Source: Algimonas ampicilliniresistens
GTDB lineage: Bacteria > Pseudomonadota > Alphaproteobacteria > Caulobacterales > Maricaulaceae
NCBI RefSeq assembly: GCF_030159955.1
Contig: NZ_BSNK01000002.1
Location: 992,001-1,056,000, forward strand
Reading direction: 5' to 3'
DNA: 64,000 nt
The notes under the pieces were generated by a model. That model saw only the letters and a program-made list of their open reading frames with translations. It was not told the DNA's origin and did not search any database. Below, in pieces: positions 1 to 64,000 of the stretch (positions are counted from its first letter, which is position 1; the number at the start of each line of letters is the position of its first letter). A program made the position numbers and the translations under genes.

Positions 1-1
1 T

Positions 2-952
2 GAGATCCACCGTTTCAACAAGGCGCAGCAAGACGGCTTTCTGCCCTTTGTCGAAGAGGGGGTGGTGACATTGGTTGGCGCGACAACGGAAAATCCGAGC
101 TTCGAGCTTAACGCCGCGCTTCTGTCACGCGCGCAAGTGTTTGTGCTCAACCGATTGGATGCGGCGGCGCTAGAGGGATTGCTGGCGCGGGCGGAACGGC
201 TGCTGGAGCGCGCCTTGCCGGTGACGCAGGATGCGCGGGCGCAGCTGATCGATTTTGCCGATGGGGATGGGCGCTATCTCCTGACATTGGCGGATGAGGT
301 GTTCGCGCAGAAGGCAGAACTGGACGCGGCGGCGCTGGGCAAATTTCTGCAAAAGCGCGCCCCGGTGTACGACAAGAGCGGGGAGTCGCATTACAATCTG
401 ATTTCCGCGTTGCACAAATCGATGCGCGGTTCGGACGTTGATGCGGCGCTATATTGGCTCGCGCGGATGATCGATGGCGGCGAAGATCCGCGCTACCTCG
501 CGCGGCGGATCGTGCGCTTTGCAAGCGAAGACATAGGCGCGGCCGATCCCGTCGCGCTGATGATTTCGGCGGAAGCGGCCCGGACCTATGAGCGGCTCGG
601 CAGTCCGGAAGGCGAGCTGGCGCTAGCCCATGCGGTCATCCATTGCGCCACCGCGCCGAAGAGCAATGCGGTCTACACAGCGTGGAAAGCGGCGAGCGCA
701 CTGGCGAAGAGAACGGGCTCAGTCGCGCCGCCCAAACATATTCTCAACGCGCCGACCAAAATGATGAAGTCGCTCGGCTACGGCGCGGGCTATCAATATG
801 ATCATGATGCAGAGGACGGGTTTTCTGGCGCGGATTATTGGCCGGACGAGATGGAGCGCGTGGCGCTCTATCAGCCGAAACAGGCGGGCCGGGAAAGTGC
901 GATCGCGGACCGGATGGCGCGCTGGCAGGCGCTACGTGAGGGCCGCAAATAA
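2..952 (+). CDS. rarA: Replication-associated recombination protein A (RarA/MgsA), 3' part
   Basis: This is the C-terminal 316 residues of an AAA+ ATPase of the RarA/MgsA/WRNIP1 family, which acts at stalled replication forks. The reading frame is open from base 2, so the start and Walker A lie outside the window. The visible part begins in the Walker B/sensor 1 region (EIHRFNKAQQD, then GATTENPSFELN). The arginine-finger region (LLSRAQVF) and the tetramerisation domain follow, including YDKSGESHYNLISALHKS and the GEDPRYLARRIVRFASEDIG block that is highly characteristic of RarA. A hybrid histidine kinase follows 49 bp downstream on the same strand and is not functionally related. Family assignment is secure; only the 5' end is missing because of the window edge. 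Confidence 0.95.
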   Translation, partial: EIHRFNKAQQDGFLPFVEEGVVTLVGATTENPSFELNAALLSRAQVFVLNRLDAAALEGLLARAERLLERALPVTQDARAQLIDFADGDGRYLLTLADEVFAQKAELDAAALGKFLQKRAPVYDKSGESHYNLISALHKSMRGSDVDAALYWLARMIDGGEDPRYLARRIVRFASEDIGAADPVALMISAEAARTYERLGSPEGELALAHAVIHCATAPKSNAVYTAWKAASALAKRTGSVAPPKHILNAPTKMMKSLGYGAGYQYDHDAEDGFSGADYWPDEMERVALYQPKQAGRESAIADRMARWQALREGRK

Positions 953-1001
953 CGCGCGTCAAAAGACTGTCATAAAGGAAATAGACCCTATAGATGGAAT
1001 C

Positions 1002-2576
1002 ATGACCGCTTTGTCGTCATCATCTGCGCATCCGATTGTGCCGCAAGGCAGCACGCTGGATCTGCTCAAGCATGTGCTCGATGTGCTGCCCAACCCGGTC
1101 TATGTGAAAGACCGAAGCCATATTTGGGTTGAGGCCAACAAAGCCTTCTGTGATCTGCTCGGTCGTCCGCGCGACGCTCTGCTCGGTAAGTCAGATTATG
1201 ATTTTAACCCGCCCGAACAGGCGGATATTTTCTGGGCCATGGATGATGAGGTGTTCCGCACGCACGGCAAGAACATCAACCAGGAAGAGACTGTGAACGC
1301 TCAGGGTGAGACGCTGTGGGTGCAATCGCAGAAAAGCTATTTCTGCGCTGAAGATGGTTCTGAATATCTCGTCGGGGTTCTCACCGATCTGACAGACATG
1401 AAAGCGCATGAGGCTGAGTTGGCAGAGGCTGAACAGGATGCGTTGGCGGCTGCGCGAGCCAAATCTGAGTTCCTCGCCAATATGAGCCATGAAATCCGTA
1501 CCCCGATGAACGGTGTTTTGGGTATGACCCAGATCCTGCGCGGCACAGAGTTAAGCGAGATGCAGTCGGAACTGGTCGAGACTTTAGGTCGATCGGGCAA
1601 TGCGCTGCTGAGCTTGATCGACGATATTCTCGATTTCTCAAAAATCGAAGCGGGTCAGTTGCAACTCTCGCCGGAGCCGTTTGAATTGCGCAGCATGGTG
1701 GACGATGTGGCGGTGCTACTGGGGACAGTAGCGCGCGACAAGGGGCTGGACCTGTTGGTCAAATTTGCGCCGGGACTGCCCGATATTGTTATCGGGGATG
1801 CTGGGCGGTTGCGTCAAATCATGATGAATTTGATCGGCAATGCCGTCAAATTCACAGACGCTGGATATGTCTGTGTGGAAGTCGACGGGCAGATCAACGC
1901 TGACATACTGCAGCTGTCGGCCAGTGTGTGTGACACAGGCATTGGCATCGCTGCGGATAAGCTTTTGACGATTTTTGAGAAGTTCCAACAGGCGGATGGG
2001 TCGACCACACGCCTCTATGGTGGCACTGGGCTGGGACTCGCAATTTCTCGCGACTTAGCATTGCTGATGGACGGTACACTCACGGCGACATCTGTGCCGG
2101 GCGAGGGCGCGCGATTTACGCTTAATGTGGCTCTACCCATCGTGGACGGGGCAGCGGCTTGTGCTTTGGAGACCCCCGTCGACCCATCGCTGGAGAGATT
2201 AAAAATACTCGCCGTCGACGACATTCCTCTTAATCTCGATATTATCAAATCTCAGCTTGAACAGTTGGGATTATCTGCGGATGTCGTCGCGTCTGCTAAA
2301 GACGCTGTCGAACACCTCGTTGCCGCAGAAAAAGCCGGCGATCCCTACACGCTTTTAATCACAGATTACCAAATGCCAAATTTGGATGGATTGAAACTGG
2401 CGCAGTCTCTGCGTAAATATCCGCGCTTCGCCAGTCTCGCCATTATTGTCATGTCGTCGGTGAACGATGCGACCGTGAAGGCAGGATTTAAATCCGTGGG
2501 CGTCGAAGACTATCTCGTAAAGCCGATTGTGATGACAGACTTTAACCGAATGCTCTCGCGGCTAAGCAGCGGTTAG
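1002..2576 (+). CDS. PAS-domain hybrid sensor histidine kinase with C-terminal receiver
   Basis: This is a cytoplasmic hybrid histidine kinase of 524 residues. An N-terminal PAS domain (about 20-135) is followed by a short coiled linker and a HisKA domain with the phosphoacceptor His163 (LANMSHEIRTPMNG). A HATPase_c domain (about 265-380) has the N box NLIGNAVKF, the G1 box DTGIGI and the G2 box GTGLGLAIS. The C-terminal receiver (about 400-520) has the acidic pair D406/D407, the predicted phospho-Asp455 (LITDYQMP) and Lys507. The frame is open upstream to 798, but the ATG at 1002 was chosen because the upstream stretch overlaps rarA and has Arg-rich shadow composition. No transmembrane segment is seen. 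No partner regulator or histidine phosphotransferase is adjacent, so the pathway is unknown. Confidence 0.9.
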   Translation: MTALSSSSAHPIVPQGSTLDLLKHVLDVLPNPVYVKDRSHIWVEANKAFCDLLGRPRDALLGKSDYDFNPPEQADIFWAMDDEVFRTHGKNINQEETVNAQGETLWVQSQKSYFCAEDGSEYLVGVLTDLTDMKAHEAELAEAEQDALAAARAKSEFLANMSHEIRTPMNGVLGMTQILRGTELSEMQSELVETLGRSGNALLSLIDDILDFSKIEAGQLQLSPEPFELRSMVDDVAVLLGTVARDKGLDLLVKFAPGLPDIVIGDAGRLRQIMMNLIGNAVKFTDAGYVCVEVDGQINADILQLSASVCDTGIGIAADKLLTIFEKFQQADGSTTRLYGGTGLGLAISRDLALLMDGTLTATSVPGEGARFTLNVALPIVDGAAACALETPVDPSLERLKILAVDDIPLNLDIIKSQLEQLGLSADVVASAKDAVEHLVAAEKAGDPYTLLITDYQMPNLDGLKLAQSLRKYPRFASLAIIVMSSVNDATVKAGFKSVGVEDYLVKPIVMTDFNRMLSRLSSG

Positions 2577-2640
2577 GGAGTATCTCCTAGCGATCTCTGA
2601 GAGAGTGCTCTCTGATCCCCGGTTTTTCCAGCCATGCTAA

Positions 2641-2677
2641 TAAGAAAGCGCCGCCGCCCGGGGAGAGACGACGGCGC
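2641..2677 (-). terminator. Rho-independent-like terminator for the AhpD-like gene
   Basis: Read on the minus strand, an 11-bp stem (GCGCCGTCGTC against GGCGGCGGCGC, two G-U wobbles, 8-nt loop) is followed by TTTCTTATT. It lies about 40 bp downstream of the stop codon of the leftward gene at 2717-3286. The tail is not a pure T run. Confidence 0.55.
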
Positions 2678-2716
2678 AGACAGCCTAGTGATGAGGACGG
2701 GTGTGAAACCCGGGGA

Positions 2717-3286
2717 CTAGGCCGCTTGACGAACCTCGTCACGGCTCCAAGCATTTGGTTGGAAGGCCGTGTCTAGCGGCGTGCTCGCGATATGGTTTGT
2801 ATAGTTGGACAAGACTTTAAACGCCGTGCCGAGAACGACTTCGAGCACTTGCTGTTGACCATAGCCAGCCGCGAAGAATGCATCGAGATTATCTTGAGTT
2901 GGCCAGCCGCGAGTCTCATTTACGACGCGGGCGAACGTGCGTAGCGCTTCAAGCTTCGCCTCAGCAATCGGCGTATTGGTGCGAAGGCTTTCGATGACGT
3001 CAGCGGGAACGCCAGTCGCTTGGCTGATCGTCGTGTGGGCGGCCATGCAATAGTCGCAGCCATTGAGCCGGTTGTTCGTCATCAGTACGATTTGCTGCTC
3101 GGTTGGGGAGAAGCTGGTCTTGTTCAAAAGTTCACCGAGCTGAGCATAGGCATTCAGCAAGGATGGGGCTTCGGCCATGGTTGCGAACAGGTTCGGGATA
3201 AAGCCAAGTGACCCTTGCGCGCCTTTGAGAGTCGCTTGGGCGGTTTGCGGGGCGGAGTCGACGGTGTGAAGTGTGAAGTCAGTCAT
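2717..3286 (-). CDS. Carboxymuconolactone decarboxylase / AhpD-like protein
   Basis: This 189-residue protein belongs to the AhpD-like (CMD) superfamily, whose members act as peroxidase-coupled disulfide reductants or as decarboxylases. The redox motif C77-x-x-C80 followed by His84 (CDYCMAAHTT) is intact, as in alkylhydroperoxidase AhpD. N- and C-terminal helices fit the single-domain fold. It is transcribed leftward and divergently from the enoyl-CoA hydratase at 3507. The spacer between them carries two inverted repeats that look like TetR-type operators, so the two genes may be co-regulated. No AhpC or regulator gene is adjacent, so the physiological partner is unknown. Confidence 0.88.
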   Translation of the reverse strand: MTDFTLHTVDSAPQTAQATLKGAQGSLGFIPNLFATMAEAPSLLNAYAQLGELLNKTSFSPTEQQIVLMTNNRLNGCDYCMAAHTTISQATGVPADVIESLRTNTPIAEAKLEALRTFARVVNETRGWPTQDNLDAFFAAGYGQQQVLEVVLGTAFKVLSNYTNHIASTPLDTAFQPNAWSRDEVRQAA

Positions 3287-3345
3287 GATGGTCTCTTTCG
3301 TTTGGGTCTGGTCGACCCTGCGATCGGGTTAAGTGATTAGTTTTA

Positions 3346-3382
3346 GACCGTTCGGTCCATTTCTATTTGGACCCACTGGTCC
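3346..3382. promoter_or_regulatory. Paired TetR-like operator sites in a divergent promoter
   Basis: Two inverted repeats sit 24 bp centre to centre between the divergent genes at 2717-3286 and 3507-4340. They are GACCG-TT-CGGTC (3346-3357) and GGACC-CACT-GGTCC (3369-3382). The GACCG/CGGTC arms resemble operators often bound by TetR-family repressors in alphaproteobacteria. This is inference from pattern; no TetR gene is visible in the window. Confidence 0.45.
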
Positions 3383-3506
3383 AGTATTTCAAATCACAAC
3401 GCATCACGTCCGATCACAGCCGTGTGAGCATCCGACTTTTGATGAGGCAATGATCGCGTGGACGCGACGGAGGCGGGCGGTTAGTCAGGATTCAAAGGAG
3501 ACCATC

Positions 3507-4340
3507 ATGTCAGACATCGTTCTATCGTCCCGAGATTCAGACGTCGGGTCCGTTGCAATTGTCACGCTGAACCGGCCCAAGGCGATGAACAGTTTCAACA
3601 TCGCGCTGTTCCAGCGGATGGTCACAGTGTTCGACGAGCTAGACCGAGACGACAGCGTTCGGGCGATTGTTCTAACGGGGCAGGGTCGGGCCTTTTGTGC
3701 GGGCGCGGACATTTCGGATGGATTTGGCTCGGCTGGGTTGGATTTTGAAGCGGAACGAGTGGACGGTGTGCCGCGCGATACAGGCGGCGTGCTAAATTTG
3801 GCGATCGCTCGTCTCGATACGCCAGTGATAGCCGCGATCAACGGATCCGCTGTGGGTGTAGGTCTAACCATGACGTTGCCGTGCGATATTCGGATCGCCG
3901 CGCGGAAAGCGAAATATGCGTTCCCTTTTGTCCGGCGCGGGATTGTCTTCGACGGGGCAGCGAGCTTTTATTTACCTAAACTGGTCGGGTTTTCCAAAGC
4001 GACGCAATGGTCCCTCACCGGGTCTTTCATCGATCCCGAGGATGCGCTGAACGCGGGTCTATTCTCTGAATTACATGACAATGAGGCCGTCTTGCCGCGC
4101 GCGATGGAACTGGCGCGGGACATTGCCATCAACTGCTCACCGGAAGCTGTGTCGCAAAATAAACGCCTGCTCCGGGCTACAATGCTGGGGCACGGCACAC
4201 TCGCGACCGAACCCTTCACAGCGCATATGGCGGAGAGCGATTTGTTAGAGCAGATGTTTGTCGCGCCAGATTGCGAAGAGGGTGTGCGGGCGTTTTTGGA
4301 AAAGAGAGCGCCACGCTTCGCTGATCGTGATACGGGTTAG
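3507..4340 (+). CDS. Enoyl-CoA hydratase/isomerase family protein
   Basis: This is a crotonase-fold enzyme of 277 residues acting on acyl-CoA thioesters, probably in fatty-acid breakdown. Oxyanion-hole regions are visible at RAFCAGADIS (61-70) and GSAVGVG (113-119). The region that in classical hydratases carries the two catalytic Glu reads FVRRGIVFDGAASFYLPKLV, as in a crotonase subgroup whose precise reaction is unclear. The start at 3507 is supported by AAAGGAG 7 bp upstream; the frame extends further back but only into the promoter region. It diverges from the AhpD-like gene, with putative operators between them. Confidence 0.9.
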   Translation: MSDIVLSSRDSDVGSVAIVTLNRPKAMNSFNIALFQRMVTVFDELDRDDSVRAIVLTGQGRAFCAGADISDGFGSAGLDFEAERVDGVPRDTGGVLNLAIARLDTPVIAAINGSAVGVGLTMTLPCDIRIAARKAKYAFPFVRRGIVFDGAASFYLPKLVGFSKATQWSLTGSFIDPEDALNAGLFSELHDNEAVLPRAMELARDIAINCSPEAVSQNKRLLRATMLGHGTLATEPFTAHMAESDLLEQMFVAPDCEEGVRAFLEKRAPRFADRDTG

Positions 4341-4402
4341 GAGACGCTAGAGTATATTAATGTTTGTAAGGCTGTGGTTGCGATCGTGAGAAGGATAAGA
4401 TC

Positions 4403-4675
4403 ATGAATGAAAAGCAGAGAGCGAACTGGTTAAATATTCGGACCAAAGGTTACTGGCACTTTGTCATCGTGAGAGGCGTTTTGTTTTGGGGTATAGTCAC
4501 GGCCTTCATTTTCTCGGCACTCATGTCGGTTTTCAATGAGCCCAGCTTTCTCTTTTATCTACTTCTCGCCATTCCAACCTTCATGATCGGAGGGCTTTTT
4601 TGGGGTATGTGGACTTGGGCGTCGGCTGAAAAATCCTATAAGATACGTCAATCACAAAAGAGCCCGTCATTATGA
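4403..4675 (+). CDS. Small two-helix membrane protein, unknown function
   Basis: This is a 90-residue protein with two hydrophobic segments (about residues 22-46 and 50-72), a basic N-terminus and a polar, Lys-rich C-terminus. A good ribosome binding site (AGAAGGAT) precedes the ATG. Its stop codon overlaps the ATG of the DUF4197 lipoprotein gene by 4 bp (ATGA), so the two are translationally coupled and probably co-expressed. I do not recognise a family and assign no function. Confidence 0.7.
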   Translation: MNEKQRANWLNIRTKGYWHFVIVRGVLFWGIVTAFIFSALMSVFNEPSFLFYLLLAIPTFMIGGLFWGMWTWASAEKSYKIRQSQKSPSL

Positions 4676-5400
4676 CTCAAAGTCGAAAATTTGACCGACG
4701 TTTCGTCCTTTTGGGCGTTTCGGCTCTGTCCCTCACCGCGTGCGAAACCCTCGACCCAGCGCTAATCGAAAGCGTGCTCGGATCAGGCGCGTTAACGGAA
4801 GGGGATGCGGCTCTCGGTATTCGTGCCGCGCTCGACAATGGCGTCGGGAATGCGCTGAGCAATCTTGGGCGTCGTGACGGTTATTTCGGCAATCCCACTG
4901 TCAAAATCCCGCTTCCCGGCGTGTTGCAAGACTTACAGGGCTATCTGGCGCCGATCGGGGCAGATGGATTGTTGGTAGAATTGCAGCAGCAGCTGAACCG
5001 CGGGGCTGAGAAAGCCGCCCCTATTGCCCGTGATATTTTCATCGATGCGGTGCGGGGCCTGACGATTCAAGATGCGATCAACATTGTTCGCGGTCCAGAT
5101 ACTGCGGCGACGGATTATCTCCGTGACCGGACGACGACCAGCCTAATCAATCTGTTCTCGCCGATTATGGAGAGCGCTCTAGCCGATACGGGGGCGCTGC
5201 GATTGGTCGATGATATTGATCGGCAAGTTCCTGTGGGACTTCTCACAGGGAGTGGGGTCGATCTGAAATCTGACCTCATTGGCCACGGCGTCGACTATGG
5301 GTTGCGCGGCGTTTTCCACTTCATTGCCGAAGAAGAAAAAGCCATCCGTAAAGACCCGGCGGCCCGAACATCCGCTATTCTGAGACGTGTTTTCGGTTAA
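4672..5400 (+). CDS. DUF4197 domain lipoprotein
   Basis: This 242-residue protein matches the DUF4197 family over most of its length. Typical motifs are AALDNGVGNALSNLG, the GYFGNPTVKIPLP block, the NRGAEKAAPIARDIFIDA block and GPDTAATDYLR. The N-terminus is basic, then hydrophobic, then LTAC, a plausible lipobox that would anchor the mature protein to an envelope membrane. The function of DUF4197 is not established. The ATG overlaps the preceding membrane-protein stop by 4 bp. Confidence 0.85.
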   Translation: MTQSRKFDRRFVLLGVSALSLTACETLDPALIESVLGSGALTEGDAALGIRAALDNGVGNALSNLGRRDGYFGNPTVKIPLPGVLQDLQGYLAPIGADGLLVELQQQLNRGAEKAAPIARDIFIDAVRGLTIQDAINIVRGPDTAATDYLRDRTTTSLINLFSPIMESALADTGALRLVDDIDRQVPVGLLTGSGVDLKSDLIGHGVDYGLRGVFHFIAEEEKAIRKDPAARTSAILRRVFG

Positions 5401-5483
5401 ATCAGCTTAATTCGGTACCGAAACGACCTAAAATCGATGGTTAATGCATTATTAACTTTCGTCTCCTGCCAATCTGTGATGAC

Positions 5484-5551
5484 TATAATACCGGGTAGCG
5501 TTGACCCTCCCCTTTGGGGTCTACGTGTGGGGCGTAGACAGGTTTGGGGAG
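5484..5551 (+). promoter_or_regulatory. Putative promoter and structured leader of a small ORF
   Basis: A TATAAT hexamer lies at 5484-5489. It is followed by two mutually exclusive hairpins, CCCC-TTT-GGGG (5509-5519) and GTCTACG-N7-CGTAGAC (5519-5539), and then by GGGGAG (5546-5551), 7 bp before a TTG start. No clear -35 box is seen. Shared bases at 5519-5520 mean that only one stem can form fully at a time. Confidence 0.35.
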
Positions 5552-5558
5552 AACCATC

Positions 5559-5879
5559 TTGGCGACATTTGGGAAATTTTGGAAATCAGCAAAGCGGCGT
5601 CCGAGCGCACGGATCGACATTATCTTCGATGATGCCGATATCCCTGATCTATCAAACTCCGGAATGTTCATTGCCAGTGGTCTTCGCGCGGCGCGCGGCG
5701 CGCAAACGTCCCTTCGTCGCACGATCCTCAATGACGTTGCGAATGTCCTGCAATGCAGCCCAGATGAGCTGGGCTTTCTATTTATGGACCCAGTGATTGC
5801 TGCGAATGATAGTGATCCTGTCATGATGCCGGATTTCCACGCGACATTACAGAGCGAGACACGCGCGGCTGTACGCTGA
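5559..5879 (+). CDS. Hypothetical protein
   Basis: This is a predicted 106-residue soluble protein with no recognised family. The TTG start at 5559 is chosen because GGGGAG sits 7 bp upstream; another in-frame TTG lies at 5544. The protein has a basic N-terminal third and a helix-rich middle. Competing frames over the same DNA (both strands) give low-complexity or Arg-rich products and look less likely. Existence as a gene is moderately supported by the ribosome binding site and the putative promoter only. Confidence 0.45.
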   Translation: MATFGKFWKSAKRRPSARIDIIFDDADIPDLSNSGMFIASGLRAARGAQTSLRRTILNDVANVLQCSPDELGFLFMDPVIAANDSDPVMMPDFHATLQSETRAAVR

Positions 5880-5953
5880 GCCTTGGACTTGCCGCCACAT
5901 GGTCGCAGTCTGACCTTGTTCAGCCATCATTCGGCCTAAGCTATTTATAACGA

Positions 5954-5978
5954 CCTCCTGAGATTTATTGCTAGGAGG
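5954..5978 (+). promoter_or_regulatory. Hairpin that could mask the creD Shine-Dalgarno
   Basis: CCTCCT (5954-5959) is complementary to AGGAGG (5973-5978), which is the ribosome binding site 5 bp before the creD ATG. The pair is separated by 13 nt. Folding would hide the ribosome binding site. Confidence 0.4.
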
Positions 5979-5983
5979 CTGTC

Positions 5984-7426
5984 ATGATCAACCGTTCTCA
6001 ATCCCCGAATCCGAGTTCGCCGCCGGGATCAGGCTCGCGGTCACTTGGGCTGAAGCTCATCGTGATTCTGGCGCTGATCGTGCTCATGGCTGTGCCGGTC
6101 ATGTTCATATCATTCATCAGCTTTGAGCGGTCATCCCGCGCCGATGAGGTAACCCGCGAAGTGAGCCAAACTTATGGTGGTGAACAGCGATTACTGGGCC
6201 CCGTCCTCGTTGTGCCTTATCGTGAAACCCTGCACAACGGTGGAATTCGTGAGGGCGATTACATAGTTTCGGCTCTGATGGGTGAGGCAGTTCTGGACGG
6301 CGTCACAGTCGAAGAGAAAACTCGGTCTCTTTATAAGGTTCCGATTTACACGGCGGACGCAACATTCTCTGCGACTTTGCCAGATTTGAAAGAGACCTTG
6401 CCTCGACAAACGGGGCTCACCTTCGACATGGAGCAAGCCAAAATTGTCGTGGGGATTGGCGATGTGACGGGTCTCCGGTCCGACGCGAGTTTGACGGTTG
6501 GTGGCCAGACACTGACGTTCGAGCCATATTCAGGCGCAGCGCGCTTTGATGGATCCGACAGGATGTATGAGGTGGAAGCTGCGCGAAGACACACTCAGCA
6601 GCAATCAACAACGCCGCCCATTATTTATGATCGGTTAGATTCGGGCGGCGTAACGCTGCTCTCTGTTCCTGTGTCCAATTTGTTCAGCGAAGGCGAGACG
6701 ACCGTCTCGGCACAAATTGCTTTTACAGGTGCGAACCGGCTTTCTGTTTTACCTTATGCCAAAAGTACGACGTTACGGATGAGTTCAGATTGGCCGCATC
6801 CGGGTTTTGCGGGCCGTTTTCCGCCCGGAGACCGAACAATCACGGAGACGGGGTTTTCCGCCGAATGGACCGTTCCATATCTACGGCGCGGTTTACCATC
6901 TCAAGGTCGGGCGGGAGAGCTGATGGGTTTGGTCCACGGCAACTCGGATATGCAGGTCAATTTCGTCAGCCCGCTCAACCCATATCAAACCGTCAATCGG
7001 GCGCTGAAATATGCGGTGCTGTTCATTGGTCTCGTCTTTCTCGCCTATTTCCTCATGGAAACCTTACTCGGTGTAAGAGTTCATCCTGCGCAATATCTGC
7101 TGATCGGGATCGCCCAGGCCGTGTTCTACCTGCTGCTGCTCGCCTTCGCTGAACATATCGGGTTTACTCTGGCCTTTCTATTGAGCGCCACCGCGACCGT
7201 TGCTTTGACAGCGGGCTATGCAGGCGCTGTCTTCGGGCGGGGTTTCATCTGGAAATCAGCGCTTGTCTTTGGATCGGTTTACGCCTTGCTTTTCGTGCTG
7301 ATGCGTATTCAGGACTTTGCATTGATGGTCGGCGCACTGGTCAGCTTCGTCGCCGTTGCCGCGACCCTGTATCTGACGCGGAATTTGAACTGGTATGGCG
7401 ACAAAATGCCTGACCTAGAACGGTGA
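5984..7426 (+). CDS. creD: Inner membrane protein CreD
   Basis: This is a 480-residue CreD (Cet) family protein, an inner membrane protein tied in enterobacteria to the CreBC regulon and envelope integrity. It has one N-terminal transmembrane helix (about 22-47). A large periplasmic domain follows, containing the family motif around GPVLVVPY and the PLNPYQTVNRALKYAVLFIG block. At least five C-terminal helices then include the characteristic YFLMETL stretch and a final NWYGD. AGGAGG lies 5 bp before the ATG, but a complementary CCTCCT upstream may sequester it. No creB/creC genes are adjacent. Confidence 0.92.
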   Translation: MINRSQSPNPSSPPGSGSRSLGLKLIVILALIVLMAVPVMFISFISFERSSRADEVTREVSQTYGGEQRLLGPVLVVPYRETLHNGGIREGDYIVSALMGEAVLDGVTVEEKTRSLYKVPIYTADATFSATLPDLKETLPRQTGLTFDMEQAKIVVGIGDVTGLRSDASLTVGGQTLTFEPYSGAARFDGSDRMYEVEAARRHTQQQSTTPPIIYDRLDSGGVTLLSVPVSNLFSEGETTVSAQIAFTGANRLSVLPYAKSTTLRMSSDWPHPGFAGRFPPGDRTITETGFSAEWTVPYLRRGLPSQGRAGELMGLVHGNSDMQVNFVSPLNPYQTVNRALKYAVLFIGLVFLAYFLMETLLGVRVHPAQYLLIGIAQAVFYLLLLAFAEHIGFTLAFLLSATATVALTAGYAGAVFGRGFIWKSALVFGSVYALLFVLMRIQDFALMVGALVSFVAVAATLYLTRNLNWYGDKMPDLER

Positions 7427-7458
7427 ATCCAATCGACTAAGGACTTCGTTTCTTACAC

Positions 7459-7482
7459 AGACCCCGCTATAGAGCGGGGTCT
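7459..7482 (+). other. Perfect 10-bp inverted repeat between creD and sdhB
   Basis: AGACCCCGCT (7459-7468), loop ATAG and AGCGGGGTCT (7473-7482) form a very stable hairpin 33 bp after the creD stop and 19 bp before the sdhB ATG. No T run follows on either strand, so it is either a T-poor terminator for creD or a leader structure of sdhB. Confidence 0.5.
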
Positions 7483-7501
7483 ATAGGAAAAGGATGTCCA
7501 C

Positions 7502-8281
7502 ATGGTTCAGCTCACGCTGCCCAAAAATTCTAAGATCGGCAAAGGCAAGGTCTTCAAGTCTGAAGGTGCGAGCGCAAATCTGCGCACGTTCAAGATCTAT
7601 CGTTATGATCCATCGGATGGTGGTCAGCCGAGCTGGGATAGCTATCAGATCGACCTGAGCGAATGTGGACCAATGGTTCTCGACGCGCTGTTTAAGATCA
7701 AGAATGAGATTGATCCGACTCTCGCCTTCCGTCGATCCTGTCGCGAAGGCGTCTGTGGATCCTGCGCAATGAATATTGGTGGGCGGAACACGCTGGCCTG
7801 CACCCGCGCGATTGATGATGTGCCGGGCGGTGATGTGACAATCAGTCCATTGCCGCACTTGCCAGTCGTACGTGATCTCGTTCCTGACCTATCCAACTTT
7901 TACAAGCAGTATGCATCGATCGAGCCTTGGCTGCACACAACCGAAGCGGAACCCAAGGAAGAATTCCTTCAGACGCCTGAAGACCGAGAAAAACTAGACG
8001 GTTATTATGAATGTATTCTGTGCGCGTCATGTTCGACGTCTTGCCCGTCCTATTGGTGGAATGGCGATCGCTATCTTGGCCCCGCGGCGCTGTTACAGGC
8101 TTACCGCTGGTTGGTGGACAGCCGCGATGATGCCAAAACCGCACGGCTGGATGAATTGGAAGATCCGTTCAAGCTTTATCGCTGCCACACGATTATGAAC
8201 TGCGCCAATGTTTGTCCCAAGGGTTTGAACCCGGCGAAGGCGATTGCTGAAATTAAGAAAATGATGGTTGAGCGCGCGTAG
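7502..8281 (+). CDS. sdhB: Succinate dehydrogenase iron-sulfur subunit
   Basis: This 259-residue protein is the iron-sulfur subunit of complex II, which passes electrons from the flavoprotein to quinone at the inner membrane. The [2Fe-2S] cysteines are visible at [10 protein letters not shown] and the later LAC (C80, C85, C88, C100). The [4Fe-4S]/[3Fe-4S] cysteines are in [12 protein letters not shown] and [25 protein letters not shown] precedes the ATG. Unusually, sdhC, sdhD and sdhA are not next to it: creD lies upstream and a histidine kinase on the other strand lies downstream. It must therefore be expressed separately from the other subunits or have been moved. Confidence 0.96.
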
Positions 8282-8287
8282 CACTCA

Positions 8288-9676
8288 CTAGGCGGCGTGA
8301 CGTGGTTCGCCAATCTCTGCGCTGACTGTGGTGTCGTCGATCATCGGCAAAGCTAAGGTGAAGTAGAACACGGTCCCTTTGCCAGGTGTGCTGTGGAGTT
8401 CTAGCGTCCCACCCATCATCTCCGTCAATTCGCGACAAATGGATAGGCCGAGTCCGGTTCCCTTGGCTGTTGTTGTCTTGGCGGATGCCGTCTGTTTGAA
8501 CCGTTCGAAGACTGTGCCTTTTTCGTCGTCCGAAATACCAACACCCGAGTCCTGAACATAGAATTGAACTCCGGCGAGACCGTCACGAATGCCGACCAAG
8601 CGCGCGCCAATACGAACGCCACCCAATTGTGTGAACTTCAGTGCATTCCCCACAAGATTATTAAGAACTTGGCGAAGGTGAGGGGCATCACCGATCAGCT
8701 GTTCCGGAATGCCCGGCCCGATATCTATGCCGATCCAAAGGTTTTTCTCTGAGGCTTTGACACCGAAAAGATCGCTGACATCTTGCAGTAATTCCCGCGG
8801 AGTAAAAGGCTCCGCAATGGTTCGCACTGTGCCATCTTCAAGTCGCGCCATGTCCAAGACTTCGTCGATGATCTCCATCAGACTATTCGCGCTCACTGTG
8901 ATGAGGTGCGCGTAACGACCCTGTGTTTCAGGGAGATCAGACTGTGCCAGCATGTCTGATAATCCGAGAATGCCGTGTAACGGAGTTCGGATTTCATGAC
9001 TCATTGTCGCCAGAAACTCGCCGCGCGCCCGCTCTGCCGTTTGAGCACGGGAGACGGCACTTTCTAATTGCGAGAGATTGCGAAATACTATGTCAGCTGT
9101 GATCGCGCAGATCGGCCCCGCCATCAGGACTGCAACGCAGGCTTGAACCGTCCGCTGCCAAGCCAGAATGGCATCGACACCAGTCGGACCAGATGCGGCT
9201 GTGATTTTGTACATGATGCCGATCAGAACCAGGCTCGATAGAATGTAGAGCGTTGAGATCAGGCGAGTTCCGACAAAGGCGATGAAAGCCGCCGACGCGC
9301 AGAGGACCGGTAAAAGAGCAGTGTTGATGCCATATGGAGGCACGCCGGGTATCGTCTCAATCGACGCGGCAACGCCGATCGATGAGAGGGCTAGGACAGA
9401 GTAGGCCAGCCCGAAAAATACTGGGGACTTCGTAAACCGGACTGCGACAGTCAGACAGGTGAAGACGATGCAGGAAAAAACGGAAATATTATGCTGGGGT
9501 GTCCAGCCGCCATAGACGACGGCCATCGAAATCATGTTGAGAAGTTGTACAGTCAGGAAGATGAGACCCATTCCATAGACCATGCGCGCTCGGGCGCGGG
9601 TTGCGGCGTCCAACGTCTTGTCGATCTTGAGAAAGCTCTCAAAGCTTTCGCCGAAATGTCTGAGCCCCTTCAGCAT
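8288..9676 (-). CDS. Membrane sensor histidine kinase (paralogue 1 of 3)
   Basis: This is a 462-residue kinase with about six hydrophobic N-terminal segments (about residues 32-205) forming an integral-membrane sensor. A short coiled linker follows, then HisKA with His227 (FLATMSHEIRTPLHG) and HATPase_c with NNLVGNALKFT, DSGVGIS and GTGLGLS. There is no receiver domain. It is the most divergent of three tandem kinases of the same architecture, all leftward, with 85 bp to the next one. No response regulator or HPt gene is adjacent. The N-terminal domain resembles MASE-type membrane sensors in shape, but I cannot assign a Pfam family or a signal. Confidence 0.88.
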   Translation of the reverse strand: MLKGLRHFGESFESFLKIDKTLDAATRARARMVYGMGLIFLTVQLLNMISMAVVYGGWTPQHNISVFSCIVFTCLTVAVRFTKSPVFFGLAYSVLALSSIGVAASIETIPGVPPYGINTALLPVLCASAAFIAFVGTRLISTLYILSSLVLIGIMYKITAASGPTGVDAILAWQRTVQACVAVLMAGPICAITADIVFRNLSQLESAVSRAQTAERARGEFLATMSHEIRTPLHGILGLSDMLAQSDLPETQGRYAHLITVSANSLMEIIDEVLDMARLEDGTVRTIAEPFTPRELLQDVSDLFGVKASEKNLWIGIDIGPGIPEQLIGDAPHLRQVLNNLVGNALKFTQLGGVRIGARLVGIRDGLAGVQFYVQDSGVGISDDEKGTVFERFKQTASAKTTTAKGTGLGLSICRELTEMMGGTLELHSTPGKGTVFYFTLALPMIDDTTVSAEIGEPRHAA

Positions 9677-9761
9677 CGGGTCCCCATAGGCTGCAAATCT
9701 TTCCGTAAGCTAAAGCTTGCGACAAAATGATCCGAAATTATGCGGCTGATTCTACGGTCGT

Positions 9762-11147
9762 TTAAGCTGCGAAAGTGGTTGCTTGACGTCCAGCGTCCGG
9801 AAGGACGAGCGTGAAATAGAAGGCTGTTCCAACCCCCACATTGCTGTCCATTTCAAGGGTCCCGCCCATGGCCGTTACCAAATCGTTGCAAATGGCAAGG
9901 CCAAGGCCGGTGCCGTCGGCCTTAGTCGTTAGACCGGACGCGCTCTGGCCAAAACGTTCGAATACACGGGCTTTGGCATCGTCCTCAATGCCTACCCCAG
10001 TGTCCTGAACAAAGAATTGAACAACATGATCAGGCCTATGAGCATCGACCAAGCGGGCCCCGATACGAACGCCGCCTTGATGCGTAAATTTGACTGCATT
10101 CCCGACGAGATTGTTGAGGACTTGCCGCAAGTGTGGGGCATCACCGAGTAAACTGACCGGCAGAGCGTCAAGACCATAAGTCCCGACCCACAAGCCTTTT
10201 TGAGATGCGTTGGCCGTAAACAAGTTGCAGACTTGTTGAATTAAATCACGTGGGTCAAATGGCTGGCTGTTGATCTGAATCGCATTGCCGTTCTCATCAC
10301 CCAGATGTTCCGAGCGGGCTCTGCCCAATGACTCATTGACAATAGTGAGCAGGTTTGATGCGCTAATGCCGATAATATCGAGATAGCTCCGCGTCGTTTC
10401 GTCATGCTGACGTTTATCCAGCAAGTCAGAAACAGAGATGATGCCATTAAGGGGTGTGCGAACTTCGTGGCTCATAGTTGCGAGCAGTTGTTTGCGAGCA
10501 TTTTCGGCCCTGTTGGCGCGCTCAACAGCACATTCAAGATTTTGGAGGGTCGAATAGATCATCTGGCTGACCGGAACCATAATGCCGAGCGTGAGGAGGA
10601 TGGCGGAGCTGCGTATCACGACGCTCATCCGGTTCTGTTCGAGAATTGCGGGGGCAAAGCCCAAGGCGACAGTCGCCAGATAGAAACCGATCAGTGTTGC
10701 GATGCATAGGCCAGCATAGAAAATGGCGGCTCGGCGTGTTCCCAGCAAGCAGACGATGACAAGGATGGCGACCATATAGGGCGAATAAGCCAAGCCAATA
10801 CCTGTCGTTTCAGTTGCTGCGGAATAATCGATATAGGCGGACAGCCACCCACCCATCGTCGACATGATAGCAAACACCCACGTGAGGGCGATTGGGTCCT
10901 TAAACCGTTTGAGGAGCAGCATGAACATCACGCCAGAACAAGCGATAAAGAAAGACACCATATGCTGAGGAGCGAATAGGCCCAAAGCCCAGGTCAGGCC
11001 GATAAAGTTGATGGATGCCGCGACTGTGAAGCATAAGCTGGCAATGCAGAATAGACGGACCCGGATCTGATCTTCTGAAGGCAGATCTTCAGGTAGGTTC
11101 ATCCACTCCATTAACCTGGAGAGGAGAATATTCGGTCTCGTCCACAT
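9762..11147 (-). CDS. Membrane sensor histidine kinase (paralogue 2 of 3)
   Basis: This is a 461-residue kinase. Six predicted hydrophobic segments (about 30-200) precede HisKA with His227 (LLATMSHEVRTPLNG) and HATPase_c (NNLVGNAVKFTHQGG, DTGVGIE, GTGLGLA). From the His box to the C-terminus it is nearly identical to the next paralogue (shared stretches such as NLFTANASQKGLW and LLGDAPHLRQVLNN). The transmembrane halves differ strongly, which suggests that duplicated catalytic cores have diverged in what they sense. It probably shares a transcript with its neighbours (71 bp upstream gap, 85 bp downstream gap). Confidence 0.88.
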   Translation of the reverse strand: MWTRPNILLSRLMEWMNLPEDLPSEDQIRVRLFCIASLCFTVAASINFIGLTWALGLFAPQHMVSFFIACSGVMFMLLLKRFKDPIALTWVFAIMSTMGGWLSAYIDYSAATETTGIGLAYSPYMVAILVIVCLLGTRRAAIFYAGLCIATLIGFYLATVALGFAPAILEQNRMSVVIRSSAILLTLGIMVPVSQMIYSTLQNLECAVERANRAENARKQLLATMSHEVRTPLNGIISVSDLLDKRQHDETTRSYLDIIGISASNLLTIVNESLGRARSEHLGDENGNAIQINSQPFDPRDLIQQVCNLFTANASQKGLWVGTYGLDALPVSLLGDAPHLRQVLNNLVGNAVKFTHQGGVRIGARLVDAHRPDHVVQFFVQDTGVGIEDDAKARVFERFGQSASGLTTKADGTGLGLAICNDLVTAMGGTLEMDSNVGVGTAFYFTLVLPDAGRQATTFAA

Positions 11148-11218
11148 GCGTGCGGTTTAACGGTCAAGACTTATAAGAGGCTTAACCTTGAACGCGTTTC
11201 TAAAGGAATAGGGCGGGT

Positions 11219-12613
11219 CTAGGCTGCGACGGGTTTTGTGCTGTCGACCGCGATAGGTATCGGTAGAGTGAAGTAGAAGGCCGTCCCAACGCCCACGGCG
11301 CTCTCCATTTCAAGCGTTCCGCCCATGGCGGACACTAAATCATTGCTAATCGCGAGGCCGAGTCCGGTTCCGTCAGCCTCGGTCGTCAGGCCTGACGCGC
11401 TCTGTCCAAATCGCTCAAACACACGGGCCTTGGCATCGTCCTCGATTCCTACGCCTGTATCTTGGACAAAGAATTGGACGGCATTGTTCTCCTCGGTAGA
11501 GCCGACCAATCGGGCCCCGATGCGAACGCCGCCTCGATGTGTGAACTTGATCGCGTTCCCGACGAGATTGTTGAGAACTTGCCTTAAATGTGGGGCATCA
11601 CCGAGCAGATTATCCGGCAGAGCCTCAAGACCGTAAGTGCCGATCCACAAGCCTTTTTGAGATGCGTTGGCCGTGAACAGGTTGCAGACTTGTTGTATTA
11701 AATCACTTGGATCAAATGGCTGGTTGCTGATTTGAATGGCGTTGGTGTTCTCCTCGCCAAGATGTTCGGATCGAGCTCTACCGAGCGATTCATTGACGAT
11801 GGTCAGAAGATTAGAGGCACTCATCTCAATGATGTTGAGATGGTTCTGTGTTGTTTCGCTATGATCCCCTTTTCCGAGCAGATCTGAGACGGAGATGATG
11901 CCGTTGAGGGGCGTACGGATTTCGTGGCTCATGGTGGCTAGCAATTCTTTGCGGGCCGCTTCGGCACGGGTCGCGCGGCGGAGTGCAGATTCGATGTTGG
12001 CCAATGCCGAATAGGCTAATCGGGACAGGGTGAAGGCCGTAATGCCGAGCAAAGACACGGCGACGGAGATCTGCATGGACCGCAGTTCAGTGATCACGCT
12101 GAATTCGGCGCTCATCGGTGCCACGCCGGACATTCGGTTCAACCCGATCACCAAGCCGAGGCAAAGGACGGCGTAGAGCATTGTTGTCAATCGCGTGCCG
12201 ACGATAGCTGCAAGAACGATCCCGACACAAAGAATAGGCAATGTCGGTGTGTGGATGCCGCCGCCCAACATTTCTGAGGTCTTGGCCGCCACGCTGTGCC
12301 GAGCGGATATCCAGACGGCTGACAAAGGGAAAACAGTGAAAAACAGGCCATAGACCGTTGCAGATTTGGTCCAGCGCACCATTAGAAGGGCCAAGGCCAT
12401 GATGACGCAAGTCGCGGCCAATATAGGCCGTTTTAACGCGAACCCGTCATAACAGACCATGAAATAGATTAAATTTGTGATGAGTAACGCCAAAAAGCCA
12501 AGGCAGCTCAGATATATGACGCGTGCGCGAAGTCGTTTTTCCGCGCTCATCTCGGGACTGATCCGAAGGAAGCGCTCGAATGCGTCTTTATGATGCGACC
12601 AGTTCCCGATCAT
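11219..12613 (-). CDS. Membrane sensor histidine kinase (paralogue 3 of 3)
   Basis: This is a 464-residue kinase with the same plan: six hydrophobic segments (about 32-205), a coiled linker, HisKA with His230 (LLATMSHEIRTPLNG), and HATPase_c with N, G1 (DTGVGIE) and G2 (GTGLGLA) boxes. Its catalytic half is very close to that of the neighbour at 9762-11147. It starts 34 bp downstream of the leftward acyltransferase gene and may be co-transcribed with it. There is no receiver domain and no cognate regulator nearby, so phosphotransfer partners must be encoded elsewhere. Confidence 0.88.
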   Translation of the reverse strand: MIGNWSHHKDAFERFLRISPEMSAEKRLRARVIYLSCLGFLALLITNLIYFMVCYDGFALKRPILAATCVIMALALLMVRWTKSATVYGLFFTVFPLSAVWISARHSVAAKTSEMLGGGIHTPTLPILCVGIVLAAIVGTRLTTMLYAVLCLGLVIGLNRMSGVAPMSAEFSVITELRSMQISVAVSLLGITAFTLSRLAYSALANIESALRRATRAEAARKELLATMSHEIRTPLNGIISVSDLLGKGDHSETTQNHLNIIEMSASNLLTIVNESLGRARSEHLGEENTNAIQISNQPFDPSDLIQQVCNLFTANASQKGLWIGTYGLEALPDNLLGDAPHLRQVLNNLVGNAIKFTHRGGVRIGARLVGSTEENNAVQFFVQDTGVGIEDDAKARVFERFGQSASGLTTEADGTGLGLAISNDLVSAMGGTLEMESAVGVGTAFYFTLPIPIAVDSTKPVAA

Positions 12614-12647
12614 CCGAATGGGCTAAGGGAAAGAGGTTAAGGGGGCA

Positions 12648-13442
12648 CTACAGGCTGGTGACTATTTTACGTAACTGCGCCGTCGCTTCGTCCGCATTAT
12701 CGGGTATCTCGCCGGGCGGAATGAAATTGCCAAAAGTCAGACGAAATAGACGGTGTTTCTTGTTCAGAAGCTCATGGAACAAGGTGATATCGCGTAGCTC
12801 TCCACTGACGCGATGGAAGAAGTAATATAGCATTGAGTTCCGGGCCTGAATGCGGAGTGGGATCACTGGAACATTATATTTTTTGGCCACCATAGCGGCC
12901 GAGCGTTCCCATGATTGATCAACCAGACCATGCCATGTCATCCGCGCCAGACGACCCGCTGGGAAGATGACAATGCATTTCTCTTCTTTGATGGCCTTTC
13001 GCATGGCAACCATCGTCTCGCGCGTTTTGGCGAGACTGCGTTTTTCTTTCACCCATTCCACTGGAATGATGATGTCTTCGCCTTCTGGGATCACGCGGAG
13101 CGCATCGGCATTAGCAAGGAAGACATGATCGCGGCGTCGATCACGGATCGCTTGAAATACGGCGAGCCCATCGGCGAGGCCAGTGGGGTGATTGGCGATA
13201 AGGATGCACGCGCCTTTGCGCGGGATGTTCTGAAGCCCCTCGACCGCTGTCCGTGGTGAGATATGATGTGCCACCATCCGAAATGCCTCGTGACCGCTCA
13301 TGGGGCGCACGGCATTGGCGAGGAACACCGCCGCATCATACGCAAGGAGTCGATAGAGCAGGGGGCGAACAGCCCGCCAGAGCCGTGGCCGGCTGACAAG
13401 TTTAGGCGCGCGTTCGCGGATCAGCTGTTCGACGATATGCAC
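12648..13442 (-). CDS. PlsC-like lysophospholipid acyltransferase family protein
   Basis: This is a glycerolipid acyltransferase-like protein of about 264 residues. The family His motif appears as NHPTGLADG (in place of the classical H-x4-D), and the substrate-binding block as IVIFPAGRLARM. The C-terminal part includes VPVIPLRIQARNS. Activity would be transfer of an acyl chain to a lysolipid at the inner membrane. The frame is open to an ATG at 13542-13544, but that start would overlap the divergent gene at 13489. The GTG at 13440-13442 avoids this and is used here, and the true start is uncertain. The histidine-kinase run follows on the same strand. Confidence 0.8.
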   Translation of the reverse strand: MHIVEQLIRERAPKLVSRPRLWRAVRPLLYRLLAYDAAVFLANAVRPMSGHEAFRMVAHHISPRTAVEGLQNIPRKGACILIANHPTGLADGLAVFQAIRDRRRDHVFLANADALRVIPEGEDIIIPVEWVKEKRSLAKTRETMVAMRKAIKEEKCIVIFPAGRLARMTWHGLVDQSWERSAAMVAKKYNVPVIPLRIQARNSMLYYFFHRVSGELRDITLFHELLNKKHRLFRLTFGNFIPPGEIPDNADEATAQLRKIVTSL

Positions 13443-13488
13443 GCCGCGCGTCTTGACCGGGGTCGGCCCGGTTGGCAAGCGCCGGACT

Positions 13489-13965
13489 ATGTCTGATCCT
13501 ATCAATGTTCTGTTTCTTTGCACGGGGAACTCGGCCCGCAGCATCCTATCGGAAGCGCTTTTGAACGATTTGGGAAAGCGGCGCTTTCGCGCATTTAGCG
13601 CGGGGTCTCAGCCTTCAGGCGTTCCGCATCCTGATGGTTTGGCAGAACTGCGCCGACGCCGACATTCGACAGAAGGTTATCGCTCGAAAAGTTGGGATGC
13701 TTTCTCAGGGGACGATGCGCCCGCCTTCGATATTGTCATCACCGTCTGCGATAGTGCGGCGGCGGAAACATGCCCGGTCTTTCACGGCCCTGGTCTTCGC
13801 GTTCATTGGTCGGCGCCAGATCCCGCCCATATTAAGAACGACACGATCCGACGGCAGGCATTCTCGGATGTCTATGATCTTTGTCGGTCCCGCATTGAGG
13901 CTTTAATCGCGCTGCCTGAGACAGCTTTGACTGATCGGCAAGCTTTGCAGGCGATTGCGCAATAA
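13489..13965 (+). CDS. Arsenate reductase / low-molecular-weight phosphotyrosine phosphatase family
   Basis: This is a 158-residue protein of the LMW-PTPase fold. The P-loop C-x5-R-S (CTGNSARS) lies near the N-terminus and is preceded by the typical VLFL strand. Two further cysteines in ITVCDSAAAETCPVF match the redox cysteines of thioredoxin-coupled arsenate reductases, which favours ArsC over a plain tyrosine phosphatase. No arsenite pump or ArsR is adjacent, so the role in arsenic resistance is inferred from motifs only. The ATG at 13489 is preferred to the upstream GTG at 13453, because the latter lies in the divergent gene. Confidence 0.8.
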   Translation: MSDPINVLFLCTGNSARSILSEALLNDLGKRRFRAFSAGSQPSGVPHPDGLAELRRRRHSTEGYRSKSWDAFSGDDAPAFDIVITVCDSAAAETCPVFHGPGLRVHWSAPDPAHIKNDTIRRQAFSDVYDLCRSRIEALIALPETALTDRQALQAIAQ

Positions 13966-13993
13966 AAAAGCCGCCTCACTTGGAGGCGGCTTT
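13964..13993. terminator. Bidirectional Rho-independent terminator
   Basis: AAAGCCGCCTC (13967-13977) pairs with GAGGCGGCTTT (13983-13993) around a 5-nt loop, with A and T runs flanking the stem. It lies between the convergent genes ending at 13965 (+) and 14029 (-), so it can serve both. Confidence 0.85.
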
Positions 13994-14028
13994 CAGATTT
14001 GAAGTCAGCTTGGGAAAACCAATTGAGA

Positions 14029-15258
14029 CTAGAGTTTCGGCGGTGTCTTGCGACGCGGAGCCGGTTTCTTCGTTGCCGGCTTTGTTGCTGATCCGCCCAT
14101 ATCCTTGGGTGGGAACATTTCCTGCAGGACATCACCCGCCCAGTCACGACCTCCCAAGCCGAAGGCGAGGGCTCCAGCAACAGCGGTGCCAATGACCAGT
14201 GCGCCAAAAGCGGTTGGGATGATATCGCCAGCAGGGTCCAATGAGGACAGTCCGAGGAAGACGAAAATCAGAACCGCAACATAGCGGAAGAATTCCGCGA
14301 TGCGTGGGCTGATCACGCCGGCCATGATTCGAGCGATAAAGTTCGCTAGGAATACGCCGATCATGATGAGGACGGCCGCGCGCAGCAATTGTCCACCAAA
14401 GGCGACAATGTCATTGAACGTCTCTGACAAGAACTCGATGCCGAGAATGTCGAGTGCCGCGGTCAAACCCAGAACAGCGATAATCAAGAAGGCTAGATTG
14501 CCAGCGACGGATGACGGCGAAACCCGCAGGCCTTGACCATCATCGACGGACATCAGTGTGTTGACTGAGTTGTCGAAACCAAGCGTCGGCAAGAAGCCTT
14601 TCAAGAAGTTCGAGACAAACTTACCAATGAAGATCGCGAGGCCAAGGACGACAGCAGCACTGATCAGCTCTGGAATAAAGTCCAAGAAGTCCTGCAGCAA
14701 GTTACTCAGTGGAACAGAAATCTCTTCAATATCAAGAATACCGAGTGCGCCGATCGCGACGGGGACGATGACAAGGATAAAGACGAGTGTGCCCGCACCA
14801 TTGGCCAAAGACCCTGTTGAACCAGTCGCGTCATTAACACCAAAGCGCGACATCAGATTGTCGACTTGAACAGCTCGTAATGTGGTGGATGTGGCGTTTT
14901 GCGCGATCTTGGCAATAACGAAACCAATACCGAAGAGTAGCGCTGCACCAATCAAATTAGGCAGGAAGGCCGCAATGTTGCGGAACAGGTCATCGACCGG
15001 TTGCGCATATTCGCCGAGATTGAGGAAACCTAGGAAGGGCGGCACAAAGAATAATAGTGTCAGCCAGAAGCCTGCGCGACCGAGCGCGATACCGATATTG
15101 CCCCCTGTTGTCTTCGCTTTGGCGCCGAACTGAGTCTTGTTGATGACAGTTGCAACAACGGCTCTGATGATCAGAGCGATGAGTACGGCCACGATGGCGG
15201 TGATGACGGCGGCGAGCCAGCCAGGCATGGTCGCCATGAATTCGTTGATCTGGTCCAT
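14029..15258 (-). CDS. Mechanosensitive ion channel family protein (TM-helix repeat)
   Basis: This 409-residue polytopic inner membrane protein contains several copies of the conserved TM-helix repeat found in bacterial proteins annotated as mechanosensitive channels. Examples are the FIPELISAAVVLGLAIFIG region and the FGGQLLRAAVLIMIGVFLA region. The first helix is at about 13-35, and a cytoplasmic basic tail (KKPAPRRKTPPKL) ends the protein. Gly/Ala-rich segments such as GTAVAGALAFGLGGRDW near the C-terminus resemble the pore-helix region of MscS relatives. The exact gating role is not shown by sequence. Confidence 0.82.
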   Translation of the reverse strand: MDQINEFMATMPGWLAAVITAIVAVLIALIIRAVVATVINKTQFGAKAKTTGGNIGIALGRAGFWLTLLFFVPPFLGFLNLGEYAQPVDDLFRNIAAFLPNLIGAALLFGIGFVIAKIAQNATSTTLRAVQVDNLMSRFGVNDATGSTGSLANGAGTLVFILVIVPVAIGALGILDIEEISVPLSNLLQDFLDFIPELISAAVVLGLAIFIGKFVSNFLKGFLPTLGFDNSVNTLMSVDDGQGLRVSPSSVAGNLAFLIIAVLGLTAALDILGIEFLSETFNDIVAFGGQLLRAAVLIMIGVFLANFIARIMAGVISPRIAEFFRYVAVLIFVFLGLSSLDPAGDIIPTAFGALVIGTAVAGALAFGLGGRDWAGDVLQEMFPPKDMGGSATKPATKKPAPRRKTPPKL

Positions 15259-15301
15259 AATAAGGGTCCCCTCCTATTTCGGCAAAGTAGCACCGATACC
15301 G

Positions 15302-15320
15302 TCGACTCAGTGTGAGTCGA
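15302..15320. other. Inverted repeat in divergent intergenic region
   Basis: TCGACTC-N5-GAGTCGA is a perfect 7-bp dyad between the leftward channel gene (start 15258) and the rightward gene at 15424. It is followed by a second small dyad CTTAC-A-GTAAG (15338-15348). It may be an operator or hairpin; no function is known. Confidence 0.35.
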
Positions 15321-15423
15321 TGGCCGAGTGACCTTACCTTACAGTAAGTTAAACGTGGCGTGAATGGACTCGTTCCCTCTTGAGTCGTTAATTGGTTCGA
15401 ATTTGTTGACGAAGATAGGGCGA

Positions 15424-15573
15424 ATGGCCGAAAGCCGCGCCGTGACCCGCCCGACTCGATCTGATGATGCCCCTGATTCGGTGCCGCCTATTCGCCGTCC
15501 TATCCTGTTGTATGCCTCGGCAATGGTGGCGTTTGGCCTCCTTGGCGCGGCAGTTCTGGCGCTCCTGCTTTGA
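15424..15573 (+). CDS. Small single-pass membrane protein upstream of zapE
   Basis: This is a predicted 49-residue protein with a polar, Arg/Asp-rich first half and one C-terminal hydrophobic helix (about residues 28-49). The ATG at 15424 is chosen over an upstream in-frame ATG at 15364. Its TGA overlaps the TTG start of zapE (TTGA), so translation of zapE is likely coupled to it. I recognise no family. The tight coupling is the main evidence that it is a gene. Confidence 0.5.
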   Translation: MAESRAVTRPTRSDDAPDSVPPIRRPILLYASAMVAFGLLGAAVLALLL

Positions 15574-16727
15574 TCGTTCGGCCAACGTCTGTAAGCGAAT
15601 GGCTGGCGGCGAAACGCTCATCGGGCGCTTTGACTGATGATGCTGTGCAAACGTTGGCAGCGGCTGCGTTGGATGCCACCTTGGACCGCCTAAGAGATTA
15701 TGACCCTGAGCCGGGGTTGCTGGGCCTGTTCGGCCGTGACCCCACGCCGAAAGGGCTTTATTTGTGGGGCGGCGTTGGACGCGGCAAATCCATGCTGATG
15801 GATGTGTTCTTTCGTCTCGCGCCGACCCAACCCAAGCGCCGGGTTCATTTCCACGCCTTCATGATCGATGTGCATGACCGTATCAATGAATGGCGCAAGC
15901 TTGACCGGTCTGGTCGGCGAGCCAGTCCACATCATAAGCGAGGCGATGGGGACGATCCGATTGTCCCTGTCGCGCGGTCCATCGCGGCTGAGGCGACGCT
16001 GCTCTGTTTCGACGAATTTCACATTACGGACATTACGGACGCCATGATTTTGGCGCGCCTGTTTGAAGCCTTGTGGGCGGAAGGTGTCGTCGTGGTTGCA
16101 ACATCGAACAGACCGCCGCGCGATCTCTACAAAAATGGGCTTAATCGCGCTTTGTTCGAACCCTTTATCAAAATGATGCCGCAGCACTTAGTCGTTTTCG
16201 ATTTTGACGGACAAACGGACCATCGTTTGCGGCAGCTGAGCGCCGCACCAGTTTATTATGCGCCGCTCAATGCAGATACACAGGCGGCTATGGACATGGC
16301 TTGGGCTCGAATAACGGGAGAGGCTAAGATGCGGCCGACGACCCTGAGCGTACAAGGCCGTAATCTGACCTTAGCCCGGACAGGTTCCGGCGCCGCGCGT
16401 GAAACATTCGAAGCGCTGTGTGATCGCCCCTTGGGCGCGGCGGACTATCTGACCCTCGCCGCAACCTTTCATACGCTTATGCTCGATGACGTGCCGCAGA
16501 TGAGCCGGGACATGCGAAACCAAGCGAAACGGTTCGTGGCGCTGATCGACGCGCTCTATGAAACGCGCACAAAGCTGATCGTTTCCGCCGCCGCAGAACC
16601 AAGCGATCTTTATCCATCGGGAGATGGCGCGTTTGAATTTGAACGAACAGCGTCTCGCATGATCGAAATGCGATCAGACGAATATCTGGCAAAGGCGCGA
16701 AAGGCAGGTTCGGATTTCACCCGCTAG
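15570..16727 (+). CDS. zapE: Cell division protein ZapE (AFG1-like ATPase)
   Basis: This is a 385-residue AFG1/ZapE-type P-loop ATPase associated with the Z-ring and protein quality control. Walker A is GGVGRGKSMLMD, directly preceded by PKGLYLW. The family block RRVHFHAFM follows, Walker B is LLCFDEFHITDI, and the sensor region reads VVATSNRPPRDLYKNGLNR. The ARxF/PF segment (ALFEPFIKMM) is also present. The start is a TTG at 15570 that overlaps the stop codon of the preceding small membrane protein. Length fits the family. Confidence 0.93.
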   Translation: MIVRPTSVSEWLAAKRSSGALTDDAVQTLAAAALDATLDRLRDYDPEPGLLGLFGRDPTPKGLYLWGGVGRGKSMLMDVFFRLAPTQPKRRVHFHAFMIDVHDRINEWRKLDRSGRRASPHHKRGDGDDPIVPVARSIAAEATLLCFDEFHITDITDAMILARLFEALWAEGVVVVATSNRPPRDLYKNGLNRALFEPFIKMMPQHLVVFDFDGQTDHRLRQLSAAPVYYAPLNADTQAAMDMAWARITGEAKMRPTTLSVQGRNLTLARTGSGAARETFEALCDRPLGAADYLTLAATFHTLMLDDVPQMSRDMRNQAKRFVALIDALYETRTKLIVSAAAEPSDLYPSGDGAFEFERTASRMIEMRSDEYLAKARKAGSDFTR

Positions 16728-16734
16728 ACGCGGG

Positions 16735-16890
16735 TCAGTCCCAATAAGCGGCTTTTTGATTGGACCGACGAGCTTTGCCCCAATCCTTACCCTTCGGACG
16801 CTTTGTTTTCGGGGTCTGTAGATCGGCAACAGGCCCTTCACTCATGACGGTCTCGTCAAACATACGGTTTTTGCGGTGACGCTTTGACAT
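16735..16890 (-). CDS. Small basic hypothetical protein
   Basis: This is a 51-residue, strongly basic protein (first residues MSKRHRKNRMFDE, ending NQKAAYWD) with no hydrophobic segment. GGAG lies 6 bp upstream of the ATG at 16890, which is why this start is chosen over longer in-frame options. It lies immediately downstream of zapE on the opposite strand. I do not recognise the family; the composition would suit nucleic-acid or ribosome association, but that is speculation. Confidence 0.55.
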   Translation of the reverse strand: MSKRHRKNRMFDETVMSEGPVADLQTPKTKRPKGKDWGKARRSNQKAAYWD

Positions 16891-16968
16891 GGTTATCTCC
16901 ATCAAAGCTGGTGGAACCTGCGCTCTTAATACACTCAAACATATTCGAGGGCACGCAAAATTTCGTGA

Positions 16969-17940
16969 TCAGGCGAACGCTTTGCGGAACTCATCGACAA
17001 AGCGCGGAAGATCGGCATCTGACAGATCGTCAATGCCCGAGGCTGCGGCCCGTCCACCGCCGCCAAACTCTGTCGCCAGTTTTGCAGCCGACCCGCTTTC
17101 ACGACCGCGGGGCGCACGGATCGAGACGCGGTAAGTCGAGGGATTGCCGCCCAATTCTGTCAGCACTGCAAACGCCTTATGTGGTTCCTCATCGACGAGC
17201 GCATTACCGAATAAGCCGCTGACCCGGTTGGAGGCAGATAGGGCTGGCAGGCATAAGATGTCACCGGCGTCCGACACATCGATCTCACGGGCGCTTTGCG
17301 CCACATCCCAGTCACTGTGAAAGCCCGTCTTGAGCGTTGTGAAGATTGGATGCGCATCCTCTAGAAACTCGACTGGACCGGGATAGGCCAGAAGGATCTC
17401 GAACAGTGCTGCCGGGTGGATGTGCAGATCGTCCAGGCTCAACCCATAAGCATTATAGTTCACTAGCTCGCCCAATTCGCGCAGCCGACCCATCGGCACA
17501 GCGAGATTGCGGGATGTGGCGATTTTGTCTGCAAGATCTTGGAAGTTATCACCGTAGGCACCGCAAACAGCCCAGGTCGCCTTGGCTCCGTTGAGGTGAC
17601 GATCCATAAGATAGGCCGTGCACGTTTCTTTGGCGTCATCTGTGATGACGGTGAGATGATCGCTTTCCGGAATAGTGCCTGTCGCGTGATGGTCGACATA
17701 GAAGACCTCAGCCCCGTCTTTCAGAACTTGTGTCAGGCCCGCTGTGTTCTTGGCCATTGAAATATCGAGCGCGACGACGCGGTCGCCTTTGCCGGCTCGT
17801 CCCGCGATGCGTGGGAAGAGGGCGATCTCTCGCTTTACGCCCGTAATGTATTCGGCATCGGGTCGGGGTTCGACCTGTCGTAATTGCAGCAACGAAAAGA
17901 TGCCGTCGGCATCGCCGTTAAAGAGATCGAAATCAGCCAT
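16969..17940 (-). CDS. DHH-family phosphoesterase, possibly a PAP phosphatase
   Basis: This is a 323-residue protein of the DHH/RecJ-NrnA superfamily. Motif I is NGDADG (8-13), an acidic block ALDIS follows at 57-61, and the signature VDHHAT is at 82-87. The DHHA1 substrate-binding domain near the C-terminus reads GGGGRAAASG, with Arg where the His of the usual GGGH motif is expected. Its ATG overlaps the cysNC stop by one base, so it is the third gene of the sulfate-activation operon. NrnA-type DHH enzymes can hydrolyse 3'-phosphoadenosine 5'-phosphate. The context therefore suggests recycling of PAP made from PAPS, which is an inference. Confidence 0.8.
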   Translation of the reverse strand: MADFDLFNGDADGIFSLLQLRQVEPRPDAEYITGVKREIALFPRIAGRAGKGDRVVALDISMAKNTAGLTQVLKDGAEVFYVDHHATGTIPESDHLTVITDDAKETCTAYLMDRHLNGAKATWAVCGAYGDNFQDLADKIATSRNLAVPMGRLRELGELVNYNAYGLSLDDLHIHPAALFEILLAYPGPVEFLEDAHPIFTTLKTGFHSDWDVAQSAREIDVSDAGDILCLPALSASNRVSGLFGNALVDEEPHKAFAVLTELGGNPSTYRVSIRAPRGRESGSAAKLATEFGGGGRAAASGIDDLSDADLPRFVDEFRKAFA

Positions 17941-19877
17941 TAGATGCCGCCGCCGTCACGCATAACGAGCTTTGGATCGTCTAATCGGAAACGCGATCGC
18001 AAGAGATCAAGCACCTGTTCAGCGGCATCCGCTGCGGACGTTACCGTCGTGTCGATACGAAGATCCGGTCTAACGGGCGGCTGATACTCTGAATCAATAC
18101 CCGTGAAATTCTTAATCTCACCGGCTCGTGCACGTTTGTAGAGGCCTTTCACATCTCGATCTTCGGCGATGGCGAGCGGTGTGTCGATGAAGATTTCAAA
18201 AAACTCATCTTCTTCCATCAGATCACGCACCATTTGCCGTTCTGCCCGATAGGGGCTGATAAAGCTGCACATGACGATCAACCCGGCATGGCTCATCAGC
18301 TTCGCGACTTCACCAATGCGCCGAATATTCTCGATCCGGTCTTCCTTAGTGAAACCCAGATCGCGGTTCAGCCCGTGCCGGACATTGTCGCCGTCCAAAG
18401 TATAGGTGTGGTGGCCGCGTTCGAACAAGGCTTTGTCGACCAGATTGGCAATGGTTGATTTGCCTGACCCCGATAGACCCGTGAACCAGAGCACGGTCGG
18501 TTGCTGACCTTTCTGGGACGCCCGGTCTGTGCGGTCGACGATCAAGTCCTGACGCACGATATTTTTAGATCGCCGCAAGGCGAAATCTATCATGCCAGCC
18601 CCAACGGTCCGGTTGGTCAGACGGTCCACAACGATGAACGCTCCGGTTTTTCGATTATCCGAATAGGCATCAAAGGGAATGGCTTTGGAGAGGGAGAGAG
18701 TCACAACGCCAATTTCGTTTAACTCTAACGTCTTGGCGGCGACTTCACTGAAATCTGTGACATTGATCCGGTGTTTCAAGGCCGTGATTGACCCCGTGAC
18801 CGACGTATTCGTCGAGCGGAGAATATATTGGCGTCCGGGAAATAGCGCATTGTCATCCATCCAGATCAGATGGGCTTGAAACTGGTCAGCGATGTCGACG
18901 GGATGATCTGTGCGGCAAATCATGTCGCCGCGTGAAATGTCGATCTCGTCTTCTAAGGTCAGCGTGACGGCCTGATCCTGCCGTGCATGTTCTAAATGCT
19001 GCGTATGCAGGATGATGTCAGCGACGCGTGAGCGTTTCCCCGACGGCATAGCGATAATCTCGTCGCCTTTGGAGACCGTGCCGGACGCGATGGTGCCGGA
19101 AAAGCCCCGAAAGTCCAGATTGGGGCGGTTGACCCATTGGACAGGCAGACGGAACGGCGCTTCTAGACTCTCCCGGTCAACTTCGGTCTCCTCTAGGAAG
19201 TTGAGCAGGCTTGGTCCTTTATACCAGTCGGCTTTATCCGATCGGGTCGTGACATTGTCGCCATTGAGCGCACTCACCGGAATAGTCATGATGTCGTCAA
19301 AACTCAGACCGTCGGCAAACGCGCGGAAGTCGACATCAATGGCGTTGAAGACACTCTGATCGAAATCGACGAGGTCCATTTTGTTCACACAGACAACGAC
19401 TTGAGGAATGCCGAGCAAGCTTGCGATGAAAGCGTGGCGACGAGTCTGCTCGACCACACCGTGCCGCGCATCAATCAGCAAGATCGCGACATCGGCCGTC
19501 GATCCGCCAGTCGCCATGTTGCGGGTGTATTGTACGTGACCAGGCGTATCGGCGATGATGAATTTGCGCTTATCGGTTGAGAAAAACCGGTAGGCGACAT
19601 CAATGGTGATGCCTTGTTCGCGCTCTGCCGCAAGACCGTCCACCAGCAGCGCCAAATCGGGACGCTCGCCCGTTGTGCCGGAGGCTTTTGAGTCGCGCTC
19701 AATCGCCGCCATCTGGTCTTCATAGATGAGTTTGGAATCGTAAAGCAGCCGCCCGATGAGGGTCGACTTGCCGTCATCGACAGAGCCGCAAGTGAAGACG
19801 CGTAGAAAGCTCTTACGCGCTTGGGAGTCGAGATAGGCTTTAATGTCAGTCGCAATGAGGGGGTCGTGGTGAGCCAT
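17940..19877 (-). CDS. cysNC: Bifunctional sulfate adenylyltransferase subunit 1 / adenylylsulfate kinase
   Basis: This is a 645-residue fusion. The N-terminal GTPase (CysN) drives APS synthesis and shows P-loop GSVDDGKS (31-38), DTPGH (110-114) and NKMD (165-168), followed by elongation-factor-like beta-barrel domains. The C-terminal APS kinase (CysC, from about 457) phosphorylates APS to PAPS and shows GLSGSGKS (467-474) and LDGDNVRHGLNRDL. It overlaps the downstream DHH gene by one base, and its ATG overlaps the 3' end of cysD. Length and domain order match the NodQ/CysNC fusions of proteobacteria. Confidence 0.96.
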   Translation of the reverse strand: MAHHDPLIATDIKAYLDSQARKSFLRVFTCGSVDDGKSTLIGRLLYDSKLIYEDQMAAIERDSKASGTTGERPDLALLVDGLAAEREQGITIDVAYRFFSTDKRKFIIADTPGHVQYTRNMATGGSTADVAILLIDARHGVVEQTRRHAFIASLLGIPQVVVCVNKMDLVDFDQSVFNAIDVDFRAFADGLSFDDIMTIPVSALNGDNVTTRSDKADWYKGPSLLNFLEETEVDRESLEAPFRLPVQWVNRPNLDFRGFSGTIASGTVSKGDEIIAMPSGKRSRVADIILHTQHLEHARQDQAVTLTLEDEIDISRGDMICRTDHPVDIADQFQAHLIWMDDNALFPGRQYILRSTNTSVTGSITALKHRINVTDFSEVAAKTLELNEIGVVTLSLSKAIPFDAYSDNRKTGAFIVVDRLTNRTVGAGMIDFALRRSKNIVRQDLIVDRTDRASQKGQQPTVLWFTGLSGSGKSTIANLVDKALFERGHHTYTLDGDNVRHGLNRDLGFTKEDRIENIRRIGEVAKLMSHAGLIVMCSFISPYRAERQMVRDLMEEDEFFEIFIDTPLAIAEDRDVKGLYKRARAGEIKNFTGIDSEYQPPVRPDLRIDTTVTSAADAAEQVLDLLRSRFRLDDPKLVMRDGGGI

Positions 19878-20980
19878 TAGAAATAGCCCTCCTCTTTCTT
19901 CTTCTCCATCGATGCGCCGGAGTCCGAGTCGATGACCCGGCCTTGACGCTCAGACGTGGTTGCGAGCAAAGTTTCTTGAATAACGCCTTCTAGCGTCTTG
20001 GCTTCAGACTCGACGGCGCCTGTGAGCGGGTAGCAGCCTAATGTTCGGAATCGGACCGAGCGCATTTCTGGCGTTTCGCCCGGCTCCATTGGCATGCGGT
20101 CATCATCAACCATGAAATAGGTGCCGTCGCGTTTCACAACAGGGCGTTCTGAGGAAAGATAGAGGCCGGGGATTTGGATGTTTTCGCGGTATATATACTG
20201 CCAGATATCAAGCTCGGTCCAATTGGAGAGCGGGAAAACCCGCATGCTTTCGCCCGATTTTACGCGCGCATTATAAATGTCCCAGAGTTCTGGACGTTGG
20301 TTTTTGGCGTCCCAACGATGATGCTCATTCCGGAATGAGAATATGCGCTCTTTAGCGCGACTCTTTTCCTCATCGCGACGCGCGCCGCCAAAGGCTGCGT
20401 CAAATTTCCCGGCATTGAGGGCCTGCTTTAACCCTTGGGTTTTGGTGATGTCAGTATGCGTTGCGGAGCCATGAGTGAACGGACCGACATCCTGCGCAAT
20501 GGCGTCAGGATTAATGTGAACGATCAACTCCATTCCGGCTTCCTTGGCGCGGCTGTCGCGGAATTCGTACATTTCCTTGAACTTCCAGCGTGTGTCGACA
20601 TGGAGCAACGGGAAGGGCGGCGGAGACGGGTAGAAGGCCTTAATAGCCAATTCCAGCATCACCGAACTATCCTTGCCGACGGAGTAGAGCATGACGGGAT
20701 TATCGCACTGCGCGACGACCTCACGCATGATGTGAATGCTCTCCGCTTCAAGCCGGTCGAGATGCGAGAGTTCGAGGCCGAGCGGCCCAGCCGCCTCTCT
20801 CTCTAGTTCTTCGAGACGTTCGCAGGCTTTTTCCAGCGTACGTGGGGTGAGTTGTCCGCCCTCGCGCAAGCGCACGACCGTTTTGCCATCATTGAAGAGC
20901 TTGCGCGATAGGGTCGAGACAGATTGACCGCTACGTTGAGCGAAGTCCTCTAAGGAGGAAAGAAGAGATTGTGTATTCAT
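19877..20980 (-). CDS. cysD: Sulfate adenylyltransferase subunit 2 with N-terminal HTH-like extension
   Basis: This is a 367-residue CysD, the PP-loop subunit that adenylates sulfate with CysN. From about residue 72 it is a full-length CysD, with [12 protein letters not shown], the PP-loop [11 protein letters not shown] (99-109), [15 protein letters not shown] and C-terminal TTSERQGRV. The usual family length is about 300. The extra 60-70 residues at the N-terminus contain [20 protein letters not shown] and [12 protein letters not shown]. That resembles the small helix-turn-helix-like proteins common in alphaproteobacteria. The extension is read from the ATG next to a perfect palindrome, with no obvious Shine-Dalgarno. 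A shorter start within the frame cannot be excluded. Confidence 0.93.
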
Positions 20981-20996
20981 GTGGGAAAAATCCCAC
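20981..20996 (-). promoter_or_regulatory. Palindrome abutting the cysD start codon
   Basis: GTGGGA-N4-TCCCAC is a perfect 6-bp dyad ending one base before the cysD ATG, where the ribosome binding site would be expected. It could be an RNA hairpin controlling initiation or an operator, possibly for the HTH-like module of CysD itself; both are inference. Confidence 0.45.
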
Positions 20997-21036
20997 GATT
21001 AAGTCTGCGCGTCAATAGAAGAGTCGACTGAGCTCA

Positions 21037-21990
21037 TCACGCCTTCGCGATTTCTTGCCGAAATGTCTCGACGGTGCGGGCTAAGCCGACGTTCAGGGGT
21101 ATGGATGTTGCCCAACCCATTTTGCTGAGTTTCGATCCGTCCATCAATTTCCGCGGTGTCCCGTCCGGCCTAGTTCGGTCGTGAGTAATCTCCCCCTGGA
21201 AGCCGATGGCATCCATGACTGCCTGGGTTAGTTCGAGGATTGTGACATCGTCTCCTGCGCCGATGTTGATCGGGTCTGCGTCGGAATAGTGCTTCAGGAC
21301 GAAGATGGCGGCGTCCGCCAGATCATCGACATGCATAAATTCGCGCCGCGCCGAACCTGTCCCCCAGATTTCCATACTCTCGTCACCCGCTAATCGTGCG
21401 GCTTCGGCTTTGCGGATCAGGGCGGGAATAACGTGGGAGGTTTGCAGGTCGTAATTGTCGCCGGGGCCATAGAGATTGGTCGGCATGGCTGAGATAAAGT
21501 CGCAGCCATGTTGAGCCCGATAGGCTTGGCAAAGCTTGACGCCCGCAATCTTAGCGATGGCATACCATTGGTTAGTGGGTTCCAGCGGCCCAGTCAGTAA
21601 CGAGTCCTCACGGATCGGCTGCTCGGCATATTTGGGGTAAATGCAGGATGAGCCGAGGAAGAGGAGCTTCTTCACGCCCGCTTGATAGGCCGCGTGAATG
21701 GAATGACTCGCGATCATCAGGTTTTCATAGAGGAAGTCAGCAGGGGCGCTGTCATTCGCGACGATACCGCCAACCTTGGCCGCAGCGATAATAGCCACGT
21801 CCGGCTTGGCGTCAGACACCCATTGGTTCACCGCTGCTTGATCGGTCAGGTCGAGCTGATCGCGTCCTGCCGTCAGAACGTCCGCGACAGGTTCAGTGGC
21901 AAGGCGGCGGAGCAGGGCCGATCCCACCATACCTCGATGACCCGACACCCAGACGCGTTGGCCGCATAAATCAAATTGTGGATCAGCCAT
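21037..21990 (-). CDS. fcl: GDP-L-fucose synthase
   Basis: This 317-residue SDR enzyme converts GDP-4-keto-6-deoxymannose to GDP-L-fucose by 3,5-epimerisation and reduction. It has the Rossmann motif [13 protein letters not shown], the active-site region [10 protein letters not shown], the catalytic YAIAK, and the family block [19 protein letters not shown]. The ATG at 21990 is preferred to a TTG two codons upstream; it overlaps the 3' end of gmd by 8 bp. With gmd it supplies GDP-fucose for surface polysaccharide. Confidence 0.95.
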
Positions 21991-23053
21991 GACCAATATC
22001 GTCGAGGGCTGCCGTCTGGGCGGCGAGTTTCAGATCAGCGTCGACCATTTCTTCGACTAAGTCTGCAAAGCTGGTCGTGGCTTCCCAGCCGAGATCCGCC
22101 TTCGCTTTGGACGGGTCTGACAGGAGTAGATCGACCTCTGCCGGGCGGAAATAACGCGGGTCGATTTGCACTAACGTGTCCCCCGTCGCCGCATTTCGGC
22201 CGACTTCATCGACGCCGTCGCCAGACCATGCGAGCGTAATCCCGGCGCGCGCAAAAGCGAGTTCTGCAAATTCGCGCACGGAATGGGTTTCGCCTGTGCC
22301 CAGCACATAATCGTCCGCATGATCTTGCTGCACGATACGCCACATGCCTTCGACAAAATCGCGCGCATGACCCCAATCGCGTTTGGCATCAAGATTGCCG
22401 AGATAGAGCCTGTCTTGCAGGCCATGATGAATGGCGGCGACGGCGCGGGTGATCTTTCGCGTCACGAAAGTTTCACCTCGGCGTGGACTCTCATGATTGA
22501 ACAATATCCCGTTCGAGGCGTGAATGCCGTAGCTTTCACGGTAATTGACCGTGATCCAATAAGCGTAGAGTTTCGCGGCCCCATACGGACTACGCGGATA
22601 GAAGGGCGTGTCCTCATTTTGCGGCACGGCCTGAACCTTGCCATAAAGCTCGGATGTTGAGGCTTGGTAGAAGCGTGCTTTGTCTTCCATCTTCAGGATA
22701 CGGATCGCTTCGAGGAGACGGAGCGTGCCAATCGCGTCGGCGTTGGCCGTATATTCCGGCGTCTCGAAACTGACCATGACGTGGGACTGGGCGCCGAGAT
22801 TGTAAATCTCGTCCGGTTGGGTTTCCTGCACCACCCGGATTAGATTGGTCGCATCCGTCAGGTCGCCATAGTGAAGGTGAAAGCGGCCATCGCCCTCATG
22901 TGGATCAACATAAAGATGGTCGATGCGGGACGTGTTGAAGGACGAGCTACGGCGCTTGAGACCGTGAACGACATATCCCTTGGCGAGCAGAAGCTCCGCC
23001 AGATAGGCGCCGTCCTGTCCCGTAATACCGGTGATCAACGCGGTTTTGCTCAT
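21983..23053 (-). CDS. gmd: GDP-mannose 4,6-dehydratase
   Basis: This 356-residue extended SDR converts GDP-mannose to GDP-4-keto-6-deoxymannose, the first step to GDP-fucose or related sugars. Visible features are [28 protein letters not shown], the catalytic region [22 protein letters not shown] and the [20 protein letters not shown] block, which is near-diagnostic. It is followed directly by fcl (8-bp overlap). Upstream is a divergent gene with a 10-bp inverted repeat between them. Confidence 0.97.
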
Positions 23054-23084
23054 GGGTTTCTGGCCTTTAAAAGGGGCGTGTCGC

Positions 23085-23117
23085 CGTGACGGGACAGGCT
23101 ATACAGCTCCCGTCACG
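23085..23117. promoter_or_regulatory. 10-bp inverted repeat between gmd and a divergent gene
   Basis: CGTGACGGGA (23085-23094) and TCCCGTCACG (23108-23117) form a perfect dyad with a 13-bp spacer, between the gmd start (23053) and the rightward start at 23135. It is a candidate operator or leader hairpin. Confidence 0.45.
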
Positions 23118-23134
23118 CCGTGCAACATAGCGCC

Positions 23135-24091
23135 ATGAGCGAATCCGAAACGCCATCACCAACCGATCTTAATGCCGTAACATTGGCTGAGCGTATTTGT
23201 GATCTGATCCGAGAAAACGGGCCAACGCCGGGGCATCAACTTTCCGAGTGGTTGTCGGATATTCCGCCAATCGATCTCTGGCGCACCTGCTATACGTCGA
23301 ATCAGATCCGCGTGCGCAATTGCGCGCGTTACTATCTGCGTTACGATATTAAGCGCGACAATACGCTTCGCCTGTCGCCGTCCATTTTGCGCGATTTTCT
23401 GACCTTCAGCCTGATTTATCTACCGGAGCAAAGCGTGGCCGCAGTCGAAGGCGGGACGCTGATGGCTAATAAGTTCAGGACCATTTCCTTACGCAAGCTC
23501 AGCCGCGCGCGTCAGGCTTTGCTGGAACTAAGTCCGGATTTGCAAAAAGAGTTGAACGATCATTGCGTTGTCTTCCTGTCGGGCGACATCGCCTATTTTC
23601 TGGCGCATGATACACGCCGAATGCATGCGACGCTGGATGTGCCAGTCAACGGGTCCGACATCGATATTGTCATCGTCACCAATCATGCCGCTGACCCCAA
23701 CAAGATCGAAGCGATCGAGAAAGAATTTTTGAAGGTGAAGCGCCTGTTCCTGATGATGCCATCGGTGCGTGAAGAGCTCGATTTTATCGTTAAACCGGTC
23801 GACAAAATGCTGGAACAGCTCGCCTATCGCGACATTCATGAGAAGATTGCATCAAAGATCCTGTATGAAAGCTACTTCCTGATGGGCCGGGTGGATATCT
23901 ACGAATCGCTGATGCGCAATCTCGAAATCCGGGGGACTCGCGCCAAGATTGAGGCCGACTTTGAAACCGCCCTCGTCGAGCGCAAACAGACAATCCGTAC
24001 GATCCTGTCTCTGCCGCCAGAAGATAGCGTCAAAGATAGCGAAGTCGCGTCTCTGTTTTTCGCTTCGCAAGAACGGTTGGAGTTTCAGTAG
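23135..24091 (+). CDS. Unknown protein with nucleotidyltransferase-fold signature
   Basis: This is a 318-residue protein that I do not place in a named family. Residues about 145-220 show the minimal nucleotidyltransferase pattern: a strand ending VFLSGD, then GSDIDIVIV (173-181, Asp175 and Asp177), then a third acidic strand EELDFIV (Asp216). The N-terminal 90 residues are helical and basic, and could be a winged-helix-like domain. The C-terminal 100 residues are helical. It starts 81 bp from the divergent gmd gene and is followed on the other strand by the mutase gene. The substrate is unknown. The ATG at 23135 is preferred to an upstream GTG at 23120. Confidence 0.65.
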   Translation: MSESETPSPTDLNAVTLAERICDLIRENGPTPGHQLSEWLSDIPPIDLWRTCYTSNQIRVRNCARYYLRYDIKRDNTLRLSPSILRDFLTFSLIYLPEQSVAAVEGGTLMANKFRTISLRKLSRARQALLELSPDLQKELNDHCVVFLSGDIAYFLAHDTRRMHATLDVPVNGSDIDIVIVTNHAADPNKIEAIEKEFLKVKRLFLMMPSVREELDFIVKPVDKMLEQLAYRDIHEKIASKILYESYFLMGRVDIYESLMRNLEIRGTRAKIEADFETALVERKQTIRTILSLPPEDSVKDSEVASLFFASQERLEFQ

Positions 24092-24110
24092 GCGCTTTAA
24101 GCGCCCTCTG

Positions 24111-26246
24111 TTATGCACCCTGGCTGACCCGCGCGTTCACGACTTCCAATACCTCTAGCACCGCATCCGGAATATTTGTGCCGGGAAGGAAGACGGCCTT
24201 GGCGCCCATCTCGCGCAGTGTGTCCATATCTTCGGGTGGGATTACACCTCCGACAATGATGAGGATGTCAGAGCGTCCTTGCGCGGCGAGGGCATCACGC
24301 AAGCCCGGCACAAGCGTCAAATGACCCGCGGCGAGGGAAGAGGCCGCAACAATGTCGACATTATTTTCGATGCCGAGCGCCGCGGCTTCCTCAGGTGTTT
24401 GAAAGAGCGGCCCAATGACCACTTCAAAACCAAGATCGGAAAAAGCTGTGGCGACGACTTTCTGACCACGATCATGGCCATCTTGGCCCATTTTGGCGAT
24501 CAGGATACGGGGCTTGCGGCCCTCTAGCTCAGAGAAAGCCTGCACGCGCGATAGCGCCTCAGCATAGGCCGGGTTTCGCGCATCAAAGGCGGATGAGTAA
24601 ACACCCGTCACACCTGCGGGCTTGGCCTCGAACCGGCCATAGACCTTTTCTAGTGCATCAGAAATTTCGCCGACCGTGGCTTTTTTACGGGCCGCATCAA
24701 CGGCAAGGGCTAGCAAATTACCGTCGCCTGTTCCCGCCGACTGCGTCAGAGCGTCGAGCGCATCAGCGACCTCACCCGGATCGCGGTCTGCCTTTAACTG
24801 TTTAAGTCGGGCGATCTGTCCTTGTCGGACGGCGGCGTTATCAACCTTCAAGATCGGAATTTCGCGGTCATCATCCGTAACATATTTATTGACACCAACA
24901 ACGGTTTGCGCGCCGCTATCAATGCGGGCCTGAGTGCGCGCCGCGCTTTCCTCGATCCGCAGTTTCGGAATGCCCGCTTCAATGGCTTTGGCCATGCCGC
25001 CCAGTGCTTCCACTTCGCGAATGTGGGCCAGTGCCTTATCCGCCAGCTGATGGGTCAGGGCCTCAACATAATAGCTGCCGCCCCACGGATCGATCGTCTT
25101 GGTATGTCCGCCTTCAGTCTGGAGGAAAATCTGCGTATTGCGCGCGATCCGGGCCGAGAAGTCAGTCGGAAGCGCCAAGGCTTCATCCAGAGAATTCGTG
25201 TGCAGGCTTTGCGTGTGGCCATCAACGGCAGCCATCGCTTCGATATGGGTGCGCCCGACATTATTGAACACATCCTGCGCGGTGAGTGACCAGCCAGACG
25301 TCTGGCAATGTGTACGGAGCATGGTCGATTTGGGATTCTCCGCCCCGAATGGCGTGATCAGTTTCGCCCAAAGTAGACGCGCGGCTCGCATCTTCGCGAC
25401 TTCCATGAAGTAATTCATGCCAATGGCCCAGAAGAAGGACAGCCTTGGCGCGAACCGGTCAATATCCATTCCGGCCGCTAGCCCGGTGCGGACATATTCC
25501 AGCCCGTCGGCAATCGTGTAGCCCAACTCAATATCCGCAGACGCACCCGCTTCCTGCATGTGGTAGCCGGAAATCGAGATCGAGTTGAACTTTGGCATAT
25601 ACTCAGATGTATGTGCGAAAATATCGCCGATGATCCGCATGCTTGGCACAGGCGGATAGATATAGGTGTTCCGGACCATGAACTCTTTGAGGATATCGTT
25701 CTGAATTGTGCCTGAGAGTTGGTCCTGCGCGACGCCCTGTTCTTCGGCGGCGGCAATGTAGAGGGCGAGGATCGGCAGGACAGCGCCGTTCATCGTCATT
25801 GAGACGCTCATTTTGTCGAGCGGAATTCCGTCGAACAAGACCCGCATGTCATAGATAGAATCGATGGCTACGCCCGCCATGCCGACGTCACCTGGCACAC
25901 GCGGGTGGTCTGAATCATAGCCGCGATGCGTTGCCAGATCGAAGGCGACCGACAGGCCTTTCTGCCCGGCGGCAAGATTGCGGCGGTAGAAGGCGTTGCT
26001 GTCTTCCGCTGTTGAGAACCCCGCATATTGCCGGATGGTCCACGGCCGCTGAACATACATGGTCGGGTAGGGGCCGCGCACATAGGGCGCGAGGCCGGGG
26101 TATGTGTTCAGATTGTCTAAGTTGCTGACATCGTCGGGACTGTAAGCTGCGGCGATGGTAATGCCTTCTGGTGATTCCCAGGCCTCCCCAGAACGATCAA
26201 AGGGTGTCGCGGACCCTAGCGGGATTTTGGTGAAGTCGAGGGTCAT
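24111..26246 (-). CDS. Methylmalonyl-CoA mutase large (B12-binding) subunit
   Basis: This 711-residue subunit interconverts methylmalonyl-CoA and succinyl-CoA using adenosylcobalamin. The N-terminal barrel has [20 protein letters not shown], the [19 protein letters not shown] block and [18 protein letters not shown]. The C-terminal B12-binding domain carries DGHDRG (in [15 protein letters not shown]), with the His that ligates cobalt. Its ATG overlaps the stop of the small subunit by 4 bp (26243-26246). The gene order (small then large) is that of the two-subunit bacterial enzyme. No meaB-type chaperone gene is adjacent. Confidence 0.95.
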
Positions 26247-27469
26247 TTGCGAACCTCCGGCGGGGTCATGTCGCTGCTGGGGTGGAGGGTGACGCCAAGG
26301 ATTGGATCAGAGCGATTGTCTCGTGCTTTGGCCGCATTATCGCAATCGGCCTTAAACGCCCCGCTCATCAAATACGGTTCGATCCCGCCATCGCCTTCGA
26401 TCTGTTGGAACTTGGCCCAAGCCGCTTGCGCGAGGTCTTCGGTTAGGCGCTCATGAAAGTAGCTCCCATAAGCGGCGTCTTGAACCTGACCGAGATGACT
26501 CTCTTCCATCATTAGTAGCTGCTGATTGCGCGCGACTCGGTAGCCAAAAGGCGTCGCGTTGCCGAGCCGTCTTTCACTAGGCGTGTCCGTAAACGGACGA
26601 AGCGTTACATAGTCCGCCCCGCCCGCCACAGCGCCAAATCCAGCGCTCATAGTGCGTAATAGATTGGTCCAAGCATCTTCGTTCTGCATCATGCGGAGGG
26701 ATGATATGGCGTGAACGGGCAGGGACGGGTCTTCGATCCCGAAGGCATTGGCGATACTGGTATAAATCCGCCGGGCCGCGCGGATTTTCACAATGTTCAA
26801 ATGTGCGTCCGTTCCAAGGCTGAGCAAGACACTCATATGCGCATGGACGCTTGGCCCGTGCCGACGAAACGTTTCCGCCATCGTGGCTGCAAATCCAGCC
26901 AATTCCAACCTATCAGTGCCGCCTGCCTCATGGATCGCGGCGGCGTTGGCGGTGAAAGCGCGCCATTCATTTGGGCAATCCGGTTGCTCTCCGAGTGGAT
27001 CGAGACCGAGGGTTACGGGCGTGTTGGTTAGCTCATCCATTTGGAGGACGAATTCTGCTGCATCGCTGCCAGGCGCGATGATCAGTGGTACGAGATCAAG
27101 ATGAACGCCTTCTAGCACGCGTCTGACCTCGGCGCGGCGGGTGAAGCCGGACCGCGTGATTCGCACCGCGCTGGCACCGCCTTTAAGGTCGGCTAAGACC
27201 TGTTCATTGGCAAAGGCCAGATCCGCGTCGCTGATAGCTGCGCATATATGCCAAGGACGACCTTCCAGCAGCGGAGCGCCTCGACGTGGGAGGGACGCAT
27301 GATCGACAGGCCGATTGCCCGCATCAAAGAGGGGCCCGCGCGTTAGAATATCCTCTGTCTGGCTAATCAGTGTATCGAATTCGGCGCCGCGCAGGCCGCC
27401 CTCCGCCAGCGCTTGCCAGTCATCGCGGTGATAGTCAGGGAATTCGGTTTGAAGTTGCAGCTCAGTCAT
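26243..27469 (-). CDS. Methylmalonyl-CoA mutase small subunit, short form
   Basis: This is a 408-residue partner of the large mutase subunit. It shows the barrel region of the family, including [42 protein letters not shown] and [19 protein letters not shown]. It ends soon after the barrel, so the degenerate B12-binding domain seen at the C-terminus of many small subunits (about 600 residues) is absent. The small subunit is not catalytic in known enzymes, so this does not imply loss of activity. It is transcribed first in the pair. Confidence 0.9.
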
Positions 27470-27569
27470 GGTGTGTTCTTAACGGTCCAACCCGGTGGCG
27501 TCTTGAGTTAGGTCCAAAAAAACTCCGTAAATGGTCCTATCGGAAACGTGATGGCCCAGCGTGGTAGGT

Positions 27570-27594
27570 GTTCTGTATAAAGAACAGATGTTCT
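27570..27594. promoter_or_regulatory. Interleaved inverted repeats upstream of fpr
   Basis: AGAACA-GA-TGTTCT (27581-27594) is a perfect dyad and overlaps a second one, GTTCT-N6-AGAAC (27570-27585). They lie in the 206-bp divergent spacer between the mutase genes and fpr, 82 bp before the fpr ATG. They look like an operator. The spacing does not fit the alphaproteobacterial LexA box. Confidence 0.4.
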
Positions 27595-27675
27595 CTATAT
27601 CAGTCATTGAATCAGCGTTGATGTCCCGCTAGAGGCCCCGCGCTGCGCATACTTGCTCCAGAAAGGCGTCTTTCA

Positions 27676-28473
27676 ATGTCTAATTCTCCTACAGAGGAAA
27701 CTGTGCTCGACGTTGAGCATTTTACGGATCGTCTGTTCGCCTTTTCAATTACCCGGCCGCCTGCCTTTCGGTTTCGCACGGGTGAGTTCATCATGATTGG
27801 TTTGCCCAAGACTGAAGACCAGAAACGCCCAATCATGCGGGCCTATTCGATCGCTTCACCCGCTTGGGACGACAAACTCGAATTTTATTCGATCAAGGTG
27901 CCAGATGGTCCGCTGACTTCGCGCTTACAGAAAATTCAAAATGGGGACACGGTTCTGCTGGGTCGTAAGCCGGTCGGTACGCTGGTCCTTGATGCTTTAC
28001 TGCCCGGAAAGCGGCTGTGGATGTTCTCGACGGGCACGGGCTTTGCGCCTTTCGCTTCGCTTGTGCGCGACCCGGAGACCTTTGAGCGCTATGATGAGGT
28101 CATCGTGACTCATACCTGTCGCGAAGCTGACGAACTGCAATACTCACAGCGCTTGGTTGCTGATCTGATCAACGATCCACTGGTCGGCGAAATGGTGGTC
28201 AATGAGGACGGGTCGCCGAAGTTGAAGCTGATCACCTCGCTCACTCGCGAAGATCATCCGCTTAAGGGTCGCATCACGACATTGATTGAAACTGGAAAAT
28301 TGTTTGAGGCTGCGGGCACACCGCCACTCGATCCCGCCACTGACCGGGTGATGATTTGCGGATCTAAAGACATGATTGATGACACAGCGGCATTAGTCGC
28401 AGGCTTCGGGCTGACCGAAGGATCAAACTCTGATCCCAAAGAATTTGTTATTGAAAAAGCCTTCGTTGGCTAA
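27676..28473 (+). CDS. fpr: Ferredoxin--NADP(H) reductase
   Basis: This 265-residue flavoprotein of the bacterial Fpr type transfers electrons between NADPH and ferredoxin or flavodoxin. The FAD-binding motif is RAYSIASPAWDD, and LEFYSIKVPDGPLTSRLQ follows. The NADP-binding region has FSTGTGFAPFASLVRDP and VMICGSKDMIDD, and the C-terminus FVIEKAFVG is typical of Fpr. GCGTC-rich sequence precedes the ATG with no strong Shine-Dalgarno. The stop codon lies within a hairpin shared with the convergent lptD. Confidence 0.95.
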   Translation: MSNSPTEETVLDVEHFTDRLFAFSITRPPAFRFRTGEFIMIGLPKTEDQKRPIMRAYSIASPAWDDKLEFYSIKVPDGPLTSRLQKIQNGDTVLLGRKPVGTLVLDALLPGKRLWMFSTGTGFAPFASLVRDPETFERYDEVIVTHTCREADELQYSQRLVADLINDPLVGEMVVNEDGSPKLKLITSLTREDHPLKGRITTLIETGKLFEAAGTPPLDPATDRVMICGSKDMIDDTAALVAGFGLTEGSNSDPKEFVIEKAFVG

Positions 28474-28484
28474 CCAGCCAACGA
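28463..28484. terminator. Hairpin between convergent fpr and lptD
   Basis: TCGTTGGCT-AACC-AGCCAACGA is a perfect 9-bp stem with a 4-nt loop. It overlaps the fpr stop codon and lies 8 bp from the lptD stop. It lacks a long T run, so terminator function for both genes is likely but unproven. Confidence 0.5.
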
Positions 28485-28491
28485 TAGGTGT

Positions 28492-30900
28492 CTAGTTGCT
28501 ACCTAGGTCACCTAATGTCGCAAGGGTAAGCCGGATGCCGATCGTACTGTCGTTCCGGATCACGTCATTATCAAAATCTTGTTTCTGGAAATAGATTTCG
28601 ACCAAGGTGCAATCATCCCGATAACCCAGAGTGGCTCTCTGTGTCCGGGTCACGTCGCTATCGAAATCATGGACGGCACTATAGCCGACGGACCAGCCAC
28701 CAAACGGTCGGACGGTGATGTCGCCTGAAATTTCTTCTTGCGGCGTACCAGGGACGATGGCCAGTGTCGGGAGGTCCAGCGTGTAATAACGGCCTGTCAG
28801 GCTCACGAACTTTGTATCCAGACTTACCGTTGAATCGATCCGAGAAAACACGTCCCGGTCCTCGTCATAGCGGACCCAAGTGTTGGATTTGAAGAAACCG
28901 CCGAGATTAAGATCCAGTTCGGCAACATATTCCGAATTGTCATTCGATAAGCCTGATTCCGGATCAAACCGATCTGAGACCCCATCGCTAAAGCTTCGAC
29001 CCGCAAAAATAGCGGCTTCACTCGGACGCCCAGCCATATCCCAGCGGGCAGCAAATCGCGCACCCAAATTAATCCGTCTGCCTTCTTCAAAGAAGTCATA
29101 ACCATCAGCTTTGTTGGCTTCAAACAACAACGCCGAGTCCAAATCGGGTGAACTTCCGTCTTCGATTAACAAAGTGCCGTCAGCGGGATCAAAAAACTCA
29201 TCCAGTTTAGAGTTCCCAAAGCTTTCCGTATATAAAGCCCGGGGTTCGATGATCAGGTCGACTGACTTCCCGCGACGAATGAATGGATAGCGAAGATCGA
29301 CCCCCGCTTGACCGATAGTGCGGCTAAATCCGATCTCGGTCCCGGCATTACTTTCAATGTCGTAATTGTCGAACCGACCCCAGACGAAAGGTTTGACCTC
29401 CATCCCGCCTGGCGCGATCCAAGTCTTGGAATATTCAGCGCCTGCGGTGGCGCGCCCATAATCACTGCCAGTCTCTCGCGTGAGATAACTTGCATCGCCG
29501 AAGAGACGGAACCGTCCGCCAAGCGCGGGATCATTGATGTAATACTCGCCCTGCACCCGCGGCGCGATGATCGGTAGAACCGTGTTATCGTCCCGGAATA
29601 AAGAGATGAGTTGGGTCGTCTCATCTTCAAAATATTGCGATCTGAGGTCCTGAAACCCAACCGCGACGGCCGAGACGCGGAAATTGTCGCCTTGGCCCGC
29701 AATGAAGGCCTGAGTCGTATTCCGCAGCGGTTCATTTTCGATCAGACCATTGGTTTTAAATGTCGTATCGAGGCCGTATCGCCGCAGATAGGTGTCATCG
29801 GTCTGGAGCATAACGGTATAACCGTAACTCCAAATGTCAGACGGCTTGAAATAGCCATCGACAAAGAAGTGGCTCGAAATTTCTGCGCCGCGTTCCGCAT
29901 CCCCCGGGAGGAGGAAACGGCTCGGATCGTCGAGAGGGTCACCATTACGGTCAAATAGAGTTCCACGTGTTACAGAGCCGGCGAAATTCAGCTCACCCGT
30001 ATGAAATTTCCGCCGCGCTTCAATATCGAGCAGCGGATTGACCTTTGAGAAGATGTGCGGCGTGATGGTCGCTTCAGTATAATCATCAATTGCCCAGTAA
30101 TAGGGCAAGACAGTCGTAAAGCCGCGAGATCCGGAATTCCCAATCGTTGGAATCAACAGCCCTGATGCCCTGTCTTGGCTGGGGTCAGGGTGGGCCAAGT
30201 AAGGCGTGTAAAAGATAGGAAGGCCGAACAACTCTAGGACGGCATCATTGTAGCGAATGGTGCGGCTCTCTGCGTCTTGTTTGACGCGACGGGCGCGCAG
30301 CCGCCAAGTCGGGTTCTTGGTCTTACCTTCACTATTCTTGCAAAGCTCGCACGCCGTGTAGGTGACGTTGAAAAGCTCGAACTCGCCGTCCTCGTCACGG
30401 GTCACGAACCGTGCGGCTGTGGTCGCGCCTGTGGCCAGTCTTGCGGTGAAGTTCGCGGCAGTCCCGGCCTGAAGTTCGTCGGAAAGCTCTAGCTTATCCG
30501 CATATTGCACGTCGCCCGTTGCATCGATTAGCACGACGTCGCCGATGGCCAGAACTAACCCTGTATTGAGATCATATTCGACGCGATTGGCGCGCAACGT
30601 TCGGTCCTGATAGCGGCCTTCCACTTCGCCAATGGCCGTCAGCAAGTTCGCGGCCTCATCATTGATGAGTTCGTCCGCTTCAAGATAGATGACGTCGGGA
30701 TCGCGAAAGGGGCTGTCGGGTGCAAGCTTGAGCGCGCGGCCAGACATTGCAGCTGTTTGATCAGGGGCCATTTGCGCTAAAGACGGCGTCGCGAAACTCA
30801 CGAGCGCAATCGCTGCCACCGTGAGCATAGGCGTCAAAGCCGCACATGCCGTTAAGCGCGAGAACAGAGTGGTCGGCCGTTTTGTAAATGAGGCGGTCAT
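28492..30900 (-). CDS. lptD: LPS-assembly protein LptD
   Basis: This is an outer membrane beta-barrel of about 802 residues that inserts lipopolysaccharide into the outer leaflet. The start at 30900 is chosen because it opens on a classical signal peptide (basic MTASFTKR, hydrophobic core, SLAQM cleavage region). The longer frame to 31050 adds a cysteine- and arginine-rich stretch that is not signal-like. An OstA/LptA-like N-terminal domain follows (DVIYLEADELIND to about residue 160), then YTACELC with a CxxC pair, then the barrel domain with FYTPYLAHPDPSQDR and a C-terminal GYRDDCTLVEIYFQKQ. It is divergent from the type I secretion genes. Confidence 0.94.
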   Translation of the reverse strand: MTASFTKRPTTLFSRLTACAALTPMLTVAAIALVSFATPSLAQMAPDQTAAMSGRALKLAPDSPFRDPDVIYLEADELINDEAANLLTAIGEVEGRYQDRTLRANRVEYDLNTGLVLAIGDVVLIDATGDVQYADKLELSDELQAGTAANFTARLATGATTAARFVTRDEDGEFELFNVTYTACELCKNSEGKTKNPTWRLRARRVKQDAESRTIRYNDAVLELFGLPIFYTPYLAHPDPSQDRASGLLIPTIGNSGSRGFTTVLPYYWAIDDYTEATITPHIFSKVNPLLDIEARRKFHTGELNFAGSVTRGTLFDRNGDPLDDPSRFLLPGDAERGAEISSHFFVDGYFKPSDIWSYGYTVMLQTDDTYLRRYGLDTTFKTNGLIENEPLRNTTQAFIAGQGDNFRVSAVAVGFQDLRSQYFEDETTQLISLFRDDNTVLPIIAPRVQGEYYINDPALGGRFRLFGDASYLTRETGSDYGRATAGAEYSKTWIAPGGMEVKPFVWGRFDNYDIESNAGTEIGFSRTIGQAGVDLRYPFIRRGKSVDLIIEPRALYTESFGNSKLDEFFDPADGTLLIEDGSSPDLDSALLFEANKADGYDFFEEGRRINLGARFAARWDMAGRPSEAAIFAGRSFSDGVSDRFDPESGLSNDNSEYVAELDLNLGGFFKSNTWVRYDEDRDVFSRIDSTVSLDTKFVSLTGRYYTLDLPTLAIVPGTPQEEISGDITVRPFGGWSVGYSAVHDFDSDVTRTQRATLGYRDDCTLVEIYFQKQDFDNDVIRNDSTIGIRLTLATLGDLGSN

Positions 30901-31194
30901 GAAGGGTTGTGAACAGTTCCTTGCCAGACATCGACCGGGCCTCCAGAACCGAAAAGGTTCGAAGAAATCCCTGCCTTTAAAGTTCCGCCTTAGCGCCTCG
31001 TCCGCACCGGGTCCACGGTCACACGGGTAAAAAAGACGGTTGTTTTGCATTAATTTTCAATAGGGAGTCGCCGCTTTACGGCAGGACTGAATCTGAGAGC
31101 GCTGGCTGAATTGCAACTTTGCAACCGGATCGACTGACCCCTAAGGTATTGATCCGGCCTGTAATGATGCAGCCCGGACAGATCGGGACGATCA

Positions 31195-33069
31195 ATGACG
31201 GCAGGCAAGACGGTTGATAAAGCCCGACGTTCGGGGGGCGATGCTGCTGACCGCACGGGGTTGCGCTCGCCTGTTGGCGAAGTCCTCACGCGTGCGCGGT
31301 CCGCTTTTGTCGGGATTGGCGTGTTCTCATTCTTCGTGAACCTGCTCATGCTGACGGGCCCAATCTACATGTTACAGGTCTATGACCGCGTCTTGATGAG
31401 CCGCTCTATGGCGACGCTGATCTTTATCTCGGTCGCGATGCTGCTGCTTTATTTCTTCATGGGGCTGTTTGATTTCTGGCGGTCCCGCGTGCTGGTTCGC
31501 GTCGCCGACGAGTTTGAAGGGGTCATGACGTCTAAGACGTTCACGCCCTGGTTACGACAGTCGACGGGTGGCGGGGCGGCGGCCCGGGCTCAGCCCATGT
31601 CCGACATTAGCACGCTACGCCAATTTCTCTCCGGCCCAGCGCCGGGGACGTTCTTTGACTTGCCATGGGCTCCCCTCTTCATTTTGCTGATCTTCTTCCT
31701 GCATTGGACACTGGGTGTGCTCGCAGTGATCGGCTCGGCCATCATTTTTACATCGGCTTGGATTTCCAGTCGTCGGACCGAAAAGCCGATGATGGAGAGC
31801 CTCAAGCTGAGGCGTGCTGAACAAGCCTTCGCAGGAACGGCTCAGCGTAATGCCGAAGCCATTCAGGCGATGGGCATGGGCGAAAATGTCCGCGCCCGAT
31901 GGGCTCAGTTTAATGTGGAGGGCTCGCGCGAGACTGTGGCGGCGGCAGATCGGTCCGGCGGCGCGTCGTCTTTTACCAAAGCATTTCGTATGTTTCTTCA
32001 ATCTGCCATGTTGGGCGCGGGCGGCGCGCTCGCAATCCAACAGATTATCAGCCCCGGTGCGATGATTGCTGGCTCTATCATTTTAGGTCGCGCCTTAGCC
32101 CCCGTTCAGATGATTATCGGCCAATGGCGCAATATCGGTCAGGCGCGGGATGCCTATGATCGGTTGAATGATTTCCACTTGCGGGAAATCGACCAGCCGC
32201 AATCGACGCGGCTTCCCGATCCGACAGGTCATATTACGGTGGAAGGCCTCACAGCAGGTCCTCCGGGGGCGCAAAAAGCGGTGCTGTCAGGCCTGAATTT
32301 CTCAGTTCAGCCGGGACAAGGGCTCGGCGTGATCGGGCCGAGCGCGTCGGGGAAGTCTACCCTTGCGCGCCTGCTTGTTGGGGTTTGGATGCCGCAGCGC
32401 GGGTCCGTCCGTCTCGATGGCGCTACGTTTGATCAGTGGGACCGGGAAACTGTCGGGCGCCATATTGGCTACCTGCCGCAGATGGTTGAGTTATTCGATG
32501 GAACTATTTCCGAGAATATTGCCCGTTTTGATCCTGCAAAGACGGATGAAAGCGTGGTCACCGCCGCAAAGTGGGCGGGGGTGCATGACCTAATCCTGCG
32601 CTTGCCGGCGGGATATGAAACTCAAGTCGGTATCGGTCGATCCGTGCTGTCGGGTGGCCAGACGCAACGGATCGGGTTGGCGCGTGCTCTTTACGGATCG
32701 CCGAAGCTGATCGTGCTGGACGAGCCGAACGCCAATCTGGATCATGAGGGAGATCAGGCGCTGACCAAGGCCATTGCGACCGCTAAGAAAAAAGGCGCTA
32801 GCGTGATCGTTATGGCGCACCGCCCATCCGCTATTGCTGCCGTTGATCTGATCTTGAGCCTGCGCGACGGCAAGCAGGAAGCCTTTGGTCCCAAGGATGA
32901 GGTTCTAGCCGCCTTGCGCGGCGCGATGCAGGAGAAAAAAGCGGCTAAGGCAAAAAAAAGTAAACCATCAAAGCCCGCCATATCTCCGATCTCTTTGAAG
33001 GGGACAGGTACGGGGCCGCTTGTGCTTGGTCAGTCCGCCGCCGCGAAACGCTCCGGTGATACGTCATGA
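31195..33069 (+). CDS. Type I secretion system permease/ATPase (PrtD family)
   Basis: This is a 624-residue ABC exporter with six transmembrane helices in the first 300 residues and no N-terminal peptidase domain, as in the PrtD/HasD group. The nucleotide-binding domain has Walker A GPSASGKST, signature LSGGQTQRIGLARAL and Walker B LIVLDEPNANLD. The last 60 residues form a Lys/Ala/Pro-rich tail. The adaptor gene overlaps by 4 bp. Substrates of this family are usually C-terminal-signal proteins such as RTX proteins. Neither a substrate nor a TolC-like gene is adjacent. Confidence 0.93.
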   Translation: MTAGKTVDKARRSGGDAADRTGLRSPVGEVLTRARSAFVGIGVFSFFVNLLMLTGPIYMLQVYDRVLMSRSMATLIFISVAMLLLYFFMGLFDFWRSRVLVRVADEFEGVMTSKTFTPWLRQSTGGGAAARAQPMSDISTLRQFLSGPAPGTFFDLPWAPLFILLIFFLHWTLGVLAVIGSAIIFTSAWISSRRTEKPMMESLKLRRAEQAFAGTAQRNAEAIQAMGMGENVRARWAQFNVEGSRETVAAADRSGGASSFTKAFRMFLQSAMLGAGGALAIQQIISPGAMIAGSIILGRALAPVQMIIGQWRNIGQARDAYDRLNDFHLREIDQPQSTRLPDPTGHITVEGLTAGPPGAQKAVLSGLNFSVQPGQGLGVIGPSASGKSTLARLLVGVWMPQRGSVRLDGATFDQWDRETVGRHIGYLPQMVELFDGTISENIARFDPAKTDESVVTAAKWAGVHDLILRLPAGYETQVGIGRSVLSGGQTQRIGLARALYGSPKLIVLDEPNANLDHEGDQALTKAIATAKKKGASVIVMAHRPSAIAAVDLILSLRDGKQEAFGPKDEVLAALRGAMQEKKAAKAKKSKPSKPAISPISLKGTGTGPLVLGQSAAAKRSGDTS

Positions 33070-34427
33070 ATGCGCCACTGCCTCCGGATTTTTCGGCCCA
33101 GTTGAGCGGCGCGTCGCCTGCACAGCCGCCTGTCTCGGATGATGGTTATCAGCGCTACCTGCGCATTGGTTATATCGGTGTCGCTATGTTGGTTTTCGGC
33201 CTGTTTGGGTGGTCCGCAGTCGCCAAGATCAAAGGGGCCGTGATTGCGCCGGGTTTTGTCGCGGTCGAAGGTAAACCCGCCTTGATCCAGCATCTCGACG
33301 GCGGCGTTGTCGGCGAGATTTTTGTGCGGGACGGTGATAAGGTCGAAGTGGGTGACCCGCTAATCCAACTTGATCCAACTGAAATCGATGCCTCGCGCGA
33401 AATCGTTCAAGTTCAACTGAATGAAACCCGAGCGCGGGTCGAGCGGCTCAAGGCCGAGCGGGATGGTCTGGCCCAAATCGATTTTCCCGATGATTTGCTT
33501 GCGTCGGCGGCATCTAATCCGCGGGTCCGTAGTGCTGTCGAAGGGCAACGCAACCTGTTTGCTGCCCGTCGCGCGGCGATGTTGGGACAGGTCGGGCTCT
33601 TGCAGCAACGACTAGGTCAGTCGGAAAGCCAGATCACGGGGCTGCGCGCGCTGATCGATTCTAATAAATCACAAGTTGGCAAGCTGATCGAGGAGCGCAC
33701 AGCCAAGCAGACACTCGTCGATAAAGGATTTCTCGGTAAACCTGCCGTATTGGCGCTGGAGCGCGAGCAGCTTCGTCTTGAAGGCGAGGTGCAATCACGA
33801 CAGTCCGAGATCGACCGATTGCGCGGACAAATCGTAGAAACACGCGGCGAAATTGACCAGCTGGAACGCGATATGCAGGCCGAGGTTTTAACTGAGTTGC
33901 GCCAGACCGAAGCCGAAATGGCGAATTTTCGCGAGCAAATGACGGCGGCGTCCGCTCAGGCAGGCCGGGTTCTAATTACCGCACCCGTTACGGGGACTGT
34001 CCATAATCTCATGATTACGACCACTGGGGGCGTGGTTCAGTCGGCGGCTGAGCTGATGCAAATTATCCCGTCTGAAGCGCGGTTGATCATCATGACTCAA
34101 GTCCAGCCGGCCGACATCGATCAAATCTATGTTGGCCAGTTGGCCACGGTGCGCCTATCGGCTTTCAATGCGCGCACTACGCCGGAATTAAACGGATCGA
34201 TTGTCCGCATTGCCCCGGACCGACTGGTCGATCCGGCCACGGGTTTCCCATATTATGAAGTGCAAGTTGAACTGCCAGCAGACCAGCTGTCGCGCTTGTC
34301 TGACACGCTTACCTTAGTGCCCGGCATGCCAGCAGAAGCTTTCATGCAGACGGATTCGCGCACAGTTCTAAACTATCTGATGAAGCCCGCCATCGACGCC
34401 ATGCGCCGTGCCGGGCGTGAAGAATAA
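33066..34427 (+). CDS. Type I secretion periplasmic adaptor (HlyD/PrtE family)
   Basis: This is a 453-residue membrane fusion protein. It has a short cytoplasmic N-terminus, one transmembrane helix (about 37-58), and a biotinyl-lipoyl-like half-motif (FVAVEGKPALIQHLDGGVV). A long coiled-coil hairpin (about 115-290) is rich in Glu/Arg/Gln heptads. The second lipoyl half is VLITAPVTGTVHNLMI, and the C-terminal beta domain ends VLNYLMKPA, typical of PrtE. It links the ABC exporter to an outer membrane channel. Its ATG overlaps the exporter stop, so the two are co-translated. Its stop is 3 bp from the convergent rfbA stop. Confidence 0.93.
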   Translation: MNAPLPPDFSAQLSGASPAQPPVSDDGYQRYLRIGYIGVAMLVFGLFGWSAVAKIKGAVIAPGFVAVEGKPALIQHLDGGVVGEIFVRDGDKVEVGDPLIQLDPTEIDASREIVQVQLNETRARVERLKAERDGLAQIDFPDDLLASAASNPRVRSAVEGQRNLFAARRAAMLGQVGLLQQRLGQSESQITGLRALIDSNKSQVGKLIEERTAKQTLVDKGFLGKPAVLALEREQLRLEGEVQSRQSEIDRLRGQIVETRGEIDQLERDMQAEVLTELRQTEAEMANFREQMTAASAQAGRVLITAPVTGTVHNLMITTTGGVVQSAAELMQIIPSEARLIIMTQVQPADIDQIYVGQLATVRLSAFNARTTPELNGSIVRIAPDRLVDPATGFPYYEVQVELPADQLSRLSDTLTLVPGMPAEAFMQTDSRTVLNYLMKPAIDAMRRAGREE

Positions 34428-34430
34428 GCC

Positions 34431-35309
34431 TTAATCCAGCAGGCTGAGCAGATAGCGTCCATAATTAGATTTCGCCACGGGCTCTGCGGCGCGCGCAAAT
34501 CCGGCATCATCAATCCATCCCTTACGCCATGCCACTTCTTCCGGACAGCAGATCCGGCGGCCCTGACGTTCCTCGATAATCCCGACAAAGTTAGATGCTT
34601 GCAGCAATGAACGGTGCGTCCCTGTGTCGAGCCAAGTCGTTCCGGTGCCTAATGTTTCCACGCGCAATTCGCCCCGGTCGAGATAGGCTTGGTTGAGCGC
34701 CGTGATTTCAAGTTCCTGACGGCCTGATGGGCGAACTGTGCGTGCATAGGTCGGCGCATGTTCGTCGTAAAAATAGAGACCTGTTACGGCAAAGTTGGAT
34801 TGAGGATTGTCAGGTTTTTCCTCAATCGAGGTCACGCGACCATCATCATCAAACCCTAAGACGCCATAATCTTTGGGGTTTTTGACGTGATATCCGAAGA
34901 CCGTAGCGCCCACATGCGGCTTATTGGTTTCCAGAAGTTGATCGTCGAACTCGTCACCAAAAAACAAGTTATCGCCCAGCACGAGCGCGGACTGATGACC
35001 GTCGAGAAACCCCTCATCCTCACCAATGACAAGGGCCTGGGCGATTCCTTTTGGTTTGGCTTGAACGGCGTAAGTGATCGAAATGCCAAGCAGTGATCCA
35101 TCGCCGAGTAGGTTGCGAAACGCGTCTTGATCGCGGGGGGTCGTAATGACGAGAATCTCCCGCATACCTGCACTCATCAGTGTGCAGAGCGGATAATAAA
35201 TCATCGGTTTGTCAAAGACTGGCATGAGCTGTTTGCTCACGCTGATCGTGGAGGGGTGTAGGCGCGACCCAGTGCCGCCTGCCAAAATGATACCGCGTCT
35301 ATTTTCCAT
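34431..35309 (-). CDS. rfbA: Glucose-1-phosphate thymidylyltransferase
   Basis: This 292-residue nucleotidyltransferase makes dTDP-glucose from dTTP and glucose-1-phosphate, the first step to dTDP-L-rhamnose. The N-terminus has GIILAGGTGSRLHPSTISVSK and QLMPVFDKPMIYYPL. LVLGDNLFFGDEF carries the metal-binding Asp. YFYDEHAPTYARTVRPSGRQ and TTWLDTGTHRSLLQAS are family blocks. It lies 9 bp after rfbB on the same strand, in a gluQ-rfbB-rfbA run. It ends 3 bp from the convergent secretion adaptor gene. Confidence 0.96.
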   Translation of the reverse strand: MENRRGIILAGGTGSRLHPSTISVSKQLMPVFDKPMIYYPLCTLMSAGMREILVITTPRDQDAFRNLLGDGSLLGISITYAVQAKPKGIAQALVIGEDEGFLDGHQSALVLGDNLFFGDEFDDQLLETNKPHVGATVFGYHVKNPKDYGVLGFDDDGRVTSIEEKPDNPQSNFAVTGLYFYDEHAPTYARTVRPSGRQELEITALNQAYLDRGELRVETLGTGTTWLDTGTHRSLLQASNFVGIIEERQGRRICCPEEVAWRKGWIDDAGFARAAEPVAKSNYGRYLLSLLD

Positions 35310-35318
35310 CTGGACCGC

Positions 35319-36380
35319 CTAGCGGGTCTTGTTGCCTTGGCCAAGCCGTTGTGCGGCTTGATCCGTCAGCGCCTGCCACCAATCGCGGTTCGACAAATAC
35401 CAATCCACTGTGGCTGACAGGCCGTCGCTGCCATTGGTGCGTGCGGTCCAGTTAAGTTCGTCCCGCATCCGCGACGCATCAATCGCGTAGCGGCGGTCAT
35501 GGCCGGGCCGGTCTGTGACGAATTCAATCAATGCAGCATGGTCGGTTCCTGGCGCGCCGGGGTGAGCGTCAAGCTGGCGGCATATTTCGTGAACTAGATC
35601 GATATTGGCTTGTTCATTATCGCCGCCAATATTGTAAGTTCGGCCCGGCTGCCCGCCCTCCAGAACGGTGAGTAGGGCGTCCGCATGGTCATCGACATGC
35701 AACCAGTCACGGCGGTTTGTGCCCTCACCGTAAACCGGGATTGGGCGACCTGCGAGGCCGTTGAGAATGACAACAGGGATCAGCTTTTCCGGGAACTGGT
35801 AGGGCCCGTAATTATTCGAGCAATTGGTGATCAGGATCGGCAGACCGAACGTCCTATGCCACGCGCGCACCAGATGGTCTGACGCGGCTTTGGACGCGGA
35901 ATAAGGGCTGCTGGGCGCGTAAGGCGTCGTTTCTGAAAAGGCGGGGTCATCTGGGCCAAGATCGCCGTAAACTTCATCCGTGCTGACATGGACGAAGCGA
36001 AAATCGTCTGATTTTCCAATGGCTTCCCATTGCGCGCGGGCGGCTTGCAACAAAGTTGCCGTGCCCATGACGTTGGTGTCGACAAAGGCGGTTGGGCCGT
36101 CGATGGACCGATCGACATGACTCTCAGCGGCGAGATGCATCACGGCGGTCGGTTGATAGGCCTCGAAAATGCGCGTCATGGCGTCTGCGTCACGAATGTC
36201 CGCATGCTCGAAACTATAGAGCGGGCTATCCGCAACCGGCGCGACATTGGCCGGATTAGCGGCGTAGGTGAGCGAATCCACATTTATGACGCGCAGGCCG
36301 CGCGACACAGCCATGCGGCACACGGCTGAACCGATGAAGCCGCACCCGCCGGTGACAAGAAGCGTTGGGTCGTTTTTCAT
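35319..36380 (-). CDS. rfbB: dTDP-glucose 4,6-dehydratase
   Basis: This 353-residue extended SDR forms dTDP-4-keto-6-deoxyglucose. Features are [12 protein letters not shown] (NAD-binding), [15 protein letters not shown], the catalytic [20 protein letters not shown], and [24 protein letters not shown], which is family-specific. Its ATG overlaps the gluQ stop by 4 bp. The pathway is completed by rfbC and rfbD about 5 kb to the right, on different transcripts. Confidence 0.96.
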
Positions 36381-37114
36381 GGGGCTGGCCTATCGACGCT
36401 GGCGCGCGCTAGGTCCAGCACTTCCGCTGCAGATCGTCCACTCTCTCGCAGTGATCGGATCGTTTGTGATCCTGACCGCTTGCTCATTTTCCGGTCTGCC
36501 GTCTCCATCACCAGCGCATGGTGATGGTAGCGCGGCACCGGCCACCCCATCAAACTTTGGATCAGGACGTGAACGGGTGTTTTCTCATAGAGGTCGCACC
36601 CACGCCCAACATCCGTGATGTTTTGCAGCCAGTCATCATGCGTCACCGCAATATGATAGCTCGTGCCAATGTCGCGCCGTACTAAGGTTTTGTCCTCAAG
36701 CTGGGTTAAGTCGATTGGGATTGTTTTCGACCCTTCCTGAAAGCTCAACTGATCCGTGCCGAGTGCTTTCACGGCGCGTGCGGTAGAGAGTTTGATCGCA
36801 GGTGGGAGGTCCCGATTTTCCCGCCCGGTTCGGGTCGTATAATCTTCATAGAGCAAGCCGCGCGCATTTAAGGCCTCGATCACACCTTGATAGTCCGCCA
36901 TGTGGTCACGCTGGACCCGCACTGGCTCAGGCCAATCAAATCCGAGCCATCTCAGATCCTCATAGATGGCATCAACCAATTCAGGGCGAGATCGGGTGTT
37001 GTCGATGTCCTCCATCCTGAGCAGGCACGGCCCAAGTGAAAAGGCTTGCTCGGCTGCATAGGCGTGGCCCAAATGGAGAAATCCCGTTGGTGATGGAGCG
37101 AAGCGGGTCAGCAT
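36377..37114 (-). CDS. gluQ: Glutamyl-Q tRNA(Asp) synthetase, zinc-motif-less
   Basis: This is a 245-residue truncated glutamyl-tRNA synthetase paralogue that would attach glutamate to queuosine in tRNA(Asp). The class I signatures are intact: [15 protein letters not shown] at the N-terminus and KMSKRSGS near the C-terminus. The anticodon-binding half is absent, as in the GluQRS family. The zinc-binding cysteines usually found after the first catalytic block are not present (the region reads [19 protein letters not shown]), so the site appears lost. Its stop overlaps rfbB by 4 bp, which would couple a tRNA-modification gene to a rhamnose gene. Confidence 0.9.
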
Positions 37115-37148
37115 TATTTCTGTTTCGTGTGAAACATGGGTGAGTGCG

Positions 37149-38660
37149 TTAGCGCCGCATCATCCCGCCGAGAATACCGCGGACCGCATTGCGCATGGCC
37201 CGCCGCATGATCAGCCGCCCTTCGCGTTTCATCTCCCGTTTAACCTCTTTGACCAGCACGCTCTCTTTTTTCCGTGATGTGCGCTTGCGCGTCGTCGTGG
37301 CGCGTTTTGTCTTCGCCTTTTCCCGCTCAAGTCGCTTGGCTTCTGCGGCCTCTTCCCGGGCGCGCTTGTCGGCGCGAGTTTCCAGCGTTTCGTAGGCGCT
37401 TTCTCGGTCGATGGCCGTGTCGTACTTCTCGCCGATTGGGCTATCAGCCTGCACAGCCTTCCGCTCTGCCGTTGTGGCGGGGCCAAGGCGCGATGAGGGT
37501 GGGCGGATCAAGGTCCGGCCAACAATGTCAGGGGCGCCGCGCTCATTCAGCAAGCTGACTAGCGCCTCACCAACCCCCAAATCGGTGATGACCTCTTCCG
37601 TATCGAAGGCGGGGTTTTCCCGGAAACTAGTGGCCGCCGCGCGGACGGCGCGCTGCTCTCTCGGCGTATATGCGCGCAAGGCATGTTGAATGCGATTGCC
37701 AAGCTGACCGAGCACACTGTCGGGAATATCCATCGGGTTTTGCGTGACGAAATAAACGCCCACGCCTTTCGAGCGGATCAGACGGGCCACTTGTTCAATT
37801 TTCTGGATCAAGGGTTTGGGCGCGTCGTCAAAAAGGAGGTGAGCCTCGTCGAAGAAGAACACCATGACGGGCTTGTCGGGGTTGCCGACTTCTGGGAGTT
37901 CTTCGAACAGTTCGGACAGGAGCCAGAGCAGGAAAGTCGCGTAAAGAGACGGGCTGTTGATCAACTCGTCGGCGGCCAAAATGTTGACCATGCCCATGCC
38001 GTCCTCACCGACTTTCATAAAGTCTTCGAGCTCTAAGGCCGGTTCGCCGAAAAAGGCTTCTGCGCCCGCGCGTTCCAGCTGCAGCAAGTTGCGCCGGATC
38101 GCGGCGACGGATTGGCCCGTGACATTGCCATATTCGCGGCTGATCTCATCACGATTCTCAGCCAGATGATTGAGCAGGCTATTGAGGTCCTTAAGGTCGA
38201 GCAGCAGCATGCCGTTATCATCGGCAAATTCGAAGGCGATCGTCATGATGCCTTCCTGCGTTTCCGTCAGGCCCATCAGACGAGACAGTAAAACCGGCCC
38301 CATTTCCGAAATTGTCGTGCGGACTGGATGGCCCTGTTTGCCGTAGAGATCCCAGAAGATCGTCGGGAACGCCCGGTAGCTGTAACCCTCTAGCCCGATC
38401 TTGCCCGCGCGACTGATCAGCTTGTCGTGTAGTTTGTGTGTTTCCGATCCGCTTTGCGAGATACCGGAGAGATCGCCTTTCACATCGGCGGCAAACACGG
38501 GAATGCCGTTTTTAGAGAAACCTTCCGTCAAAATTTGCAAAGTCACTGTCTTACCGGTGCCGGTTGCGCCCGCGACCAGACCATGGCGATTGGCCTTATC
38601 GAGCCGCAATTCCTGCCGCACGCCATCCGTGTCAGTGCCAATGAAAATTGTCTCACTCAT
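37149..38660 (-). CDS. HerA-like ATPase, DUF853 (YjgR) family
   Basis: This is a 503-residue P-loop ATPase. Walker A is GATGTGKTVTL (32-42) and Walker B is FFFDEAHLLFDD. The YjgR/DUF853 blocks LVAGATGTGK, SYRAFPTIFWDLYGKQGHPVR, GNVTGQSVAAIRRN and VYFVTQNPMDIPDSVLGQLG are all present. A Lys/Arg-rich C-terminal tail (about 440-503) is predicted helical. The family is related to HerA/VirB4 ATPases but its role is unsettled. A Shine-Dalgarno-like GGAG lies upstream. The divergent AI-2E transporter gene starts 80 bp away. Confidence 0.92.
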   Translation of the reverse strand: MSETIFIGTDTDGVRQELRLDKANRHGLVAGATGTGKTVTLQILTEGFSKNGIPVFAADVKGDLSGISQSGSETHKLHDKLISRAGKIGLEGYSYRAFPTIFWDLYGKQGHPVRTTISEMGPVLLSRLMGLTETQEGIMTIAFEFADDNGMLLLDLKDLNSLLNHLAENRDEISREYGNVTGQSVAAIRRNLLQLERAGAEAFFGEPALELEDFMKVGEDGMGMVNILAADELINSPSLYATFLLWLLSELFEELPEVGNPDKPVMVFFFDEAHLLFDDAPKPLIQKIEQVARLIRSKGVGVYFVTQNPMDIPDSVLGQLGNRIQHALRAYTPREQRAVRAAATSFRENPAFDTEEVITDLGVGEALVSLLNERGAPDIVGRTLIRPPSSRLGPATTAERKAVQADSPIGEKYDTAIDRESAYETLETRADKRAREEAAEAKRLEREKAKTKRATTTRKRTSRKKESVLVKEVKREMKREGRLIMRRAMRNAVRGILGGMMRR

Positions 38661-38740
38661 AGTTCGTTCTCCTACCCGCTGAGACCGGGTGATTAAAAAC
38701 CGTTATGAGCCTCGCCCCTTGAATGCAATATAAGGACTCT

Positions 38741-39823
38741 ATGACTGTTGATACGACTATACGATCCTCACTCCTCGTTATTGCGGCGGTCGCCGTATTT
38801 TGGACGCTCTACGTAACGCGCGACCTTGTCGCGCCGTTTGCGTTGGCACTCTTCTTTTGGTTGGCGATTGATGCGCTGGCGCGATGGATCGACAATCTGT
38901 CTGATCGCATTCCCTATTGGTTTGCGCTCACAATTGCGTCGTTGATTACGGTTGGCCTGCTGGCTGGACTGGTTGTTGTGGTCGCCGATACAGTCAGCGG
39001 CGTTGTAGATGAAGTGCCCCGCTACCAGGCCCGTATCGGAGAATTGTTCGCATGGGTGGGCGAGCTCACGGGGCAGGATATTTCCTTCTCGGCGTTGAAT
39101 GAACGGTTTGCCCTGACGGATCGGCTCGAAGGTGTAATCGGTGGGTTCGCCTCAACCATTCAGGGGGTTCTGTCGGAATTCGTCCTGATCGCGATCTATG
39201 TCGTCTTTCTGTTTCTTGCTCAGGCCAGTTTCCCAAGTAAGATGGACAACCTCTTCCCAGACCCGGTCCGCCGGGCGCAGGCGTCGCGGATCGGCACGTC
39301 CATTCGTCATTCTATTGAGCAATATATTTCTGTGCAGACCCTCGTCAGTCTGATGCAGACCGTGATCTCTTACATCGCCATGGTCGCTTTGGGGCTCGAC
39401 AATGCCCTGTTCTGGGCCTTGGTGATCTTCATTCTGAATTATATCCCCATCGTTGGCGGATTTGCCGCTGTGGCGATGCCGGTTCTGTTCGGCTTGGTTG
39501 AGTTCGATAGCTTTGGTCGTGTCGCAGTGCTCGCCAGTATTCTATTCGCCGCCCAATTTGTTGTGTCCAATACGATCCAACCTAAGATGATGGGTGACAG
39601 TATGAACATGAGCGCGCTCGTCGTCGTATTATCGCTAACCGTTTGGGGGGCATTATGGGGCGGGGTCGGCGCGTTTCTATCCGCACCAATGACCGTCATT
39701 CTGATGATCATCTTGGCTCAGTTTCCGACAACCCGATGGATTGCAATCCTGCTCTCAGCCGATGGTGATCCCGATATGGACGGTGATGGAAAGCCCGACA
39801 AAGCGCCAATACAATCTCTCTAA
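38741..39823 (+). CDS. AI-2E family transporter
   Basis: This is a 360-residue polytopic membrane protein of the AI-2 exporter (TqsA/PerM-like) family. It has about eight hydrophobic segments and the conserved late region NYIPIVGGFAAVAMPVLFGLV, followed by GDSMNMSALVVVLSLTVWGALWG. The N-terminal helices contain LYVTRDLVAPFALALFFWLA. The start at 38741 is preferred because AAGGA lies 6 bp upstream. The actual substrate of this subgroup is not predictable. A charged Asp/Gly/Lys tail ends the protein. Confidence 0.9.
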   Translation: MTVDTTIRSSLLVIAAVAVFWTLYVTRDLVAPFALALFFWLAIDALARWIDNLSDRIPYWFALTIASLITVGLLAGLVVVVADTVSGVVDEVPRYQARIGELFAWVGELTGQDISFSALNERFALTDRLEGVIGGFASTIQGVLSEFVLIAIYVVFLFLAQASFPSKMDNLFPDPVRRAQASRIGTSIRHSIEQYISVQTLVSLMQTVISYIAMVALGLDNALFWALVIFILNYIPIVGGFAAVAMPVLFGLVEFDSFGRVAVLASILFAAQFVVSNTIQPKMMGDSMNMSALVVVLSLTVWGALWGGVGAFLSAPMTVILMIILAQFPTTRWIAILLSADGDPDMDGDGKPDKAPIQSL

Positions 39824-39895
39824 CGATCAACGCTTCACCGCAACGTGATGCAGCCGTTCATGGCAGGTCAATTTGCTCTGGCGTATGAGAGATTT

Positions 39896-40558
39896 ATGAA
39901 ATCCACTCTTCTTTCCGTATTGGCTATCACTGTGTGCGCGGCACCCGCAGTAGCCGCGACAACATCGCAACCAACCTCTGTGGTCGAGCTGTTCACGTCG
40001 CAAGGATGTTCGTCCTGCCCGACAGCGAATGCTTTCATCGCTGGTCTCGACGCAGATCATCCGGACGTTCTGGCTCTGTCTTATGGGGTAACCTATTGGG
40101 ACTATTTGGGTTGGAAAGATACGTTTGGTGACCCAGCTTTCACCGCGCGTCAGCGTCAATATGATCAAGCGCTCGATTCCGGCGTTTATACGCCGATGAT
40201 GGTTGTGGGTGGTCAAGCCCACGCGCCGCGTATGCCCATCGACACGGCAACTCGCGCAAACGTGCCAGCATCAATAGCGCTGGTACGCCAAAGCGGTGAG
40301 TTATGCGTTGAAGGAAAGCTGCCGAAAGGGTCGAAATTGGCTCTGATTGGCTATGAGCCCGGCATACAGGCGGTCAACGTGAAGAAGGGTGAGAATCGCG
40401 GTCATACGCTGACTCTGGCGAATGTTGTGACAGACTTGGATTATCGTGAGTGGAGCGGACAGATGGTCTGCGGCCTTCACCCGAAAGCGGGTCTCGCTGT
40501 GCTTGCGCATGATGCGACCACGGCGGCGATCATCGGTGCAGCGCGGTTCGAGCCTTAG
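39896..40558 (+). CDS. DUF1223 secreted thioredoxin-like protein
   Basis: This is a 220-residue protein of the DUF1223 family. A signal peptide (MKSTLLSVLAITVCAAPAVAA) decides the start at 39896, with GAGAG just upstream. The mature protein opens with the family hallmark VVELFTSQGCSSCPTA, which has a thioredoxin-like C-x-x-C. YWDYLGWKDTFGDPAFTARQ and YTPMMVVGG follow. Its location should be periplasmic. The function of the family is not established; a redox role is suggested by the CxxC only. Confidence 0.9.
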   Translation: MKSTLLSVLAITVCAAPAVAATTSQPTSVVELFTSQGCSSCPTANAFIAGLDADHPDVLALSYGVTYWDYLGWKDTFGDPAFTARQRQYDQALDSGVYTPMMVVGGQAHAPRMPIDTATRANVPASIALVRQSGELCVEGKLPKGSKLALIGYEPGIQAVNVKKGENRGHTLTLANVVTDLDYREWSGQMVCGLHPKAGLAVLAHDATTAAIIGAARFEP

Positions 40559-40948
40559 CGTTTCATAGATAAAACGGGCCGGCCCCGGGGCTGAACGAGG
40601 TCGACCCGCTATTCGACCCCTGCTATTTGCCAAGGCCGATCCGGGTGCGGATCAGGAGAGCGCAACCCGAATTATTAGAGGACGTTTGCCTCTGAATTTT
40701 GGGTGTCGAGAGAACAGCGATGTTTTCAACTTGGGGGCTGGGGGGCTGAAAATAACCAAGCCAATCCCGCCGCCATCCTCCCGACATGGCCGCTATCCCT
40801 GCGAACCATGCCTGAAAATTGTCTCAAATGTGGTGAAAGTGAGGCACGACCATACGGTTTGTGCAGAGAACAGCCATAATCGCTGAGGCTATTTTTGAGG
40901 CTTTAAACCTTTTGCCATGAGCTATGTTCAGAGGCTATGTAGGTTGTA
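40559..40948. other. 390-bp intergenic region without a convincing gene
   Basis: No open frame here has a ribosome binding site and plausible composition. A short rightward frame at 40686-40886 looks random. Visible structures are the dyad GATCCG-GGTG-CGGATC (40638-40653), AGAGG-N7-CCTCT just after it, and AT-rich DNA from about 40870 leading to the DUF2794 gene, which probably holds its promoter. Confidence 0.5.
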
Positions 40949-41287
40949 ATGAGCAACGTCGTTCGGATTGGCAACGGACTCAGGTCCCCGTCTCAGGTCA
41001 GTTTTGATCGGCGTGAACTGTCCTTTATCCTCAATGTCTATGGCCAGATGGTCTCGAAGGGGGATTGGAAGGATTACGCGATCGACTTTCTGCAGGATCG
41101 CTGTGTGTTTTCAGTCTTTCGGAAAGCGTCCGAACATCCACTCTACCGAATTGAGAAAGTGCCCGCGCTGCGCAATCGCCAAGGGCAATATGCAGTTGTT
41201 GCGCCGGGTGGGTTGATCCTGAAGCGTGGTCATGATCTGACGCAGGTCCTAAAAGTTTTCGACAAGGCGCGGTTCCGCGCAATCTGA
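40949..41287 (+). CDS. DUF2794 domain protein
   Basis: This is a 112-residue protein matching the alphaproteobacterial DUF2794 family along its whole length: SFDRRELSFILNVYGQMVS, EWRDYAIDFL-like GDWKDYAIDFLQDRCVFSVF, and the C-terminal GHDLTQVLKVFDK. No function is established for the family. The rfbC gene begins 1 bp after its stop, so the two are probably one transcript. Its presence supports an alphaproteobacterial host. Confidence 0.9.
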   Translation: MSNVVRIGNGLRSPSQVSFDRRELSFILNVYGQMVSKGDWKDYAIDFLQDRCVFSVFRKASEHPLYRIEKVPALRNRQGQYAVVAPGGLILKRGHDLTQVLKVFDKARFRAI

Positions 41288-41288
41288 C

Positions 41289-41840
41289 ATGAACATCAAA
41301 TCTCTTTCAATCGACGGGTTACTCCTGTGCGAACCCATGCGCCACGGCGATGACCGAGGCTGGTTCATGGAAAGCTATCGTAAGGACGCGCTGAATGAAG
41401 CCGCCGGACGGACAGTTCATTTTGTTCAAGATAATCATTCTTTGTCCACGGCTGTCGGCACGCTGCGGGGCTTGCATTATCAGGCACCTCCTTGCGCGCA
41501 GGACAAGCTCGTGCGCTGCATTGCCGGATCGGTTCTGGATGTGGCCGTCGATGTGCGGCGCGGCTCAGCGAGTTACGGACAGTGGATTGCCGTGGAGCTA
41601 TCGGCACAAAACGCCCACCAACTCTTCGTCCCGACGGGCTTTTTGCACGGCTTTGTCACGCGAGAGCCCAATAGCGAGATCGCTTATAAGGTCAGTGCGC
41701 CCTATTCGCGCGATCATGACGGCTCAGTTTTGTGGAAGAGTGCTGGTGTCGATTGGGATCTGGGCGCGAGTGCTCCCATCCTGTCGGGCAAGGATGTGGA
41801 TGCCCCCGCCTTTGCCGATTGGGTCAGCCCGTTCGACTGA
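41289..41840 (+). CDS. rfbC: dTDP-4-dehydrorhamnose 3,5-epimerase
   Basis: This 183-residue cupin-type epimerase is the third enzyme of dTDP-L-rhamnose synthesis. Family motifs are DDRGWFMESYRKD, FVQDNHSLSTAVGTLRGLHYQ (catalytic His), KLVRCIAGSVLDVAVDVRRGS and LFVPTGFLHGFVT, with a Tyr in VSAPYSRDHDG. It follows the DUF2794 gene directly. Its 3' end overlaps the convergent rfbD gene by 17 bp, so the two terminal codon sets are constrained together. Confidence 0.96.
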   Translation: MNIKSLSIDGLLLCEPMRHGDDRGWFMESYRKDALNEAAGRTVHFVQDNHSLSTAVGTLRGLHYQAPPCAQDKLVRCIAGSVLDVAVDVRRGSASYGQWIAVELSAQNAHQLFVPTGFLHGFVTREPNSEIAYKVSAPYSRDHDGSVLWKSAGVDWDLGASAPILSGKDVDAPAFADWVSPFD

Positions 41841-42666
41841 AGCTTTCGCGTAATGTGTCCCGCCAGTCGGGCAGGGGACCAATCTCGCTTTCAAATTTCG
41901 ATGTATCGAGCACAGAGTAGGCTGGTCGCTTTGCGGGCGTCGGATAATCGGACGTCGGTATCGGCACGACATTGATGGTCTTACCCGCTGCTTCGAATAT
42001 CTCTTTCGCAAACTCGGCCCAGCTGACGGGATCACCTGTTCCGGAGACGTGGAAAATGCCCTCATGTCTGATGGCGGCGATGCAGGCTTTGGCGAGCACA
42101 TTCGCGTGGGTGGGTCGGCCAATTTGGTCACAGACAATGCGGAGCTCATCGCGTTCTTCGGCCAGTCGCAACATCGTCGTGACAAAGTTTTTTCCCTGCA
42201 GATCATAGACCCAGGAGGTTCGTAGAATGGCGGCCTTTTTAGCCGTATTGAGGACCCCGCGCTCACCCCCGAGCTTGCTCTCACCGTAAAAATTGACTGG
42301 GTTTGTCGGATCGTCCTCACGGTAGGGCCGTGTGTTGGTTCCGTCGAAGACATAATCGGTTGAGACATGAACGAAAGGCACCGAATGCTGATCGCAGAGT
42401 TGTGCGATCATTTCCGGGGCGGCCGCGTTGATCCTATCAGCGAACACCTTGTCTGATTCAGCCAGATCGACCTGTGTGTAGGCGGCGGCGTTAATTACAG
42501 CGCGAATGCTCTGTCTGTCCAGAAGGTCCCCAAGAATTCGAGAGATTGATGCGCTATCTGATATATCAAGCGTCCTTCGAGAGAGCGTGATTGCGTCAGG
42601 CTCCAGCCTCGACAAAGCACGAGCGAGCTGGCCAGATCGACCAATAACAAGAAGCGGAGCCGTCAC
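41824..42666 (-). CDS. rfbD: dTDP-4-dehydrorhamnose reductase
   Basis: This 280-residue SDR reduces the 4-keto group to give dTDP-L-rhamnose. It shows the N-terminal nucleotide-binding strand LLVIGRSGQLARAL, VINAAAYTQVDLAESD, FVHVSTDYVFDGTNTRPYRE, and the catalytic YGESKLGGE. It lies 9 bp downstream of glmS on the same strand, which suggests a glmS-rfbD transcript. Its C-terminus overlaps the convergent rfbC by 17 bp. Confidence 0.95.
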   Translation of the reverse strand: MTAPLLVIGRSGQLARALSRLEPDAITLSRRTLDISDSASISRILGDLLDRQSIRAVINAAAYTQVDLAESDKVFADRINAAAPEMIAQLCDQHSVPFVHVSTDYVFDGTNTRPYREDDPTNPVNFYGESKLGGERGVLNTAKKAAILRTSWVYDLQGKNFVTTMLRLAEERDELRIVCDQIGRPTHANVLAKACIAAIRHEGIFHVSGTGDPVSWAEFAKEIFEAAGKTINVVPIPTSDYPTPAKRPAYSVLDTSKFESEIGPLPDWRDTLRESFSRTG

Positions 42667-42675
42667 GAGGGCCGC

Positions 42676-44490
42676 CTATTCAACAGTAACGGATTTTGCC
42701 AGATTACGGGGCTGGTCGACGTCGGTGCCAAGCTCCACGGCTGTGTAATAAGCGAGAAGTTGCTGGCCGATGGCCTGAACGATCGGCGCGGTTAGTGGCG
42801 TGGCTTCTGGTAGTACGACGATGTCGTCGGATAGCGATTTTGCCGCGGCTGCCCCTTTAGGGTCAGTGAACAAAATGACGCGTGCGCCACGCGCGGCGAC
42901 TTCCTGCAAGTTGGACACGGTTTTTTCGTATAGCGCATCATCTGGCGCAATCACGATCACGGGCGTTCCGTCTTCAATCAGCGCGATGGGGCCGTGCTTT
43001 AGCTCGCCCGCCGCGTAACCTTCAGCATGGATGTAGGAAATTTCCTTGAGCTTGAGCGCCCCTTCCAAGGCAATTGGGACCATGGCTCCGCGTCCCAAGA
43101 AGAACGCTGAACGCGCGGTAACGAGGCCTTTGGCCGTTTTGGCAATTATCGTGTCAGAGGATAGCGCTTCGGTAACGCGCTGCGGCAATGATGCGAGATC
43201 GCGACAATGGGTGGCGGCGGCATTGTCATCGATACGCCCAGTCTGGAAAGCCGCGCCAACGGCCAGAGCCGCCAAAGCACAGGTTTGCGAGGTGAAGGCT
43301 TTGGTCGAGGCAACGCCGATCTCGGGTCCGGCCTTGATCGGCATAGCAATATCGGCTTCGCGTGCCATCGTTGAGGTCATGACATTGACCAGAGCGGCCG
43401 TTGTTAGCCCGTGCTGTTTTGCATAGCGCAGAGCCGCAAGCGTATCCGCCGTTTCGCCAGATTGCGATACCACGATCATCAGGCTTTTTGGGCTCAAGAC
43501 GGGATCACGGTAGCGGAATTCTGAAGCGATATCGATATCGACTGGAATGGCGGCAATTTGCTCGAACATATATTTTGCGACCATGCCGGCAATGAAGGCT
43601 GTGCCGCAGGCGACGATAATGACACGGTCAATTTCGCTGAAATCAAGGCCGTCAGGCATATCGACCCGCATTTCGCTTAGATCAAGATAGTGGGACAAGG
43701 TCCGGGCGAGTGTTTCAGGCTGCTCATAGATTTCCTTGAGCATGAAGTGCGCATATTCGCCCTTATTCGCGACTTCGTCCACGCCTTTAACGTCGGTGAC
43801 AGGGCGGTCGACGGGCGCGTTAGTCTTGTCAAAGATTTCGACTCCGTCGCGCTTTAAAATGGCCCAATCGCCTTCTTCCAAATAGATCAGTCGGCTCGTC
43901 AATGGCGCCAGCGCCATGGCGTCGGAGCCGAGATACATTTCTCCGTCACCAAGGCCGATAGCGAGTGGTGAGCCGTGACGGGCGCAGAAGATTTCGTCAT
44001 CCGCACCTTTGATCAAGACACCCAGTGCGTAGGCCCCGCGGAATTGTGCCAGCGCAGCGGCAAAGGCCTCGCGCGGAGACTGCCCGTTTTTGAGGGCTTC
44101 ATCGATCAGATGAGCGGCGACTTCAGTGTCCGTGTCAGATTCATAATTTCTCGGGGGAAGGGCCTCGCGAATATCGGCATAATTCTCGATAATCCCGTTG
44201 TGAACGAGCGCCACGCGACCCGCATGGTGCGGATGGGCGTTAGTCTCTGTAGGCGCACCATGGGTGGCCCACCGTGTATGGGCTATGCCGGAATGACCGT
44301 CGATAGGATCGTCATTGAGGCAGGCCTCAAGATTAGCAATCTTACCCCTTGCGCGGCGTCGATGGACGGTATCGTCATTGATGACGGCAATACCGGCACT
44401 ATCATAGCCGCGATATTCCAGACGTTTCAGGCCCGAGACCAAACGATCCGAGACGGGTGCACGTCCAATGATGCCGACAATGCCGCACAT
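42676..44490 (-). CDS. glmS: Glutamine--fructose-6-phosphate aminotransferase (isomerizing)
   Basis: This 604-residue enzyme makes glucosamine-6-phosphate, the entry point to UDP-GlcNAc. The N-terminal glutaminase domain begins MCGIVGIIGR with the nucleophilic Cys, and includes TRWATHGAPTETNAHPH. Two SIS domains follow, with CGTAFIAG, SQSGETADTLAALR and ELKHGPIALIE, ending in the typical AKSVTVE. An inverted repeat flanks the region just upstream of the ATG. Gene order suggests co-transcription with rfbD. Confidence 0.97.
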   Translation of the reverse strand: MCGIVGIIGRAPVSDRLVSGLKRLEYRGYDSAGIAVINDDTVHRRRARGKIANLEACLNDDPIDGHSGIAHTRWATHGAPTETNAHPHHAGRVALVHNGIIENYADIREALPPRNYESDTDTEVAAHLIDEALKNGQSPREAFAAALAQFRGAYALGVLIKGADDEIFCARHGSPLAIGLGDGEMYLGSDAMALAPLTSRLIYLEEGDWAILKRDGVEIFDKTNAPVDRPVTDVKGVDEVANKGEYAHFMLKEIYEQPETLARTLSHYLDLSEMRVDMPDGLDFSEIDRVIIVACGTAFIAGMVAKYMFEQIAAIPVDIDIASEFRYRDPVLSPKSLMIVVSQSGETADTLAALRYAKQHGLTTAALVNVMTSTMAREADIAMPIKAGPEIGVASTKAFTSQTCALAALAVGAAFQTGRIDDNAAATHCRDLASLPQRVTEALSSDTIIAKTAKGLVTARSAFFLGRGAMVPIALEGALKLKEISYIHAEGYAAGELKHGPIALIEDGTPVIVIAPDDALYEKTVSNLQEVAARGARVILFTDPKGAAAAKSLSDDIVVLPEATPLTAPIVQAIGQQLLAYYTAVELGTDVDQPRNLAKSVTVE

Positions 44491-44497
44491 TCTGCCT

Positions 44498-44527
44498 ACC
44501 TAGGGTTTTGCAAATTTTTGCCTAGGT
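44498..44527. promoter_or_regulatory. Inverted repeat just upstream of glmS
   Basis: ACCTAGG (44498-44504) and CCTAGGT (44521-44527) form a perfect 7-bp dyad with a 16-bp AT-rich spacer, starting 8 bp before the glmS ATG in the divergent promoter shared with the epimerase gene. It is an operator or leader-hairpin candidate. It does not resemble the glmS ribozyme. Confidence 0.45.
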
Positions 44528-44649
44528 CGCGCCTAACAGTGGAAGTGAGATGCGACAAATGGATTATTCTGCGGGGTGAGGGGATCGGACAAGCCTCGCG
44601 CATCACCCGAGTGCTTGACAGCTTAACTTATGATCACCACTCGCGCCTT

Positions 44650-45657
44650 ATGAAAACCCTGATCACAGGCACAGCAGGCTTTATCGGCCAGAATTTGGCA
44701 TTGCGGTTGCTTCGCGATGGCCACGATGTTTGCGGTATCGACTCGATCACACCTTATTACGATGTGTCGCTAAAACATGACCGGCTGGCCCAGCTGACGC
44801 CGTTTGAAAGCTTCACCACGCACCAGATTGCATTAGAAGATTTCGATGCGATGTCGGCGGTCTTTGCCGACTTCAAACCGGACCGGGTTGTCCACCTCGC
44901 CGCGCAGGCGGGCGTGCGCTATTCGCTCGAAAATCCCCGCGCCTATGTCGATACGAATGTGACCGGCAGTTTCAACGTGATCGAATTAAGTCGTGAACAT
45001 GCGGTAGAGCATTTGGTCCTAGCGTCGACCAGTTCTGCTTATGGCGCGAACGATCAATATCCCTTTGTTGAGACCGATAAGGCCAGCTTCCCCCTGACCA
45101 TTTACGCGGCGACCAAACAGGCATCTGAACTCATCGCGCACAGCCATAGCCATCTTCACAATTTGCCGACCACTGTGCTCCGTTTCTTCACAGTTTATGG
45201 ACCTTGGGGGCGTCCTGACATGGCGTTTTTCCTGTTTACAAAGGCGATGTTTGAAGGTCGTCCGATCAAGGTTTTTAATGAAGGTCGAATGGCGCGCGAC
45301 TTCACTTATGTCGACGATCTGACGCGCTCAATTGAGCTTTTGCTGGACTGTGCACCGGTTCGTGGAGCGCCCGTTTCGGACCGCGATTCACTGTCCCCGG
45401 TGGCGCCCTATCGGCTTGTGAATATCGGAAATGCAGACCCGGTTCCGCTGATGGACTTCATCGCAGAAATCGAACGCGCGGTCGGGGTAACGGCCGAAAA
45501 AGAGCTGCTGCCGATGCAGCCAGGGGACGTGACGAAGACTTATGCCGACTCTGATTTACTAGAGGTTTTGACAGGGTATCGTCCGTCCACATCGGTCCGT
45601 GACGGTGTCCAAGCCTTTGTCGACTGGTACCGCGATTACTACCAGGCCGGGACTTAG
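44650..45657 (+). CDS. NAD-dependent epimerase, probable UDP-glucuronate 4-epimerase
   Basis: This is a 335-residue extended SDR. GTAGFIGQNLALRLL binds NAD, HLAAQAGVRYSLENPRAY is the block typical of UDP-glucuronate 4-epimerases (CapI/LpsL), and YAATKQASELIAHSHSHL carries the catalytic Tyr and Lys. RFFTVYGPWGRPDMAFFLFT and RDFTYVDDLT also fit that group. The product would be UDP-galacturonate for polysaccharide. The ATG at 44650 is chosen; the frame is open to 43975, but that part is antisense to glmS. It is divergent from glmS. Confidence 0.88.
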   Translation: MKTLITGTAGFIGQNLALRLLRDGHDVCGIDSITPYYDVSLKHDRLAQLTPFESFTTHQIALEDFDAMSAVFADFKPDRVVHLAAQAGVRYSLENPRAYVDTNVTGSFNVIELSREHAVEHLVLASTSSAYGANDQYPFVETDKASFPLTIYAATKQASELIAHSHSHLHNLPTTVLRFFTVYGPWGRPDMAFFLFTKAMFEGRPIKVFNEGRMARDFTYVDDLTRSIELLLDCAPVRGAPVSDRDSLSPVAPYRLVNIGNADPVPLMDFIAEIERAVGVTAEKELLPMQPGDVTKTYADSDLLEVLTGYRPSTSVRDGVQAFVDWYRDYYQAGT

Positions 45658-46059
45658 CGGACCCGTCACGAGGGCTAAAAGCGAGGGCCTCAGTCTTAGA
45701 GGGACACCGCACGGCGCTGTCGATCCAACTTGGTATTGGCGCTGTATTGATGCGACTTAGCGAATTCTCGATTCGGAGCTGCAGGCGACTTTGCGAAGGT
45801 GGCGTGCATGAGTATAAGCAGGAGCGATGCACCTATGACGGTATTCCGCTGAGGCGATTTCGATAGGTGAAGCTTATGTCGTGCAAAAAATTACCCACTG
45901 CACTGCGACGACTCTCGTGACCGATATTGTAGTATCGCCTTTTTTTATGCCGGAACTGAGACCTTCGCAAACGTGGCGCTTGGTGCTTGGTGCTTGGGCT
46001 ACGGAAACTGAGTGCGGTAGCAACAACTCGACATCACTAAACACGGGCACACATATATT
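45658..46059. other. 400-bp intergenic region with a short direct repeat
   Basis: No convincing gene is seen here. Short frames at 45881-46063 (+) and 45458-45832 (-) lack ribosome binding sites or family features. Three tandem copies of GCTTGG(T/G) lie at 45978-45998. The region is less GC-rich than its neighbours and probably contains the promoter of the transglutaminase-like gene. Confidence 0.45.
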
Positions 46060-46920
46060 GTGACAGACCTTAGCGACTTTGAGCGTGCCGCCAACGATGC
46101 CTTGCTAATACGGCTCATATCGGCCGAGACGGACATTGAAGCCGCTGCGACGGATTTGGAGCGGACAACCATTCTGCGCGAATGGGTCTATGCCAACACG
46201 AATTTTGCCCTGCATACATACCAGACCTTCAACATTGTCAAAGACTGGCACAAGCTCGTCCACCCCAGAGACGGGACGGTCTCTGTCGGCGCTCATATAG
46301 GTGCGCATATCCGTAATGAAGTCGGCGATATGTGCGGCCATATCGCGTGGGTTCTGCAACGGGTTTACGAGCTATGGGGTTATGAGGCGGGCATAGGGGA
46401 CTGGAGTGTTCCGGGCTTGGTCAGTCACACCTATACGGTTGTGAAAATCAAGAGCGAAAGTGAATGGGTCTGGCAAATTCAGGACTCAACCTATGATTTT
46501 GCCATCCTGCAGAACGACAGGCCAATCGACATCATTAAGGTGCTCGCCGAGTTGTGTGCTGGGCAAGCCGACGCTCTCACAGTGAAAACCGGATCGAGCC
46601 ATCGGTCGCGGAAAGTCCTGCTACACCCTGAAGAGATCGACAATGTGAGCGAGAACCCTAATTTCTACGTCTCCAGCACGCCAAAACATGCTGGCGACAC
46701 ACTGCTGGTGTTCGAATCGGGGGAGAAGTGGGCCGATATCAGTCAGGGCGATTTGGGCCGTCAGATCGGCAAATACATCGCCGATAGTTTCGGCTTGCCA
46801 GCTGACGCGATTTACGCGATGATTCTGTTCGAGACTATGCCGACCGAGGAAATAACCTCCTTGGCGGGCGAAATGCTCCGCCTGCTATTTGAAAAAACCG
46901 GTTACAAATCACCCACTTAA
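46060..46920 (+). CDS. Transglutaminase-like cytoplasmic protein
   Basis: This is a 286-residue protein with the Cys-His-Asp pattern of the transglutaminase/peptidase superfamily. Cys92 lies in DMCGHIAWVL at the start of a helix, His123 in VSHTYTVVKI, and Asp142 in WQIQDSTYDF. No signal peptide or transmembrane helix is visible. The start is a GTG at 46060 with only a weak ribosome binding site, so it may be off by a few codons. The next gene begins close by and may be coupled. The context is polysaccharide decoration. Activity could be proteolysis, amide transfer or a non-catalytic role. Confidence 0.65.
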   Translation: MTDLSDFERAANDALLIRLISAETDIEAAATDLERTTILREWVYANTNFALHTYQTFNIVKDWHKLVHPRDGTVSVGAHIGAHIRNEVGDMCGHIAWVLQRVYELWGYEAGIGDWSVPGLVSHTYTVVKIKSESEWVWQIQDSTYDFAILQNDRPIDIIKVLAELCAGQADALTVKTGSSHRSRKVLLHPEEIDNVSENPNFYVSSTPKHAGDTLLVFESGEKWADISQGDLGRQIGKYIADSFGLPADAIYAMILFETMPTEEITSLAGEMLRLLFEKTGYKSPT

Positions 46921-46966
46921 ATTTTATTTTTTCTGCGGCGACCAGACAGGCAAACGGAGCGCGACA

Positions 46967-49114
46967 TTGACCAAACGTATTGGCATCCTACTCGGCGGGT
47001 TTGTCATCGTTGCAACGGCGTTCTGTGCAGTCTTGTGGTCAGTTCTATGGTTGGACAATCAGTCGAAAGGCGCAGAGGCTCGTGTTTTCATCGACACAAT
47101 ATCCGAGGAGCCTAGGGCGCTGCTGGCCGAGGTCGCCGATTTACAGACGATATTGGAGCTCTACAATCCCAACTCGACCCTAATCGATAATACGCGCTTT
47201 GCGCTGTTCGATATCGAGATGACGGCGACCACACCGTTCAGATATATTGTCTGGGCCGGATATACTCGGTATGACGAGGCCGGTGAGATTACGGCTGTGC
47301 GTGATAGTCACTACCAGCTTCTGACCACGCGGCAGCCCGAACCCGGTAGCGATCCCCATGAGCTCTACCGCGAGCTCTATTCCAACGTCCTGCAACTCCC
47401 TGATGTCGAGACTTTCACCATTTCGCTCGGCGTCAACCAGTCTAAACGGGACAATAAAGCAAAGTTCATGCAGGACATTGGCCTGCGCGACGTCAAAGTC
47501 TTCGGTAAGGACGTCGACCGGCAATTCGTTCCGACACAAACCGGACACGCCCTTACCCGCACCCCGATCACTTTGAACGGCAAGCAGGTCGGCGAACGCC
47601 ATGCTGTGGAGTTTCCCGCTCTCGCTCGGCCGCGCGCCGACATTGTGAATCGTGGCTTTTTGCACGAGATTGCCGACGTGAAGAGCATTACCCTAGTCTC
47701 CCGCGATCATAGCTTAAAACCATTAGCCCAAGGGGAGCGATATTTTTTAGGCACTATGGCCCCACAAGCCTTCGGGCTGACACTGAATAGCGGCGAGACG
47801 CGCGTCGTGTCGTTTACAGGGGCGGACGGGGTTCAGATGGAGTTTGGCGCTGACGGTAAGCTTCGGCTGACGGTATATAGCTACAATCTTCGCGAACGAA
47901 CGACGCGAGGATCAGATAGTAGCCCTGATGAAAACGGAACACGCGAACATGTCAATCATGGCGTTACGAGCTCACTCCCTTCTTCAAATGTTGTCATGCA
48001 AATTGTCACGAGTGACACGATCGCATTCCCGACTTTGCAGCCAAGCGGCTACTTAGCGAGCTTCGCGATTACAGAGCACGCCGACTATAATGGAATCGAG
48101 CAAGATAATCTGGTTATGTATGGCAATCTTGAAGGTCGGTATGAGGCCGGATCTGGCTTCATCGGTCACGGTGTCCCCGTCACTAAAACCATGTTCCCGA
48201 CTGGGAACGACGCCGAACTCAGCATTGCAAATTCTGAGACGGGCGAAACTTTTATGATCCGCCAGTCCAATGTTGAGGATCATGACGACTACCGCCAGCA
48301 GCTATTGGAATATGCTCAATACGGTACGGTTGACATAGGGCTGCATTGCGGTGGTCTGATGCGAAAGCAGGGTAAGACAACCGAAGGCATCACGGAAGTC
48401 GTGACGGATATGACGCGGATGTTTGGTTCAAACATTTGGGTCGATCACGGAGGGCGCGAATGCTTGTGGGAGTCGGGTTGGGATCCAGATTCTGTCGCCT
48501 ATGTTTTACCCGCGCTAAAGTCTAACGACTTTCGGTTTTTGAATGTCCGCGATGACAAGTTTGGGAGCAAGCTCACTCTCGTAGAGGACGGTCAACCGGG
48601 TAATATTCTGTTTCGTGCGCCGGGGTTCGACGATGATGTGAGCGATGATTGGGTGCCCTATCACTTTACCACCAGCGATTTTGTCCCCTCCGCCCAGACG
48701 TTCTCAGCAGAGTTTTTAGACTCCATGATCGCGGAACGATCGTTTCAGAACATTCACGCCTATCTGCCTATTTCAACCCTAACGGTGCGCGATGGCATGC
48801 TGGTAAAGCACGATTGGTTCGAACCCGGATTGGCTGAGTTAGCGGATCGGCGGGATCGGGGTGACATCTTTTTGGCGACCGTAGAAGACTTGCTGGACCA
48901 TGTGCTTTTCGTGCGTGCGCTGGAAGTCCACGCGGTCGGTGACACCCTCCACGTGGCGGGCGCGGACGCGCAGACGCTACGTGAGCGTCAACCCACCATC
49001 GCCTTAATTCCATTCGGCGAAGCTGTTTTGGTCAGCCAGCCAGCCCTCATTCCGGACATGCCGTTTGCCTCTCGCGAGGATGCGGGCGTGACTTATCTCT
49101 ATCCAGAACAATGA
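46967..49114 (+). CDS. Membrane-anchored protein with polysaccharide-deacetylase-like features
   Basis: This is a 715-residue protein with one N-terminal transmembrane helix (about residues 3-25) and a large, probably periplasmic, domain. The second half contains a strand FAITEHADYNG, then GHGVPVTKTMFPT, YGTVDIGLHCGG and GSNIWVDHGGRE. Their order and spacing recall NodB-type (beta/alpha) barrel deacetylases, though the TFDDG motif is not recognisable. I therefore give this as a resemblance, not an assignment. The TTG start at 46967 is preferred because GGAG lies 7 bp upstream. An in-frame TTG at 46889 would overlap the preceding gene. Confidence 0.55.
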   Translation: MTKRIGILLGGFVIVATAFCAVLWSVLWLDNQSKGAEARVFIDTISEEPRALLAEVADLQTILELYNPNSTLIDNTRFALFDIEMTATTPFRYIVWAGYTRYDEAGEITAVRDSHYQLLTTRQPEPGSDPHELYRELYSNVLQLPDVETFTISLGVNQSKRDNKAKFMQDIGLRDVKVFGKDVDRQFVPTQTGHALTRTPITLNGKQVGERHAVEFPALARPRADIVNRGFLHEIADVKSITLVSRDHSLKPLAQGERYFLGTMAPQAFGLTLNSGETRVVSFTGADGVQMEFGADGKLRLTVYSYNLRERTTRGSDSSPDENGTREHVNHGVTSSLPSSNVVMQIVTSDTIAFPTLQPSGYLASFAITEHADYNGIEQDNLVMYGNLEGRYEAGSGFIGHGVPVTKTMFPTGNDAELSIANSETGETFMIRQSNVEDHDDYRQQLLEYAQYGTVDIGLHCGGLMRKQGKTTEGITEVVTDMTRMFGSNIWVDHGGRECLWESGWDPDSVAYVLPALKSNDFRFLNVRDDKFGSKLTLVEDGQPGNILFRAPGFDDDVSDDWVPYHFTTSDFVPSAQTFSAEFLDSMIAERSFQNIHAYLPISTLTVRDGMLVKHDWFEPGLAELADRRDRGDIFLATVEDLLDHVLFVRALEVHAVGDTLHVAGADAQTLRERQPTIALIPFGEAVLVSQPALIPDMPFASREDAGVTYLYPEQ

Positions 49115-49216
49115 CTGGTCTCGTCTCTATGGAATTGGTAAGATAAAGAGCGGTATGGGGAACCGGCCGCGGTTTGCTACGACTTAAAAACGATTTTCAA
49201 ACTTCTAGGCCCTTCG

Positions 49217-50818
49217 ATGAAATACCGATTGATCGCATGCCTCGCATTGCTTCTCGCCGCGTGCGGGGGCGGGGGCGGGGGCGGGGACCAAGCAAGCGTT
49301 CCGATTGCAGGGAGCGGCGAAACCGTCAGCGCTGCAGACTTCGAGCTATCAAATGCCAACCGCGTCGTCTCCAGTCTGTCCAGCGACGATCTGCGCGTGC
49401 TCGTTAATGTCGAGGAGCTGGGCAACCGTTTCGCCGACCTTGGCAACGACGCGAAGATCGGGCTGATGAAAGAATGGCTGGGCGAAGAACTCAATCTCGT
49501 CATCGCGCGCGGCGAGCAGAACCTGCTTAAGACGGTCGAGCTGGCCGTCGTCTCGGTCGAGGACATGAACGAATACGGTAGTTCGGATGAGCCATTCGAA
49601 CTGATCGCGTTGATCAACCTGGTGCCGGACGGCGACCAGTTGGTCGTCCAGACGGCCGAGTCTAACCTGCGCGCGCTGGAGCCAGCTTTGCGCGCAATTA
49701 CCTTGTCATTGGAGTCAGAGGATGGCGGGGTTATCAAAGACGCCGATTTCCTGACCAATTATGTCGATACCTACTATCTGGTTGAAGGGCAGCCGCAGCA
49801 ATTCTTCTTCGAAAGCTTGGTTCTTTCCGAGGCGGTCGATCACAATTACTACATTGTCGATCAGCGCAACCTTCCCTTCAAGACCACAGCCCGCAACCGT
49901 TATGTTGAGCTGTTCCCGCAGGCCGGCGATGCGGGCACCTATTCCATGCGGATCAACATGTATACGAGCGAGAACGAGTATATCGGCCGCCATGCCGTCA
50001 ACCTAATCGTGTCTCCGCCGACCTGCGAAGTTCAGACGGATCTGAACGCGCTAACCATCGGCCACAGTGTCTCGACGTCTTGGCCTGTCCTGTTCGCCGA
50101 TCGGATGCGTAATCTGGAAACGGTCGACCTGACGATGAACGGCACGCAGGAATTCGTTTGGCGGCTGCCAGGGACAGATGAGAGTATCTATGAAGGTGTG
50201 TTCACGGAATCGAGCTCGGCCTTCAATCTATACAATATCCTGCGCACGGGTGAAAATCCGCCCGGATACGATCCAGTCGCGTCAAAGCAGCATGTTCGCA
50301 GCCCGTTCGTATTCAAGAACGAGGCCGGAGACTTCGCCGTCGATATGGCGCGCTACAAGCGTGACGTTCTGGGCGGAAAAGATATCGATCTAGTTATCAT
50401 TAATCTGGGCGACAATGACGCGTGGGGCGCGAACCTGGAAACTTGGGAAACGCGTATGGAGCGGGTCCGCAATGATGCCAATACATTGATCGACCACGTT
50501 AAGGAGCTCGGGCCCGATGTCGTCGTGGGCTATATGATGCCACTTAATTACAGTCATAACCAAAATAATTGGAAGCTCGATTACAAAGGTCGATACGACT
50601 ATTGGGAACAGAAGCAGAAGCGTCATATGTTTATCAAGACCATCCGGGCTTTGGAGGCAGAACGGGGCGACTTCTCGGTCATTCCAACTGATTTCTCGCT
50701 CGATGGCGCCAACGATTACCCGAACTTTAGCGCGCTGCATCCGCCGACGGATCCGACACGCGACTATGTCGAACAACTCGTCGCCTGGTCCCTGCACCAT
50801 GGTTGTGCGCCGCAGTAA
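49217..50818 (+). CDS. SGNH-hydrolase-like lipoprotein with polyglycine linker
   Basis: This is a 533-residue predicted lipoprotein: signal peptide, lipobox LAAC with Cys16, then seven glycines. The first 265 residues of the mature protein are unrecognised. From about 278 an SGNH-like domain is suggested by TIGHSVS (Ser284, with GHS instead of GDS), IINLGDNDAW (block III, Asn400) and FSALHPP (His508). This fits a carbohydrate esterase or an acyl transferase on the outer face of a membrane. It stands directly before the dlt-like genes (186-bp gap), so it may act on the same polymer. Confidence 0.65.
   Translation: MKYRLIACLALLLAACGGGGGGGDQASVPIAGSGETVSAADFELSNANRVVSSLSSDDLRVLVNVEELGNRFADLGNDAKIGLMKEWLGEELNLVIARGEQNLLKTVELAVVSVEDMNEYGSSDEPFELIALINLVPDGDQLVVQTAESNLRALEPALRAITLSLESEDGGVIKDADFLTNYVDTYYLVEGQPQQFFFESLVLSEAVDHNYYIVDQRNLPFKTTARNRYVELFPQAGDAGTYSMRINMYTSENEYIGRHAVNLIVSPPTCEVQTDLNALTIGHSVSTSWPVLFADRMRNLETVDLTMNGTQEFVWRLPGTDESIYEGVFTESSSAFNLYNILRTGENPPGYDPVASKQHVRSPFVFKNEAGDFAVDMARYKRDVLGGKDIDLVIINLGDNDAWGANLETWETRMERVRNDANTLIDHVKELGPDVVVGYMMPLNYSHNQNNWKLDYKGRYDYWEQKQKRHMFIKTIRALEAERGDFSVIPTDFSLDGANDYPNFSALHPPTDPTRDYVEQLVAWSLHHGCAPQ
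49265..49286 (+). repeat. GGGGGC microsatellite encoding polyglycine
   Basis: Three tandem GGGGGC units plus GGGG lie inside the lipoprotein gene, just after the lipidated Cys codon. Each unit equals two Gly codons, so copy-number change alters linker length without a frameshift. Confidence 0.7.
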
Positions 50819-51004
50819 GGCCGTATTACTGCCTCTTACTGGTAATGTGCGGGGTTCGGTCTATGAGCCCGATGAAAGTGTCTGAGTCGGTTAGCCATGA
50901 ATCGCTTGCGCGCTGCGGGAAGCGCGTTGCCGGGCGTATGTGCCTTTCATTGGGGAACGGAAGTGCTAAAGAGTAACGAAACCGCACCAGATTAGCGCCT
51001 AACC

Positions 51005-52603
51005 ATGACACAGTTTGAAACTCTAAACGAGGCTGCAGACAATCTGTGCCTTCGTATCCATTCGGTTGCCCAACGTCACGGTAAGCTTGATGCGCTCTGG
51101 GTAAAGGGCAAGACGCTCAGCTATGCGGAGCTCCACTCTCGTGCGTGTGCAATCGCCAATGCATTACGGTCCCACGGAATTAAAGAGGGTGATAGGGTAG
51201 CTCTGTTTTCCCACCGCACAGAGATGCTCTACATCTCCGTTTTAGGCGTACTCTACGCCGGAGCGACCTATGTCGCGATGAACCCGCGCTATCCCGCAGC
51301 GCGCAACCGTATGATCTTGGAGCTCTCAGGAGCGCGGGGCTTGATAATCGCCGAAGCACTACTGTCCGATGCGCCGGATTTGACGGACGGCCTGAACGAC
51401 CTGCGTGTCGTAATCGCGCCAGAATCTGAGACGGGTCGCGGACTTGGTTCGCTGACCACTATTGGCAAGGAGGGTCTGACCGAAACAGATAGGCCTGCGT
51501 TGCACGATGTAGACTCAGATAGCCTCGCCTACATTATGTTCACGTCAGGCAGCACGGGCAAACCCAAAGGCGTGCCGATCAGCCACGGCAATGTTATCGA
51601 CTACGTCACCAATGTGGTTGCGTTGGGCGGGCCCGTTGAACCAGGAGAAAAGGTCATTCAGCTTGCCGACGTAACGTTCGACATTTCTGTCCACGACATG
51701 TTTTACGCTTGGACGCAGGGCGCTTCGATAATCTCTATTCCGGAAAATTCCGGCCTTATGGCCACGCGTTTTGTCGAGGAGCACGGCATCACCCATTGGT
51801 TCTCGGTCCCGTCTACGGCAAGACTGCTAGGTGAGGCGGGCGTGCTGAAACCTGGCAGCCTTTCTACCATTCGATGCTCGTTCTTCTGCGGAGAACCGCT
51901 TATTGCATCCGTCGCAACGCGCTGGCGCGAAGCGGTCGGCGACGAACCGGTCTACAATCTCTACGGCCCGACCGAGGGCACAGTGGCAATTTCAGGCCGC
52001 CGTTTCAGGACTGAGGATTTCGATCCGCACGAAGTCGTGTCACTCGGCACAGTATTTGGTGACAATCGGATGGAGCTGTTCGATCCGGAAACCAACGCCG
52101 CTCTTACCGACCCGTCCGCTATTGGTGAAATCTGCCTTTCAGGTGCCCAGATTACGCCGGGCTATTGGCGCAACGACGGGCTCAATGCGCAGCGATTCTT
52201 CACCGACGATTGCGGTCGACGTTGGTACAAGACTGGCGATCTTGGTCTTCTGACGGATGATAAGGGTCTCGTCTTTTCGGGACGGGTTGATCATCAGGTC
52301 AAGATCCGAGGATACCGGGTTGAGCTATCGGAGATCGAGGGCGTGATCCGGGAGTCGACTGGCGCGGGTTCCGTCGCGGTGCTGCCATGGCCGTTATCCA
52401 GCGACGGCGCGCCGCTAGGTTGCGTCGCCTTTCTGCCGATGGCAGAATCGGACGTGCTACGCGCGAGTATCCGCAAGGCCTGCGACGAAAAACTGCCCGA
52501 CTATATGAGGCCATCAGAGGTTTATTTCTTGGACGAGTTGCCCCGCAATGCCAATGGTAAGACCGACTACAAGGCGTTGGAAAAGAGCCCGCTTCTTTTC
52601 TAA
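51005..52603 (+). CDS. DltA-like amino acid adenylation enzyme
   Basis: This is a 532-residue stand-alone adenylation protein that should activate an amino acid with ATP and load it on a carrier protein. The core motifs are MFTSGSTGKPKGVPISH (178-194), YGPTEGTVA (320-328), YKTGDLG, GRVDHQVKIRGYRVEL and the C-terminal NANGKTDYK (Lys519). The segment FFCGEPL (Cys295) matches the FCGE motif of D-alanine-activating DltA. By alignment to the phenylalanine-activating reference, I read the pocket as D-I-H-S-F-C-L-V-A, against D-L-M-S-L-C-T-V-A for DltA. The substrate is thus likely D-alanine or a related small amino acid. It is the first gene of a dlt-like run. Confidence 0.85.
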   Translation: MTQFETLNEAADNLCLRIHSVAQRHGKLDALWVKGKTLSYAELHSRACAIANALRSHGIKEGDRVALFSHRTEMLYISVLGVLYAGATYVAMNPRYPAARNRMILELSGARGLIIAEALLSDAPDLTDGLNDLRVVIAPESETGRGLGSLTTIGKEGLTETDRPALHDVDSDSLAYIMFTSGSTGKPKGVPISHGNVIDYVTNVVALGGPVEPGEKVIQLADVTFDISVHDMFYAWTQGASIISIPENSGLMATRFVEEHGITHWFSVPSTARLLGEAGVLKPGSLSTIRCSFFCGEPLIASVATRWREAVGDEPVYNLYGPTEGTVAISGRRFRTEDFDPHEVVSLGTVFGDNRMELFDPETNAALTDPSAIGEICLSGAQITPGYWRNDGLNAQRFFTDDCGRRWYKTGDLGLLTDDKGLVFSGRVDHQVKIRGYRVELSEIEGVIRESTGAGSVAVLPWPLSSDGAPLGCVAFLPMAESDVLRASIRKACDEKLPDYMRPSEVYFLDELPRNANGKTDYKALEKSPLLF

Positions 52604-52698
52604 ACTATGCAAGCTGTAATCCTGCGCAGCCTATGGCTGTGCTTGTGGCCAGATAAAGCTTATGCCATAGAAAGCGCTCTATTTTCCTTGGGTCGGCG

Positions 52699-52718
52699 AA
52701 GGGACGTGGCAGTCCCTT
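52699..52718 (+). other. Hairpin with short T-rich tail between dltA-like and carrier genes
   Basis: AAGGGAC-N6-GTCCCTT is a perfect 7-bp stem followed by TATT, in the 182-bp gap before the carrier-protein gene. It could reduce read-through and set the ratio of the two products. Confidence 0.4.
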
Positions 52719-52785
52719 TATTGCACCGAACCTCTTTGAAGACCGCGCATTGGGCCGCTCTCGTCCCTTATCTAGGATAATTCGC

Positions 52786-53025
52786 ATGACCACTCTCTCC
52801 AAGATCGAGAGCATTTTCCGCGACACTTTCGAGGACGACACGCTCGTCATCACGCACGCGACCAAAGCCGACGATATCGATGAGTGGGATTCACTGACTC
52901 ATGTCGGGCTGATTTTGACCATTGAGGCGGCTTTTGAGACGCGCTTCAATACGACCGAGATCGCCAGCTTGCAGAATGTCGGCGACCTCGTAACACTTCT
53001 GGAAAATCGGGGGGCGGCGGCCTGA
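52786..53025 (+). CDS. Acyl carrier protein (DltC-like)
   Basis: This is a 79-residue carrier protein. The phosphopantetheine site is Ser36 in DEWDSLTHVGLI, the D-S-L motif at the start of helix 2. Length, acidity and the helix pattern fit a single ACP domain. It follows the DltA-like gene and precedes an acetyltransferase and an MBOAT gene, so it is the probable acceptor of the activated amino acid. The ATG at 52786 is chosen; the frame continues 12 codons upstream without a better start. Confidence 0.88.
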   Translation: MTTLSKIESIFRDTFEDDTLVITHATKADDIDEWDSLTHVGLILTIEAAFETRFNTTEIASLQNVGDLVTLLENRGAAA

Positions 53026-53061
53026 TTGCATAGGGTTCCAACCTTGCAGGGGGCACAAGTT

Positions 53062-53643
53062 ATGTTGATACCAGCTCGGCAACATCTGGACACGGCTGCC
53101 TGTGCCGAGCGGATTTATCAGTCACTCGACAGGTTCTACGACCGTCTGCCTCTCACACATAACCAGCTAATCGAAATTCTCGGCTTAGAACTTTCCGAGG
53201 ACGGAACCGAAGTGGAGCACAGCTACGTCATTGGTAATAAAACTACTGACGCATTCGCTTCGGTCTATCCTCTTGACGAGCTCAAGGCCCGCCAGATGGG
53301 CAGCACTTTTCATCTAATGCGCGCGACGCCTGTGTCAGAGCAAAAGGCCATGCGCGCAGAATTGAGTGCACACCAAAAACGCGTTCAATCCGATGTGCAA
53401 GATTCCGACGTACCCACGACCTATCTCGCCCGCATCGCAGTTGCCAAGGATCGGCGGGGGCAAGGTCTCGGCAGGGCGATTTTGCAGGGGATGCGTAACG
53501 AAGGGCTCATCGAAGGTGCGATGGCGCTGCACGTCGCGGCGGACAACACGCCCGCGATCGGTTTCTACCGTAAGCTCGGCCTAGAATTCGTAGGTGAAAG
53601 CGACAAGCCATTCCGGCTGATGGTGGGCACTCTTGTTCTCTAG
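53062..53643 (+). CDS. GNAT-family N-acetyltransferase in the dlt-like cluster
   Basis: This is a 193-residue protein. The acetyl-CoA-binding motif A reads RIAVAKDRRGQGLGRAIL (R-x-x-G-x-G), followed by ALHVAADNTPAIGFYRKLGLEFVG, typical of GNAT enzymes. The N-terminal half is a long family-specific extension. The start at 53062 has AGGGGG about 9 bp upstream. Its place between the carrier protein and the MBOAT suggests that it acetylates the amino group of the activated amino acid or a sugar amine. The substrate is inference from position. Confidence 0.82.
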   Translation: MLIPARQHLDTAACAERIYQSLDRFYDRLPLTHNQLIEILGLELSEDGTEVEHSYVIGNKTTDAFASVYPLDELKARQMGSTFHLMRATPVSEQKAMRAELSAHQKRVQSDVQDSDVPTTYLARIAVAKDRRGQGLGRAILQGMRNEGLIEGAMALHVAADNTPAIGFYRKLGLEFVGESDKPFRLMVGTLVL

Positions 53644-53675
53644 TGCCCCAAGGCCGAAACGTGGAGTCGTAAGGT

Positions 53676-54881
53676 TTGCCTGATTTGGCCTTTATACCTG
53701 ATCCCATCAATGTCGCCTCGTTCGAGTTCGCGCTGATCGTGCTGGTCGTGCTGCTCATCCGTCTGGTGGGCGGTGAGCGGACCTTGCCTTACACGCTTGC
53801 CGCGACGGGCCTTTTTATGGCCGCGACATGGATCGACATGAAGGCACTGATGGTGCTGATCGCAGCCCTCGTGCCGCACTATTTTATTATACGTTATTTC
53901 TGGGGGCAGCCGGAGCGGGCGCGGGGTCACGTGCTGACCGCCGCAATCCTTTGGCAGATCGCTGTGCTGACCTCGACCAAGATCACGGGTCTCAGCGTGC
54001 AGTGGGGCATATATGGCGTGATTGGTCTGTCTTACATGACCTTCCGCCAGATAGGCCTATTGCTGTCAGCGGCACGCCAGAGCGCGCCTTTCCGGTCTAT
54101 CGATTGGCTGTCATTCATGCTCAACCCGTTCACCCTCGTGGCCGGGCCAATCCAGTCCTGGGGCGAGCATGTCGACCAATATACCGATACGAAGTCGCAA
54201 ACGCGCCAAAGTCGGATCACGGCTGCGCATCTCATCGCGACAGGTCTGATCAAAATTACCGTGCTGGCACCGATCTTCGCTGGGCAAGACGATTTTGCCA
54301 AACTGGCGACAGCTAACGCCGACGCGCTTGACTGGTTCATCAGCTATTTCAGCTACTATATTTTCCTCTATCTCGACTTCTCCGGCTATGTCGACGTGGT
54401 CATGGGGTGCGGAATTTTGTGCGGCTACAAATTGCCTGAGAACTTCAATAGACCTTATCTATCGACCAATTTCCAAGACTTCTGGAACCGCTGGCACATG
54501 ACTTTAGGTGTCTGGTTTCAAGCCCATGTCTTCACACCCATGCTGGTTACACTTCAGCGGTCGCGCCGTTTCAAGAGCACGCACACCTCAATCGTGCTGG
54601 CCTTGGTGGCGGTCTTCCTTCTGATCGGTGTCTGGCATGGGATTGCGTGGAACTACGCGCTGTTCGGGGTCATTCATGCATTGGGCGTTGTTGGAACTTA
54701 TATGCTAGGACGCAGGCGTTTGAAGCTCAAGAAGGCGGGTAAGCTACGCGAGCTCTCTGATGGCATGGCCAAGCTCTCTTTTGGCGTGCGGTTGGTCGCC
54801 TTTCAGATCTTCGTCGCAGGGACGTTCGTCTTGCTGAACAACGATGTTTCCACTGTATGGGAGGCCTTAATCCGTGGCTGA
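53676..54881 (+). CDS. MBOAT-family O-acyltransferase (DltB/AlgI-like)
   Basis: This is a 401-residue polytopic membrane protein of the MBOAT family, which moves acyl groups across the membrane from a carrier thioester. Conserved regions are FMLNPFTLVAGPIQ, FSGYVDVVMGCG, NFNRPYLSTNFQDFWNRWH and the catalytic His321 in IGVWHGIAWN. The C-terminus ends VWEALIRG and carries no Tyr-containing acyl-shuttle hexapeptide, unlike MBOATs with that motif fused. The start is a TTG at 53676 behind GGAG and AAGG. The next microprotein gene overlaps its end by 8 bp. Confidence 0.92.
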   Translation: MPDLAFIPDPINVASFEFALIVLVVLLIRLVGGERTLPYTLAATGLFMAATWIDMKALMVLIAALVPHYFIIRYFWGQPERARGHVLTAAILWQIAVLTSTKITGLSVQWGIYGVIGLSYMTFRQIGLLLSAARQSAPFRSIDWLSFMLNPFTLVAGPIQSWGEHVDQYTDTKSQTRQSRITAAHLIATGLIKITVLAPIFAGQDDFAKLATANADALDWFISYFSYYIFLYLDFSGYVDVVMGCGILCGYKLPENFNRPYLSTNFQDFWNRWHMTLGVWFQAHVFTPMLVTLQRSRRFKSTHTSIVLALVAVFLLIGVWHGIAWNYALFGVIHALGVVGTYMLGRRRLKLKKAGKLRELSDGMAKLSFGVRLVAFQIFVAGTFVLLNNDVSTVWEALIRG

Positions 54882-55002
54882 AGCTGAGACGACACCAACC
54901 TCTGCCAGCGCGCTTTCGCTGCTCTGGCTCGCCGTGAAGATCCTGATTATAGTCGTTCTGGGTAGCACGGAAGGTATCATTCCTGTTTATCAGGGATTCT
55001 AA
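54874..55002 (+). CDS. DltX-like single-pass microprotein with C-terminal Tyr hexapeptide
   Basis: This is a 42-residue predicted membrane microprotein. A short polar N-terminus (first residues AEAETTPTS) is followed by one hydrophobic segment (about 13-30) and a tail ending PVYQGF. In the Dlt pathway, the MBOAT transfers D-Ala to a tyrosine in a C-terminal hexapeptide of the microprotein DltX. The x-x-Tyr-x-x-Phe ending here, directly between an MBOAT and a DltD-like gene, matches that arrangement. GTG at 54874 must be the start, because an in-frame TAA lies at 54868-54870; GGGAGG precedes it by 9 bp. Its end is 6 bp before the next ATG. Confidence 0.75.
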   Translation: MAEAETTPTSASALSLLWLAVKILIIVVLGSTEGIIPVYQGF

Positions 55003-55008
55003 CCGGTC

Positions 55009-56019
55009 ATGGCATCACGATTTCTCGGATATGCAGGCGTCGCAGCCACCGTTTTGGTGGGGTTGCTGGCGGCGGAATGGGCCGTGCGGCTAGACAGCAC
55101 ATCGTCCTATGTCGCCTTTCGCCCAGCGGAGATGACGAGCGAGGATATTCTGAGTGCCAAGCTGAACGCATTGTCTGATCAGAGCGGTCCAACGGCGGTG
55201 CTGGTCGGCGATTCAGTTGCCTACGGTGGGATCATGGCCGATCACGGCTATGATGACTGGCGCGAGCGCGATCTGTCCGTCGCGATCAATGCAGAGCTAG
55301 AGATTGCGGGTGAGGAATTACGGGTCGCGAACTTCGCCACGAACGGGCTGACCCCTGCTGACACGGTACAGGTCGTGGAGCGGTCGCTGAAGGCCGGTGC
55401 AGATGCGGTTATTATCGTAGTGGGTTTGCGAGGTTTCTCAAACTCGCTCAATGAGCCAGACGCTCGCTATACCTATAGTTGGGGACGCCCCTTAATGGGT
55501 CGCGAGGTCTCCCGCCAGGCCAACTCCGTCTGGTGGACTAAACCTACAACGGAATTCTTGCTCTCCGCCGCTCTCGACGGCCCACTCAAAGATGTGTTGA
55601 CGCGGTTGCGCGCGTCCGACCAGACCGAAGGTCCAGTTCTCGGCACAATCCAGCTTCTGCAAGTCAAACGACGCCTAGCCGAACTTTCTTTCGATCCGGA
55701 GCAGTCCTTCCAGGCTGAGGCCTTTTCCCGGACGCTGTCTCTGGCAGAGGCGGCTTCCGTTCCCGTCGTGGTGGTCTACGCGACTGAGAACGAGCGGGTG
55801 CGCCCATCTTTTATTGATGATGCGCCCTTGGCGGCAGCCCGCGACTCATTGGAAGCGCTGATTGACGATAGCCGGCCCCAGATCACCTATCTGGGTCCTA
55901 ATCCCGCGCTCTCGGCAGACCTTTATGTCGATCACATGCATCCCACGCCCGATGGCTACAGCGTCATGGCGAAAACTGTGGCGCCAGCTCTCATCAAAAC
56001 GCTGCGTCGCGGGTCGTGA
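55009..56019 (+). CDS. DltD-like SGNH acyltransferase, membrane-anchored
   Basis: This is a 336-residue protein. An N-terminal transmembrane helix (about 5-25) anchors an extracytoplasmic SGNH domain. Block I is AVLVGDSVAYGG (Ser69), block II has NFATNG (Gly113), and block V has YVDHMHPTPDGY (Asp308, His311). All three catalytic residues are in place. In the Dlt pathway the serine enzyme DltD takes the acyl group from the microprotein and passes it to the polymer. This gene sits where such a transferase is expected, 6 bp after the microprotein. It could instead be a plain esterase. Confidence 0.82.
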   Translation: MASRFLGYAGVAATVLVGLLAAEWAVRLDSTSSYVAFRPAEMTSEDILSAKLNALSDQSGPTAVLVGDSVAYGGIMADHGYDDWRERDLSVAINAELEIAGEELRVANFATNGLTPADTVQVVERSLKAGADAVIIVVGLRGFSNSLNEPDARYTYSWGRPLMGREVSRQANSVWWTKPTTEFLLSAALDGPLKDVLTRLRASDQTEGPVLGTIQLLQVKRRLAELSFDPEQSFQAEAFSRTLSLAEAASVPVVVVYATENERVRPSFIDDAPLAAARDSLEALIDDSRPQITYLGPNPALSADLYVDHMHPTPDGYSVMAKTVAPALIKTLRRGS

Positions 56020-56108
56020 TGTCTTTGACTGTCGTCAGGTCTCCTTGAACGTCTGTCTTAGAGAAATTAATGCCCTAAAACATTGTAAATGCTAATTAGT
56101 GGTCGTGT

Positions 56109-56123
56109 TTTCAATTGTTGAAA
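56109..56123. other. AT-rich dyad in the gap before the WlbA-like gene
   Basis: TTTCAA-TTG-TTGAAA lies in the AT-rich 204-bp gap between the dlt-like run and the next gene block, where a new promoter is likely. It is a possible operator. Confidence 0.3.
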
Positions 56124-56223
56124 TTTATGACGCATACTCGTATGTCGCCTATGATTTCGGTTCTATCGAGGCGCTTCGAGACCCGCATGAGCGCGGACTT
56201 TTTTCTATAATTTGGTGAATATG

Positions 56224-57183
56224 ATGAGCACTCCCATAGTGGCTGTTTTTGGCTGCGGCCATTGGGGCAAAAATTTAGCCCGAAATTTCGCCGAGCTCGG
56301 CGCACTGCGCGCCGTCGTTGACCCTAATCCGGAAACAGCCGCCAAGCATGCGAGCATGCACGGCGTCACCGCGATGACAAAAGACGAGGCGCTGGCCTCG
56401 GACATTGACGGTGTCGTGATCGCGGCCCCGGCCGAGTATCACGCTGCACTCGCGCTGGAAGCCGCCGCTGCTAGCAAGCATGTTTATGTTGAGAAGCCGA
56501 TCGCCCTGACCGAGGCTGATGCGCTATCCATGATCGAAGCGACTAAGAAGGCGGACCGCATCCTGATGGTCGGCCACCTTTTGCAATATCACCCGGTTTT
56601 CGTTGCCCTCCGAGACATGGTTCGCGCCGGCGGACTTGGCAAGCTGCGCTACGCCTACAGCCACCGCCTTTCGACTGGAAAATTTCGGGTTGAAGAAGAT
56701 GCATTCTGGAGCCTGGCTCCGCACGATGTTTCCATGCTCCTCGCTTTGTTTGACGAAGCGCCCAGCCATGTCAGGCAAAGCGGTCTGGATTTCGTGACAG
56801 ATGGAATCGCGGACGAGACTCGGCTCGACATGGTGTTCCCATCAGGCGGACGTGCGCACGTCTTCGCGTCTTGGCTGCACCCGTTCAAGGAACAGCGTCT
56901 CGTTGTTGTTGGCGAAGATGCCATGGCTGTCTTTGACGACGTCAAACCGTGGGAAGAGAAGCTCGCGCTTTACAAGCACGTGATCGACACATCCGGCCCT
57001 GTGCCCGTACCCCACAAGGCTGACGTCGAATATGTCGACGTGCCCCAGGGTGAGCCGCTCAAGTCCGAATGTCAGCATTTCCTCGATTGCATTGCGAACG
57101 GCACCACGCCTTTCACTGACGGCGAGGAAGCCCTGCGCGTGCTGCGTGTCATGGCTGCCGAAAAGCTCCCAAAACCGATCTAG
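56224..57183 (+). CDS. Gfo/Idh/MocA oxidoreductase (WlbA/WbpB-like)
   Basis: This is a 319-residue NAD-dependent oxidoreductase. The Rossmann motif FGCGHWGKNLARNFAEL, the family block YVEKPIALT and the active-site region FWSLAPHDVSMLLA (His) are present. These features fit WlbA/WbpB enzymes, which oxidise C3 of UDP-GlcNAc-uronate. The next gene is a sugar aminotransferase, the usual partner. The ATG at 56224 is preferred, since GGTGA lies 5 bp before it; 56221 is also an ATG. The exact substrate is inferred from context. Confidence 0.82.
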   Translation: MSTPIVAVFGCGHWGKNLARNFAELGALRAVVDPNPETAAKHASMHGVTAMTKDEALASDIDGVVIAAPAEYHAALALEAAAASKHVYVEKPIALTEADALSMIEATKKADRILMVGHLLQYHPVFVALRDMVRAGGLGKLRYAYSHRLSTGKFRVEEDAFWSLAPHDVSMLLALFDEAPSHVRQSGLDFVTDGIADETRLDMVFPSGGRAHVFASWLHPFKEQRLVVVGEDAMAVFDDVKPWEEKLALYKHVIDTSGPVPVPHKADVEYVDVPQGEPLKSECQHFLDCIANGTTPFTDGEEALRVLRVMAAEKLPKPI

Positions 57184-57287
57184 CTCAGAAATACCGCGCT
57201 GAAACGGACGGTCACGCAGTGTGCGCTGCCAAAGCGCGCCAAACACGATAACCGACCGCGCGATCACATACACGGAAAGCCAATTTC

Positions 57288-58406
57288 ATGCAGTTTATCG
57301 ACCTTCATGCCCAGCAGGACCGCCTGCGCACCGAAATCGAGGGCGGCATTGCCGATGTGCTGAAATCTGGGCGCTATATTCTTGGCCCGCAAGTGGCGGA
57401 ATTCGAAACTAATCTGGCCATGTTCGGCGATGCCCAATTCGCGACCGGCTGCGCCAACGGCACGGACGCCATTCTGCTGCCGCTGCTGGCTTGGGGTGTC
57501 GGTCCGGGCGACGCGGTGTTCTGTCCGTCTTTCACCTATTGCGCGACGGCAGAAGTGGTTGCCCTCGCAGGCGCGACGCCGGTCTTTATCGACATCGACC
57601 GCGACACCTACAATATGGATGTGAACAGCCTGAAACAGGCCATTGCCGATGTGAAGGCAAAAGGCGAGCTGAATCCCAAAGCCGTCATCGCCGTCGATTT
57701 GTTTGGGCAAAGCGCCGATTATGATGCGCTGAACCCGGTCGTGCGCGAACACGGCATGAAATTCATTTCCGACTCCGCGCAGGGCTTCGGAACGACGCTG
57801 AACGGTAAACACCCGCTGCACTGGGCGGATGTGCAAACCACCAGCTTTTTCCCGGCCAAACCGCTCGGCTGTTACGGCGATGGCGGCGCGATCACGACCA
57901 ATGATGAGGAATTGTGCAAAGCCCTCGACAGCCTGCGTGTGCACGGCAAGGGCACCGACAAATACGATAATGTCCGCATCGGCATGAACTCACGTCTGGA
58001 CACGATACAAGCCGCGATCCTGCTGCCGAAACTGGCCGTATTCGCCGACGAGATCGAAAAGCGCAATGTCGTTGCGACCCGCTACACCGAGGGCTTGGCG
58101 GGCGTTGCCGACCGCATTCCGACCGTCATGGACGGTGTGGTCTCGACTTGGGCGCAATATACGATCGAAGTGCCGGACCCATTCGCCTTCGCCGACGCGC
58201 TGAAAGCCGAAGGCATTCCAACGGCGCGCTACTATCCGAAGCCGGTTCACATGCAGACCGCCTATGAACATTATCCCGTCGCGGGCAATGGCCTGCCTAA
58301 TACGATGGACTGCATCGACAATATCATCAGCTTGCCTATGCACCCCTACTTGTCCGAAGAGGATCAGGCGAAGGTGATCGCCGCGGCCAAGTCGGCGCTG
58401 GCCTAA
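57288..58406 (+). CDS. DegT/DnrJ/EryC1-family sugar aminotransferase (WbpE-like)
   Basis: This is a 372-residue PLP-dependent aminotransferase. The PLP lysine is Lys191 in TSFFPAKPLG. Other hallmarks are QFIDLHAQQDRLR at the N-terminus, YILGPQVAEFE, CANGTDAI and RIGMNSRLDTIQAA. These are typical of WbpE/WlbC-type enzymes that place an amino group on C3 of a UDP-sugar. It follows the WlbA-like oxidase by 104 bp, and the pair would convert a uronate sugar to its 3-amino form. The amidotransferase gene follows 21 bp later. Confidence 0.9.
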   Translation: MQFIDLHAQQDRLRTEIEGGIADVLKSGRYILGPQVAEFETNLAMFGDAQFATGCANGTDAILLPLLAWGVGPGDAVFCPSFTYCATAEVVALAGATPVFIDIDRDTYNMDVNSLKQAIADVKAKGELNPKAVIAVDLFGQSADYDALNPVVREHGMKFISDSAQGFGTTLNGKHPLHWADVQTTSFFPAKPLGCYGDGGAITTNDEELCKALDSLRVHGKGTDKYDNVRIGMNSRLDTIQAAILLPKLAVFADEIEKRNVVATRYTEGLAGVADRIPTVMDGVVSTWAQYTIEVPDPFAFADALKAEGIPTARYYPKPVHMQTAYEHYPVAGNGLPNTMDCIDNIISLPMHPYLSEEDQAKVIAAAKSALA

Positions 58407-58427
58407 GGCCGGAAGAAGGGGCGCGAC

Positions 58428-60362
58428 ATGTGTGGAATCGTCGGAGCCACAAGCCTGAACCGGGATCCTATCCCGAATATTGACAAGCGCTTGTCGGCGA
58501 TGAGTCAGCTTATCGAGCACCGCGGCCCGGACGGTCACGGCCAATGGAAATCTGACGGAGACGTGACGGGTCTGGCGCATCGCCGCCTGACCATCATCGA
58601 TCTGAGCGAGTCCGGCGCGCAGCCCATGCACGGACCGAACGGCACACACATCTGCTATAATGGCGAGAGTTATAATTATATCGAGTTGCGCGAGACCCTG
58701 AAGGACGGTTGGACCTTTCGCGGCACGTCCGACACAGAAGTGCTACTCGCAGCCTATGCCAAACATGGCCGCAACCTGCCAAGCCAGCTGCGCGGCATGT
58801 TCGCCTTCGCAATCTGGGACGAAAACAATCAGTCGCTCTTCTGTGCGCGCGACCGGTTCGGCATCAAGCCGTTCTACTACACGATCCAGGACGGTGTGTT
58901 CTACTTTGCGTCCGAACCCAAAGCGCTGCTGCCCATGCTGCCGACCATTGATATGGACCGGCAGGGCTTCTCCGAATATCTCACCTTCCAGTATCCGATT
59001 TCCGAGCGCACCCTGTTCAAGGGAGTCCACCAGCTCATGCCGGGTCAGCAGCTGGTGATCGAAAAGGGCGAGATGAAAATCTCGACCTATTGGGACGTTA
59101 AATATGAACACGACCATTCGCTAACATTGGAACAGTGCAAGACCCGCGTGCGCGAACTGATCGCGGATTCGGTCAATATCCATATGCGCGCCGACGTGCC
59201 GATCGGCTCCTATTTGTCGGGCGGAGTGGACAGCTCGCTCATCGCGATCCTCGCGAACGAATTTTCGCCGGAGAATAATCAGTCCTTCCACGGGCGCTTC
59301 GTCGATTTTCCGGGGTATGAGAATGACCCCTACGCCTATGATGAAAGCCGCTACGCGCATGAGGTCGCCGATAAGATCGGTAATGACCTGCATGTCATCG
59401 ACATCAAGGCCGAAGACTTTATCAATCACATTGGCGATGTGGTAAAGCATCTCGACCACCCGGTCGCGGGTATCGGTTCCTTCCCGCAATATATGGTATC
59501 CAAGCTCGCGTCCGAGCATGTGAAGGTCGTGCTGGGCGGACAGGGCGGAGACGAAATTTTCGGCGGCTATGCCCGTTACATGGTCGGTTATCTGGAGCAG
59601 CTTATCTCCGGCGCGCTGGACGGCAATCTCGACAATGGTGATTACGGCGTCAGCTTTGAGAGCGTCATTCCGAACCTGACCATTCTCAAGAAATACCGCC
59701 CGCTGCTCAAGACGTTCTGGAAAGAGGGGCTGTGGGAGAGCGCGGATCAACGTTTCTTCCGCCTTATCGACCGCTCTACCGATCTCTCTGATGAGATCGT
59801 CGAGGGCGCGGTGGATCACGAGCATGTCGCCAAGGTCTATTCGGACGTTTATAATGACCGTTCCGTTATTGGCGAAACCGACTATCTGAACGGCATGTCG
59901 CGCTTCGATTTCAAGCGTCTGCTGCCGGCTCTATTGCAGGTCGAAGATCGGATGAGCATGGCGCACGGGTTGGAATCTCGCGTGCCGTTCCTTGATCACC
60001 CGCTGATCGAATTCGCCGCGACGATCCCGCCGGCGCTGAAATATCCGGGCGGACGGCTGAAGGAACTACTGCGCACCAGCTATGAGGACAAGCTTCCGAC
60101 ATCGCTGTTCCAGCGCGAAGACAAGATGGGTTTCCCCGTCCCGTTGACGCAGTGGTATGGCGGGGAAGTCGGAGACTTCATCCGCGACACGTTCCATTCG
60201 GACCGGGCACGCCAGCGTGCCTTCCTGAATTCCGACAAGGCGATGGAAAACTTCAGCTCCGACAGCACATATTCGCGCAAGACCTGGGGGCTACTGAACC
60301 TTGAACTGTGGCACCAGACCTTCTACGATCGTGCGCACGAGTACCGGGCGATGATTGCCTAG
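58428..60362 (+). CDS. Glutamine-dependent amidotransferase, asparagine-synthase family
   Basis: This is a 644-residue protein. The N-terminal glutaminase domain starts MCGIVGATSLN with catalytic Cys2, and has MSQLIEHRGPDGHG and HRRLTIIDLSESG. The synthetase domain has the PP-loop SYLSGGVDSSLIA, GGQGGDEIFGGYARY and RMSMAHGLESRVPFLDH. It would be annotated AsnB by homology. In polysaccharide loci, such enzymes (for example WbpS and the Wbm proteins) convert uronic acids to uronamides. Flanking sugar-modifying genes favour that role here. Confidence 0.88.
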   Translation: MCGIVGATSLNRDPIPNIDKRLSAMSQLIEHRGPDGHGQWKSDGDVTGLAHRRLTIIDLSESGAQPMHGPNGTHICYNGESYNYIELRETLKDGWTFRGTSDTEVLLAAYAKHGRNLPSQLRGMFAFAIWDENNQSLFCARDRFGIKPFYYTIQDGVFYFASEPKALLPMLPTIDMDRQGFSEYLTFQYPISERTLFKGVHQLMPGQQLVIEKGEMKISTYWDVKYEHDHSLTLEQCKTRVRELIADSVNIHMRADVPIGSYLSGGVDSSLIAILANEFSPENNQSFHGRFVDFPGYENDPYAYDESRYAHEVADKIGNDLHVIDIKAEDFINHIGDVVKHLDHPVAGIGSFPQYMVSKLASEHVKVVLGGQGGDEIFGGYARYMVGYLEQLISGALDGNLDNGDYGVSFESVIPNLTILKKYRPLLKTFWKEGLWESADQRFFRLIDRSTDLSDEIVEGAVDHEHVAKVYSDVYNDRSVIGETDYLNGMSRFDFKRLLPALLQVEDRMSMAHGLESRVPFLDHPLIEFAATIPPALKYPGGRLKELLRTSYEDKLPTSLFQREDKMGFPVPLTQWYGGEVGDFIRDTFHSDRARQRAFLNSDKAMENFSSDSTYSRKTWGLLNLELWHQTFYDRAHEYRAMIA

Positions 60363-60429
60363 GACACATATCTATTCACATCACTGACACGCTTTCGATC
60401 CATCGGAACGAAGAAAAGGGAACGAACCC

Positions 60430-61377
60430 ATGAAAGCTTTCATCACAGGCGGCGCAGGCCAAGTCGGTTCACACGTCGCGGAAATGATGCTTGAGCGCGG
60501 CGACACGGTCGTCGCCATCGACAACTTCGCCACCGGACGCCCTGAGCACTTGCCCGAAGAATCTGATAAATTCACTTTCGTGAATGGCGACATCGCCGAC
60601 AAGGACCTGATTAACACGCTCATTGGCGACCTCAAGCCCGACGTGATTGTGCACACGGCGGCGGCCTATGCCGACCCGGATGACTGGTACACCGATACAC
60701 AGACCAACACGGTCGGTGGTGCCAATCTTGTTAAGGCGGCCAAAGAGCATGAAGTTGGGCGCTTCATCTATTTCCAGACTGCGCTCTGCTACGGGACAGA
60801 CCCGCAGGAGTCTCCGATTACGCTGAACCATCCTAAAAACCCAGCCAACTCTTCCTACGCCATCTCCAAGACAGCGGCCGAGGACTATCTGGAATATTCC
60901 GGCATCAACTATGTGACCTTCCGCCTCGCCAACGTCATCGGCCCGCGCAACGTCGCTGGTCCGCTGCCAATTTTTTACGGCCGTTTGAAGGATGGCAAAA
61001 AGTGCTTCGTCACACCCGCACGTCGCGACTTTGTGTATGTCGGTGATCTGGCCCGCAATGTCGTCCGTGCTGCCGACGGCGTCGGTTCCGGTGCCTATCA
61101 CTTCTCGTCTGGCACCGATATTCCGATCATCGAGCTTTACGACGCCGTGGTCGAAGCCATGCAACTCAACGAATATCCCGAACCCGATCAGTTGCCTCTT
61201 GGTCCAGACGACGCGGCGTCCATCCTGCTGGATCCGTCGCGTACCTATGCCGATTTCGGTGAAATCGAGTTCACGCCCCTCAAGGAGTTCGTCAAGAAAG
61301 CTGTCGATTATTACCGCGAGCATGGGACACTGGGTGAGTACACCCACCTGAAACTTGAAGGCGCGGACAAGCAATAA
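60430..61377 (+). CDS. NAD-dependent sugar epimerase/dehydratase (SDR), paralogue A
   Basis: This is a 315-residue extended SDR. The motifs are FITGGAGQVGSHVAE (NAD-binding), VIVHTAAAYADPDDWYTD, FQTALCYG and the catalytic SYAISKTAAED. GPRNVAGPLPIFYGRLKDGK and ARRDFVYVGDL resemble the WbmG/WbmH epimerases of O-antigen loci that invert C4 of diacetamido-uronates. The next gene is a paralogue, and its ATG overlaps this stop by one base. The substrate is unknown. Confidence 0.85.
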   Translation: MKAFITGGAGQVGSHVAEMMLERGDTVVAIDNFATGRPEHLPEESDKFTFVNGDIADKDLINTLIGDLKPDVIVHTAAAYADPDDWYTDTQTNTVGGANLVKAAKEHEVGRFIYFQTALCYGTDPQESPITLNHPKNPANSSYAISKTAAEDYLEYSGINYVTFRLANVIGPRNVAGPLPIFYGRLKDGKKCFVTPARRDFVYVGDLARNVVRAADGVGSGAYHFSSGTDIPIIELYDAVVEAMQLNEYPEPDQLPLGPDDAASILLDPSRTYADFGEIEFTPLKEFVKKAVDYYREHGTLGEYTHLKLEGADKQ

Positions 61378-62330
61378 TGACCATGCGTCTACTCATCACG
61401 GGTGGGGCGGGATGCCTCGGTGCGAATATCATTGATCACGTGATTGAACGTGACGGCGTCGAAGCGATCGCCGTCATCGACAACTTCGCAACGGGTTACC
61501 GCGAAAGCCTGCCAGCGGACCATAAGAAGCTGACGGTCGTCGAAGGTGACGTTGCCAATAAGGCAGCCGTGGACGCGCTGTTTGCTGATTTTCGTCCGAC
61601 CCACGTCATCAATTCGGCTGCCGCGTATAAGGATCCTGACGACTGGACGGAAGATGCGCGGACCAATTATCTCGGCTCGATCAACGTCGCCAAGGCATGT
61701 GCCGACCATGATGTGAAGCGGCTGGTAAACTTTCAGACGTCGCTGACCTATGGCCGTCCGCAGACCGTGCCAATCCCGAACAACGCGCCTAGCGCACCGT
61801 TCACATCTTACGGCGTATCCAAGACAGCCGGCGAAGATGCGATGCTGTCCCTGTTCCCGAACACGGCCAGCCTGCGCCTGTCCAACGTGACAGGACCGCG
61901 ATTGTCTATCGGTCCGATCCCGACGTTCTACACCCGTCTGAAAGCGGGTAAGTCCTGCTTCTGCTCAGACACCTATCGTGATTTCATGGATATGAGCGAC
62001 TTCCTCGACTTTCTTGATCTTGCTCTGGTGGAAGGGGGTCCGACCGGTACGTTCAATGTCGGCACGGGCGAAAGTAAATCGATCAAGGACGTGTTCGATC
62101 AGGCGGTCGAATATCTCGGCATCACGCTAGATGAACCCGTGCCCGTAGTCCCGGCTGGCGACGACGATGTGCGCGAAATGGTACTAGACGCGTCCGAGAC
62201 CGAAAGTGCCTTCGATTGGTCTCCCAAAGTTTCTTTTGAAGACACGATTCGTCGCATGTATGAATGGTACGACAAGAACGGCGTCACGGCGATTTTCAGC
62301 CATGTCAAAACGCCCGATAGCGTCAGGTAG
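61377..62330 (+). CDS. NAD-dependent sugar epimerase/dehydratase (SDR), paralogue B
   Basis: This is a 317-residue paralogue of the preceding SDR with the same landmarks: LLITGGAGCLGANIID, VINSAAAYKDPDDWTED, FQTSLTYG, SYGVSKTAGED and GPIPTFYTRLKAGK. The shared AAAY-x-DPDDW signature suggests that both act on similar sugars. Two adjacent copies could serve two steps or two stereochemical outcomes. It is fused to the upstream transcript by a one-base overlap, and the next lipoprotein gene follows after 4 bp. Confidence 0.85.
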   Translation: MTMRLLITGGAGCLGANIIDHVIERDGVEAIAVIDNFATGYRESLPADHKKLTVVEGDVANKAAVDALFADFRPTHVINSAAAYKDPDDWTEDARTNYLGSINVAKACADHDVKRLVNFQTSLTYGRPQTVPIPNNAPSAPFTSYGVSKTAGEDAMLSLFPNTASLRLSNVTGPRLSIGPIPTFYTRLKAGKSCFCSDTYRDFMDMSDFLDFLDLALVEGGPTGTFNVGTGESKSIKDVFDQAVEYLGITLDEPVPVVPAGDDDVREMVLDASETESAFDWSPKVSFEDTIRRMYEWYDKNGVTAIFSHVKTPDSVR

Positions 62331-62334
62331 GCTT

Positions 62335-63405
62335 ATGTTACGCTCTGTGCTTTTCGTTTCCGGTTTTATCGGTCTCGCTGCTTGCACAGGTGACGTGGCT
62401 GAGCCGCAGCCTGAGGCGCTCGAGTTTCCGGCCCTGACCTTGACGGACTTCTCCCATGAAGGAACATCGACGGCGGTTTTGACGTTCAATCATGATGCTT
62501 TGGGCGAGGTGGCCTACCGCCTCGACGGCGATGACCCCCGCATAATCGCGTCCGAAGACGGCATTGTGCGCATCGACTATTATGCGGACGCGCCGGACGG
62601 CGATGGGGTCCTTGACGAACAAAGTTACGTTCTAGAATTTCAGGATGCCAACGACCAGCCTCACTCTATCGAGTTGATCCGTCAAAGCCCTGGGGAGCTT
62701 CTGGAGGCTTTTGAGTTCGACAAGGTTGATGGTTACACCATTCTTGGATCTAATACGCTTCTGTTCTCAAATGGCGATGTCGACTCGGCACATGTGCTGG
62801 ATCGCAGCTATTCGGAAGACTTCACTGTAAATGATGCGGTCGCCAATGCGGACCTCATCTACCCCGAACTCCACATTGCCGCAGATATTGTCGGGACGCT
62901 TTATGCTCAACCTTTATCATTCGGTCCGAGAGACCGTGGCGGGGCGAAGAGTCTGATCGAAGAGATCGAGAACATCCGAAATGGTGCTGACGGTATTCAG
63001 TGCGCGGGTTTCCGCGAATTGTGGGGTCATGCCTCGGAAGACCACGGCCTTATATTTCGGTATGTCGGCCTCTACAGCTACGCGCCCTATTTCGATGACC
63101 TGACACCCTATAGTCATGCCATCGCAGAGGTTATGACGGACGACGGTTGGAAAGCTATCGACCCGTGGAATAACGCGGCCTTTCGCGTGCGAGAGCGTTA
63201 CGTGTCCGCCGAAGAATTGCGCCAAGCAGTGAAACGTGAACCGGCGACGGTCGAGATCGTGATGCTTAATCCAGGCCTTGAAAAGATCATTCTGGGGGCT
63301 GACGGATCCACGACGTCGACATTGATTAAATTCCCGGAGCGAGATTTCTACTTCAACTATTTCGGCGCCATTGAAACAGTTGATGTAACGTTCACTAGTG
63401 GATAA
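62335..63405 (+). CDS. Transglutaminase-like lipoprotein
   Basis: This is a 356-residue predicted lipoprotein with lipobox LAAC (Cys17). The N-terminal about 160 residues look like a beta-rich domain with SYVLEFQDAN and HSIELIRQSPGELLEAF. The C-terminal half has the transglutaminase-type triad: Cys223 in IQCAGFRELW, His261 in PYSHAIAEVM and Asp276 in WKAIDPWNNAAF. The ATG at 62335 is chosen for the signal peptide; the upstream frame lies inside the SDR gene. It begins 4 bp after that gene, so it belongs to the polysaccharide transcript. The target is unknown. Confidence 0.72.
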   Translation: MLRSVLFVSGFIGLAACTGDVAEPQPEALEFPALTLTDFSHEGTSTAVLTFNHDALGEVAYRLDGDDPRIIASEDGIVRIDYYADAPDGDGVLDEQSYVLEFQDANDQPHSIELIRQSPGELLEAFEFDKVDGYTILGSNTLLFSNGDVDSAHVLDRSYSEDFTVNDAVANADLIYPELHIAADIVGTLYAQPLSFGPRDRGGAKSLIEEIENIRNGADGIQCAGFRELWGHASEDHGLIFRYVGLYSYAPYFDDLTPYSHAIAEVMTDDGWKAIDPWNNAAFRVRERYVSAEELRQAVKREPATVEIVMLNPGLEKIILGADGSTTSTLIKFPERDFYFNYFGAIETVDVTFTSG

Positions 63406-63424
63406 TCGGAGGCAGCCAGGCGTC

Positions 63425-63447
63425 CTCTAACAACCGGACCGTTAGAG
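63425..63447. other. Inverted repeat between the two tandem lipoprotein genes
   Basis: CTCTAAC-N9-GTTAGAG is a perfect 7-bp dyad 20 bp after one stop codon and 26 bp before the next ATG. No T run follows. Confidence 0.35.
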
Positions 63448-63472
63448 CGATATTCTGATACGGGGAAATATA

Positions 63473-64000
63473 ATGTTTTCATCTGCCTGTTTGTTTCGAC
63501 GCGACACACTGTACCTGACAGGCGTGTGTCTCGCCGCCCTTGCAATTGGATCGTGCGACGCACTCACGGGTGGGAGCGACGGCGCGACGGCAGATAATAA
63601 TTATGCGGGCCAGTCCGTTCCCATCATCCCCGTCGAAATCGTTGACGAGCCTGTGGTAAACTTTGCGCGCATGAGCGGTTTTACCCATCGCGGTGCGGAG
63701 GACGCCTTTATCGGTGTTGAGAATGTGAACGGTCCCGCGACTCTGCTCGATAATCCGACTGGCGAGACGATCAGTATTCCTTATGACGGTGAGGGTTATC
63801 TGATGACCTTCCTGAATCAGGAGGGAAACAACAATGGCCGACTGGACAGCCGGAGCTACACCCTAACGTTCCAAGGCGAGGATGGAACGGGTCACAACCT
63901 CGCTCTTGTTCGCCAATCTCCTGAGGAACTTGCCGAAGGCGGCGTGGACAAGCCGGATGGTTACACCATCCTGTCTGTCAATACGCTGGACTTCAGTGAC
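63473..64000 (+). CDS. Lipoprotein paralogous to the preceding transglutaminase-like gene, 3'-truncated by window end
   Basis: The frame is open from the ATG at 63473 to the last base (176 codons), so the gene continues beyond the window. A signal peptide with a possible lipobox (IGSC, about residue 28) begins it, with GGGGA 7 bp upstream. The visible part aligns with the N-terminal domain of the neighbour: SYTLTFQGEDG against SYVLEFQDAND, LALVRQSPEEL against IELIRQSPGEL, and PDGYTILSVNTLDFS against VDGYTILGSNTLLFS. The region that would hold a transglutaminase triad is beyond the edge. It is a tandem duplicate of the upstream gene. Confidence 0.78.
   Translation, partial: MFSSACLFRRDTLYLTGVCLAALAIGSCDALTGGSDGATADNNYAGQSVPIIPVEIVDEPVVNFARMSGFTHRGAEDAFIGVENVNGPATLLDNPTGETISIPYDGEGYLMTFLNQEGNNNGRLDSRSYTLTFQGEDGTGHNLALVRQSPEELAEGGVDKPDGYTILSVNTLDFSD

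Follow-up and report, generated by a model that had tools for sequence, protein, structure and literature searches.

A candidate carrier-fed tyrosine-shuttle O-acylation locus in an alphaproteobacterium

What would a gene set resembling the Gram-positive Dlt system do in an alphaproteobacterium, in which teichoic acid is not expected as the acceptor? We explored this question in Algimonas ampicilliniresistens, using a stretch of 64,000 nt (NZ_BSNK01000002.1, positions 992,001 to 1,056,000, forward strand), hereafter the window. This marine-type bacterium carries a gene set that probably passes an amino-acid-derived acyl group across the inner membrane to a surface sugar polymer. Our reading, to which we give a probability of roughly one half, is a carrier-fed Tyr-shuttle system for envelope O-acylation, whose cargo and target here are probably an N-acylated amino acid and the local polysaccharide; the shuttle chemistry is well supported by analogy, and the identities of the acyl group and of the acceptor are what we infer.

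All genes of the set lie on the plus strand. A free-standing A-domain, i.e. an amino acid adenylation enzyme and the proposed carrier loader (51005..52603; PF00501, 6.5e-79; TIGR01733 above cutoff), precedes an acyl carrier protein (52786..53025) with a WDSL phosphopantetheine serine, which family comparison assigned to the type of FkbH loci and not to DltC. The carrier gene lies two genes upstream of the MBOAT gene in one packed run, and between them is a GNAT-family acetyltransferase (53062..53643; PF00583, 2e-11), proposed to N-acetylate the carrier-bound amino acid. Then come a short MBOAT of 401 aa without a fused shuttle tail (53676..54881), a DltX-like membrane microprotein proposed as the acyl-Tyr shuttle (54874..55002), and a membrane-anchored SGNH/GDSL protein, SGNH2 (55009..56019; PF00657 above gathering), a proposed periplasmic O-acyltransferase. 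Two further genes, conserved with the module, stand upstream: SGNH1, a lipoprotein-like SGNH protein (49217..50818; PF13472 at 6.3e-05, below the gathering score), and h741 (46889..49114), whose start codon is uncertain and whose product, hydrophobic over an N-terminal stretch, has no recognisable fold. The genes listed in an earlier note on this DNA proved real and correctly placed; the note had left off the GNAT gene. Directly downstream (56212-58406) are an oxidoreductase and an aminotransferase of amino-sugar type (UDP-GlcNAc 3-dehydrogenase-like, below cutoff, and DegT), and ABC exporter and glycosyltransferase genes also lie downstream. The module formed no compositional island (GC 0.54-0.56, vs 0.53-0.58 over the window), and no excess of promoters or terminators was found. 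A by-eye impression of transglutaminase-like proteins at 46060-46920 and 62206-63405 was dropped, neither having a Pfam match.

Tyr-shuttle chemistry is established for DltX and PatA, and MBOAT, SGNH protein and Tyr tail together are the signature of envelope polymer acylation (PMC12148441). Judged by its sequence features, the window's module fits this MBOAT-SGNH Tyr-shuttle class, with a His-bearing MBOAT, a C-terminal Tyr motif carried on the microprotein, and an SGNH partner with Ser-Asp-His. The WHG His, the invariant catalytic His of MBOATs, was present in 27 of 27 aligned MBOATs, and S69, D308 and H311 of SGNH2 in all three aligned sequences. The microprotein, 42 aa with a single hydrophobic stretch, ends in PVYQGF, which keeps the Tyr and the last Phe of the DltX motif FxYxxF and has Pro for the first Phe. 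Its alignments with a true DltX (L012) and with microproteins from two further loci of alphaproteobacterial type outscored all 1000 shuffles; the score was 53 both with this DltX and with the microprotein of G535 (0/1000 shuffles as high in each case), and similarity to a Verrucomicrobia microprotein was not significant (180/1000 shuffles). Among 82 MBOAT loci, the Tyr tail was fused to the MBOAT in 12, on a nearby microprotein only in 69, and in none on both; the microprotein of the remaining locus (L038) ends in FIYQGY.

Robiginitomaculum NORP61, the nearest relative, has retained the set along with h741 and the lipoprotein SGNH, in a different genomic context. Identity is 63% for the A-domain, 61% for the MBOAT, 52% for SGNH1 (in the same neighbourhood) and 45% for h741, and the microprotein tail is nearly identical; the NORP61 MBOAT has Asn at the second conserved His. 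That the MBOAT, the Tyr-tail microprotein and the SGNH protein are linked and conserved in NORP61, together with the microprotein alignments, supports the shuttle mechanism that had been proposed by analogy with Dlt. Where the window has its GNAT, NORP61 has a formyltransferase, lying between A-domain and carrier with gaps of 2 and 11 bp, the rest of the A-carrier set being kept. The MBOAT and h741 each matched 2 of 399 order genomes, the identical pair, and 0 of the 12 same-genus genomes listed matched either. At 1e-60 the MBOAT profile matched 2 of 385 class genomes (the window's and G535). Among 398 phylum genomes, the window's genome alone matched the SGNH2 profile, and neither SGNH2 nor h741 had plasmid matches at 1e-5; no more than two genomes are known to carry the exact module. 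SGNH1 showed no link to a 667-aa G535 protein considered as its relative. For h741, NodB-like deacetylase or homology to a 497-aa G535 protein was rejected, Pfam, PDB and profile matches all being absent, and its structure model was unusable (pLDDT 35.5).

In the proposed mechanism, the A-domain would activate an amino acid and load it onto the carrier phosphopantetheine, and the GNAT would presumably N-acetylate the carrier-bound amino acid, with N-formylation instead in NORP61. The carrier thioester would next give up its acyl group to the MBOAT, which would place it, on the periplasmic side, on the Tyr of the PVYQGF tail. Ser69 of SGNH2 would then accept it and esterify a glycan in the periplasm, for which the ABC-exported polysaccharide encoded at the locus is the likeliest candidate. 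The putative parts for loading, transfer to Tyr and esterification are present, in order, conserved and equipped with their catalytic residues. SGNH1 and h741 may act downstream in the envelope, in relay, trimming or acceptor handling. A polysaccharide acceptor, as the earlier note had it, is plausible at the window locus, whereas the 18.8 kb read around the NORP61 copy shows no polysaccharide genes. We counted for the shuttle system the conservation of the set in another context in NORP61, the identical genome pair for MBOAT and h741, the mutually exclusive fused and microprotein tails, the GNAT/formyltransferase exchange, the carrier family near MBOATs and the established Tyr-shuttle chemistry; against it stand the sugar-directed activities in the GNAT and formyltransferase families, the sugar formyltransferase matches of the NORP61 enzyme, the amino-sugar-type genes downstream, the NORP61 stretch without polysaccharide genes, the two-genome spread, the Asn of the NORP61 MBOAT and the Pro in the motif.

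The earlier note had left the choice between aminoacylation and N-acetyl-aminoacylation; the GNAT here and the formyltransferase in NORP61 favour an N-acylated amino acid. LgrA of linear gramicidin formylates a carrier-bound amino acid in NRPS initiation. Both enzyme families also include members that modify nucleotide amino sugars, which counts against carrier-bound N-acylation. Possible, though rather unlikely, is the same shuttle with an unacylated amino acid, like D-alanine in Dlt, the GNAT acetylating the amino sugar of the 56212-58406 enzymes and the NORP61 formyltransferase also acting on a sugar. Besides these downstream genes, this agrees with the solved structures matched by the NORP61 enzyme, of which the best are sugar formyltransferases (LgrA is among the weaker ones), and with the A-domain pocket, in which six of what we take to be the ten code positions (five in NORP61) agree with the DltA code that is most frequent among the aligned sequences, Cys included. 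Against it stand the tight position of the formyltransferase between A-domain and carrier, in a stretch in which no sugar genes were read, the GNAT placed between carrier and MBOAT, and a Solidesulfovibrio plasmid on which an A-carrier pair is likewise accompanied by an N-acetyltransferase of the AAC(3) family, encoded two genes past the carrier.

It is improbable that the A-domain, the carrier and the GNAT serve to build a small molecule for export, or act on a lipid or protein instead of a polysaccharide. The closest plasmid A-domains (34-38% identity, best 12 of 15 matches) and the NORP61 surroundings would fit such a role: in the five plasmid loci opened, all A-domains were separate genes, four with an adjoining carrier gene and two in NRPS/PKS-type surroundings. 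The envelope acylation signature of MBOAT, SGNH protein and Tyr tail, and the ABC exporter and glycosyltransferase genes of the window locus, speak against it.

The remaining question was membership of the Dlt family itself. The window A-domain scored 242.1 bits with the DltA equivalog TIGR01734 (cutoff 559.85) and the MBOAT 186.6 bits with the DltB equivalog TIGR04091, under its 375-bit cutoff. Twelve DltA rows separated without the window A-domain (100/100, in a tree flagged for long branches), and 11 DltB rows formed a branch of their own with the window MBOAT outside (100/99); a sister position of window MBOAT and DltB as one clade was not rejected (AU p 0.103). A single clade of microprotein-bearing MBOATs was weakly rejected (AU p 0.0415 with 4 rows, 0.0166 with 6). 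In a preselected candidate set, DltCs matched the window carrier only at E 0.05 or worse, and the carriers from 10 further loci did so at E values no higher than 4e-13; the carrier tree split DltC from the other carriers (94/100), with a rough, unsettled bootstrap. A horizontally acquired true D-alanylation operon of Gram-positive ancestry is very improbable, the window's proteins lying outside the DltA, DltB and DltC groups and missing the NCBIfam cutoffs, for all its dltXABCD-like content, the DltB best solved-structure match of its MBOAT, the unrejected sister position and a microprotein fitting DltX as well as that of G535. The label "complete dlt-like operon" therefore stands as a functional description and fails as Dlt membership; the Bordetella dlt-like precedent invoked with it was not found in the literature examined.

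The window carrier is of the type found in FkbH (glycerate-type) loci; of the 82 loci, 14 have a member of its family within 6 kb of the MBOAT, and 3 of these 14 had been chosen for their carrier. A Magnetococcales A-domain locus (L072) fits imperfectly: the match between its carrier and that of the window reaches only 0.0044, and the gene adjoining its MBOAT showed no SGNH signs. Several Gram-negative lineages have carrier and MBOAT together in loci of the FkbH type, the Tyr tail being part of the MBOAT or of a microprotein, which suggests that carrier-fed shuttling occurs in these lineages; fusion of the tail with the MBOAT, or its separation, may have happened repeatedly. We tentatively propose a modular class beyond Dlt, an MBOAT-Tyr tail-SGNH export unit with interchangeable loaders (A-domain with N-acetylation, A-domain with N-formylation, or FkbH), of which the window and NORP61 would be the N-acyl-aminoacyl branch. 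If so, swapping the cytoplasmic enzymes could change the acyl group, and Gram-negatives could attach capped amino acids, or groups of glycerate type, as esters to their surface polymers. Carrier-fed shuttling, if true, would mean that surface polysaccharides bear new ester substituents, which is directly testable; since an N-capped amino acid would be neutral, the positive charge by which Dlt is usually explained could not account for the benefit.

Among known systems, LgrA offers a model for carrier-bound formylation in the NORP61 variant, but lacks the MBOAT/SGNH export step. PatA/PatB and AlgI-type acetylation share with the window a Gram-negative MBOAT with Tyr motif and an SGNH transferase, but draw on acetyl-CoA and have the tail fused to the MBOAT (PMC12148441), whereas the window has a carrier, a tailless 401-aa MBOAT and a separate microprotein. 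Eleven of the 82 MBOAT loci are FkbH-carrier-MBOAT loci (examples: Tistrella, Sinorhizobium meliloti pSymB, Rhodobacteraceae SC52, G535, L005, L006, L017, L073 and L077), with the window's carrier family and an MBOAT whose Tyr tail is fused or separate; most of those inspected have a neighbour with an SGNH-like pattern, with weak or absent Pfam support. In them the A-domain is replaced by FkbH, the glycerate loader of aeruginosin-type synthetases (PMC10143770), and a methyltransferase or VOC protein is often present. Open-licence PMC literature on polysaccharides yielded nothing relevant on FkbH or HAD-IIIC with MBOAT, the one FkbH and MBOAT paper concerning aeruginosins. The Discussion of the 2025 paper PMC12148441 describes non-Dlt MBOAT/SGNH pathways as without carrier protein and shuttle microprotein; window-type and FkbH-type loci argue against this statement. 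Closest in plan is the Gram-positive DltXABCD system, with its A-domain, separate carrier, short MBOAT, Tyr-tail microprotein and anchored SGNH protein. The window differs in a microprotein gene placed after the MBOAT and in its PVYQGF tail, and both window and NORP61 in the additional GNAT or formyltransferase, SGNH1 and h741; with MBOAT, carrier and A-domain outside the DltB, DltC and DltA groups, the module would work like Dlt without being a member of it.

Every gene that the earlier note had named for its dlt-like acyl shuttle (an adenylation enzyme or A-domain, a carrier protein, a MBOAT, a microprotein and an anchored SGNH protein, here SGNH2) was found in the window, which belongs to a genome of 3.26 Mb. 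To these genes we added a GNAT acetyltransferase in the carrier-MBOAT interval (53062-53643) and, ahead of the A-domain, a lipoprotein-like SGNH protein (SGNH1, 49217-50818) and h741, a 741-codon ORF without known domains (46889-49114). From the carrier onward, the intergenic gaps measured 36, 32, -8 and 6 bases. By analogy with Dlt, we estimate a probability of roughly 85% that a carrier-fed Tyr shuttle operates here.

Judged from its sequence, the window microprotein is a genuine gene: among 489 window ORFs of 35-110 codons, it alone was hydrophobic enough and had a YxxF end. Its C-terminus reads GSTEGIIPVYQGF, vs GSTEGVVPVYQGF in Robiginitomaculum NORP61, where its gene overlaps that of the MBOAT by 8 bases, as in the window, if the start is at 2606; codon differences between the two copies numbered 14, 7 and 23 at positions 1, 2 and 3. 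Alignments of the window microprotein with those of G535 (a genome from another family of the class), of a Rhodospirillales-labelled contig and with a true DltX (L012) each scored above 1000/1000 hydrophobicity-keeping shuffles; a Verrucomicrobia microprotein showed no excess likeness to it (180/1000 shuffles as good).

Across 82 MBOAT loci, the Tyr tail was fused to the MBOAT in 12, lay on a nearby microprotein in 69 and was never present in both forms, the microprotein rule having required YxxF, so that the positive side of this survey is partly by construction; as a control, no YxxF microprotein ORF lay beside any of the 12 fused-tail MBOATs. The one locus left (L038) has a DltX-like microprotein (6071-6298) ending FIYQGY, with Tyr for the last Phe. 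The 82 loci comprised 80 kept similarity-scan matches minus L031 (no MBOAT ORF) and L035 (a 3.8-kb contig starting in front of the A gene, in which no microprotein was found), plus G535 and three carrier-chosen plasmid loci; own, duplicate or partial loci (L001-L003, L084-L089, L091-L096) and seven more without MBOAT were left out. The window's own genome encodes a second MBOAT (C1:1174937-1175947, L002), with the fused tail FLYFRF and of acyl-CoA type by architecture.

Ser69, Asp308 and His311 of SGNH2 were kept in all three aligned proteins, and in its predicted model (pLDDT 61.5) an N-terminal helix precedes an SGNH fold. DltD and TesA tied as top structures for this model (Z = 14.1), with 216-217 aligned residues for DltD vs 167 for TesA. 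In this genome, the polysaccharide of the locus would be the simplest acceptor, since the module is followed by genes for asparagine synthase-like, epimerase, aminotransferase, UDP-GlcNAc 2-epimerase, glycosyltransferase and ABC ATPase proteins. The gene pair at 56212-58406, UDP-GlcNAc 3-dehydrogenase-like and DegT aminotransferase, would suit the making of a 3-amino sugar. Transglutaminase-like proteins surround the polysaccharide genes in the window (46060-46920 and 62206-63405, Cys-His-Asp pattern by eye) and in locus L084 (474-1613 and 2821-4011, by-eye pattern with weak Pfam support).

The closest relative for the locus was NORP61 (Alphaproteobacteria, order Maricaulales), of the same family by genome search. 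There, SGNH1, h741, A-domain, formyltransferase, carrier and an alpha/beta hydrolase occupy one strand, and MBOAT, microprotein and SGNH2 lie convergently on the opposite strand; MFS and MATE transporters, a response regulator, two thioesterase-fold proteins and an IS481-type transposase are neighbours, and no sugar genes were seen among ORFs of at least 100 codons in the 18.8 kb read. Given this transposase, which adjoins the MBOAT near the contig end (L085, 17791-18678), the module may be mobile. Of 27 aligned MBOATs, only that of NORP61 lacks the RWH histidine, with Asn at the position of window His274. Within the order, the MBOAT matched 2/399 genomes and h741 the same two, with no match for either in any of the 12 same-genus genomes listed; from this identical distribution, the module genes were probably inherited together, with sporadic occurrence.

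The place of the window GNAT is taken in NORP61 by the formyltransferase (PF00551, 2.2e-19), which is separated by 2 bp from the A-domain gene and by 11 bp from that of the carrier. Mainly because two N-acylating enzymes are exchanged in an otherwise kept set, the carrier-bound amino acid would have its amino group acylated first and be exported afterwards, and we give about even odds to an N-acyl-aminoacyl cargo. Against this, enzymes of both families also serve amino sugars, and the best solved matches of the NORP61 formyltransferase are of the amino-sugar kind. An ester-linked N-acetyl-aminoacyl substituent would be unusual; the N-acetyl-alanyl and N-acetylglycyl substituents described for O-antigens (PMC3210612) are N-linked to amino sugars. 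On a Solidesulfovibrio plasmid (L102), an A-domain and a carrier are accompanied by an AAC(3)-family N-acetyltransferase, which lies two genes past the carrier; no NRPS is annotated in the 10.8 kb read.

Beyond the window, a window-type carrier lay within 6 kb of the MBOAT in 14/82 loci (tail fused in nine, on a microprotein in five) and FkbH in 11/82, three of these loci having been fetched for their carrier; L018 is labelled Lachnospiraceae, so one of the counted carrier loci is not Gram-negative. Three plasmids (L097, L099 and L100), from Tistrella, Sinorhizobium meliloti (pSymB) and Rhodobacteraceae SC52, hold FkbH, carrier and MBOAT together. In each of the five plasmid loci picked for their carrier, an FkbH/HAD-IIIC-type gene lay within two genes, and three of the five had an MBOAT. 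In G535 the order is transglutaminase-like (PF01841, 1.8e-13), MBOAT, microprotein, SGNH, carrier, MaoC-like and FkbH; a Magnetococcales contig (L072) combines an A-domain and a fused-tail MBOAT with a carrier not close to the window's. A GxS plus late DxxH pattern occurred in seven of ten inspected MBOAT neighbours, with SGNH Pfam matches below gathering scores in four loci (L005, G535, L006, L017) and no such support in L073, L077, L097, L099, L100 and L072; an SGNH partner is thus established for the window and NORP61 alone, and is likely in several other carrier-MBOAT loci. The S. meliloti neighbour is labelled a TonB-dependent receptor, yet has GGST and DPGH patterns, without a Pfam match. 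In aeruginosin-type synthetases, FkbH is described as loading glycerate, which is then methylated (PMC10143770).

The proposed mechanism is well supported by analogy with Dlt; membership of Dlt itself did not hold, and by the sequence tests made the window system is not Dlt. The A-domain scored 242.1 bits with the DltA model (cutoff 559.85) and the MBOAT 186.6 bits with the DltB model (cutoff 375). Apart from the window sequences stood 11 DltB rows in the MBOAT tree (support 100/99), 12 DltA rows in the A-domain tree (100/100, flagged for long branches) and ten DltC rows in the carrier tree (94/100, bootstrap unsettled). A joint clade of window MBOAT and DltB was not rejected (AU p 0.103), so the window MBOAT may be a sister of DltB. 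Within a preselected candidate set, ten loci had carriers that matched the window carrier with E-values between 4e-13 and 1e-28 (eight of these loci with FkbH near the MBOAT), vs 0.05 or worse for DltC; the A-domain was 34-38% identical to separate plasmid A-domain genes (12 rows listed) vs 24-30% to DltA. At what we take to be the specificity-code positions, the window reads DIHSFCLVAK and NORP61 DIHAFCLVAK, and two of the six DltA rows have DLMSLCTVAK. A Dlt operon proper occurs in Proteobacteria-labelled Centralia MAG 106 (L012), where the MBOAT groups with Chloroflexota (100/100), the carrier less firmly (90/87), through either misbinning or transfer. We found no publications on such carrier-MBOAT loci in the open-licence PMC literature, judging mostly by search listings. 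Non-Dlt MBOAT/SGNH pathways are said, in the Discussion of PMC12148441, to have neither a carrier nor a DltX-like microprotein, and the carrier-MBOAT loci described here suggest otherwise.
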